IMG/VR virus record: IMGVR_UViG_3300049216_000628
Coordinates: 1-39,115 of that record
Source of the DNA: a virus
Length of the DNA: 39,115 bases
Reading direction: 5' to 3' (one strand)
Of this stretch, positions 1 to 39,115 are shown in pieces. Every line of letters begins with the position of its first letter. The first letter of the stretch is position 1. The position numbers and the translations under genes are program-made. The notes under the pieces were generated by a model that worked only from the letters and a program-made list of their open reading frames with translations, had not been told where the DNA came from and ran no database searches.

Positions 1-864
1 CTAAGCTGTTCGAGGCCGACGCATATAAGAAAGCCAAGCAGCCTGGAGATCGTCGTACTTCAACGCGTGAAGAACTTCGCGATTCGACGGATGCCTAATC
101 TCGTCAAATCGCCGCAAGATTGCCTGTTCCATACTGTATGCGTCGTAGGCGGTTTCCCAGAGCTCGTAGAGCTTCGATTGGTATCTTAGACCGCCAAGCT
201 GCGGCATTGCGGACAGATTGAATTGCCGCTGCCTCGCCTTGAAATCGAACGCCCAACCGATCTTGTACGATTCCTCCGATGCGCCTCGAATCTCCATCGC
301 GTAGGTGAAGGCGGGCGCGCGACGGAGGTGCATGATACCGACCCGCGTCGTTGTGGGCGGCGGTGCGGCTCTCCTACGCGCAGCGTCCGCGCCCTCAATC
401 CGGGCGGCGGCCCTGGTCGGAAGCAGAAGAGGGCTATCTTCTTTTGGCAGCCGCGTGACGCCAGTTGCTTCGTCCGGAGTGAGGGGGACGATGCCAAGCG
501 CGGCATCCATGTGAAATTGGCGTGAGGAGATTTGGCTGAGATACGTTAGCGGCTCCAGAAAGCGCCACGCTCTTCGGATGAGCAGCCCATACGGCCACTT
601 GTATTCACCGACATCGTTGTAGTCTCTCGGTCCCCTCGCGAGTTCGAAGTCCAGCGAGCTGACGACTTCCGTCGTTGGCTCCATCATTCCGAGGATCTTG
701 CCCCGTTCGTTCAGCAGGGTCTCCTCGCCCTGCGTTCCGACCAATATGACGAGATCGCCTGGTCGCAGCACCTTCCGCGCTTTCTCGCGCCATCCCCTCT
801 CACTAAATTGGAGGGGACCAGTTGGCGAACTGAACCCCCAAACCTTGGTCACATAGATCGTCAT
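1..864 (-). CDS. EVE/PUA-like + GIY-YIG-like (T5orf172/MUG113) protein
   Basis: A complete 287-aa protein whose stop codon is the first three bases of the window. Residues 1-110 look like an EVE/PUA-type beta barrel (KVWGF, RPGDLVILVG, GKILGMMEPT, YGLLIRRAWRF). A proline/arginine-rich linker follows. Residues from about 178 resemble the T5orf172/MUG113 branch of the GIY-YIG fold (YAMEIRGASEESYKIGWAFD, then RQRQFN and ME near the end). EVE domains are known to read modified bases and are linked to McrBC-type restriction; GIY-YIG domains are nucleases. The inferred role is a reader-nuclease or accessory protein of the restriction block at 1647-6099. It follows the 173-aa gene after 6 nt, so the two form an operon. 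Family assignment is from motif appearance; catalytic activity is not shown. Confidence 0.6.
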   Translation of the reverse strand: MTIYVTKVWGFSSPTGPLQFSERGWREKARKVLRPGDLVILVGTQGEETLLNERGKILGMMEPTTEVVSSLDFELARGPRDYNDVGEYKWPYGLLIRRAWRFLEPLTYLSQISSRQFHMDAALGIVPLTPDEATGVTRLPKEDSPLLLPTRAAARIEGADAARRRAAPPPTTTRVGIMHLRRAPAFTYAMEIRGASEESYKIGWAFDFKARQRQFNLSAMPQLGGLRYQSKLYELWETAYDAYSMEQAILRRFDEIRHPSNREVLHALKYDDLQAAWLSYMRRPRTA

Positions 865-870
865 CGGCGC

Positions 871-1392
871 TCAGATCCCGACGCAGTGAACTTCGACACC
901 GGTCGTTTCTCGCTCCAACCGCTCAATTCGACCTGAGGGGAAGCCAGGAGCATAGAAGAATGCGTAGCGGTACCGGGCCCGTGCGCCCTCAAGCTTGCGC
1001 AGATCGCGGGCCAATTTTCGATTGTTGTCTGGGCGGACCGCGGCGAAGGTTTCGGCTCCGACGACGCCCGGCTCCACGCTCATGATGTCGAGCGGGAGGG
1101 CAGCATTGGCACCCGGAGCCAGCAGAAATCCACCCGCATCGGGATGTCGGTCAAGGAGCCAGTCAGTCGCCTTCAAGGCGACGAGGTACGTGAAGGTCTG
1201 ATTGATCTGCTCGATCAAGTTCAGAGCATGACCTTCGATCGGATGAAAACCGATCTGCTCAAATTTCATTTTGCGCAACGCCTCAAACGGCGATCCAGCG
1301 GAGGAGATAGCGACAATGACTTTCGACGTCGCTTCGCCGATCGCTGCAATGTGGCTTTGAACTTGGGATCGAGATGAGATCGTCAGGATCAT
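871..1392 (-). CDS. Unknown 173-aa protein in restriction block
   Basis: The family is not recognised. The ATG is at 1390-1392 and the gene is first in a two-gene minus-strand operon with the EVE/GIY-YIG gene, divergent from the methyltransferase. It has no signal peptide or membrane segment. The order of a helix with Glu (residues about 60-80, IEQINQTFTY), PLDI, AETFAAV and a closing beta-rich RYRYAFFYAPG resembles the core of restriction-endonuclease-like folds, but the usual E-x-K is replaced by E-x-F. It could be a degenerate PD-(D/E)XK protein or something unrelated. Operon position suggests a part in the same defence locus. Confidence 0.6.
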   Translation of the reverse strand: MILTISSRSQVQSHIAAIGEATSKVIVAISSAGSPFEALRKMKFEQIGFHPIEGHALNLIEQINQTFTYLVALKATDWLLDRHPDAGGFLLAPGANAALPLDIMSVEPGVVGAETFAAVRPDNNRKLARDLRKLEGARARYRYAFFYAPGFPSGRIERLERETTGVEVHCVGI

Positions 1393-1646
1393 GCGCCCAC
1401 CCCCGACCGGGCCTGTGACTCGCCACCAATCACCGTTCCTCGTTCAATCCTATCGAATAGCGAGAAGGGCGCGACTGAAACCGCCGCACGCAATCGCGCG
1501 GCTAGCTCGTGATCAGCGAGCCCATGGGCTTGTAAGCATGCTGACGGCGAAAGTGGGTATCTCTGACCATCGTTGACTATCATTGACCACATCTGATAGC
1601 GTTTCTGCCGTCAGCCAAACTGCGTGAATCGGAGGCGTCTGTTTGC
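1393..1646. promoter_or_regulatory. Divergent intergenic region with tandem 10-bp repeats
   Basis: This 254-bp region separates the minus-strand EVE operon from the plus-strand methyltransferase, so it should hold both promoters. At 1564-1603 there are four head-to-tail imperfect 10-mers, TGACCATCGT, TGACTATCAT, TGACCACATC and TGATAGCGTT. The period matches one helical turn. TTGACT at 1573-1578 could serve as a -35 box, but no good -10 box is spaced from it. The repeats are a plausible operator for the HTH domain at the N-terminus of the methyltransferase. Confidence 0.4.
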
Positions 1647-2828
1647 ATGAGCGCAAGCTTTTTGACTCTGCAAGAGGTGGCCGACGTCCTTCGGGTGTCG
1701 ATCTCGACGGTGCGTCGAGCGGTGAAGGTTGGTACCCTCTCCGTAGCCCGCGTCGGCACGAGGGGCCAGATTCGGGTCAGTCAGCAAGCTCTTGACGGTT
1801 ATGTGGCGAGCGGTACGAACGGGCAATCCGTCATCGCGCTTGGCGGAGGACCGCGGATGCCCGCTAGTGCGCCTCAGGGCGTCTCGCCGGAGCGGGAGCA
1901 AGCGGAAGCGGTCTCCAAGATGCCGCCGGTCGCACCCGCCAAGGCCGTCCGCGAAATCACTGGAGTCGCGGCCAACGGGACCGCATGGCGTATTCTCAAC
2001 GGCGACGTCAATGCCACGCTTGAGCGGATGGAGCATGGAAGCATTGATTGCGTCGTCACTAGTCCTCCCTACTACTGGCAGCGGGACTACGAGGTGGATG
2101 GACAAATTGGTCACGAGCAGACGATAGACGGATACGTTGACGCTGTCGTTCGCGTCTTCCGGGGTATTCATCGCGTGTTGGCGGATGAGGGTACCGTCTT
2201 TCTCAATCTCGGGGACACCTACTACTCAGCGAAGGGTAAGCCGCACGGCAGAGATGACAAACACAATGGCCGGCAGATGATGCGCCGGCATCTTAGGGCC
2301 GTCGATGGGCCCGGCTTGGGCCTGCCGCGGAAGTCGTTGATTGGAATCCCATGGCGAGTAGCCCTGAAGATGCAGGCTGACGGATGGACGCTCAGAAGCG
2401 CGGTCATATGGGAACGTCCTGGAACGTTGCCTGAGCCGACCGCGCACGATCGACCGTGGAGAACGTACGAGCACGTCTTCATTTTCTCCAAGGGGCCGAG
2501 GTACTACTTCAACCGACAGGCCCTGAATGGCGACGAGGACATCTGGCAAATCATCGCTAGGCCCGAGAATCCTGGCGCTCACTTCGCTCCGTATCCGCGC
2601 GAACTTGTCGACCGATGCCTTGACGTTGGATGCAAGTCTGGGGGCGTTGTACTCGACCCCTTCGTCGGTTCGGGCACGACAATGGTTGCTGCGCTGTCGC
2701 GGAATTGCACGGCGATCGGGATCGATTTGAAGCCGGAGTATTGCGACTTCATCGTCGAGCGTATCCATCGCGAGTTCGAGGCGAGACCACTGAAAAGGGC
2801 AGTTCGTGGACTCCGTGCTCAAGCTTGA
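1647..2828 (+). CDS. HTH-fused beta-class DNA methyltransferase (N4-C or N6-A)
   Basis: A 393-aa protein. Residues 4-55 form an excisionase/MerR-type helix-turn-helix (LTLQEVADVLRVSISTVRRA). A variable linker runs to about residue 105. The methyltransferase follows, with catalytic motif IV TSPPY at 138-142 ahead of the SAM-binding motif DPFVGSGTT at 337-345, which is the beta-class order. TSPPY is usual for N4-cytosine enzymes, though N6-adenine cannot be excluded. The stop overlaps the start of the nuclease gene by 23 nt, so the two are translationally coupled. It most likely protects host sites from the adjacent nuclease. The HTH could add target recognition or let the enzyme regulate its own promoter, as in controller-type restriction systems. 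Confidence 0.85.
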   Translation: MSASFLTLQEVADVLRVSISTVRRAVKVGTLSVARVGTRGQIRVSQQALDGYVASGTNGQSVIALGGGPRMPASAPQGVSPEREQAEAVSKMPPVAPAKAVREITGVAANGTAWRILNGDVNATLERMEHGSIDCVVTSPPYYWQRDYEVDGQIGHEQTIDGYVDAVVRVFRGIHRVLADEGTVFLNLGDTYYSAKGKPHGRDDKHNGRQMMRRHLRAVDGPGLGLPRKSLIGIPWRVALKMQADGWTLRSAVIWERPGTLPEPTAHDRPWRTYEHVFIFSKGPRYYFNRQALNGDEDIWQIIARPENPGAHFAPYPRELVDRCLDVGCKSGGVVLDPFVGSGTTMVAALSRNCTAIGIDLKPEYCDFIVERIHREFEARPLKRAVRGLRAQA

Positions 2829-4338
2829 TCACAGCGTCCAAGTCCGGCTTCACCAGGACGGTCGCTCTGTCACGTTATCACCTGGCTTGAATCAGGTGGA
2901 GTTCCACGAGAGCCAGTTGCTATTCGAGATCCAGTCTTCCACCGCCGCGCGCGTCCTCTTTGATGACAAGCCGATTCCCATTGTTTGGTCTCAGGAGCAG
3001 CGTTCCGGCTACGGGCAGCTTGATCTCACAAATCAGGTGGGCTTTCACCGGTTCTCCATTCGAACGGCGACAAGCGAGCTGTCCTTCGATTTCCGCACAT
3101 CAACGGCCAAAGCAACTCATGACGAGATCGCGGCCATGGCCCGTGTGGTGGCCGGCCAAGTGTTCTCGTTTAAGCGTCAGTTCGTCTACGCGGACGCGAC
3201 AGGCCAGCTTCACGCGGTGCCGATTCCGGAGGTTGCTTTCGGATGGCTCAGGGATCGCCTCGGGGAAATCGTGAAGCTCGTGCGCGCGATCAACGATCGT
3301 CCGGCGACAGAGACTCGGCAACGGTTTATTTCATCGCACCAAGCTCGTAACGTCTCGGTACCGGAGACGTTACGCCTTCTTCGAGAAACGCCCGGCCTTC
3401 TTGAGGCCGCGCCGGACGGGCCGCTCCAGGCCGATGGGCAGCGATACTGGCCATCCACCGTCGTGGTCCGAGAGCGGAACCGAGAGCCAGCTCGTCTCGA
3501 ACACACGCAGCTCGCATACTTCTTGTCGCGCGTCGCTCGTTTGACCAACAGCTTGCGGAACGTCGTTCCGCAAGACGTACTCGAAACAATTTCACAATGG
3601 GAACTGCTGGTCCGCAGTGCGCGAGATACACGTGTCGTGAGGCGACATGATCTTCCCAATGCCTACGCCGCTTGGACACCGCTGCCAACACAACTTCAGA
3701 AGACGGACTCTCGATATCGACGAATTAGAGAACTCAACACTGAGTTCCTTCAGCAAATCGACGTAAGTGAATACTCGGAAGACGCAATCCGAGTGAATGT
3801 CCGCGACGCGTGGGAGATCTATCAGTCTTTCGCAGCCCACATGATCGGCCGAGCTTTCGGCCTCAAATATGTTTCTCGGCGGGGAGACTTGAGGGAGAGA
3901 GCAAGCGAAGGATTCTCTATGTACTCGGACGATTTCGAACTCTTCTACGATTGCCAGGTCCCACCCGGCTTTATGGCGTCGTGGCGTGAGGCTACGGCAA
4001 GGCCTGCCGGTGAGCGCCCCGACATAGTGGTCCGCCAACGCTCAACGGGGGCCGTGGCTGTTCTTGACGCAAAGTTTAGGGTGGACCGAGACGGCGCATC
4101 AGCAAAAGGTGAAGACCTGTTCGAAATGCAGGGGTACATCAATAGCTTCTCACTCAGAGCAGGTGCAGTTCTATTCCCTGGGAATTCAGAGAATCCGCGC
4201 GTCATTGACGGCAAGGGAATCCGGTTAGTCGAGATCCCGCTTCGAGCGTCGTTCTTTTCGAGCAACTTCGACGACGCGCTTGGACGCCTGCGTGGCGCTG
4301 TCGATGCCGTGCTGCTCGGGGCGGACGCCACCGCCTAA
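2806..4338 (+). CDS. DUF2357 / PD-(D/E)XK nuclease (McrC-like)
   Basis: A 510-aa protein starting at a GTG that overlaps the methyltransferase, with AAGGG upstream. The beta-rich N-terminal half fits DUF2357. The C-terminal quarter carries the PD-(D/E)XK nuclease core: P405-D406 in RPDIVV, then LDAKFR with D421 and K423, then a MQGYINSF helix. This architecture is the McrC-like component that works with McrB-type AAA+ motors, placing the cut after NTP-driven DNA translocation. The partner ATPase is the convergent gene just downstream. With the coupled methyltransferase the set resembles LlaJI-like restriction-modification systems built on McrBC parts. All three core residues are present, so an active nuclease is likely. 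Confidence 0.82.
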   Translation: MDSVLKLDHSVQVRLHQDGRSVTLSPGLNQVEFHESQLLFEIQSSTAARVLFDDKPIPIVWSQEQRSGYGQLDLTNQVGFHRFSIRTATSELSFDFRTSTAKATHDEIAAMARVVAGQVFSFKRQFVYADATGQLHAVPIPEVAFGWLRDRLGEIVKLVRAINDRPATETRQRFISSHQARNVSVPETLRLLRETPGLLEAAPDGPLQADGQRYWPSTVVVRERNREPARLEHTQLAYFLSRVARLTNSLRNVVPQDVLETISQWELLVRSARDTRVVRRHDLPNAYAAWTPLPTQLQKTDSRYRRIRELNTEFLQQIDVSEYSEDAIRVNVRDAWEIYQSFAAHMIGRAFGLKYVSRRGDLRERASEGFSMYSDDFELFYDCQVPPGFMASWREATARPAGERPDIVVRQRSTGAVAVLDAKFRVDRDGASAKGEDLFEMQGYINSFSLRAGAVLFPGNSENPRVIDGKGIRLVEIPLRASFFSSNFDDALGRLRGAVDAVLLGADATA

Positions 4339-4341
4339 CTC

Positions 4342-4375
4342 TCGACTGCGCGGCCCGAACCAAAGGCGCAGTCGA
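4342..4375. terminator. Bidirectional terminator-like inverted repeat
   Basis: Perfect 10-bp arms TCGACTGCGC (4342-4351) and GCGCAGTCGA (4366-4375) flank a 14-nt loop, in the 45-nt gap between the convergent nuclease and McrB-like ATPase genes. It ends transcripts from both sides. There is no long T run on either strand, so the termination type is inferred from position and stem strength. Confidence 0.6.
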
Positions 4376-4383
4376 AGATCATT

Positions 4384-6099
4384 TCAATAGCGGTAATAGA
4401 CCATCCCAGAGCTGGGGTCCTCCGTCCGAAGCAATTGTTGCTGCGTCGAGAGAGCTTCGTTGAACGGTGCCGCAGTCGTCCTCAACGTAGTGACATAGTC
4501 CAGCAACTCGCGTGCGATGGCGGCCGGTCCTGCCAGCTGTGGCACGACCTTCTGCGCGATTTGCCGGTCAAGGGCGACGAGCGGATCAGCCCCTGCAAGT
4601 GCTGCAAAATCGACCACATCCTGGAGCACTCCAAACGTGAGACTGGTCTGCGGGTCTTTCGCGCAGATTTGGCAAAGACGCCAAAGAATATCGATGAATG
4701 CCGCTTCGCGGACTCGCGAGCCGACATTCAGCGCCGCATCAAGATCGGCAATACGAAACCCATCGAGGACGGACCCCTGGCCTTGCTTTTGTCGAACGCG
4801 GTAGCGGTCTCGCGTCTGTTTGAGCAAATCAACGACCACTGTCGCAAAACGAGATCGGTCATCTTCCGCAACGATAGCCGCCAGCAAATTTGGCATCTCG
4901 ATAACATTGGCTCTCCGCTTTACCGGCCCACTCAGGGGGAGGCGAGTCGGCTCCTCAACGAATGAGTTGATGGTGCCCACTATAAAGGTGTCTGGCGGTA
5001 GCTCCTTGGTCCCAACCTGACCAGGCAGCTCCACAGGTGCGTCGCTCTCGACCGCGGGAAGAAGTCGAGCAAGGTAGTGGTCCACCTGCGCGATGTTCAT
5101 TTCGTCGAGTATCACCACGTAGAGGTCGCGGGGGCGGCCGGAGAGAAAGAGGCGTCGAGTCAATTCGGTGGCGGCGAGGTCGCCCGCTATCTTTTCATAT
5201 CCGAGTACATCAGACTCGCTGAAATCGGGCCCGATGCTGACGATTGTTTCGGAGACCGCGCCAGGAAACAGATCAGCGAGCGCCCCCGCGAAGGCGCGGG
5301 CAAACGCAGTCTTGCCGGTGCCAGGGCGACCGGCGAGCACCACGAAACGCTGTGTCTTCAGCGCGTAGTAGAAACTGCGGACGAAGCCGTTAGGGAGCGA
5401 GAGCAGCCTCTCGTTCGTGATGAAGTTCTCGATGAAGCTAACAAGATCCTCCTCGCTGCGCCCCGCGAGCGTCGGGCCTTCGGGGATCCCTTCGATCAGC
5501 TGAATAAACTCGTCGCGATCAGCGAGGTCGGTGAAGAAGAATTGGCTCGCGTCCTCGGCCGTTGAGGAGAAGAGCTCTTTGAACTCGCTGTCATTGATAT
5601 CGAACTCGGCGCGGAACAGCGCCTCGACCTGTTTGAGATCGTTCGGCAGCTCACGTTCGCGATACAACCATGCAGCTACGTCGAAGATCGGCAGGCGAAG
5701 CGGCGTCTCACCGTCTCGCGGGAGCAGATCGGCGAGCACTTCAACATAGTTTGGAGTAAATGCCCAGGTATCGCGACTAGGGTGCTGGAGGGCGTCCTTG
5801 AAGTTGTCGGTGGTGCGAGCCCGCTGCAGTGTGCCACCCGAATACTTTGGATTCTTCCAGGATCCCGACTGCGCGTCCGCACGGCCGAATGGGACAAAGA
5901 AAGGCTTGTCTGGCGGCGCGCCCGGCGGGGAGTAGTAGGTCGATAGAATCTCATTCTCCTGCTGCGACCCCCACGGTAGGGCTTCCCCAACCTTCAATCC
6001 GGACTTCTTCATCGACAAGAATGTGATGCCGAAGAATGCATGAAAACGCTGGAGGCTTTTGACGGCTGAAGCGATTCGCCCGAGGGCCACGTAAGGCAT
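4384..6099 (-). CDS. McrB-like AAA+ ATPase
   Basis: A 571-aa protein. An N-terminal region of about 230 residues of unknown fold is followed by an AAA+ module: Walker A GRPGTGKT (257-264), Walker B VVILDEMN (328-335) and sensor 1 GTINSF (375-380). The DEMN...YLARLLPAVE pattern is typical of McrB-like motors paired with DUF2357 nucleases. Canonical McrB GTPases have an NTADR signature after sensor 1; here the segment is NSFVEEP, so ATP rather than GTP is the likely fuel. It is convergent with its presumed nuclease partner instead of upstream of it in one operon, so the two subunits need separate promoters. The promoter should lie in 6100-6200. It is more A/T-rich than the phage genes to the right. 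Confidence 0.82.
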   Translation of the reverse strand: MPYVALGRIASAVKSLQRFHAFFGITFLSMKKSGLKVGEALPWGSQQENEILSTYYSPPGAPPDKPFFVPFGRADAQSGSWKNPKYSGGTLQRARTTDNFKDALQHPSRDTWAFTPNYVEVLADLLPRDGETPLRLPIFDVAAWLYRERELPNDLKQVEALFRAEFDINDSEFKELFSSTAEDASQFFFTDLADRDEFIQLIEGIPEGPTLAGRSEEDLVSFIENFITNERLLSLPNGFVRSFYYALKTQRFVVLAGRPGTGKTAFARAFAGALADLFPGAVSETIVSIGPDFSESDVLGYEKIAGDLAATELTRRLFLSGRPRDLYVVILDEMNIAQVDHYLARLLPAVESDAPVELPGQVGTKELPPDTFIVGTINSFVEEPTRLPLSGPVKRRANVIEMPNLLAAIVAEDDRSRFATVVVDLLKQTRDRYRVRQKQGQGSVLDGFRIADLDAALNVGSRVREAAFIDILWRLCQICAKDPQTSLTFGVLQDVVDFAALAGADPLVALDRQIAQKVVPQLAGPAAIARELLDYVTTLRTTAAPFNEALSTQQQLLRTEDPSSGMVYYRY

Positions 6100-6277
6100 T
6101 TCTCTCTCGCGCTGGTTGGCTCGGGACGAGTGTGATTGCAGAGCGAGTTCAACTTATCGGGTTCTTCCGGCTCACGACAGGGGCGGAGCGATTTGCGCCA
6201 AAGGCTTCATGCTCGATGGTGGGGCCAAGCGCGTCGGCCATTAGGGCTGATAGGCCGGCAAACTCAAGCTTCGAGCT
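6100..6277. other. Intergenic gap between defence block and recombinase cassette
   Basis: 178 bp between the McrB-like start and the stop of the recombinase-associated gene. It should contain the McrB-like promoter. A small hairpin AAGCT-TCG-AGCTT at 6266-6278 lies at the end of the recombinase operon and may help terminate it. Serine-integrase att sites often lie beside the recombinase, so this is the most natural place for a prophage end, but no core can be named without the other end. Confidence 0.3.
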
Positions 6278-6682
6278 TCAGCACGTGAGGTATTCCCGCT
6301 GTCTGTGCCACTCGGGGGCGAACGGCTTCAACAAAGTGTCGAGCTGGAGAGTCACGACCTGCCGGCCGTCCAGAATCGCCTCAACGATGTCAGGTGCGAG
6401 GAGCGTCAGGCGCAGAATCCGGCACAGGTAGGAGTCGTTGATCCGCTCCGCCCCTGCCAGATCTGCTACAGAAGCGTATTGCCCGCTTTCGATGAGCCGC
6501 TTCCAGCGGTGGGCGCGTGCGAGGGCTTTCGCCATGGCACTATCCACCCGGTCCTGACTCCGCGCGTAGTTCGCTCCCTCTGGCGAAACGACCAACTTCC
6601 GTCCTCCGTGCTTCCGTAGGGCAAACGATACGCGGACGGTCACGGTCCGGCCGTCCTTAGTGGGAGGCGCGGCGCGACTCAT
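6278..6682 (-). CDS. Recombinase-associated small HTH-like protein
   Basis: A 134-aa protein, last gene of the recombinase cassette. Its ATG overlaps the recombinase stop as ATGA. The middle (ASVADLAGAERINDSYLCRILRL) resembles a ParB/KorB-type helix-turn-helix, so DNA binding is plausible. Proteins of this kind repeatedly follow DUF2924-linked serine recombinases in alphaproteobacterial mobile elements; their function is unknown. An accessory or directionality role for the recombinase is an inference from position alone. Confidence 0.7.
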   Translation of the reverse strand: MSRAAPPTKDGRTVTVRVSFALRKHGGRKLVVSPEGANYARSQDRVDSAMAKALARAHRWKRLIESGQYASVADLAGAERINDSYLCRILRLTLLAPDIVEAILDGRQVVTLQLDTLLKPFAPEWHRQREYLTC

Positions 6683-7986
6683 GCCGCTCTCCGCGCAACA
6701 TCGGAAATATCCCGGACCATATTGACGAGCCCGTCGACACGAAGTCGGAGATCGACGCCGCCGACGTCGACGTCAATTCGCTCGACCAGCAATTGGACGA
6801 TGCGAGCCTGCTCTGCAGGGAAGAGCTCATCCCAAAGAGGATCGAGCTGCTCCAGGGCCTCGCGCACTTCGCCTTCCGTGAGATCGTGGACGTTCGCCCG
6901 AGCCGCCCGCCACGTCTGAATGATTATCTCCGGTGACCTGAGGAGTGCCCGAATCTGATCAACCACGGCCGCCTCGATCTCAGCCGCGGGAAGCCGGCCG
7001 ATTGCGGAAGCGTCGGCACCGCCTTTGATCACGGTCTGACTCACGTAGTAGCGGTAAAGCTTAGGGCCACGCCGCGTGTGGGTCGGCGACATGGCCCGGC
7101 CGTCCGGACCAAAGATGAGCCCCTTAAGGAGAGCGGGCGTCTGCGCCCGCGTTCGTCCGGCACGCACTTTCGGGCTCTCAGCGAGAACCGCCTGAACCTT
7201 TTCCCAGAGCGGCTTGGGGATGATCGCCTCGTGTTCGCCGGGATAGGCCGTGCCCTTGTGGACGGCGTCACCGACGTAGACACGGTTGTGGAGGAGCTTG
7301 TAGATGCGGCCCTTGTCGAGCTTCTGACCGTATTTGTTGACGAAGCCCTTGGCGGCCAGTTCACGGACAACGGTGAGAGTCGAGCGGCACTTGGCGAAGC
7401 GATCGAAGATGCGGCGGACCGCCGCCGCCTCCGTCTCGTTGACGACGAGCTTCCGGTCCTTGATGTCGTAGCCGAGCGGCGCCCAGCCCCCCATCCACAT
7501 GCCCTTCTTGCGGGAAGCGGCGAACTTGTCCCGGATACGCTCCCCGATGACCTCGCGCTCGAACTGCGCGAAGGAGAGTAGGATGTTGAGCGTGAGCCGT
7601 CCCATGGAGGTCGTGGTGTTGAACGACTGGGTGACGCTGACGAAGGTGACGCCCTTCCGGTCGAAGACCTCAACCAGCTTCGCGAAGTCCATCAACGAGC
7701 GGCTGAGGCGGTCGATCTTGTAGACGACGATGACGTCGACGCGGCCGGCTTCGATGTCGGCGAGGAGCCGCCGAAGGGCCGGCCGTTCCAATGTGCCCCC
7801 GGAGAAGCCGCCGTCATCATAGCCGTCCGGCACCAGCACCCAGCCTTCGGGCTTCTGGCTAGCAACATAGGCCTCGCAAGACTCGCGCTGGGCGTCGAGG
7901 CTGTTGAACTCCATGTCGAGGCCCTCCTCGCTCGACTTCCGGGTATAGACGGCGCAGCGGAGCTTGCGGACGATCGGCTTCTTCAT
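6679..7986 (-). CDS. Large serine recombinase (phage integrase)
   Basis: A 435-aa protein from the ATG at 7984-7986. This start gives an ATGA overlap with the upstream DUF2924 stop and a protein beginning just before the resolvase domain; an in-frame start upstream would run into DUF2924. The resolvase domain has YTRKSSEEG with catalytic Ser18, the DGGFSGGTLERP and YKIDRLSRS motifs, and the FERE-IGERIRDK helix. A recombinase domain (GWAPLGYDI) and a C-terminal segment follow. It is rather short for the large serine family and has no obvious zinc-ribbon cysteines. The role is site-specific integration and excision, without a need for host IHF. It marks the left part of the prophage. Confidence 0.93.
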   Translation of the reverse strand: MKKPIVRKLRCAVYTRKSSEEGLDMEFNSLDAQRESCEAYVASQKPEGWVLVPDGYDDGGFSGGTLERPALRRLLADIEAGRVDVIVVYKIDRLSRSLMDFAKLVEVFDRKGVTFVSVTQSFNTTTSMGRLTLNILLSFAQFEREVIGERIRDKFAASRKKGMWMGGWAPLGYDIKDRKLVVNETEAAAVRRIFDRFAKCRSTLTVVRELAAKGFVNKYGQKLDKGRIYKLLHNRVYVGDAVHKGTAYPGEHEAIIPKPLWEKVQAVLAESPKVRAGRTRAQTPALLKGLIFGPDGRAMSPTHTRRGPKLYRYYVSQTVIKGGADASAIGRLPAAEIEAAVVDQIRALLRSPEIIIQTWRAARANVHDLTEGEVREALEQLDPLWDELFPAEQARIVQLLVERIDVDVGGVDLRLRVDGLVNMVRDISDVARRAA

Positions 7987-8429
7987 GGCCGGCCTCGCTG
8001 ATTCTTGAGGCCGAAGAAGACCCAGCCGTTCCACCGCGTGCCGGTAATGGCGCGCGCCACCGCGGACAGCGATTTGTAGGGCCGTCCCTGATACTCGTAG
8101 TCATGGTCGCGGACGGTCACGCAGTGCTCGACACCCTGCCACTCGCGAATGAGACGCGTGCCGCTGATCGGCTTTTCCTCGGTGCGCGTGCGACGGAGAA
8201 CGACGTCCCCGCCGTCGATCTGCCGGGCGAGTGCTTCGAGACGTTCAATGGTCTCGGGCTTCAGCCCGCCATAGGCGAGTTCCTGGATGCGGTAGGCGAG
8301 GCGGCTTTCGAGGAAACGGCGATTGTAGGGTGGCGGCTCCGTCTCGAAGAGGTCCCGCCACTGCCGCTTCAGGTCCGGCGTGGGCGTGGTCTTCAGCGCC
8401 GCTAATCGGGCAAGAACAGTATCGGTCAC
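7983..8429 (-). CDS. DUF2924 protein
   Basis: A 148-aa protein starting at GTG 8427-8429, which overlaps the stop of the upstream small gene as GTGA. The family signature is clear: FLESRLAYRIQELAYGGL near residue 45 and YEYQGRPYKSLSAVARAITG with NGWVFFGL at the C-terminus. DUF2924 proteins almost always precede a serine recombinase in Alphaproteobacteria. The biochemical role is unknown. The strict linkage and the start/stop overlaps suggest equimolar production and a shared function, perhaps DNA binding at the att site. Confidence 0.88.
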   Translation of the reverse strand: MTDTVLARLAALKTTPTPDLKRQWRDLFETEPPPYNRRFLESRLAYRIQELAYGGLKPETIERLEALARQIDGGDVVLRRTRTEEKPISGTRLIREWQGVEHCVTVRDHDYEYQGRPYKSLSAVARAITGTRWNGWVFFGLKNQRGRP

Positions 8430-8626
8430 CCGACGTCTCCGACGTTTGCCTTCGGAGCGACATGACCGCGTTGGTCGACCGAGAAGTCGACGGAATTTTC
8501 TCCACGGTCCTCAGATAGTGGCCTTGACTGTCGGGTCCGAAGACGCACGAGCCCACGAGCGAGGATCTCACCAATTTCGGCGAGCCGGGATTGAGTGCCG
8601 GAGAGGGCTGGATCGGGAGCGTTCAT
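8426..8626 (-). CDS. Small conserved recombinase-cassette protein
   Basis: A 66-aa protein from ATG 8624-8626; a TTG 39 nt upstream would add 13 residues. It contains RLAEIGEILARGLVRLRTRQS, a probable helix, then a polar tail. Its stop overlaps the DUF2924 GTG start. It is the first gene of the four-gene recombinase operon. Its promoter should lie within 8627-8793, where no strong consensus was seen. Function unknown. Confidence 0.6.
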   Translation of the reverse strand: MNAPDPALSGTQSRLAEIGEILARGLVRLRTRQSRPLSEDRGENSVDFSVDQRGHVAPKANVGDVG

Positions 8627-8793
8627 CGTCGCGGTACCTGCGACAGAGATGATCTCGGCTCCCAAGAAAAGATAGCAAATTCAGGTCGTTAGAGAACATC
8701 CGCGCGAAAGAAAGCAGAGCAGCGAAAACGTTCGAAACGCGATCACGGCTCGCAAACGGCGGATGGAGACGCCCACCAATGCGAAATCGCGAA

Positions 8794-9321
8794 TCACTTC
8801 GGATCGAGGAGGTCCTGGAAGGAAGCGATTTTCAGCTTGAAGCGATGGTTGGTCGCCCACTCCACCAAGATCGCGTCTGCGGCGTCGACGGTGATGGTCC
8901 GACGCCGTATCAGCTCCATCATCACATCCTGTGTGCGCAGGATCGTCAGCGCGTTCTGCCCGAGCGCTGCTTGGTGCAGGGCTCGTTGTATGGCGCGCGA
9001 GTCGTCGATCGCCAAGTCGCAACCGCGGTTGAGAGCAACCGCGATTGCGGCACGCTCGCCGGCGCCCAACCGCCCCTTGGCTGCCAAGCGCAGAAACAGT
9101 TCCAGCTCGACCGGATCATCGACGCGCTCCTCGGTGATCTGGCCTGCATCAAGCGCGGCGGCGTATCGCGCCTGCTGGTCTGGATATGTGCCAGTGATCT
9201 CGGCTGCGACGTGATCGGTCGCGATGAAGGACGCCGGGTGGGCTCCGATCAGGTCCATCCGGTCGATCCGCAGGAAGTTGATGAGGACGGAGGTGTCGGC
9301 AACGACGATCGCATGCACCAT
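8794..9321 (-). CDS. PIN-domain protein (DUF3368-like), putative toxin
   Basis: A 175-aa protein of PIN fold. Acidic residues are in the expected places: D9 in VVADTSVLINF, E41, E89 in GAGERAAIAVA, and D106/D107 in LAIDDSRA, so a metal-dependent ribonuclease site looks complete. It lies 15 nt downstream of the XRE-ImmA/IrrE gene on the same strand and is surely in its operon. Xre-protease proteins (COG2856) paired with small toxin-like partners were predicted as toxin-antitoxin-like modules. An alternative is that the pair forms part of the lysogeny or SOS switch. Target RNA unknown. Confidence 0.82.
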   Translation of the reverse strand: MVHAIVVADTSVLINFLRIDRMDLIGAHPASFIATDHVAAEITGTYPDQQARYAAALDAGQITEERVDDPVELELFLRLAAKGRLGAGERAAIAVALNRGCDLAIDDSRAIQRALHQAALGQNALTILRTQDVMMELIRRRTITVDAADAILVEWATNHRFKLKIASFQDLLDPK

Positions 9322-9336
9322 CCGACGATCCGCCCA

Positions 9337-10569
9337 TCAACCGGTGCGCGTCGCTTCGGCGAACTCGACCAGGACCGAAGGGTCGGAGAAAAGCTTCTTG
9401 GCGATCTCCATAAGACGGCCGCGAGAAATCTCTTCCTGGCGGAATGCCTCGACGGCAAGCCGCACCAGCTGCGCACGCAGTTCCTGCTCGGGCGGCTCGC
9501 TGACCTTCCCCGCCTCGAAGAGATCCTCGAAGCCCAAGTCACGCATGTATCGGTTCCCCGTCTCCTTCTGACCGAGGAGAGCCGTGGTCTCACCGCCAGT
9601 GATATGACCGAGGCTCTTCAGGCGCCACACCGCCGCCTCGTAGCTCACGCCGAAGCGGCGGGCGAGGGACGCAATGTCCTGGTAAGTGATCGATTGAGAT
9701 CCCGGCCGCGTCCGCAGCTCAGCCTCCATCATCGCGTCATTCGCCACGTCGAAGAGCGTCTGCGAACGGCGGCTTGGCGATCCCTTGTCCAGCTGGCGCA
9801 GGTGGTCGGCGACGCCCTCGGTCGGCATCAGGAATGCAGCCGCAAAGGCATTGGCGCGCTTCTCCGCGAGCTGGGTCGCATTCTGGCTGCGCGTCGTCGT
9901 GATCGTCTCACCGCGGTCGAACAGCGCATGGGCGTATTCGTGCGCATAGGAGAACCGACGTCGTACCGGGCGGTGGCTCTTGTTTGCGAGGATCGCCAGG
10001 CCGATCGAAGGATGGTTCACGAACAGGCCCGAAAGGCCATCCGGTAGGTCGGTCGCTGCGGTCCAGACGCCCTGCTCGCTGATCGTTTCCGCGGCATTGA
10101 CGATCGGTGCGGTACCGAGCCTCAGACGTCGCCGCTCTTCCTGAGCGACGAGTTCGCCCTGGCGAATGGCATCACCCACCGACGAGAGCCTGCTTGCGTA
10201 GTTCGGGACCGTTTGCTCCGACGCCTGATCGAGAAGGCTGCGCAGACCGGCACCCTCCCGATAGAGATCGAGAATGCGGCGGACCTCGCTTTCGATCTCC
10301 GGCGCGCCCTCGATCTCGGGGAGGACGCGGTGAAGCACGACCAAGAGGTCCTCTTCCTTCGCCTCATTCGGCGAAAGGAAGTAGGCCGACGTCTGCCCAA
10401 GGAGATCGGCCAGCCTCGTGATTTCCAAAGTCGAGACCGCCCGAGCGCCGGTCTCCATATTGGTAACTGCAGTGCGCGGCAGACCAAGCGCGTCGGCGAC
10501 CGCCTGCTGACTCAAGCCACGGCGCTCACGCGCGGCCCGCAGCCTTCCCCCAAGCTGCGTCGCATCCAT
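9337..10569 (-). CDS. XRE regulator fused to ImmA/IrrE metallopeptidase
   Basis: A 410-aa protein from ATG 10567-10569, chosen because a strong GGAGG lies just upstream and because the XRE domain begins there; a longer in-frame start adds 30 basic residues. The N-terminal XRE helix-turn-helix (RLRAARERRGLSQQAVADAL, residues 9-28 and on) is followed by the ImmA/IrrE zinc peptidase domain with HEYAH at 210-214. ImmR/ImmA pairs in mobile elements repress excision genes until damage or quorum signals trigger proteolysis. Here both activities are in one chain. It is divergent from the early plus-strand operon, which it probably represses through palindromes in 10664-10763. Confidence 0.92.
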   Translation of the reverse strand: MDATQLGGRLRAARERRGLSQQAVADALGLPRTAVTNMETGARAVSTLEITRLADLLGQTSAYFLSPNEAKEEDLLVVLHRVLPEIEGAPEIESEVRRILDLYREGAGLRSLLDQASEQTVPNYASRLSSVGDAIRQGELVAQEERRRLRLGTAPIVNAAETISEQGVWTAATDLPDGLSGLFVNHPSIGLAILANKSHRPVRRRFSYAHEYAHALFDRGETITTTRSQNATQLAEKRANAFAAAFLMPTEGVADHLRQLDKGSPSRRSQTLFDVANDAMMEAELRTRPGSQSITYQDIASLARRFGVSYEAAVWRLKSLGHITGGETTALLGQKETGNRYMRDLGFEDLFEAGKVSEPPEQELRAQLVRLAVEAFRQEEISRGRLMEIAKKLFSDPSVLVEFAEATRTG

Positions 10570-10660
10570 CCTGACCTCCACCGGTTCTGATTGCCGAATC
10601 TTTTTTGGGCGGCGGCCTGCCGGCCGTCGCCGATGGAAAAGTGGCGGATCGGACCACAAA

Positions 10661-10695
10661 TGTCAAGATTATACTTGCGCGTCCGATTTACGGAC
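10661..10695 (-). promoter_or_regulatory. Candidate promoter/operator of the XRE-ImmA operon
   Basis: On the minus strand there is a perfect TATAAT (10668-10673) inside CAAG-ATTATA-CTTG. About where the -35 box would sit is the palindrome GTCCG-ATTTA-CGGAC (10681-10695). A palindrome over the -35 of a divergent XRE regulator fits autoregulation. TTGACA also occurs on the minus strand at 10661-10666 but lacks a matching -10. Which box is used is not settled. Confidence 0.35.
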
Positions 10696-10743
10696 ATAGA
10701 GTCGCAGCCTATCAGTGCCGGCGATTCTCGCGTGCACGAGTCT

Positions 10744-10763
10744 CTGGTCCTCAATTTCTAGGA
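10744..10763. promoter_or_regulatory. Second palindrome in the switch region
   Basis: GGTCCT and AGGACC arms around an 8-nt A/T-rich centre, 66 bp before the first early gene. The size and placement suit an operator bound by a dimeric HTH protein controlling the early operon. No convincing -35/-10 pair was found next to it. Confidence 0.3.
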
Positions 10764-10828
10764 CCCGATGGTCGCCGGAACCCATCCACCTGCTCGCCGC
10801 GCGCGGGCAAGCATAAGGTTCGACGACC

Positions 10829-12001
10829 ATGTCCAATCTCTACCGCTTCGTTCGCAGCGTCTCCCCGCAGGACCTCCGCAGCCACCTGTCCCAGAATGGC
10901 ATCCCGCTGCCGGCAAATCTCAATTGGGATGCGTCCGCGGAGGAGTTTTCCCAAGGTTTCTTGAAGGCTGTTGATGACCTCGCCGAACAGGAACGCATCC
11001 AGCTTCTCGCCGACATCGATCGCGTCTCCGACATGACCGACGAGGTTGGCCAGGCGGCGCTGATGGCGCTCGCCGAGTGGCGCGACCGCCTCGCGGGCAT
11101 CGACGGCGCATACCATCGGGCGCATTGGCTCTACGTCCAGTCCCGCGATGCATTCCGTCAGGCGGAGGAGATTCGCTACGCCGACGAGAACCAGAACGCG
11201 CAGCGCCTCTGGGATGGCTTCATCGGTCCGCGCCTGCTCGAGTTGAAGGACGACCCGGCGATCATCCAGCAGTTCAAAGACGCTGTGCGAGGGCTGCTCG
11301 GCGCCGGCCGCGTCCACGTCGAAATCTTCGGCCGTGTCCGCACCCGTAGCGGCGAGCCCGATCGGGAGATCAAGCAGATCACCGTCTACAGCGAAGACTT
11401 CCCCATTGATGAGGTCGTGTTCGCCACCAACGGCGTCAAGAATCAGGCACGGAAGCCGGTTCGCGAAACGGCGATCACCTACGAGCCGGGCAGCGGCACG
11501 ATCGAAGTCGTCGGTCGCGTGAAGGCTCTGCGGGAACAGGTGGCATCTCTCTTCGCCGAGAAGCTTCTCGGCGTCGATCTCAGCGGGGAGCGGCTGCCGC
11601 CGCGGCGCGTCGACCTGTCGCCGCTCCTCAACTCGATCACCTTCGCCGTCGAGCCCGAGGATCGGATCGCGCGGGTCAAGCTTACTCGCCTCGTTGTCTC
11701 GGCGTTCGACGGCAGCCTCACCCAGTGGTTCGACGTTCCATTCGCCGACGATGAGACCTTGTACGAGGTGCTCGACGACGAATACGGCGTCGAGAATCCG
11801 CTGCGCACGCAGGCGCGGCCGTGGATGGCGCGCATCGAGATTCAGTTCGAGCCCGAAGGCGATCGGAAACGGGGCAAGAAGATCAACGTCGTTCTCTGCT
11901 CGCCGTCGAAGTGCAACCTCAGGGGAAAGACGGAAAGAGAGCGTCTGCTCCTGAACAAGTATCTCAAGGCGTGGGGTCTCCTTCGCGGGGCGGAAGGTTG
12001 A
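10829..12001 (+). CDS. Unknown early protein, 390 aa
   Basis: The family is not recognised. It is the first gene of the early operon, divergent from XRE-ImmA. It is acidic and soluble, without signal peptide or membrane segment. The N-terminal half is helical (DLAEQERIQLLADIDRVSDM, EWRDRLAGIDGAYHRAHWLY). The C-terminal half looks beta-rich and mixed (VHVEIFGRVRTRSG, IEVVGRVKALREQV, INVVLCSPSKCNLRGKTERE). No NTPase, nuclease or HTH motif was found. Its stop overlaps the TTG start of the next gene, so the two products are probably partners. The strong coding signal and position argue that it is genuine; a replication-initiation, anti-repressor or defence role are all possible. Confidence 0.8.
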   Translation: MSNLYRFVRSVSPQDLRSHLSQNGIPLPANLNWDASAEEFSQGFLKAVDDLAEQERIQLLADIDRVSDMTDEVGQAALMALAEWRDRLAGIDGAYHRAHWLYVQSRDAFRQAEEIRYADENQNAQRLWDGFIGPRLLELKDDPAIIQQFKDAVRGLLGAGRVHVEIFGRVRTRSGEPDREIKQITVYSEDFPIDEVVFATNGVKNQARKPVRETAITYEPGSGTIEVVGRVKALREQVASLFAEKLLGVDLSGERLPPRRVDLSPLLNSITFAVEPEDRIARVKLTRLVVSAFDGSLTQWFDVPFADDETLYEVLDDEYGVENPLRTQARPWMARIEIQFEPEGDRKRGKKINVVLCSPSKCNLRGKTERERLLLNKYLKAWGLLRGAEG

Positions 12002-12939
12002 AAAAACCCACCCCTCTCTCTCGCCGCGGCGGCGAACTGCTACTGCGCCTTCTGGAGCAGCACAGGCCGGTGATCATCGCCGCGGCGCTGGAGGAGTGCT
12101 TTGCTGACGATCGGCCGAGCCTTGTCGATGCGGGCGCTCTGGACTTGCACGGTACCGCGCGCTCGACGATCGTTGCCGGCGACGACGGCCCGACGTTCCG
12201 CGATCTCTCCCCACAGGTGGGTCGAAACGCCAGGGGCTATTTCGACGCCGCTGACGGCAGCGTCACGGTTGCACCAGACGACCAGAGGCTCTTGCGGGTT
12301 TCTGTGCCGTGGTGGCTGGCTTGGCTCGCCAGCGCGCTCAAGCTGACCAATTGTAGCCAGCCGACCGAACTCGTCGAAGGGCATGCGTGGGACGTTGGAG
12401 ATCTCTGGATCGACCGACGCCGCAAGGTTCCGCTGATCTTTGCGCGCCGGCTTCACCGCCCCGAGACCTGCCACGCGTTGACGGAAACCCTCAAGAAGCG
12501 CGCTGGTCGCGGTGACCCGCTCGTTCTCACCAGCAGCCGCAATCCGCCCTCGCGATTGGACCCGGGGCTGACACTCGCGCCGGTGTCGCTCCTTGCGGTG
12601 CTGACAAACGATGCGGACGACTTCGCCCTCGACCGCGAACTCATGCTCTCGCCCTATAACGCCGCGGGAAACACCGGGCCGACCGAGCCCCTCTACCTGT
12701 CACCAGATGGACGGCTACTGGTCCTCAAGGGCGTCGAGGTGAAGTTCAAGAGCCCAATCCACGTCGAGATCATTCGGCAGATCGTGGCAGCGCACCCAAC
12801 GGGAGCGCTTGCCCGTGAGGTCCTGGAGAAGGCGGGTTCGGCCGCGCCGACGTTTCAGAAAGCGTTCGGCCCGAAGAAGTGGGCGCAGCTGAAGGCCCGC
12901 CTCAGATCGAAGGACGGTCTCTGGGGCTTCGGCCTCTAG
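11998..12939 (+). CDS. Unknown early protein, 313 aa, coupled to upstream gene
   Basis: The start is a TTG at 11998-12000 forming a TTGA overlap with the stop of the 390-aa gene; an ATG further upstream would overlap that gene by 180 nt and is less likely. The family is not recognised. Features seen: VPWWLAWLASALKLTNCSQPTE near residue 105, GHAWDVGDLWIDRRRKVPLIFARRL, a TSSRNPPSRL segment, and a C-terminal stretch (IHVEIIRQIVAAHPTGALAREVLEKAG...FQKAFGPKKWAQLKARL) that could be a winged helix. This may be a DNA-binding partner of the preceding protein. Confidence 0.75.
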   Translation: MKKPTPLSRRGGELLLRLLEQHRPVIIAAALEECFADDRPSLVDAGALDLHGTARSTIVAGDDGPTFRDLSPQVGRNARGYFDAADGSVTVAPDDQRLLRVSVPWWLAWLASALKLTNCSQPTELVEGHAWDVGDLWIDRRRKVPLIFARRLHRPETCHALTETLKKRAGRGDPLVLTSSRNPPSRLDPGLTLAPVSLLAVLTNDADDFALDRELMLSPYNAAGNTGPTEPLYLSPDGRLLVLKGVEVKFKSPIHVEIIRQIVAAHPTGALAREVLEKAGSAAPTFQKAFGPKKWAQLKARLRSKDGLWGFGL

Positions 12940-13043
12940 CCACAATCTTCTGCCTGTTTTTCTGCCGCCTCGCCCCGCGATTTTCTCCCATACGCTTTGC
13001 GAAGAGTCCCTCGGCGCTGCTTGCAAACCCGAGGTGACTCGCC

Positions 13044-13265
13044 ATGACGATCAAGCATCTTAATCAGGTCGAACTCTCTCGCCGCTGGAGCATCAGCCCG
13101 CGCACGCTGGAGCGCTGGCGCTGGCTCGGCCAGGGGCCGCAATACCTCAAGATCGGCGGCCGGGTCGTCTATCGGCTCGATGACGTCGAAGCCTACGAGG
13201 CGCAGCAGGTTCATACCCCGACCACAATCAGTCTCGGTGTCCTGTCGCATGTGAGCCATGCTTGA
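13044..13265 (+). CDS. Excisionase/AlpA-like HTH protein
   Basis: A 73-aa protein with GAGGTG eight nucleotides before the ATG. It has a typical HTH_17/MerR-like fold: LNQVELSRRWSISPRTLERWRWLGQGPQYLKIGGRVVY, then RLDDVEAYEA. Such proteins act as excisionases or AlpA-type regulators. The position between the early unknown genes and the primase suggests either directionality for the serine recombinase or control of replication genes. Its stop lies just before the primase start. Confidence 0.88.
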   Translation: MTIKHLNQVELSRRWSISPRTLERWRWLGQGPQYLKIGGRVVYRLDDVEAYEAQQVHTPTTISLGVLSHVSHA

Positions 13266-13279
13266 GCTCGTGGCGACCG

Positions 13280-15607
13280 ATGACCGACGCCGACGGCGCA
13301 AATCAGCCAATCGCCCCAGACCCCGGAATGATCGCGGCCTTCGCGGCCGTCCTGTTCCGCTATTCCGAAGGCTGGGTCGCCGTGCGGGCGTTTCCCGAGA
13401 AAGGCGATGCAGGCCAGCCCGCCCGAACGCCCTTCGTCGCTGCCGACGCTGGGCTCGCCGCGAAGCTCCTCGTCGAAGCGGACGAGGCGACGAAGAAGGG
13501 CCTCGCCCTCTACGTCGTCGGTGGCGTGGTGTCCGCTCCCGGAAAGGCCAAGGCAGGCGATGTCATCGCCATCGAGACCGTTCTGGTCGACCTCGACCAC
13601 GGCGACATCACGGCAAAGCGTGAGCATCTGGTGAGGCACCTCGGGCCACCGTCCCTTGAGGTGGCATCGGGCGGCATTACGGAAGAGGGGCAGGATCGCC
13701 TCCACCTCTATTGGAAGCTCAACGAGCCCGCGACGGGCGCCGATGTCGCCAAGGTGTGCGAGCTGAGGGGATCGATCGCCGCCAGGGTTGGTGGTGACCC
13801 GTCCTTCCGCTCGGCGCACCAGCCGATCCGAGTGGCTGGCTCGGTCTACCGGAAGGGTGGGGTCGAGCGCCTGGTCACCATCCGGGCGGAAGAGGAGGTC
13901 GAGAACGACCTCACCGACTTCGCTGCGCGCGTCGCGGCCATGCCGGCGATGGACGGCGAAACCGGGCCTGAGGTCCAGTCCCCCGCGGGTAAGGGCTCGG
14001 TCGTCGAACTGTTCGCGCGTCAGGTCCACGAAGGCGGTGTCGACGGTGTCACCCGCTTCGACGCTTTGAGCCGAATCATCGGCTACTGGATTCGCCGCTT
14101 CCGCGAGGGTCACGTCACCCGCGAGCAGGCGTGGGAAGAGATCGTCGCCTACAACGCCGCGCGCATTGTCCCGCCCTGGCCGCTCGACCGGTTGAAGCAG
14201 GAGGCACAGCGGCTGTGGCAGCGCGACTCCAAACGCCAGGGCCGTCGCGCCGGCGGAGATGGCGAGGACAGCGGCGACGAGTCCACTCCGACCGAGTTCA
14301 CCGAGGACGCGCTCGCCTTGGAGTTCACCCGCCGCCACGGCCGCGATTGGGCCTACGTCGCGGCGTGGGGCCAATGGCTGGTCTGGACCGGTGCGCGTTG
14401 GGAACGCGAGGCCACGCTCCGCGCCTTTGATCTCGCCCGCATCGTTTGCCGCGAAGCCGCGGAGGGGTGCGAGAAGCCCGCTCTGAAGGCGAAGATCGCG
14501 AGCGCGCCTACCGTCGCCGCCATCGAGCGGCTGGCTCGGGCGGACCGGTCCCACGCCGCGCCGAGCGATCGTTGGGATCGTGACCCGTGGCTCCTGAACA
14601 CGCCGGGCGGCATCGTCGACCTTCGGACCGGGAGGCTTGGCGATCACGATCGGGCGCTTGCGATGACCAGGATCGCAACGGCGACGCCTGCCGAGCACTG
14701 CCCGACCTGGCTGGAGTTCCTCGTGACGATCACCAACGACGACGCCGACCTGCAGGCCTATCTCCAGCGTGTCGTCGGCTACTGCCTGACGGGGATTACT
14801 ACCGAGCACGCGCTGTTCTTCCTCTACGGCACGGGAGCGAACGGCAAGTCGGTCTTCGTCAACACCGTCTCGACCATCCTCGGCGACTACGCCACCACGG
14901 CGCCGATGGACATGTTCATGGCGGCGACCGGCGAGCGGCACCCGACCGACATGGCCGGGCTCCGCGGGGCGCGGCTCGTCGCGGCGGTCGAGACCGAGCA
15001 GGGGCGCCGCTGGGCCGAGAGCAAGCTGAAGGCGCTGACCGGCGGTGACAAAATCACCGCCCGCTTCATGCGCCAGGACTTCTTCGAGTTCATTCCGCAG
15101 TTCAAGCTCATCGTCGCCGGCAACCACAAACCTTCGATCCGCAATGTGGATGAGGCGATGCGGCGCCGGCTGCACCTCATTCCCTTCACCGTGACCATCC
15201 CGCCAGCCAAGCGCGACAAGACGCTGCCCGAGCGCCTGCTCGCCGAGAGCGACGGGATTCTCGCATGGGCCGTTGAGGGCTGCCTGGAATGGCAACGCGT
15301 CGGCCTGAAGCCGCCCGCCGCGGTCGCCGCCGCCACCAACGAGTATTTCGAGGCCGAGGACGCCCTCGGCCGGTGGCTGGACGAATGCTGCGAGCGGGGC
15401 GCTGCGCACGGCGAGACCACGGCAGCGCTTTACGACGCTTGGAAGTCCTGGGCGGACGCCAGCGGCGAATACGCCGGCTCGAAGAAGCGCTTCTCCGAGA
15501 ACCTCATCGGTCGTGGCTTCGAACCTTACCGGGACCGAGCTGCCCGCGGCTTTCGCGGTCTGCGCCTCCGCGAGGGCAGCCTCAGCACCGATGGAATGGA
15601 GTTCTGA
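13280..15607 (+). CDS. P4-type primase-helicase (AEP/RepB-like primase + D5_N + SF3 helicase)
   Basis: A 775-aa protein from ATG 13280; a TTG at 13262 that overlaps the HTH stop is an alternative adding six residues. The N-terminal primase has an acidic VLVDLDHGD motif, HLYW and a SAHQPIRVAGS segment, as in RepB/PrimPol-type archaeo-eukaryotic primases. A D5_N-like region follows from about residue 330. The superfamily 3 helicase has Walker A GTGANGKS (517-524), a Walker B region with VAAVETEQGRRW, and motif C FKLIVAGNHKP. This is the phage or satellite replication initiator. In P4 the related alpha protein binds iterons at its origin, which makes the repeat clusters just downstream relevant. 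Confidence 0.93.
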   Translation: MTDADGANQPIAPDPGMIAAFAAVLFRYSEGWVAVRAFPEKGDAGQPARTPFVAADAGLAAKLLVEADEATKKGLALYVVGGVVSAPGKAKAGDVIAIETVLVDLDHGDITAKREHLVRHLGPPSLEVASGGITEEGQDRLHLYWKLNEPATGADVAKVCELRGSIAARVGGDPSFRSAHQPIRVAGSVYRKGGVERLVTIRAEEEVENDLTDFAARVAAMPAMDGETGPEVQSPAGKGSVVELFARQVHEGGVDGVTRFDALSRIIGYWIRRFREGHVTREQAWEEIVAYNAARIVPPWPLDRLKQEAQRLWQRDSKRQGRRAGGDGEDSGDESTPTEFTEDALALEFTRRHGRDWAYVAAWGQWLVWTGARWEREATLRAFDLARIVCREAAEGCEKPALKAKIASAPTVAAIERLARADRSHAAPSDRWDRDPWLLNTPGGIVDLRTGRLGDHDRALAMTRIATATPAEHCPTWLEFLVTITNDDADLQAYLQRVVGYCLTGITTEHALFFLYGTGANGKSVFVNTVSTILGDYATTAPMDMFMAATGERHPTDMAGLRGARLVAAVETEQGRRWAESKLKALTGGDKITARFMRQDFFEFIPQFKLIVAGNHKPSIRNVDEAMRRRLHLIPFTVTIPPAKRDKTLPERLLAESDGILAWAVEGCLEWQRVGLKPPAAVAAATNEYFEAEDALGRWLDECCERGAAHGETTAALYDAWKSWADASGEYAGSKKRFSENLIGRGFEPYRDRAARGFRGLRLREGSLSTDGMEF

Positions 15608-15610
15608 CCC

Positions 15611-15763
15611 ATGACGTTGGACCAACACAAACCCGATGCTGTGACGGATGTGACGGGTTCTTTCGTTGGACCGTTACACGTGCGCGGGCGCGCGCGTGAC
15701 GCCGATACCGAAGGGATGCGTCACATCCGTCACGCTTCCAGCCAAGAGGTGCATCATGCCTGA
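15611..15763 (+). CDS. Possible 50-aa ORF spanning the GTGACG repeats
   Basis: A short open frame from ATG 15611, four bases after the primase stop, to TGA 15761-15763, overlapping the DUF6362 start by 8 nt. The product begins MTLDQHKPDAVTDVTGSF and has no recognised domain. Its codons are fixed by the inverted GTGACG repeats, so the conserved unit may be the DNA and not the peptide. Tight packing is the only support. Confidence 0.3.
   Translation: MTLDQHKPDAVTDVTGSFVGPLHVRGRARDADTEGMRHIRHASSQEVHHA
15641..15733. repeat. GTGACG iteron-like cluster with perfect 15-bp inverted repeat
   Basis: GTGACGGATGTGACG at 15641-15655 is repeated as its exact reverse complement at 15719-15733. Each arm holds two GTGACG hexamers 9 bp apart, and a fifth copy lies at 15696-15701. 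Between the arms is a GC-rich stretch (CACGTGCGCGGGCGCGCGCGTG) that can fold on itself. It is placed directly after the primase gene. A replication origin or binding site of a phage protein is a reasonable reading; a translational control hairpin for DUF6362 is another. Confidence 0.75.
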
Positions 15764-16262
15764 CATCCACTGGACCGTGACGATGGTCGAGGAGCGGTTC
15801 GTCGATGCCGCCGACACGATGAAGCGCTTGCCCGACGTGCGCGTGCCGGGGCACTTCAACACATGGCCGAAGATGCTCTACGAGTTTGCCGACCTTGTCG
15901 GGCAGGAGCCGCCCCGCTTCACCCGCGTGAGGCCAACCGCCGAATCGATCAGCCGCATGGAAGAGACGCTCGACTGGCTGAAGTGGTTGGAGCCCGCTGA
16001 CCGGAAGATCGTCTGGCTCCGTGCAGCCGGCGAGCGCTGGAAGACGATCTGCTGGAAGGCCGGGCTCGCACGTGCCGCCGCCCACGAGCACTGGGTCTAC
16101 GCTCTCTGCGTCGTCGCAGCGCGGCTGAACGGCAGGAAGGTGCCCGCGAGCATGTCGAAGCGCCGGCTGATCGAAACGTCGCTGGCAACCGACGCAGCGA
16201 AGCTCAGCGAAAATAGTCTGCAAGACACTTTTCGCGCGGACAGAATCGGCACGCGGGACTAG
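15756..16262 (+). CDS. DUF6362 family protein
   Basis: A 168-aa protein; the ATG at 15756 matches the conserved start MPDIHWTVTMVEERFVDAADTM. It has LDWLKWLEPADRKIVWLRAAGERWKTICWKAGLARAAAHEHW, which looks like a sigma-4-type helix-turn-helix in the C-terminal half. DUF6362 proteins are found beside primases and ParB-methyltransferases in Rhizobiales prophages; a role in DNA binding, perhaps late gene control, is inferred. The C-terminal tail is variable. Confidence 0.85.
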   Translation: MPDIHWTVTMVEERFVDAADTMKRLPDVRVPGHFNTWPKMLYEFADLVGQEPPRFTRVRPTAESISRMEETLDWLKWLEPADRKIVWLRAAGERWKTICWKAGLARAAAHEHWVYALCVVAARLNGRKVPASMSKRRLIETSLATDAAKLSENSLQDTFRADRIGTRD

Positions 16263-16534
16263 GTTTGCGGCTAGGCTGGCGAGAGGCGCGTCAGACGCCC
16301 CTCGGTCGGCCGGCCCGGGTCCTTCCTGGCCGGTAACCTATGCTGGCGGCAATGGCGCGAAAGTTCGCCACTGACAGCCGCAAAATCTGAGTTACCAGTT
16401 ACCACCCGACGTTGGCGCGCGTGGGCGCGTAAGGCGCGCAACGGCGCGAGTTCCGCCTCGGTGCCGAGTGGTAACCCCCCGTGGTAACCGGCGCGCCCGG
16501 TTACCACCCCTCGCGAGACCCATAAGAAACCACG
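16263..16534 (+). repeat. Intergenic region with GGTAACC/GTTACC repeat cluster
   Basis: A 272-bp non-coding gap. The core GGTAACC, or its complement GTTACC, occurs at 16332-16338, 16391-16396, 16398-16403, 16470-16476, 16483-16489 and 16499-16505. The last two form a perfect 11-bp inverted repeat, GTGGTAACCGG (16481-16491) and CCGGTTACCAC (16497-16507), around CGCGC. A smaller hairpin TGGCG...CGCCA precedes them. The final stem ends 27 bp before the methyltransferase ATG, so it may act as an operator or attenuator for the methyltransferases, or as part of an origin. Confidence 0.7.
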
Positions 16535-17923
16535 ATGCCACCCCGGCTGCCCGACACGGTCGAGCACTGGCCGCTTGACCGTCTGCGTCCCTATGCCCGC
16601 AATCCGCGGACGCACTCCGACGAGCAGGTGGCGCAGATCGCGGCTTCAATCGTCGAGTTCGGCTGGACCAACCCGGTCCTGGTCTCGGGCGACGGGACGG
16701 TCATCGCCGGCCACGGTCGCCTCGATGCCGCCCGCCGGCTCGGGCTCGACGCGGTGCCGGTGCTGGTCCTTGACCATCTTTCAGAGGCACAGCGGCGCGC
16801 CTACGTGATCGCCGACAACAAGCTCGTGCTCAATGCCGGCTGGAACGAGGAGCTGCTGGCGGCCGAGTTGCACGCGCTGAACGGCGACGGCTTCGACCTG
16901 GCGCTGACCGGCTTCGACGAGACCGAACTCGACCGCCTGCTGGCGCCGCTCGACGAAGCGGATGACGGCGAGGCCGAAGCGGACGGCGACCAGGCGCTGG
17001 ACCCACCACGGAATCCGGTCACGCTGCCCGGCGACCTCTGGTGCCTCGGTTCACATCGGTTGCTTTGTGGCGACAGCACGAAATCGGAAGACGTGGCGCG
17101 GGTGATGGATGGCGAGCGTGCATCGCTCCTTTTCACGAGCCCGCCTTACGGCAACCAGCGCGACTACACGACCGGCGGCATCGGCGATTGGGATGCCCTG
17201 ATGCAGGGTGCCTTCGGGCGGCTTGCGGATGTGATGGCCGACGACGGTCAGGTCCTGGTCAATCTCGGGCTGGTCCACCGCGACAACGAGTGGCAGCCCT
17301 ATTGGCAAGGTTGGCTCGATTGGATGCGGGAGCAGGGCTGGCGCCGCTTCGGTTTGTACATCTGGGATCAGGGTCCCGGCCTGCCGGGCGACTGGAACGG
17401 CCGGCTCGCCCCGGCCTTCGAGTTCCTCTTCCACTTCAATCGCGCGGCGCGAAAGCCGAACAAGATCGTCCCTTGCAAGTGGGCCGGCCACATCAACGAT
17501 TCCCACGGCGGCATGCGCGACAAGGACGGTTCGGTCGGCGAATGGACGCACGCCGGCCAAGGCGTCCAGGAAACCCGGATCCCGGACAACGTCATTCGCA
17601 TCACCCGCCACAAGGCACGCGGCATCGAGACCGAGCATCCGGCGGTCTTCCCGGTCGCGTTACCTGAGTTCATCATGAACGCCTACTCCGAGACGAACGA
17701 TGTCATCTTCGAGCCGTTCGCCGGTTCGGGAACGACGCTGATCGCTGGCGAACGCGCCGGCCGTCGCGTCCGTGCGATCGAGCTGGCGTCCTCCTACGTC
17801 GACGTCGCGATCCTGCGCTGGCGCATGCTCCACCCGGCCTCGCCAGTCACCCTCGATGGCGACGGACGCTCGTTCGAGGAGATCGCCGCCGAGCGCGGCG
17901 TGGACATCGGCAATGGCGCCTGA
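16535..17923 (+). CDS. ParB-domain DNA methyltransferase 1
   Basis: A 462-aa fusion. Residues 9-125 form a ParB/Srx nuclease-like domain (RLRPYARNPRTHSDEQVAQI, GDGTVIAGHGR, YVIADNKL). The C-terminal part is a beta-class methyltransferase with motif IV TSPPYGNQRDY before the SAM motif FEPFAGSGTT. TSPPY favours N4-cytosine, but N6-adenine is possible. It is the first of two adjacent enzymes of the same architecture; the stop overlaps the next start by 11 nt. Phage ParB-methyltransferases modify phage DNA and protect it from host restriction. Confidence 0.92.
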   Translation: MPPRLPDTVEHWPLDRLRPYARNPRTHSDEQVAQIAASIVEFGWTNPVLVSGDGTVIAGHGRLDAARRLGLDAVPVLVLDHLSEAQRRAYVIADNKLVLNAGWNEELLAAELHALNGDGFDLALTGFDETELDRLLAPLDEADDGEAEADGDQALDPPRNPVTLPGDLWCLGSHRLLCGDSTKSEDVARVMDGERASLLFTSPPYGNQRDYTTGGIGDWDALMQGAFGRLADVMADDGQVLVNLGLVHRDNEWQPYWQGWLDWMREQGWRRFGLYIWDQGPGLPGDWNGRLAPAFEFLFHFNRAARKPNKIVPCKWAGHINDSHGGMRDKDGSVGEWTHAGQGVQETRIPDNVIRITRHKARGIETEHPAVFPVALPEFIMNAYSETNDVIFEPFAGSGTTLIAGERAGRRVRAIELASSYVDVAILRWRMLHPASPVTLDGDGRSFEEIAAERGVDIGNGA

Positions 17924-19163
17924 ATTGGGCGAGATCGAACGCTGGCCGGTCGAGCGTCTTCTGCCCTACGCGGCGAATGCCCGGACGCATCCGGACGACC
18001 AGATCGCCCAGATCGCCGGCTCGATCGCGGAGTTCGGCTTCAATGTTCCGTGCCTGGTAGACGAGCGGGGCGTGCTCATCGCTGGTCATGGCCGCCTGCT
18101 TGCCGCGAGGAAGCTGGGCCTCACCGACGTTCCGGTCATCCGGCTGGACCATCTGACTGACGCGCAGGCCCGCGCCTTCCGCATTGCCGACAACCAGATT
18201 GCCGTGAATGCCGGTTGGGACGACGCGCCGCTGTCGGCGGAGCTGGCCCGTCTCAAGGAGGACGGGGTCGACCTCGAGCTGCTGGGCTTCCCGGAAAGCG
18301 AACTTGATCGCCTGCTGGCCGGGCTCGCCGGAGAGTCGGGAGCGGACGGCGACGAAGATGCTGTGCCCGAGCCGCCAGCCGACCCGGTCACACGGCCGGG
18401 CGATCTCTGGCTCCTCGGCGACCACCGGCTGCTCTGCGGCGATGCAACGATCGCGACGGATGTCGAACGATTGCTCGGCGGCACCGTTCCGCACTTGATG
18501 GTCACCGACCCGCCCTATGGCGTCGAGTACGATCCGTCCTGGCGGAACGAGGCCGGCGTATCCGCGACCACGCGCACCGGCAAGGTGAGCAATGACGACC
18601 GTGCCGATTGGCGGGAAGCTTGGGCCTTGTTCCCCGGCGACGTCGCCTATGTCTGGCACGCGGGCGTCCATGCCCGCACTGTCGCCGAGAGCCTTGAGGC
18701 GGCTGGCTTCCCGGTGCGCTCGCAGATCATCTGGGCAAAGCCGCGCTTCGTCCTTGGCCGTGGCGACTACCATTGGCAGCACGAGCCGTGCTTCTACGCC
18801 GTCCGCAAGGGCGCGACCGGTCACTGGCAAGGTGCGCGCGACCAGTCGACGCTATGGACGATCGGCGCCACCGGCGATGAGGACGAAGCGACGGTCCACG
18901 GCACGCAGAAGCCGGTCGAGTGCATGCGCCGGCCAATCGTCAACAACAGCGCCAAGGGTGAAGCCGCCTACGAGCCCTTCGCCGGCAGCGGCACCACGAT
19001 CATCGCGGCCGAGACCATTGACCGCCGGTGCCTCGCGATGGAGATCGACCCTCGCTATTGCGATGTGGCCGTCGACCGCTGGCAGAAATTCACGGGCGGG
19101 ACTGCGATACTCGAAGGCGACGGATCGGCATTCGACGAGGCGAAGGCGGCGCGAGCCGCTTGA
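17913..19163 (+). CDS. ParB-domain DNA methyltransferase 2
   Basis: A 416-aa protein from ATG 17913, overlapping methyltransferase 1. The same ParB-like domain (RLLPYAANARTHPDDQIAQI, GVLIAGHGR, FRIADNQ) is followed by motif IV TDPPYGVEYDPSW and the SAM motif YEPFAGSGTT. TDPPY points to N6-adenine. The middle segment, where the target is usually read, differs fully from enzyme 1, so the pair looks like a tandem duplication that diverged to two specificities. The gene ends directly against a convergent minus-strand gene with no gap. Confidence 0.92.
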   Translation: MAPELGEIERWPVERLLPYAANARTHPDDQIAQIAGSIAEFGFNVPCLVDERGVLIAGHGRLLAARKLGLTDVPVIRLDHLTDAQARAFRIADNQIAVNAGWDDAPLSAELARLKEDGVDLELLGFPESELDRLLAGLAGESGADGDEDAVPEPPADPVTRPGDLWLLGDHRLLCGDATIATDVERLLGGTVPHLMVTDPPYGVEYDPSWRNEAGVSATTRTGKVSNDDRADWREAWALFPGDVAYVWHAGVHARTVAESLEAAGFPVRSQIIWAKPRFVLGRGDYHWQHEPCFYAVRKGATGHWQGARDQSTLWTIGATGDEDEATVHGTQKPVECMRRPIVNNSAKGEAAYEPFAGSGTTIIAAETIDRRCLAMEIDPRYCDVAVDRWQKFTGGTAILEGDGSAFDEAKAARAA

Positions 19164-19400
19164 TCAGCCGCGTTCGAGGTATCGCGTCGCCGTGTCGACG
19201 CGCGGCGGAATGCCGAGCCGGCGCTCGATGATGTCCCGGACAAGGTAGTAGAACCGGCGATCCTCCGAGTCGCGCTCGGGATCGCGGCAAATCCCGTAGA
19301 CGATCGGCCAGGCTTCCCGGCCGTGCCGGGCGATCAGCGCCTCCGCGCGAATGTTGGCGCGACGCTTGGTTTCGGCTCGCCTCTTCAGAAACGCGAACAT
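19164..19400 (-). CDS. Small hypothetical protein, 78 aa
   Basis: Starts MFAFLKRRAETKRRANIRAEAL and continues with a helical, charged segment (DRRFYYLVRDIIERRLG). Its stop abuts the stop of methyltransferase 2. The basic N-terminus could bind nucleic acid. Similar small proteins are common in rhizobial prophages; function unknown. Confidence 0.6.
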   Translation of the reverse strand: MFAFLKRRAETKRRANIRAEALIARHGREAWPIVYGICRDPERDSEDRRFYYLVRDIIERRLGIPPRVDTATRYLERG

Positions 19401-19441
19401 CGGGCTCGCTCAGCGGCTTCGGTACAGGCCGCCAACACGGC

Positions 19442-19744
19442 ATGCACATGTACGACTGTCAACCAAGCCGGCAATCCCGAACCATGTCGCTGCTAGAGGC
19501 TTTCGCCAATGTCGTTGCCGGATACGTCATGGCCGTGGTGACGCAGGCGATCGTCTTTCCGCTCTTCGGCCTGTGGATGTCGATCGGCGTGACGATGGAG
19601 ATCGGAGCCATCTTCACGGCGGTTTCGATCGCACGGAGCTTCACGCTGCGCCGACTGTTCGAGATGCTTCGCGTCCGTCAGGCCGAACGAGAAACCGCCG
19701 CCCGGCTAAGGGCGGCGGATGATCGCACGTCGGAAGTCGACTAG
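19442..19744 (+). CDS. DUF7220-like small membrane protein
   Basis: A 100-aa protein. The conserved-looking start QSRTMSLLEAFANVVAGYVM precedes two hydrophobic segments (about residues 20-42 and 48-66), then a basic RSFTLRRLFEMLRVRQ tail. This matches the small two-helix membrane family DUF7220 found in alphaproteobacterial phages. ATGs at 19448 and 19484 are other possible starts; there is no clear ribosome site. It overlaps the 3' end of the convergent DUF3489 gene by 4 nt. Role unknown. Confidence 0.7.
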   Translation: MHMYDCQPSRQSRTMSLLEAFANVVAGYVMAVVTQAIVFPLFGLWMSIGVTMEIGAIFTAVSIARSFTLRRLFEMLRVRQAERETAARLRAADDRTSEVD

Positions 19745-20325
19745 CCGGAGATGCGGTAGACCCGGCCGCGACCCTCGATCTTTTCGGAGGTCACGTCGAG
19801 CCCGAGCTTCTTCTTGAGGGCCCCGGCAATGGCGCCCCGCACCGTGTGGGGCTGCCAGCCGAAGGCCTTGACGATCTCGTCGATGCTGGCGCCCTTAGCG
19901 GTCTTCAGCATCGCGATCAGTTGCGACTGCTTGCTGTCGGCACGCGTCCGGCTCGGCTTGTCCTTCTTCGGCTTGCCCTTCTTCGCCGTGCCCTTCTTCG
20001 GCGCGCGGGTCCGCTTGGTCTTGCTTTCGGCGGGTGGCACGTCGGCCTCGGCCTCCGCCGGCGCCTCGCCCTGGTCGATGCCCAGCGCCTTGAACGCCGC
20101 GGGCGTCGCGGTGAGCGTCAGCGGGCGTTCGTCGTCGTCCCGCCGCCAGACCGTCTCGTCGCGCTTGGCGCGGACCTCCTTGAGGAGGCCCTTGCCGAGA
20201 AGGCTGCTGAGCACCTTGGCGAGGGCGCCGCCCTTCAGCTTGCTGGTGAGGGGATAGACGGCGCCGTCCGGGCGTTCGCAAGCGGCGCCGAGAATGACGA
20301 GCTGGGAATCGGAAAGCTTGGTCAT
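19741..20325 (-). CDS. DUF3489 protein
   Basis: A 194-aa protein from ATG 20325, preceded by GGAGA at a good distance; an upstream in-frame start is not needed. N-terminal MTKLSDSQLVILGAACERPDG, a lysine/alanine-rich linker, and a C-terminal DUF3489 winged-helix-like domain (SQLIAMLKTAKGASIDEIVK, WQPHTVRGAIAGALKKKLGL). Probably a DNA-binding regulator. It is downstream of the 77-aa gene on the same strand with a 100-nt gap that contains no other gene. Confidence 0.9.
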   Translation of the reverse strand: MTKLSDSQLVILGAACERPDGAVYPLTSKLKGGALAKVLSSLLGKGLLKEVRAKRDETVWRRDDDERPLTLTATPAAFKALGIDQGEAPAEAEADVPPAESKTKRTRAPKKGTAKKGKPKKDKPSRTRADSKQSQLIAMLKTAKGASIDEIVKAFGWQPHTVRGAIAGALKKKLGLDVTSEKIEGRGRVYRISG

Positions 20326-20425
20326 GGGAGTCTCCTTCGGGTCCGAAGGCCGCGACCATCGCGCGCCTTCTACGACCCCGAGCCCCGACTGCGAGGTCGA
20401 GGCGGACGCGGGAGGCTCCTTGTCG

Positions 20426-20659
20426 CTACAAGGCGTGCTCGCCCTCATTGAAGGCGGCGTCGGAAATCCTGCGAAGCAGATCGGCGTGGGACTGAAGCGT
20501 TCCGACGTGGCCCCAATTGACCTCGTCGGGATGAACGTTGAAGTGCTCGTCGCTGAGGGCGGCGAGCCGTTCGAGCATCGCGTCGATCTCGGTCTTGCGG
20601 GCGACGAAGGCGTCGAGGGCTTTACTGTTGTCGGGGTGGTTGCGCATCGGGATCACCAT
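20426..20659 (-). CDS. Small hypothetical protein, 77 aa
   Basis: Contains MRNHPDNSKALDAFVARKTEIDAML and WGHVGTLQSHADLLRRISDAAF, a helical acidic protein. A second ATG at 20647 may be the true start. It is often seen with DUF3489 genes in this group of elements (from memory of such loci). No function can be given. Confidence 0.6.
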   Translation of the reverse strand: MVIPMRNHPDNSKALDAFVARKTEIDAMLERLAALSDEHFNVHPDEVNWGHVGTLQSHADLLRRISDAAFNEGEHAL

Positions 20660-20824
20660 CGGTTTCGGTGCCCCATAGATGCGCTGCGCGGGCCCGGAGC
20701 CAAGCGGATAAGCGTCTCATTTGATTGCTTTTTTGAAGGTCATTTCGCGGTCAGGGCGGATCGCCGCGCCACGCTCTCGCCGTGCGTGACGAAAAAGCTA
20801 ACGATTTCGACTAGGCTCTGCGCC
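20660..20824. promoter_or_regulatory. Divergent gap between small-gene operon and sce7726 gene
   Basis: 165 bp between a minus-strand and a plus-strand start, so two promoters are expected. An A/T-rich stretch around 20716-20745 stands out in otherwise GC-rich sequence. No -35/-10 pair with good spacing was found. Confidence 0.3.
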
Positions 20825-21409
20825 ATGCGCGATTCAGATGTCAGGGCGGCGGTGCGGCGCGCGCTCGCCAAGGACTACGGCGACGATCCCAGCACCCGGA
20901 TCGTCGAGGAAATGGGCATCTGGTCGGGAACAGTCCGCGTCGACGTGGCCGTGATCAACGGCGAGCTGCACGGGTTCGAACTCAAGAGCGAGCGCGACAC
21001 CCTTGAGCGGCTGGAAGCGCAGCGAGATTTGTACAATCAAGTATTCGATCGCGTGACGCTGGTCGCGGCGTCTCGTCATCTGGATACCGCTCTCCGCAGG
21101 ATTCCCGAGTGGTGGGGTGTCACGCGGGCAGTCCAGGAAGAGGATGGCTCTGTTCGATTGCGGCAGGTGCGACGAGCAAAGCGAAACAGGCACCAAGTAC
21201 CGTTGCAGTGTGCGCGCCTGCTGTGGCGCTCGGAAGCACTCTCGATTCTGGAACGCTATGGAATTGACCGTGGGTTCAGATCACGGCCGGCAGAAGCCAT
21301 CTCTGAGCGCCTGGCGCTGCACCTTCCCATCCGTGTGCTCGTTCGCGAAGTAAGAGAGACGTTGAAGGTGCGGCCGACGTGGCTAGGGCAGGCGGTTGGC
21401 AACCAGTGA
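20825..21409 (+). CDS. sce7726 family protein (PD-(D/E)XK-like)
   Basis: A 194-aa protein from ATG 20825 (MRDSDVRAAVRRALAKDYG). The sce7726 signature is VRVDVAVINGELHGFELKSERDTLERL: D in VDVAV and E-x-K in FELKSE make a compact PD-(D/E)XK-type active site, followed by QRDLYNQVFDRVTLVA. Such proteins are predicted nucleases found next to sce7725/Beta-type partners. The partner here is the convergent Beta gene, whose 3' end overlaps this one by 27 nt. It is more A/T-rich than the flanking phage genes toward its 3' end. An anti-phage cargo role is inferred. Confidence 0.78.
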   Translation: MRDSDVRAAVRRALAKDYGDDPSTRIVEEMGIWSGTVRVDVAVINGELHGFELKSERDTLERLEAQRDLYNQVFDRVTLVAASRHLDTALRRIPEWWGVTRAVQEEDGSVRLRQVRRAKRNRHQVPLQCARLLWRSEALSILERYGIDRGFRSRPAEAISERLALHLPIRVLVREVRETLKVRPTWLGQAVGNQ

Positions 21410-22387
21410 GAGATGACGACTTGCAGCAATCGAAGCCCAAGTGGTTCGATTGCCGGCACCACCGGAGCCCAGGGCGATTTGTCCGACGCGTAGGTCGCCC
21501 CAACAATTGCTCAGGCCGCCAAAATTCGGATCACTCGCAAGCGTCTTGGCGTGCATACGGTACTGCTTGTCCATCGGCTGACCGGTCTTGCCTCTTGTCG
21601 GCCGGCCCTTCAATACGATCCACCGATCATCGAGCGTGTATCGGACGCTCACTGTAGCTCTCGTCATCGCGACGCCGGGCGGATCCGTGAGGTCCGGATG
21701 CGCGGATGCGTAGTCTCCATAGTGCAAAGCGAAAGGCGCGCTTCCCGACACGGCCACCCATGTAAGCCAATCACGGCGCGGGACCTCGTTGCGCCCCGTC
21801 GTCAACCCACCATGATCTTTGGGGGCCGCAGACGCCGCCAGCGTGACCGTGCGCCATAGTGGCGTGGCACTAATTTTGTCCGTGAGTGCGGTTGTGACCA
21901 CCTGGGCGAGCAGGCTCGGATCAAAACCGCTGACCTCCTTTAGATCAATCACGAGGTCGATTTCCGCCGCCGTCCAGCCCTGGGTCGAAATCCATGAGGC
22001 GAGGCTTGCCAATTCATTCAGCTTAGCCTTGAGGACCAAACCGTTGGCGTACCGTCCGCGGGCTTTCTGTACGACGGCCAAGTAAGCGGGGTCCGCCCCG
22101 AACTCGACGCATGGAATGACTGGGACTTTGCCCTTTCCCAACCGATCGTAGATATGAATGTATTGCATGCTTGCGCCCGTAAGGTCGACGTGAAACGTGC
22201 CGTCCAGCGCGAGCGGTAGACCCATCCACGAGGCTGCGACGGAATCAGCAAATCCGGCCGGGGGCTTGAGCACGAGGTTGATGATCGGGAAGAGGCGCGC
22301 CTTTTCCTGCACCGACAGGGTCTGAAGCGCGTTGGCCTCTCCAGTTTTGCTGCGAAGCAACGGCAAGTACCGAAACTTTCCGGCCAT
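21383..22387 (-). CDS. Beta family protein (T4 beta-protein-like, PF14350 type)
   Basis: A 334-aa protein from ATG 22387, chosen for GGAGGG four bases upstream; a start 30 nt earlier lacks one. It begins MAGKFRYLPLLRSKTGE, has FPIINLVLKPP, and carries VPVIPCVEFGAD and EIDLVIDLKEV, the alternating strands of a TIM-barrel-like fold, then ATVSVRYTLDDRWIVLKGRP. This matches Beta-family proteins encoded near sce7726 genes. Biochemical role unknown. Its A/T content, orientation against the late genes and placement just before terminase are typical of a cargo gene. Confidence 0.78.
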   Translation of the reverse strand: MAGKFRYLPLLRSKTGEANALQTLSVQEKARLFPIINLVLKPPAGFADSVAASWMGLPLALDGTFHVDLTGASMQYIHIYDRLGKGKVPVIPCVEFGADPAYLAVVQKARGRYANGLVLKAKLNELASLASWISTQGWTAAEIDLVIDLKEVSGFDPSLLAQVVTTALTDKISATPLWRTVTLAASAAPKDHGGLTTGRNEVPRRDWLTWVAVSGSAPFALHYGDYASAHPDLTDPPGVAMTRATVSVRYTLDDRWIVLKGRPTRGKTGQPMDKQYRMHAKTLASDPNFGGLSNCWGDLRVGQIALGSGGAGNRTTWASIAASRHLSLVANRLP

Positions 22388-22485
22388 GGTTCCCTCCGTA
22401 AGAGAATCCGTCGCCATTCTAATCTAATGGTTGTGGGCGTCTATCGGGCCGTCGGCGTGGTTGCTCTCTCTCAGTGGGGTCGGAC

Positions 22486-23043
22486 GTGGGATTGTCGATC
22501 CGTGGCTATGCGCGGCAGCGGGGCGTCAGCCACGTCGCGGTCCTTCGCGCCGCCAAGGCGGGTCGCATCACGCTTGAGCCGGACGGCACTGTCGATCCGG
22601 CCAAGGCCGACGCGGCGTGGGAGCGCTCGACCGATCCCGGCCGCGCGAAGAAAGCCAAGGCGAAGCCGCCCGAGAAACTGAAGCCTGTCGCGGAAGCCGC
22701 AATGGGCTCCGTCCGCGAGACCCTGAAGGAACAGGGCCTGCCCTCGGGCGGCAACGTCACTTTCGTCCAGGCACGCACCGCCCACGAGATCGCCAAGGCG
22801 CATCTGGCACGGCTTCGCTTGCAGCGCATGAAGGGCGAGCTGGTCGACCGGGCGCGGGCGACAGCGCTTGTCTTCCGGCTGGCACGTGAGGAGCGCGACG
22901 GCTGGGTCAATTGGCCGGCGCGGGTCGCAGCGTTGATGGCGGCGGAACTCGGCGTGGAGGCGCATCCGATGCAGAAACTTCTGGAGACGCATGTCCGCGC
23001 TCACCTCGCCGAGCTTGCCGAGGTCCGACCCGAGTTTCGGTGA
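22486..23043 (+). CDS. Terminase small subunit-like protein (Nu1-type)
   Basis: A 185-aa protein. GTG 22486 is chosen because GGGG lies six bases upstream; GTG 22474 would add four residues. The N-terminal winged HTH (LSIRGYARQRGVSHVAVLRAAKAGRI) reads as a DNA-packaging recognition domain, followed by a long helix (FVQARTAHEIAKAHLARLRLQRMKGELVDR) for oligomerisation. It overlaps TerL by 53 nt. It recognises the packaging site and loads the TerL motor. Confidence 0.82.
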   Translation: MGLSIRGYARQRGVSHVAVLRAAKAGRITLEPDGTVDPAKADAAWERSTDPGRAKKAKAKPPEKLKPVAEAAMGSVRETLKEQGLPSGGNVTFVQARTAHEIAKAHLARLRLQRMKGELVDRARATALVFRLAREERDGWVNWPARVAALMAAELGVEAHPMQKLLETHVRAHLAELAEVRPEFR

Positions 23044-25009
23044 TCTCTTCTCGTTCGAGGGCGCCGAGGAGCTGTCGGGATCATGGCACGACGGACTGAC
23101 GCCCGATCCGACGCTCACCGTGTCCGAATGGGCGGATCGCCACCGAATCCTGAGCCCGCGGGCTTCGGCCGAGCCGGGGCGCTACCGGACCGACCGCACG
23201 CCCTACATGCGCGCGATCATGGACGCGCTGTCGCCGGCCCATCCGGCGCGCCGGGTGGTGTTCATGAAGGCGGCGCAGGTTGGTGCCACCGAGGCCGGCA
23301 ACAACTGGATCGGCTACATCATCCATCATGCGCCCGGACCGATGCTGTCGGTCCAGCCGACCGTCGAACTCGCCAAGCGCTTCTCGCGCCAGCGCATTGA
23401 TCCGCTGATCGCCGAGAGTCCGGCGCTTCGCGATCGGGTCAAGCCCGCCCGCTCGCGCGATGCCGGCAACACCATGCTGTCGAAGGAGTTCCCCGCGGGA
23501 CTCCTGGTGATCACCGGGGCCAACAGCGCGGTCGGCCTCCGCTCGATGCCGGCGCGGTATCTCTTTCTGGACGAGGTCGACGCGTATCCGCCCTCGGTCG
23601 ACGAGGAAGGCGACCCCGTCGCGCTCGCCGAGGCGCGCACACGCACCTTTTCGTGGCGGTCCAAGGTGTTCCTGGCGTCGACCCCGACGATCCACGGCAG
23701 CTCGCGCATCGAGCGCGAGTACGAGGCGTCCGACCAGCGGCGATTCTTCGTCGCTTGTCCGCATTGCGATCATCGCCAGTGGCTCCGCTTCGAGCGGCTC
23801 CGCTGGGAGAAGGGCAAGCCCGATACCGCGCAGTACCTCTGCGAGGGCTGCGACGGCCCGATCGAAGAGCACCACAAGACGGCGCTGCTGCAAGCCGGCG
23901 AGTGGCGCGCGACCGCCGAGGCCGCGGATAGCGGGACCATCGGCTTCCACCTCTCGGCGCTCTATTCGCCGGTTGGGCGGTTCTCGTGGATCGACATCGC
24001 CCGCATGTGGGAGGCGGCGAGTACCGACGAGGCCAAGCGGAGCTTCAAGAACGGCGTCCTCGGCGAGACGTGGATCGAGACCGGCGAGGCGCCCGACTGG
24101 CAGCGGCTCTATGAGCGGCGGGAGGATTGGCTGGTCGGCACGGTGCCGAGCGGTGGGTTGTTCCTGACCGCGGGCGCCGACGTTCAGAAGGACCGGATCG
24201 AGGTCTCGATCTGGGCTTGGGGTCGTGGCCTCGAAAGCTGGCTCGTCGATCACATCGTCATCGACGGCGGCCCCGAGCATGCGGCGACGTGGGGCGAGCT
24301 ATCGCAACTCCTCGATCGGACATGGCCGCACGCTCATGGAGCCCGGCTCGGTCTCGCCAAGCTCGGCATCGACACTGGCTACGAGGCGCCTGCCGTTTAC
24401 GCGTGGGCGCGTGCCGCCGGCTTCGCGCAGGTGGCGCCCGTCAAGGGCGTCGAGGGCTTCAATCGCGCGGCACCGCTCACCGGCCCGAGCTATGTCGATG
24501 CCACCGAAAGCGGCCGAAAGGTCCGGCGCGGTGCCCGCCTGTGGACGATCGCTGTCGCCACCTTCAAGAGCGAGACCTATCGCTTCCTGCGGCTCTTGCG
24601 GCCGACCGACGATGAGATCGCCGGGGGCGCCCGCAATCCGGCCGGCTACATCCATCTGCCGCGTGGCTCTGAGGCCGAGTGGATCAAACAACTCGTCGCC
24701 GAGCAGCTGGTGACGGTCAAGACGCGACGCGGCTTCCAACGCCTCGAGTGGCAGAAGCTCCGCGAACGGAATGAAGTGCTCGATTGCCGGGTCTATGCCC
24801 GCGCCGCAGCCTGGATCGTCGGCGCCGATCGCTGGGCCGACGAGAAATGGCGCGACCTCGAAGACCAGGTCGGGCCGCAGCCTGACCACATAACGCAGGC
24901 GCAGCAAGGCGACACGGCGCTGCCGGCCGGCGTGCTCACGCGTGCCCCGATGGAGGGTGGTAAGCGCCGCTCCGATTGGCTCACCGTCGACAAGGGATGG
25001 CTCAAGTGA
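22991..25009 (+). CDS. Terminase large subunit (GpA family)
   Basis: A 672-aa protein of lambda GpA type. An adapted Walker A KAAQVGATE (93-101), Walker B YLFLDEVDAYP (190-200) and the coupling motif SSR after STPTIHG form the ATPase. A zinc-ribbon-like CPHC...CEGC pair follows. The nuclease part begins at TAGADVQKDRIEVSIWAWGRG. It pumps and cuts concatemeric DNA at the portal. Lambda-type GpA implies cos packaging. It is full length and intact. Confidence 0.95.
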   Translation: MSALTSPSLPRSDPSFGDLFSFEGAEELSGSWHDGLTPDPTLTVSEWADRHRILSPRASAEPGRYRTDRTPYMRAIMDALSPAHPARRVVFMKAAQVGATEAGNNWIGYIIHHAPGPMLSVQPTVELAKRFSRQRIDPLIAESPALRDRVKPARSRDAGNTMLSKEFPAGLLVITGANSAVGLRSMPARYLFLDEVDAYPPSVDEEGDPVALAEARTRTFSWRSKVFLASTPTIHGSSRIEREYEASDQRRFFVACPHCDHRQWLRFERLRWEKGKPDTAQYLCEGCDGPIEEHHKTALLQAGEWRATAEAADSGTIGFHLSALYSPVGRFSWIDIARMWEAASTDEAKRSFKNGVLGETWIETGEAPDWQRLYERREDWLVGTVPSGGLFLTAGADVQKDRIEVSIWAWGRGLESWLVDHIVIDGGPEHAATWGELSQLLDRTWPHAHGARLGLAKLGIDTGYEAPAVYAWARAAGFAQVAPVKGVEGFNRAAPLTGPSYVDATESGRKVRRGARLWTIAVATFKSETYRFLRLLRPTDDEIAGGARNPAGYIHLPRGSEAEWIKQLVAEQLVTVKTRRGFQRLEWQKLRERNEVLDCRVYARAAAWIVGADRWADEKWRDLEDQVGPQPDHITQAQQGDTALPAGVLTRAPMEGGKRRSDWLTVDKGWLK

Positions 25010-25215
25010 TCTGGAGCAATGTCGAACTCGACGCGCTGAAGCGCGCCTATTCCTCCGGAACGCTCCGTGTCAGCTATGAGGGGAAGAGCGTCGAATACGG
25101 CTCGGCCGATGATCTTTTGAAGCGCATCCGGACGATCGAGCGCGAGATGGCGGCGGCGACGCCTTCCCCGCTGCCCCTTGCCGGCTTCGCTGGTTTCTCG
25201 CGCGGCGACGGCTGA
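24997..25215 (+). CDS. gpW-like head-tail joining protein
   Basis: A 72-aa protein overlapping the TerL end by 13 nt and the portal start as TGATG. WSNVELDALKRAYSSGTLRVSYEGKSVEYGSADDLLKRIRTIEREM fits the small gpW fold. The order TerL, gpW, portal matches lambda. Confidence 0.82.
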   Translation: MAQVIWSNVELDALKRAYSSGTLRVSYEGKSVEYGSADDLLKRIRTIEREMAAATPSPLPLAGFAGFSRGDG

Positions 25216-26705
25216 TGGCGGACGTGAATTGGCTCGACCGGGCGATCGGCACCGTCGCACCGCGAGCCGGGCTGCGTCGCGTCCTCGCGCGGCAGAGCTT
25301 CGCGGCTCTGACGCGGGGCTATGACGGCGCCGCCAAGGGCCGGCGCACGGATGGCTGGCGTGCGGCAGGGACCTCGGCGGATGCCGAGATCGCGGTCGCC
25401 GGCGGGCTTCTCCGGGATCGCATGCGCGATTTGGTGCGCAACAATCCGCATGCCGCCAAAGCAGTCTCCGTCCTGGTCAACAACATCGTCGGCGCCGGGA
25501 TCATCCCGCGTGCGGCGACTGGTGACGACCGCCTCGACGCCGAGGTCAACAAGCTTTGGGAGGACTGGTCCACCCGCTGCGATGCTGACGGGCAGCTGGA
25601 CTTCTTCGGGCTGCAGACCCTGGCCTGCCGGCAGATGATCGAAGCGGGCGAGGTGCTGCTCCGCCGCCGGCCACGCCGTCCGGGTGACGGGCTCGAGGTG
25701 CCTCTGCAGGTCCAGCTCCTCGAGGCCGACATGCTGGATGCTGCAAGGAACGGTGATCTCGCCGATGGCGGGCGGATCGTTCAGGGCGTCGAGTTCGATG
25801 GCATCGGCCGACGCCGGGCCTACTGGCTTCACGCGCAGCATCCGGGCAACGCGGTCGTCTCTTCGCGGCTGCGCTTCGACAGTATTGGCGTGCCCGCGAC
25901 TGACGTGCTGCATCTCTACGAGAAGCAGCGGGCGCAGGTCCGCGGTGTCCCGTGGGGCACGCCGGTTATGCGGGCGCTCCGCGACCTCGACGACTGGACG
26001 CAGGCCGAGCTCGTCCGCAAGAAAACCGAGGCGTGTGTCGTCGGCATCGTCCTCGGCGCCGACGAGGCGGAACAGGGCGTTGCGCCCTCGGTGGTCGACG
26101 CCGACGGCAACCGGGTCGAACAGTTCGAGCCGGGCCTCATCGCCTATGCTCGCGGCGGCAAAGACATCAAGTTCAATCAGCCGGCGACGACCGCAGGAGT
26201 TGCCGAGTGGCTTCGGGCGCAGCTGCACATCGTCGCGGCCGGCTTCCGGCTGCCCTACGAATTGCTGACCGGCGACCTCAGTCAGGTCAACTATTCTTCG
26301 ATCCGGGCCGGGCTCGTCGAGTTCCGCCGGCTGATTGACGCTGTGCAGTGGCAGATCTTCGTACCCGTGTTCTGTCAGCCGGTGTGGGACTGGTTCACGG
26401 CGCAGGCGTGGGCAGCCGGGCGGCTTCGCTCGCCGACCGTTCCTGTCCAGTGGTCGCCGCCGCGCTTCGAGGCGGTCGACCCGTTGAAAGACGCTATGGC
26501 CGATCTTCTCGCCATGCGATCCGGCACCATGACGCTGGCGCAGGCCATAGCCCGGCAAGGCCATAACCCGGATGCGGTGCTTGCCGAGATCGCCGCCATG
26601 AACGCCAAGCTCGATGCGCTCGGCGTCATCCTCGACAGCGATCCGCGCAAGGTCACGAAGACCGGTGTGATCCAGTCTGAAACGACAATTCCCTCAACGG
26701 CATGA
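25215..26705 (+). CDS. Portal protein (lambda gpB family)
   Basis: A 496-aa protein. Conserved segments: RDLVRNNPHAAKAVSVLVNNIVGAGI (residues about 68-95), LEADMLD, DVLHLYEKQRAQVRGVPWGTPVMRALRDLDDW, and the portal C-terminal YELLTGDLSQVNYSSIRAGLVEFRRLID. It forms the dodecameric DNA channel at one capsid vertex. The next phage gene should be the protease-capsid gene, but the minus-strand Shedu gene starts its stop 11 nt after this stop. Confidence 0.95.
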   Translation: MADVNWLDRAIGTVAPRAGLRRVLARQSFAALTRGYDGAAKGRRTDGWRAAGTSADAEIAVAGGLLRDRMRDLVRNNPHAAKAVSVLVNNIVGAGIIPRAATGDDRLDAEVNKLWEDWSTRCDADGQLDFFGLQTLACRQMIEAGEVLLRRRPRRPGDGLEVPLQVQLLEADMLDAARNGDLADGGRIVQGVEFDGIGRRRAYWLHAQHPGNAVVSSRLRFDSIGVPATDVLHLYEKQRAQVRGVPWGTPVMRALRDLDDWTQAELVRKKTEACVVGIVLGADEAEQGVAPSVVDADGNRVEQFEPGLIAYARGGKDIKFNQPATTAGVAEWLRAQLHIVAAGFRLPYELLTGDLSQVNYSSIRAGLVEFRRLIDAVQWQIFVPVFCQPVWDWFTAQAWAAGRLRSPTVPVQWSPPRFEAVDPLKDAMADLLAMRSGTMTLAQAIARQGHNPDAVLAEIAAMNAKLDALGVILDSDPRKVTKTGVIQSETTIPSTA

Positions 26706-26716
26706 GCTCGCCGGCG

Positions 26717-28243
26717 CTAACTCTCTGAGATCGATGGCTCAAGTCGTCCGGCGGCTTCGCCCGATGCGGGCCGATCGACCTCGGCTGAGGCCAGCGACGC
26801 TCGAAGGACCTCTAGCAGATGCTCCAACTTGCTGAGCAACTCATCAAACGTGATCACCAAGACCGACTTGAGCCCGTTCCTAAACAGCTCGAAGGATTTG
26901 AGCTCCGACTTCCCCTCGGGAGTTCGCCCCGCGATCACTAAGCCTTGTATCGCGTAGCTCTCGACATCCCAAATTCCCGACGAGTCCTTAAGAACAGTGA
27001 TCGTTTTCTGCAGCTGGTATCGTTGATCCAGCACTTGGTTGACCGCTCCGGCCAGCTCACGACCGGGACCATGAAGATCGCCGCGATAGGGCGCCGATTC
27101 AACGACCGCGGTCTCAGGTGTTTTGATCTCCACGAGAGCGAGATTGCCGCTAGCTGCTGCCTTCACGGCAAAATCGCTGATCTTGTCACCGGAGCCGCTG
27201 AACTTTCGACCACCGACCGAGATTTGATCCCCTATCATCATGATCGGCAGGCCGAAGGCGAGCCTCAAAACAAAGGGGTTCTCGGCAAAGAAAGTCTGCC
27301 AAGCGCTCTCTTTCAGCTTCTTCGAGAGCATCTTCTTTAGCCGCACGACTAGCTCTTCCAGAGTGACGACCTCAATCTCTCGGTTCAACTCCAGTAGTGC
27401 TTCGGGTTCACTCCGCCGAACAGACCTCGCTGATGTGGTAGCCGCTGCGACCACCGCCTTTCGGTCTTCCGCTGAAAGAACGACGGTGCGTGCGAGGCTC
27501 TTACCAATCGCTTCCAGAATCGCATCTTTGCGATACTCCCGATGTTTCTCGGGAAACTTCTTCGGATCGACAGCGGTCAGAAGCGTGTTGTGGGTGACGA
27601 CCCACTTCTCTTCAGACGCGATCGAGAGCGCCTTCTCATGTATGCGGTTAATCGCTTTGCGCGCGTCGTCGAACGCGCCGGCACCAATTGCGTAGGTGGC
27701 TCCCTCAATCACTGGGACACCACCTGCGCGACGCCCGCGGCGCAGACGAAGATCGGTCACACCGTCGATTTCTTCTATCGACTCGATCAAGTATCGAAGG
27801 TCGTAGTTGAGGCCGAGCCCAAAGTAGGGGTCCTTCACGAATCCCGACGGAAGACCTCTCAGGGCGTCGATCAAGGCCTCATCGCTGTCGATGTCCGAGA
27901 AGCGAAAGCCATCGAGGGTAATCGTGCGAAGAGTTGCGTATTTCGGGTCCAGAAACGCGCGGCTGGTAGCAGTCGTGTTCAACGGATAGGTGACAACCAC
28001 GTCCGTCTTCTCGGTCCCCTCGACGAGCAGAATTTGCCTCGAAGGTGCTGAGAAATCGCTGTTGATGTTCTTAGCTATGCGAATGGCCTCTGGCGCGGGC
28101 CGATAGTGGAGCGTCCAATGACCAGGTTTCTTGCTGGCAAAAGCAAGAACAGCCCCATCCTCGGCGGTGGCGACATAGCCGGTGCGAAAGCGGTTCGGTG
28201 GCAGTGTCCTGACTCCCCTGATGTCAAGCCGCGTGCGGATCAA
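26717..28243 (-). CDS. sduA: Shedu immune nuclease SduA (DUF4263)
   Basis: A 508-aa protein. The C-terminal DUF4263 domain is clear: W315-Q-T-FF...NPFVLRLAF, D357 in KISDFAV, and the E372-I-K374 pair in LALVEIKTPET, the PD-(D/E)XK centre of Shedu, followed by AVNQVLDQ. The N-terminal 300 residues are the variable sensing region of this single-gene anti-phage system. The start is a TTG; a stop codon lies two codons upstream in frame, and no ATG or GTG occurs near the N-terminus, so TTG is the first usable codon. No clear ribosome site was seen. It is antisense to the structural genes, lies between portal and protease-capsid, and is about half A/T in stretches where the neighbours are clearly GC-rich. 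Confidence 0.9.
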   Translation of the reverse strand: MIRTRLDIRGVRTLPPNRFRTGYVATAEDGAVLAFASKKPGHWTLHYRPAPEAIRIAKNINSDFSAPSRQILLVEGTEKTDVVVTYPLNTTATSRAFLDPKYATLRTITLDGFRFSDIDSDEALIDALRGLPSGFVKDPYFGLGLNYDLRYLIESIEEIDGVTDLRLRRGRRAGGVPVIEGATYAIGAGAFDDARKAINRIHEKALSIASEEKWVVTHNTLLTAVDPKKFPEKHREYRKDAILEAIGKSLARTVVLSAEDRKAVVAAATTSARSVRRSEPEALLELNREIEVVTLEELVVRLKKMLSKKLKESAWQTFFAENPFVLRLAFGLPIMMIGDQISVGGRKFSGSGDKISDFAVKAAASGNLALVEIKTPETAVVESAPYRGDLHGPGRELAGAVNQVLDQRYQLQKTITVLKDSSGIWDVESYAIQGLVIAGRTPEGKSELKSFELFRNGLKSVLVITFDELLSKLEHLLEVLRASLASAEVDRPASGEAAGRLEPSISES

Positions 28244-28339
28244 CCACTATATTTGCCCGCCTGCCCAAAGAAAGCCGGGTGCGAAGATCTCCGGACGCCC
28301 TCGTGGTCTGAACTCGCTAACCCAGCCAACGGATAGCAA

Positions 28340-30382
28340 ATGCCCGAAAGAATTGATTTCCCTGCCTTCCGGCGGGCCGCCGACCTATTACCCGCGACCA
28401 TAGACGAGGGCGACCGCTCGATCGACGTCGTCTGGTCGACAGGGGCGCGGGTGCGGCGCCAACCATTCTTCGGCGAGCCGTTCGACGAAGAGCTGAGCAT
28501 GGACACGGCCCATGTCCGGCTTGAGCGGCTGAATGGCGGCGCGCCACTCCTCAAGGTTCACGACCGTTTCGCACTTGAGTCGGTGATCGGCTCGGTGGTG
28601 CCCGGAACCGCGCGGATCGAGAACGGTCGGGGCGTTGCCCGCGTCCGCTTCAGCGACCGTGAGGATGTCGCGCCGATCTGGACCGACATCCGGGATGGGC
28701 ACATCCGCGCAGTGTCCATTGGCTACCAGGTCCAGCGCTACGAAATCTCGAAGCCCGCCAACAGCCCCGAGCTGTGGCGGGCGGTCGACTGGACCCCCTT
28801 CGAAATCTCCGCGGTCCCGGTCGGGGCCGATCCGGCGGCCGGCTTCCGCTCGGTTGATCCCGTCATGCCCTGCGTCGTCACCCGGGACGACGCCCCGAAC
28901 GTAAGGAACCTATCCATGGACAAGACCGACAACGCGCCGGCCGCGCCGGCAACCGAGGTCGAGGACGAGGCGCCGCCAGCGCTTCCTGCCAAGGAAACCG
29001 GCAGCGGCAAACGCATCCGATCGGCCGAACGCGCCGCCGAGCCTGCGGCTTCGGCGATCGAGAGTCGCCAACGCGAGCAGGCGGCAGAGACGGACGCGCT
29101 GGTCGCCCGTACGCAGGAAGCCGAGCGCACCCGAGTCGGCACGATCTACGACCTTGCCGCGCGCCTCGGACTGGAGCGGACGATGGCCGAGGACCTCGTA
29201 TCTCGCGGCGTCGCCATCGACGAGGCCCGCCGTGTCATCCTCGATAAGGTCGCCGAGAACTCCGAGCGGACGCGGACTTTCCCGCACGTCTCGGTGCCCC
29301 TCGGAGGTCGCGACGAACGGGTCACTCGCCGCGACGCCGTGGCGAATGCGCTTCTCCATCGTTACAGCCCGACGCTCTTCCAGCTCTCGGAGCCCGCCCG
29401 GGAATATCGCGGCATGACGCTCCTGGAGCTTGCCCGCGAGTTCCTGGGATCGGCCGGCGTCAATGTCCGCGGCTTCTCGCGTGACGAGATCGCCACCCGG
29501 GCGCTGCACTCCACCTCCGATTTCCCCGAGGTGCTGTCGGCGGTCACCAACAAGACCCTGCGGCAGGCTTACGAGGTCTACCCGCGCACCTTCGTGCCCT
29601 TCTGCCGGCAGGTGCTTGCCACCGACTTCAAGGCCATGAACCGGGTGCAGATCGGCGAGGCGCCGCAACTCCTGAAGGTCAATGAGAGCGGCGAGTTCAA
29701 GCGCGGCACCATCGCCGAGTCGAAGGAAAGCTACCGCATCGAGACCTATGGCCGTGTGGTCGGCGTCACCCGTCAGGTGCTGATCAACGACGACCTCGAC
29801 GCCTTCACCCGCATCCCGGCCATGTACGGAACGGCCATCGCGACGCTGGAAAGCGACGTGGTCTGGGCGATCATCACCGCCAACGCGGCGATGGCTGACG
29901 GCGTGGCGCTGTTCCATGCCACCCACAAGAATCTCGCCGGCACCGGCGCGGCCTTGAGCGTCACCAGCGTCGGCGAGGGCCGCGCTTCGATGGCCAAGCA
30001 AACCGGCCTCGACAAGAAGACGGTCCTCAACATCCGCCCAGCCTACTTGGTTGTGCCGGCGTCGCTCGAACTCGCCGCTGAGCAGCTGATCGCCCAGAAC
30101 CTCGTCCCGGCCAAGACCGGCGACGTGGTCCCGCAATCGATCCGCACGCTCAACCCAATCGCCGAGCCCCGGCTCGATGCGGTCAGCCTCACGGCGTGGT
30201 ACCTCGCGGCAAGCCCCGCCCAGATCGACACGGTCGAGTTCGCTTACCTCGAAGGCCAGCAGGGCGCCTATATCGAGACCCGCAACGGCTTCGATGTCGA
30301 TGGCGTCGAGATCAAGTGCCGGCTCGATTTCGGGGCAAAGGCTATCGACTGGCGCGGCCTCTACAAGAACGCTGGCGCGTAG
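28340..30382 (+). CDS. Prohead protease / major capsid protein fusion
   Basis: A 680-aa protein. Residues 1-190 are an HK97-type S78/U35 prohead protease with H74 (LKVHDRF) and S126 (AVSIGYQ) as likely catalytic pair. A proline/alanine-rich stretch and a helical scaffold (about 200-330) follow. Residues about 330-680 form an HK97-fold capsid protein (TLRQAYEVYPRTFVPFC, YRIETYGRVVGVTRQVLINDDLDAF, PAYLVVPASLELAAEQL, GVEIKCRLDFGAKAIDWRGLYKN). Protease, scaffold and capsid in one chain implies autoproteolysis at maturation, with all parts present one to one. It is preceded by the 96-bp gap after Shedu. Confidence 0.92.
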   Translation: MPERIDFPAFRRAADLLPATIDEGDRSIDVVWSTGARVRRQPFFGEPFDEELSMDTAHVRLERLNGGAPLLKVHDRFALESVIGSVVPGTARIENGRGVARVRFSDREDVAPIWTDIRDGHIRAVSIGYQVQRYEISKPANSPELWRAVDWTPFEISAVPVGADPAAGFRSVDPVMPCVVTRDDAPNVRNLSMDKTDNAPAAPATEVEDEAPPALPAKETGSGKRIRSAERAAEPAASAIESRQREQAAETDALVARTQEAERTRVGTIYDLAARLGLERTMAEDLVSRGVAIDEARRVILDKVAENSERTRTFPHVSVPLGGRDERVTRRDAVANALLHRYSPTLFQLSEPAREYRGMTLLELAREFLGSAGVNVRGFSRDEIATRALHSTSDFPEVLSAVTNKTLRQAYEVYPRTFVPFCRQVLATDFKAMNRVQIGEAPQLLKVNESGEFKRGTIAESKESYRIETYGRVVGVTRQVLINDDLDAFTRIPAMYGTAIATLESDVVWAIITANAAMADGVALFHATHKNLAGTGAALSVTSVGEGRASMAKQTGLDKKTVLNIRPAYLVVPASLELAAEQLIAQNLVPAKTGDVVPQSIRTLNPIAEPRLDAVSLTAWYLAASPAQIDTVEFAYLEGQQGAYIETRNGFDVDGVEIKCRLDFGAKAIDWRGLYKNAGA

Positions 30383-30405
30383 CGCTTCACGATCATCATC
30401 GGTTC

Positions 30406-30443
30406 CGACGAGACGGGCGGCATTGGCCGCCCTTCGTCGTTTT
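30406..30443 (+). terminator. Hairpin with T-run after the capsid gene
   Basis: GGGCGGC (30415-30421) and GCCGCCC (30426-30432) with loop ATTG, extended by CGACG (30406-30410) and CGTCG (30435-30439), then TTTT. This is a good intrinsic terminator. Being inside the late operon it probably acts as a partial terminator or 3' stabiliser that keeps capsid mRNA high relative to downstream genes. Confidence 0.65.
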
Positions 30444-30461
30444 CTAGAAGGACATCCTCCC

Positions 30462-30797
30462 ATGAAGAACTACATCCAGCCCGGCAACACGATCACGCTC
30501 ACCGCGCCCTACGATGTGAACTCGGGGGACGGGCTCCTGGTCGGCTCCATCTTCGGCGTCGCCACCGGCGCGGCGCTCAGCGGCGCGACCATCGAGGCAG
30601 CGCTCGTCGGAGTGTTCGACCTGACCAAGGTCGGCTCGCAAGCGTGGTCGCCGGGCGACCGGGTCTATTGGGACAACACCGCCAAGCAGACCACCAAGAC
30701 CGCGTCCGGCAACACGCTGATCGGCACGGCGACCGATGCGGTCGGCACCGGTGCCGGCGAGACCATCGGCCGCGTCCGGCTGAACGGCAGCTTCTGA
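30462..30797 (+). CDS. DUF2190 capsid decoration-like protein
   Basis: A 111-aa protein from ATG 30462 (MKNYIQPGNTITLTAPYDVNSGDGLLVGSIFGVA). The family DUF2190 is beta-rich and glycine-rich, encoded beside phage capsid genes, and is thought to be a head decoration or minor capsid protein. WSPGDRVYWDN and GETIGRVRLNG close the fold. Upstream is the post-capsid hairpin. Confidence 0.88.
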   Translation: MKNYIQPGNTITLTAPYDVNSGDGLLVGSIFGVATGAALSGATIEAALVGVFDLTKVGSQAWSPGDRVYWDNTAKQTTKTASGNTLIGTATDAVGTGAGETIGRVRLNGSF

Positions 30798-30804
30798 GCG
30801 AGCC

Positions 30805-31122
30805 GTGTCAGCCTTTCCGGCGGCGGTCGATGCGATCTTTGCCGACAACAATATCGGCGAGGCCGCGATCTGGCGGACGGGTGGTGTTGGCGCCGGTGTT
30901 CCCGTGCGCGTCATCCGCAAGTCTCCCGACAAGATCGTCGGGTTTGGCGATAGCCGGGCGATGATGCCCTCGGTCCTGGTCGACGTCCGAACCTCCGAGA
31001 TCGACTTGCCGGCCGCGGGGGATACTGTCGAGATTGCCGGTGGCGTCTTCGACGTCAACGCCGAACCGACCGCCGACACGCTTCGCCTCGTCTGGTCCTG
31101 CGAAGCGTCGCTGCGACCCTGA
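30805..31122 (+). CDS. Head-tail joining protein
   Basis: A 105-aa protein from GTG 30805. AAVDAIFADNNIGEAAIWRTGG, RVIRKSPDKIVGFGDSRA, PAAGDTVEIAGGVFDV and DTLRLVWSCEASL match small head-tail connectors of the lambda FII/Gifsy-2 joining type. The order after DUF2190 supports this. Confidence 0.75.
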   Translation: MSAFPAAVDAIFADNNIGEAAIWRTGGVGAGVPVRVIRKSPDKIVGFGDSRAMMPSVLVDVRTSEIDLPAAGDTVEIAGGVFDVNAEPTADTLRLVWSCEASLRP

Positions 31123-31126
31123 TCCC

Positions 31127-31783
31127 ATGCGCTTCGATCTGAAGGCCGACGATGTCGGCGCAATGCTCAAGGGCGCGGTGACCGATGTCGAGAGGGCGGT
31201 CACCGCCGCCATGGACGACGTGACCGGCGGGTTGAAGGCGGAACTGCGCGAGCAGGTGACAGGCTCGGGTCTCGGCGGACGCCTCGCCAATACCTGGCGC
31301 GGCAAGCGCTATCCGGTCTCCGGTCAGAGCGCCGATGCCGCGGCCTTCGTCTGGTCGCGAGCGCCGAACATCATCGATGCGTTCGAGCGTGGCGTGACCA
31401 TCCGCTCTAAGCGAGGGCTCTGGCTTGCTATTCCGACGCCGGCAGCCGGCGCCACCGGGCTCGATGCCTCGGGCGCGCGGAAACGCGTCACACCGGGCGG
31501 CTGGGAGAGGCGGACCGGAATGCGGCTCCGCTTCGTCTACCGGCGCGGCGCCCCATCATTGCTCGTCGCCGACGATGCGCGTCTTGGCAAATCGGGACTG
31601 GCGCAATCGCGGGTCCGCAAGACCAAGGCTGGCGGTTCCTATGTGCCGATCACCGGCCGCCAAACCATCGTCGTCTTCATCCTCGTGCCGCAGGTGACGC
31701 TCCGGAAGCGCCTCGACGTTGAGGGCGCCGGCAACCGCTGGGCGGATCGCGTCCCCGGCCTCATTGCGCAGCACTGGACATGA
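31127..31783 (+). CDS. DUF6441 protein (minor tail/connector)
   Basis: A 218-aa protein from ATG 31127 (MRFDLKADDVGAMLKGAVTDVERAVTAAMDDV). The amphipathic N-terminal helix, TWRGKRYPVSG, IPTPAAGATGLDASGARKRVTPGGW and the C-terminal QHWT resemble DUF6441 proteins of alphaproteobacterial phages. Its position between the head-tail joiner and tail terminator is where lambda has gpZ, so a tail-completion role is inferred. Confidence 0.75.
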   Translation: MRFDLKADDVGAMLKGAVTDVERAVTAAMDDVTGGLKAELREQVTGSGLGGRLANTWRGKRYPVSGQSADAAAFVWSRAPNIIDAFERGVTIRSKRGLWLAIPTPAAGATGLDASGARKRVTPGGWERRTGMRLRFVYRRGAPSLLVADDARLGKSGLAQSRVRKTKAGGSYVPITGRQTIVVFILVPQVTLRKRLDVEGAGNRWADRVPGLIAQHWT

Positions 31784-31786
31784 TCG

Positions 31787-32221
31787 ATGGCAAGCCGACG
31801 CGAGGAAGTGCTGGAAGCGGTGCGAGCTTTGATCGCGACCGCTCTGCCGGCAGCGAAGGTCGAGCGCAACGCGGCGAAGCCCGAGCGTATTCCGGTTGGT
31901 GGGCTCGTGATCGTCCGCGACGGGGACCCCGGTGATCCGGAGGTCACGCTGTCGCCGCTTACTTACATCTATACGCACCGCATCCCGGTCGAGATCGCGG
32001 TCGTTGCCGCGCCTCCATTCTCGCGAGAGCAGGTCCTCGACGCGACGCTGGTGGCGATCGGCGCGACGGTCGAGGCCGATCGCACCCTCGGCGGGCTCTG
32101 CGACTTCCTCGAACCGGAAGCGCCCTCGACCGACGACCTCGAGGCGACCGGCACGGTCGCCGGCCGCTGGGCCGACGCCGTCGTCCTCGCGATCTACGCG
32201 ACTTCCAACCCTCTGACCTGA
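31787..32221 (+). CDS. Tail terminator-like protein
   Basis: A 144-aa protein. REEVLEAVRALIATALPAAKVERN, GDPGDPEVTLSPLTYIYTHRIPVEIAV and the closing VAGRWADAVVLAIYAT are typical of the small tail terminator (gpU-like) family in this order of genes. It caps the tail tube when full length is reached. Confidence 0.75.
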   Translation: MASRREEVLEAVRALIATALPAAKVERNAAKPERIPVGGLVIVRDGDPGDPEVTLSPLTYIYTHRIPVEIAVVAAPPFSREQVLDATLVAIGATVEADRTLGGLCDFLEPEAPSTDDLEATGTVAGRWADAVVLAIYATSNPLT

Positions 32222-32237
32222 CCTTCAGGAGACTTCC

Positions 32238-33524
32238 ATGGCACGTGCACGCGGCGCCAACGCCATCATGGCGGCGGCGTATGAATCGACCTACGGCACG
32301 GTGCCGGGATCGGGCTTCAAGAAACTACCCTTCGTGTCGGCCGACATCGGCGAGGACCAGGCCCTGATCGCCAGCGATCTTCTCGGCTATGGCCGCGATC
32401 CGCAGCAGCCCGCCCGGGACGTGATCAACAACGAAGGCAATATCGTTGTCCCGATCGATCTCCGGAACTTCGGCTACTGGCTGAAGCTCCTGATGGGCGC
32501 GCCGACGACCACCGTCGGCGTGGCCGCCACCGGCAACTTCGTTTTCAGCGCCCAGCCGGCGAACAATGCGACGATCACCATTGGCGGTACCGTCCTCACT
32601 TTCGTCACCGCGACGCCGACCGGCAACCAGATCAAGATCGGGGCGACCCTTGCCGAGACCATCGCCAACGCGGTGATCGCCCTGAATGCCAGCGGCGTCG
32701 GCGCGATCTCGGCGCAGAGCTACAGCGCCGATCTCGCCGGGACGACGATCCAGATCGTGTCGGACACGATCGGCACGGCCGGCAACAGCGTCACGATCGT
32801 GGCTTCGTCCTCGCCAGCGTCGAACGCCACCGCCTCGGGCGCGACCCTTTCGGGTGGATCGGCCTCGGGCCCGAGCAACCACGTCTTTGTTGCCGGCGCC
32901 CTGTCTCTGCCGTCCATGTCGATCGAGATCGGCATGCCAGACGTGCCGTCCTACGGCATGAACTTCGGCGCCGGCGCCAACACGCTGGCGATCCCGCTGC
33001 AGCGCTCGGGCCTCCTCAACGCCACGCTCGGCATCATCGCCCAGGGGGAGACACGCTCCACGTCTTCCGGCGCGGGGGTGCCGGCGGAATCGGTCATCGA
33101 GCGCTTCACCCAGTTTACCGGACAGATCCGGCGCGATGGTGTGCCGCTCGGCAACGTCACATCCGGCAACTTCAACTTCTCGAACGGGCTCGACAAGGTC
33201 GAGGTCATCCGACCGGACGGGCGGATCGGCGGCATCGATCCGGCGATGCTCGCGGTCACCGGCGAGGCCGTCGTGCGCTTCGCCGATACGACGCTTCTCG
33301 ACCTCGCCACCGCGACGACGCCGATCGAACTCTCCTACGGCTGGTCGATCAGCGCCTCGAAGTCGCTCTCAATCATCGCCCACACCGTCTGGCTGCCGCG
33401 GCCGAAGCTGCCGATCACCGGTCCGAACGGCGTCCAGGCGAGCTTCAGCTGGCAGGCGTCGGAGCATCCGACGCTCGGCAAGACCTGCACCATCACGCTC
33501 GTCAACGACGTGTCGGCTTACTGA
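32238..33524 (+). CDS. Tail tube protein with inserted domain
   Basis: A 428-aa protein, long for a tail tube subunit. The N-terminal part (ARGANAIMAAAYESTYGTVP, NNEGNIVVPIDLRNFGYWLKLLMG) and C-terminal part (SIEIGMPDVPSYGMNFGAGANTLAIPLQRSG to the end) match tube proteins. Between them residues about 95-225 hold a beta-rich, Thr/Ala/Ser/Gly-rich insert (ATITIGGTVLTFVTATPTG, IVSDTIGTAGNSVTIVASSS), probably an Ig-like surface domain displayed on the tube. The tube motif FVFSA before the insert and HVFVAG after it look like two sides of one interrupted loop. Confidence 0.88.
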   Translation: MARARGANAIMAAAYESTYGTVPGSGFKKLPFVSADIGEDQALIASDLLGYGRDPQQPARDVINNEGNIVVPIDLRNFGYWLKLLMGAPTTTVGVAATGNFVFSAQPANNATITIGGTVLTFVTATPTGNQIKIGATLAETIANAVIALNASGVGAISAQSYSADLAGTTIQIVSDTIGTAGNSVTIVASSSPASNATASGATLSGGSASGPSNHVFVAGALSLPSMSIEIGMPDVPSYGMNFGAGANTLAIPLQRSGLLNATLGIIAQGETRSTSSGAGVPAESVIERFTQFTGQIRRDGVPLGNVTSGNFNFSNGLDKVEVIRPDGRIGGIDPAMLAVTGEAVVRFADTTLLDLATATTPIELSYGWSISASKSLSIIAHTVWLPRPKLPITGPNGVQASFSWQASEHPTLGKTCTITLVNDVSAY

Positions 33525-33552
33525 CCAACGTCCAATCTCCAAGAGGCTCACC

Positions 33553-33990
33553 ATGCTCAAACTCGCCCTCGACCGCGAGCCGTTCTGGCTCGACCTCGCT
33601 GCCGGCGTTCGCGCCCGGTTCAAGCCGATCACCGTCGCGGCAATCCTCGTCGCCCGTCAGGCCGCCGCGGAGGTGCTCAAAGCTGAAGGCGAAGACTCCA
33701 CCACCATGGCCGGCCTCGCCTTCACCCGCTCATTGGCGCGGGCCGGCATTCTGGAATGGGCAGGCGTCGGCAACGCCGAGGGCGACCCCGTCGAGCCGAG
33801 TCCCGGCAATATCGATGCCCTCCTCGATCTCTGGCCGATCTTCGATGCGATCGATCGGCAGTACGTCGCGCCCGCCCTGATCGGGCTCGACGAAAAAAAC
33901 GGCTCATCGCTCTCGCCGAATGGCACTTCGGCGGGGGCGACGGCTACTGCGCCGCGTGCCCGGAAAGCTGCGGCGACTGCCCGTACCTAG
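33553..33990 (+). CDS. Tail assembly chaperone, zero-frame product (gpG-like)
   Basis: A 145-aa protein from ATG 33553 (MLKLALDREPFWLDLAAGVRARFKPITV). It lies between tube and tape measure, the place of lambda G/GT. The last 29 residues, after the A-AAA-AAC heptamer at 33894-33900, are low-complexity Ser/Ala/Thr/Arg and look like an unconserved tail. The ordered part ends LIGLDEKN. It binds tape measure protein and recruits tube subunits. Confidence 0.8.
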   Translation: MLKLALDREPFWLDLAAGVRARFKPITVAAILVARQAAAEVLKAEGEDSTTMAGLAFTRSLARAGILEWAGVGNAEGDPVEPSPGNIDALLDLWPIFDAIDRQYVAPALIGLDEKNGSSLSPNGTSAGATATAPRARKAAATART

Positions 33991-34211
33991 AACACGCCCC
34001 GAAGACACCTGACGGCGTGGCGGCCTGGGGCGTCCTGCGGCGGGTGGCCGGTCAGGTCCGTGCCGCGCCTGCCGGCGTCTACGCCCTCGATTTTGCCGCC
34101 GTCCTTCTTCTCGCCGACGCCATGGGCGCCCTGAACAACCTTCTCGTCGAACTTCTCCCGGAGATCGAGCCGATCGTCGTCCGGGCCTATTCCAAGGACA
34201 ACACTTCATGA
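33553..34211 (+). CDS. Tail assembly chaperone, -1 frameshift product (gpGT-like)
   Basis: A 219-aa product: 116 codons from 33553 to the AAC at 33898-33900, then the -1 frame from 33900 to the TGA at 34209-34211. The heptamer A-AAA-AAC at 33894-33900 is in the right phase for tandem slippage, both tRNAs re-pairing with AAA. The extension (RLIALAEWHFGGGDGYCAACPE...) is a well-formed reading frame without its own good start and has a Cx2Cx3Cx2C cluster that may bind zinc. Its stop overlaps the tape measure ATG. This is the classic G/GT arrangement. Confidence 0.8.
33894..33900 (+). promoter_or_regulatory. Programmed -1 frameshift slippery heptamer
   Basis: AAAAAAC read as A-AAA-AAC in the frame of the chaperone gene, one of the most efficient bacterial slippery sequences. 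It joins the 145-aa frame to the downstream cysteine-containing frame. No strong downstream stem was checked. Confidence 0.78.
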
Positions 34212-37200
34212 CCGACCGGCAGGTGTCGATCCGCATCGGCGTCACCGGCAAGGATGACGTCAAGCGCGCCTTCGACGAAGTCGGCCGGGCCGGGCAGGAT
34301 GCGTTCGCCAAGGTTGGCTCGGCCATGGACACGGCCGGCGCTGCGGCCGATCGCGAGGCGCAGCGCCTCCAGCGGCTGGCGCAGGCCGCCAAGCAGGCTG
34401 CCGCGGCCGACGCCGCGCAGCAGAATTTCAACCGGGTCCTTGGTGTCGGCACATCGAACGCCGGCTCGGCCCACGATTCGGCCAAGGTCTTCATGGACGC
34501 GGCTAAGGCCGCCGAGGACCTCGAAAGCCGCACCCGCGCCCTTCGTGCGCAGATCGACCCGCTCGGCGCGGCGCAGGCCCGGCTCAACGCCGAGATCGCC
34601 GAGGCCAACGCCCTCTTCCGTGCTGGCGCCATCACGGCGCAGGAGCAATCGGCGGCGCATGCGCTCGCCCAGACGCGGTTCAACGGGACGGCGAAGGCGC
34701 TCGGCGCGGTCGGCGCCAGCACCAAGCTGACCTCGTCGCAGCTGGTCAATCTCAGCTACCAATTCAACGACGTGGTGGTGAGCCTCGCCGGTGGCCAGCG
34801 CCCGCTGATGGTCCTCCTCCAGCAGGGCTCGCAGATCAGCCAGGTCTTTGGACCGGGCACCGGCATCACCGGCGTCCTCAAGGGCGTCGGTCAGGCGCTC
34901 GCCACGCTGATCACGCCGACGACGCTGCTGGTCGGCGGGATCGTGGCCGTCGGCGGTGCGGCGCTCTACGCCTATGGCAGCTTCGTCAGTTCGGAAAAGC
35001 GGCTTGAAGTCGCCCTCGGCGGTGTCGGCCGGGCAGCAGGAGCGACCATTGGGGACCTGAACGACATTGCCGATGCCGCGGCCTCTGCCGGCCGCGTGTC
35101 CGTCTCAGCCGCACGCGACATGGAGGAAGCCTTCCTCCGAACCGGCCGAATCGGGGTATCGAGTTTCGTCGATCTGATCGCCGTCGCCAGAAACTATGCC
35201 GCCACGACCGGCGAGGATGTCGACGCGGCGGTCAAGGAGCTGGCCGCGGCCTTCGCCGATCCGGGCAAGGGGGCCGACGCCCTCAATGCCAAGGTCGGAT
35301 TCCTCGACGACCGCACCCGGCAATATGTCAAGACACTCGCCGCCCAGAACGATTTCACCGGCGCGCAACGCGCTCTTCTCGATGCGCTGAAAGGCAGCCT
35401 GGTCGACGCCAGCGAGACGACGACGGCGCTCGGGCGCGCGTGGGACTTCGTCAAGCGCAACGCTTCAAATGCGCTCGATTCGATCGGGTCCGGGATCGAC
35501 CGGGTGTTCAGCGGACCCTCGCTCGAACAGCGTCTCCGCGATCTGCAGCAGGAGCGTTCCGTCGCCACTGGCCCGTGGGGCGCGCGGCCGCTCATCACCC
35601 GCTCGGTCTCGACCATCGATGCCGAGATCGCCGCGGTTCAGGCCCAGCTCGACGCTTTGCACAGCCAAGTGCAGGCAGCTGCCGCCGATGCCGCCGCCAG
35701 CCGCACGTCGGTGCTGACCGGCGATATCGCCCGGAGCCTGACGCCCGGCTTCGAGGACCTGCAGAAACTCAAGGAGGAACAGGCCAAGCTCAAGGCGGCG
35801 CTTGACGATCCGCTCGCCCGCCAGAAGATCGCCGACCTTGTCCAGGTCGAAGCCGCCTATGACGCGGTCTCGCGCGCGATCACGACCTGGCTTGGCCCGG
35901 CCGAGAAGGCCCGTCGTCTCGACGAACTCGAAATCGCGGCCCTGCAGGCCAAGACGCCCGCGCAACGAGCAGCCATCGCCGAGGAGCGGCGGCGGATCGA
36001 GCTTTCCGGCGAGGCGGTCACCGCCGCCACGGCCGAGGCCGACATTGCTCGTGCCGGTGCGAAGGCGGCGGCCGATGCGACGCAGGCGATTCGCGACCAG
36101 TCGATCGCGCTGGACGTCAATACGCGGGCGACGCTGGCCGTTGCCGATGCCTGGCTGAAGGGTGCGGCGGCTGCGGCGGAAGCCGAGGCACGGCGGAAGG
36201 CGCTGACCGAGGCCATCAAGAACGGCGCCGATGTCGAACTCCGCACCCGCGAACTGCTGCAGGACCAGATCGCGGAGCAGGCGAGCCAGTCGGCGAAATC
36301 CGCCGCCGACCTTGATGCACAGGCGTCCGCGCAGAGACGCGTCAACGACGCCGTCGCCGCCGGGCTCCTCTCGTCCGAGCAGGCGCGGCGGGCAATGCAG
36401 ACCGAGCAGGCGCTCCGCCCGCTCATCGTCGCCGAGGCGCTCGCCGAGGGCGATGCCAAGGAAACGCTGACCCGTGTCATCGACGCGCTCCGCGGCGCCT
36501 ATGGCCGGCTGAATAGCGAGGAGGCCCGCGCCGTCGCCCTCCAGACGCTCGAAGGGCAGCGGGACCAGATCGCGCTCTTGCAGAAGCAGATCGATTTGGT
36601 CGGAGAGGGCGAGTCGCAGCGGGCCGTTGTCATCGCGCAGCTTCAGGCCGAGCAGCAGCTTCGCCAGCGTGGCATCGCGCTCACCAGCGCCGAGGGACAG
36701 GCGATCCTCGCCAATGCCGCCGCGATCGAGCATCTGAACCAGTCACTCGCTCAAAGCCAGGCGGCGACGCAGGAACTGCAGGGCCTTACCGACAGCGTGT
36801 TCGGGCATTTCGCCGAGCTGATCGCCGAGGGCAAGCTCGACTGGAACTCATGGGCCGATGCCGGACGCGCCGCCCTCCTCGACATCGAGCAGGAAATGGT
36901 CAAGCTCGCCCTACTCAATCCGCTGAAGAACCTGCTCTTCGGCACCAGCCTGCCGACGCTCTCGTCAGTTGGAGGCATTTTCGGGTCGATCCTGAAGGGG
37001 ATCGGCGTCGGGCACGCCGGCGGCATGGCGGAGCAGCTGACCGCAACACGCGACGTGCCGATGGCGATGTTCCGCTTCGCACCACGGCTCCACGACGGCG
37101 CCTTCCTGTCGCCCGACGAGGTGCCGGCTATCCTGCAACGCGGCGAACGCGTGCTCTCGCGCGAGGAAACCCGCCGATATGATGGGCGGGGTCGGGAGGC

Positions 37201-37318
37201 GCAGGCGGCGGTCTACGTCAGCATCCAGACGCCCAGTCCGGCCGCCTTCCAGGCAAGCCGCACCCAGATCGCTGCCGATCTTGCCCGCGCCGTTCGCGCC
37301 GGCATGCGCGGGCTCTGA
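34208..37318 (+). CDS. Tail tape measure protein
   Basis: A 1036-aa protein. Long heptad-like helical stretches rich in Ala, Glu, Gln and Arg run through residues 1-180 and 420-900. A hydrophobic segment near residues 235-260 (LATLITPTTLLVGGIVAVGGAALYAYG) is the membrane-interacting part common in these proteins. VDAAVKELAAAFADPGKGADALNAK resembles the prophage tail length domain. The C-terminus (VPMAMFRFAPRLHDGAFLSPDEVPAILQRGERVLSREE) is the typical tape measure end. It sets tail length and passes DNA through the envelope. Confidence 0.94.
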   Translation: MTDRQVSIRIGVTGKDDVKRAFDEVGRAGQDAFAKVGSAMDTAGAAADREAQRLQRLAQAAKQAAAADAAQQNFNRVLGVGTSNAGSAHDSAKVFMDAAKAAEDLESRTRALRAQIDPLGAAQARLNAEIAEANALFRAGAITAQEQSAAHALAQTRFNGTAKALGAVGASTKLTSSQLVNLSYQFNDVVVSLAGGQRPLMVLLQQGSQISQVFGPGTGITGVLKGVGQALATLITPTTLLVGGIVAVGGAALYAYGSFVSSEKRLEVALGGVGRAAGATIGDLNDIADAAASAGRVSVSAARDMEEAFLRTGRIGVSSFVDLIAVARNYAATTGEDVDAAVKELAAAFADPGKGADALNAKVGFLDDRTRQYVKTLAAQNDFTGAQRALLDALKGSLVDASETTTALGRAWDFVKRNASNALDSIGSGIDRVFSGPSLEQRLRDLQQERSVATGPWGARPLITRSVSTIDAEIAAVQAQLDALHSQVQAAAADAAASRTSVLTGDIARSLTPGFEDLQKLKEEQAKLKAALDDPLARQKIADLVQVEAAYDAVSRAITTWLGPAEKARRLDELEIAALQAKTPAQRAAIAEERRRIELSGEAVTAATAEADIARAGAKAAADATQAIRDQSIALDVNTRATLAVADAWLKGAAAAAEAEARRKALTEAIKNGADVELRTRELLQDQIAEQASQSAKSAADLDAQASAQRRVNDAVAAGLLSSEQARRAMQTEQALRPLIVAEALAEGDAKETLTRVIDALRGAYGRLNSEEARAVALQTLEGQRDQIALLQKQIDLVGEGESQRAVVIAQLQAEQQLRQRGIALTSAEGQAILANAAAIEHLNQSLAQSQAATQELQGLTDSVFGHFAELIAEGKLDWNSWADAGRAALLDIEQEMVKLALLNPLKNLLFGTSLPTLSSVGGIFGSILKGIGVGHAGGMAEQLTATRDVPMAMFRFAPRLHDGAFLSPDEVPAILQRGERVLSREETRRYDGRGREAQAAVYVSIQTPSPAAFQASRTQIAADLARAVRAGMRGL

Positions 37319-37320
37319 TC

Positions 37321-37911
37321 ATGCCGCAGCCGTTTCTCGACATTTCCTTTCCGCCTTTCGTCGCGCGCGGCGCGACCGGCGGACCGGGCTTCTCGACCAG
37401 CATCGTGACCCTCGGGTCGGGCGCCGAGCAGCGCAATATCCTCTGGGCCAACTCCCGCGGCAAATGGAACATCTCGACCGGCATCCGCTCGCGCGAGCAG
37501 ATGCTCGCCGTCATCGGTCATTTCGACGTCGTGAAAGGCCGTGGCTATTCGTTCCGCTTCAAGGACTGGAACGACTTCGACGCCGCAGATGTGGCGATGG
37601 TCGAGGTCTCCCCCACCGTCTGGCAATTGGTCAAACGCTTCAATGTCGGCGGCTATGAACACGTCCGCACCATCACCAAGCCGGTCCTCGGGACCGTGGC
37701 GATCAAGATCGGTGGCTCGCCGGTCACGCCGTCCTCAATCGATCACCAGACCGGGCTGGTGACCTTCGGCTCGGCTCCCGGATCGGCACCGACGGCGACC
37801 TTCCAGTTCGACGTCCCCGTTCGCTTCGACACCGACAGCCTGCCGGTTCAGGCGAACGCGTGGGACCAGCAGATCGTCTCGGCCATCGATCTCGTCGAGG
37901 TTCTCGAATGA
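37321..37911 (+). CDS. DUF2460 distal tail protein (GTA gp12-like)
   Basis: A 196-aa protein (MPQPFLDISFPPFVARGATGGPGF). KWNISTGIRSREQMLAVIGHFDVVKGRGYSFRFKDWNDF is the DUF2460 core, and FDVPVRFDTDSLPV closes it. In gene transfer agents this family forms the distal tail hub. The stop overlaps the next ATG as ATGA. Confidence 0.92.
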   Translation: MPQPFLDISFPPFVARGATGGPGFSTSIVTLGSGAEQRNILWANSRGKWNISTGIRSREQMLAVIGHFDVVKGRGYSFRFKDWNDFDAADVAMVEVSPTVWQLVKRFNVGGYEHVRTITKPVLGTVAIKIGGSPVTPSSIDHQTGLVTFGSAPGSAPTATFQFDVPVRFDTDSLPVQANAWDQQIVSAIDLVEVLE

Positions 37912-38795
37912 AGACGCTCGACGCGGGTCTCACCGCCCATCTTGGCGGCGGCGTCACGACGCTCTGCCGCTGCTGGCGGTTGGAGCGGAAGGACGGCACG
38001 GTCATGGGCTTCACGGACCATGACCGTGATCTCGCCTTCGGCAGTCTCACCTATCGTGCCGCCAGCGGCTTCACGACGACCTCGATCGAGGACCAGCTCG
38101 GGCTCGCGGTTTCCAATCTCGATGTAGAGGGAGCCCTGAGTTCTGCGGCCATCACCGAGGATGATCTCCATGCCGGCAGCTACGACGACGCGGCGGTGAC
38201 GATCTACCTCGTCAACTGGCAGGATACATCGCAGCGCGTCATCCTCCGTTCCGGCTTCCTCGGCCAGGTCTCGCGCGGGACGCTTGCTTTCACCGCCGAG
38301 CTTCGCGGGCTCGCCGCCCGCCTCGACCAGGCCGCCGGCCGCATCTTCCAGCGAAGCTGTGCCTGGGAGCTTGGCGACTCCCGTTGCACGATTGATCTGT
38401 CGGCCGCCGGCCGGCACGGAACCGGCGCGGTGGTTCAGGTGCTCGGCGCCTTCGACTTCACGGCGAGCGGGCTCGGATCGCTCGCGACCGGTGTGCTCAC
38501 GCGTGGTCGGCTGGTCTGGACTTCGGGCGCCAATGCCGGTCTGGCCGTGGAGGTCAAGGCGCATACGCACGGAACCGGGTCGTCGCGGCTGTCGCTCTTT
38601 CTGCCGATGCCCGACCCGATCGCGGTTGGCGATGCGTTCACGGTGACCGCTGGCTGCGACAAGACGCTGGCGACCTGCCGCGACCGGCTTTCCAACGTGG
38701 TCAATTTCGGCGGCTTCCCACACATGCCCGGCAACGATTTTGCCCTCTCCTATCCGACCAAGGGCGACGGCAATGACGGGAGCGCGCTCACGTGA
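37908..38795 (+). CDS. DUF2163 tail hub protein (GTA gp13-like)
   Basis: A 295-aa protein from ATG 37908. LTAHLGGGVTTLCRCWRLERKDG and GFTDHDRDLAF mark DUF2163, and GCDKTLATCRDRLSNVVNFGGFPHMPGND is the C-terminal phage_BR0599-type segment with its conserved cysteines. It assembles on DUF2460 in the tail tip. Coupled to both neighbours by ATGA and GTGA overlaps. Confidence 0.93.
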   Translation: MKTLDAGLTAHLGGGVTTLCRCWRLERKDGTVMGFTDHDRDLAFGSLTYRAASGFTTTSIEDQLGLAVSNLDVEGALSSAAITEDDLHAGSYDDAAVTIYLVNWQDTSQRVILRSGFLGQVSRGTLAFTAELRGLAARLDQAAGRIFQRSCAWELGDSRCTIDLSAAGRHGTGAVVQVLGAFDFTASGLGSLATGVLTRGRLVWTSGANAGLAVEVKAHTHGTGSSRLSLFLPMPDPIAVGDAFTVTAGCDKTLATCRDRLSNVVNFGGFPHMPGNDFALSYPTKGDGNDGSALT

Positions 38796-39115
38796 CGACG
38801 CGGGAAGCGATCGTCGCGGAGGCGCGGTCGTGGATTGGCACACCCTATCGCCATCAAGCGTCGTTGAAGGGCGTCGGCTGCGACTGCCTCGGCCTCGCTC
38901 GCGGCGTCTGGCGGGCGCTTCACGGCACCGAGCCCGAGGCGCCGCCGGCCTATTCGCGCGATTGGGCGGAAGCGCGTCGTAGAGAAACTCTCGCCGAGGC
39001 CGCCGCTCGCCACATGACGCTTGTCTCAATTGCCGACCTGCAGCCGGGCGATCTTGTTCTCTTTGCCCTCAACGAGAATTCCCCTGCCAAACATTGCGCC
39101 ATCCTGGTCGCGCCG
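38792..39115 (+). CDS. NlpC/P60 tail peptidase, cut by window end
   Basis: The first 108 residues are visible, from GTG 38792. WIGTPYRHQASLKGVGCDCLGLARGVW carries the catalytic cysteine of the NlpC/P60 fold (C after GCD), and KHCAILVAP the catalytic histidine. This family (GTA gp14-like) trims peptidoglycan at DNA entry. The rest of the gene, and probably the receptor-binding megatail gene, lie beyond the edge. Confidence 0.9.
   Translation, partial: MTTREAIVAEARSWIGTPYRHQASLKGVGCDCLGLARGVWRALHGTEPEAPPAYSRDWAEARRRETLAEAAARHMTLVSIADLQPGDLVLFALNENSPAKHCAILVAP

Follow-up and report, generated by a model that had tools for sequence, protein, structure and literature searches.

An antisense Shedu gene in the head operon of a probably temperate phage points to a recurrent cargo site at the portal-capsid seam

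Why does a defence gene on the opposite strand lie between the portal and the capsid gene of a phage, and is this position peculiar to one genome or a place where phages of this kind exchange genes? The locus belongs to the IMG/VR virus record IMGVR_UViG_3300049216_000628; the window, i.e., the whole stretch of DNA that was analysed, comprises 39,115 bp. The phage is probably temperate, since the window encodes a large serine recombinase acting as integrase (Table 1). Its head operon is canonical, with the gene order small terminase, large terminase, gpW-like gene, portal, protease-capsid fusion, cement protein, and tail genes. A preliminary description made from the letters of the DNA had placed an antisense Shedu gene between the portal and capsid genes, 11 nt from the portal stop codon. 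Family and structure matches confirm the gene and its place: both neighbours are of full length, the portal stop codon occupies positions 26703-26705, and that of the Shedu gene begins at 26717. No Rfam matches are found in the window.

Table 1. Features of the window at and around the portal-capsid seam
Feature	Position	Strand	Matches and remarks
Large serine recombinase (integrase)	6679..8034	-	phrog_95, E 1.5e-109; Resolvase, Recombinase, Zn_ribbon_recom
Portal gene, lambda family	25215..26705	+	PF05136, E 1.2e-116; phrog_21; intact, left of Shedu
Variable segment (cassette)	26676..28338		portal tail codons, Shedu, and spacer with capsid ribosome-binding site
Gap between convergent portal and Shedu stops	26706..26716		11 nt, too short for a terminator
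Shedu (SduA) nuclease ORF	26717..28243	-	SduA_C, PADLOC SduA, 8ti8; 508 codons open
Shedu coding part, probable	26717-28204	-	
Spacer	28205..28339		carries capsid ribosome-binding site; putative site of a leftward Shedu promoter
Protease-capsid fusion gene	28340..30382	+	phrog_4523, E 8e-249; Phage_capsid_4; intact, right of Shedu

The inserted reading frame matches the SduA_C (DUF4263) domain of Pfam with an E value of 1.2e-22 (81 bits, cut-off of 27), the PADLOC model SduA with 9e-152 (504 bits, residues 42 to 489), and the solved Shedu protein 8ti8, of the B. cereus type, with 1e-21. The D...E-x-K motif is intact, as had been proposed. Residues D357, E372, and K374, the PD-(D/E)xK catalytic residues by which a Shedu nuclease is recognized, do not vary among five aligned homologues and are also aligned with 8ti8. 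Four Shedu proteins from rhizobial and methylobacterial plasmids share 35 to 46% identity with the window protein. Since the homologues, including the one from Methylorubrum, start at window residue 14, the first 13 codons are likely untranslated. The alignment thus suggests that the true start is probably the CTG at 28204, behind AGGGGAG, and not the TTG at 28243; counted from there, the catalytic residues are D344, E359, and K361. The protein shares with known Shedu systems the C-terminal SduA_C nuclease domain with its D and E-x-K residues, whereas its N-terminal part is unmatched by solved Shedu structures and differs from the E. coli Shedu subtype. A second difference from known Shedu systems is the antisense position inside a phage head operon.

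The gene is foreign by composition. It is richer in A/T than its neighbours, as the preliminary description had noted, with a GC content of 0.571 compared to 0.66 to 0.69 for the large phage genes. Its GC3 of 0.657 is set against 0.82 to 0.88 for these genes (0.817 for the portal gene and 0.846 for the capsid gene), an unlike composition of the kind expected of a moron. Scans of IMG/VR for this Shedu subfamily yield a single other contig, L287; no phage gene of the window was found on it. A -10-like hexamer, TATAGT, is seen by eye upstream of the gene at 28251-28246; a scan for promoters and terminators at the ends of the gene shows nothing above chance.

Relatives of the capsid and portal genes were gathered from IMG/VR, giving 135 distinct junctions with the window counted in, and a junction was regarded as filled when an insert made it exceed the median length by 300 nt or more. 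From the portal stop to the capsid start, nearly all relatives show a distance between a 1-nt overlap and 20 nt (44 nt in four), and RcBaka, an isolated phage, has a 4-nt overlap of its portal and capsid genes. The seam is shorter than 20 nt in ∼90% of the relatives, in line with the earlier statement that portal and capsid genes are normally adjacent. In the remainder, it is filled with unrelated genes, which makes the layout of the window more than chance. Filled junctions number 13 of 135, the window among them, and four further relatives (L002, L084, L094, and L096) are filled on contigs ending in or beside the cargo. Two loci were left out of the count: L053, which has a transposase upstream of the capsid gene and a portal gene that is not detectable, and L035, whose apparent insert of 484 nt was rejected as a filled seam on account of a frameshifted portal gene. 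A DNA tree was built for 65 portals of known state. It has 14 filled tips and implies at least 12 switches between filled and empty, or 14 when the cargo type is counted. The three seams directly upstream are filled in 0 of 85, 0 of 123, and 0 of 125 cases. Seams farther downstream take inserts too; the portal-capsid seam is one of several permissive seams and not the sole one.

The strongest comparison comes from the four nearest relatives, with 88 to 91% DNA identity to the window, which together with the window show five different states of the seam. In L083 the variable segment is missing and the seam is empty, with a gap of 7 nt; its DNA aligns to the window up to position 26675 and again from 28339, with identities of 91% and 87% on the two sides. 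The other three carry other content in place of the segment. L085 has an antisense gene with a HEPN-type Rx4H motif, recognized by eye in a protein without a family match. The cargo of L084 is a pair of genes in convergent orientation, one of them a DUF488 gene, that match the two components of PDC-M19, a candidate defence system. In L002 an antisense gene without a family match contains a D...E-I-Q-V-K stretch. No seam of any relative contains Shedu, so the idea of Shedu as a fixed gene of the phage family was rejected; the preliminary description had named its presence in all related phages, with matching composition, as the outcome that would speak against a cargo site. The insert lies between genes adjacent in relatives, as in morons, and unrelated systems turn over at one site among close relatives, as in prophage defence hotspots. 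The comparison across relatives thus bears out the proposed use of this junction, and the sequences indicate that this family of temperate phages has a recurrent cargo (moron) site at the portal-capsid seam.

Beyond what had been described before, the seam also takes toxin-antitoxin pairs in antisense orientation: other lineages contain an antisense MazEF there (PF02452 and PF11455). Further lineages have an antisense gene that resembles DUF2971 proteins in our reading and has no Pfam match. L096 and L100 carry a sense-strand gene without a family match, and L247 carries an antisense one. No family matches were obtained for the cargos of L002, L094, L096/L100, and L247. Among the seam cargos, Shedu is the only tested defence family, PDC-M19 being a candidate system. 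In a plasmid search, the cargos of L094 and L085 have relatives on a range of plasmids, most of them rhizobial, and the L100-type cargo has no match; structure prediction for the L085 and L100 cargos yields poor models with mean pLDDT values of 53 and 36. The bacterial genome G642, from the same order as Rhizobium altiplani, has a 97%-identical portal gene followed by a PDC-M19-like cassette at the same seam. Given this filled seam on a chromosome, an assembly artefact is unlikely, and Hyphomicrobiales are indicated as the hosts. The locus L305 (G642:C18:369000-388900) is a chromosomal prophage remnant in which the portal gene and the seam cargo are kept and most capsid-to-tail genes are deleted.

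How the cassettes are replaced is suggested by the points at which homology ends. DNA alignments of near relatives to the window stop at 26665-26684, i.e., 21 to 40 nt before the portal stop codon, and restart at 28324-28372, within ∼30 nt of the capsid start. The portal codons for VTKTG and the codons of the capsid N terminus are conserved, and the stretch between them varies with the cargo, including the last portal codons 3' of VTKTG, which differ among relatives. This pattern fits cassettes that would be swapped by homologous recombination through the conserved flanks. A transposon or site-specific insertion was considered for the window and rejected, as a search for bracketing repeats around the cargo found none and the cargo is without a transposase or recombinase. 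A Shine-Dalgarno-like sequence precedes the capsid gene in every filled site, with a median strength of -5.0 kcal/mol in filled and -4.0 kcal/mol in empty sites, and -3.3 kcal/mol in the window.

Accessory genes are also found elsewhere in the window and in its relatives. At 20737-22486, the window contains a second accessory pair with a GC3 of ∼0.70, a sce7726-family gene (+) and a Beta-family gene (-) in convergent orientation; the Beta-family protein matches PADLOC PD-Lambda-2_C. The pair is missing in L083 and L085, where its flanks lie 14 to 45 nt apart. Two tandem overlapping ORFs at 16535-19163 contain N6/N4 DNA methylase domains, the first also Pfam ParB_N, and both match ParB-like PHROGs. 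Positions 1-6100, outside the integrase gene, show a low GC3 and encode a type II DNA methyltransferase, a 510-aa protein without assignment, and an AAA protein matching part of PtuA; this region is either bacterial flank or another accessory block. Four relatives (L006, L034, L106, and L124) have antisense cargo flanked by the cement gene and the gene homologous to window 31034-31783, consisting of a RES-domain toxin gene (PF08808, matched on the L124 protein) and an upstream helix-turn-helix-like gene. L106 combines this downstream cargo with MazEF at the portal-capsid seam. L009 has a metabolic cargo at the same downstream seam, a 1082-codon antisense ORF (10533-13778) with cytochrome c and RoxA-like matches. 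Between the capsid and cement genes, L013 contains a sense-strand HNH endonuclease gene (6466-7209; Pfam match on L013 only), with similar ORFs in L049, L050, and L052.

Morons, prophage defence hotspots such as those of P2 beside cos, and noncontiguous operons are already known. The defence hotspots of P2 and P4 (PMC9122126) likewise form a small locus between conserved genes with a fast turnover of unrelated defence genes but sit beside cos and not inside the head operon, usually with one to several systems per site. The morons, or regions of genomic plasticity, of Mu-like phages of P. aeruginosa (PMC4378225) are single low-GC accessory genes between core genes, in one case amid head genes, and no recombinase target was seen there either; in contrast to the cargos described here, the head-region gene h encodes a virion protein on the late strand and not an antisense defence or toxin-antitoxin function. 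In the C. jejuni prophage CJIE4 (PMC3995785), mazF also adjoins the portal gene and growing cells have been found to contain its product, but it lies between the portal and large terminase genes, mazE was not found, and the gene is conserved in nearly all strains and not exchanged. Searches of the open-access literature brought up no account of the portal-capsid seam as a place where defence and toxin-antitoxin genes, mostly antisense, are exchanged, an absence that is weak evidence.

The orientation of the cargos bears on their expression. Six of the eight cargo types are antisense, one is sense (L096/L100), and one is a convergent mixed pair (L084), an antisense bias over cargo types of 6 to 1 with one mixed (p ∼0.06, one-sided). 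The convergent stop codons range from a 1-nt overlap to 26 nt apart, which leaves no terminator between the late and the cargo transcripts. Every intact MazEF cassette contains the palindrome GTTACATGTAAC, an operator, directly upstream of mazE and 37 to 73 nt before the capsid gene; all other loci of the 286 examined lack it. Its restriction to intact cassettes is good evidence that the mazEF cargos are autonomous leftward units. In L017 and L212, the MazEF cassette is decaying, with mazE kept and most of mazF and the palindrome gone.

The window shows the layout of a noncontiguous operon, an antisense gene nested in an operon, as known for the phi80 gene taiEcA. This prophage defence gene lies antisense inside the Q operon, and its protein is made in lysogeny, is lowered by over-expression of Q, and is unchanged after mitomycin induction (PMC11364771). 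An antisense defence gene interrupting the late operon is common to both phages, but the taiEcA product is not a nuclease, the genome location is another one, and cargo exchange at a single seam is not the subject of that study. The phi80 late operon additionally has a counter-defence gene, atiEcA, whereas none was found in the window phage. For tha and ith of 80alpha, antisense transcription is a minor contributor beside an inhibitor protein. The antisense layout as in phi80 and 80alpha is reported to help phages avoid autoimmunity (PMC11364771 for phi80).

Taken together, the reading that we consider reasonably probable is a recurrent cargo site whose Shedu gene would be on in lysogeny from its own promoter and lowered by late antisense transcription; the expression and the shut-off are the parts that we infer. 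The comparison shows many cassette exchanges at the seam, each with a variable portal tail, a foreign gene or pair, and a fresh ribosome-binding site for the capsid gene, with portal and capsid staying intact. With the late genes silent, Shedu would be read leftward from the spacer and would shield the lysogen by cutting incoming phage DNA. Upon induction, rightward late transcription would cross Shedu antisense to reach the capsid and tail genes and would lower its expression at a time when DNA ends are being produced by the terminase of the phage itself. The prophage would gain from this, because terminase makes DNA ends and it is to such ends that E. coli Shedu binds (reviewed in PMC12904381); for the window protein, DNA-end sensing is proposed by analogy, its N-terminal part being different from that of E. 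coli Shedu. The shut-off may be weak, given the constant level of the phi80 protein after mitomycin induction. Against timed control stand the lack of any promoter indication for Shedu other than the -10-like hexamer and the existence of one sense cargo type and one mixed pair. A broader reading is tentative: the seam may be a general docking port where selection favours antisense orientation as a built-in timer, so that a defence gene active in the lysogen would be turned down by late transcription as terminase makes nuclease-vulnerable ends, without a cognate inhibitor.

It is rather unlikely, though to be weighed seriously, that the cargo site works without timed control. Here, the seam would merely tolerate inserts, the portal tail being dispensable and capsid translation restarting on the new ribosome-binding site, and the cargos would be expressed in lysogeny from promoters of their own while late antisense transcription has no useful effect. 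The variation of portal tails even among empty sites is consistent with this, as are the sense cargo and mixed pair, the modest size of the antisense bias, and the phi80 result; however, antisense is the common state at this seam, and the same layout is credited with avoiding autoimmunity elsewhere. We regard as quite improbable that Shedu is a neutral recent gain, unexpressed and being lost as MazEF seems to be in L017 and L212. Frequent empty sites and the missing promoter match would suit such a passenger, but no stop interrupts the ∼495 codons of the Shedu frame, none of its catalytic residues is lost, and the other accessory genes are intact as well. Least probable of all, and very improbable, is that the assembly wrongly joined a phage contig to a bacterial Shedu locus. 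In favour of such a chimera, the virus record of the window comes without reads, and its Shedu subfamily is almost missing from other viral contigs. Against it, independent assemblies, among them a bacterial contig of 464 kb, have unrelated cargos exactly at the two breakpoints, the reading frames on either side are undamaged, and a ribosome-binding site still precedes the capsid gene.

A single seam compared across phages is thus a place to harvest known and new defence genes. The cargos of L002, L094, L096/L100, and L247 are of interest because they are sited where relatives hold Shedu, PDC-M19-like, or MazEF genes. Phages that are nearly identical but have an empty seam, a sense cargo, or an antisense cargo further form a natural set for asking whether late antisense transcription spares the induced prophage from its own defence, a question that arises for most prophage-encoded defences.
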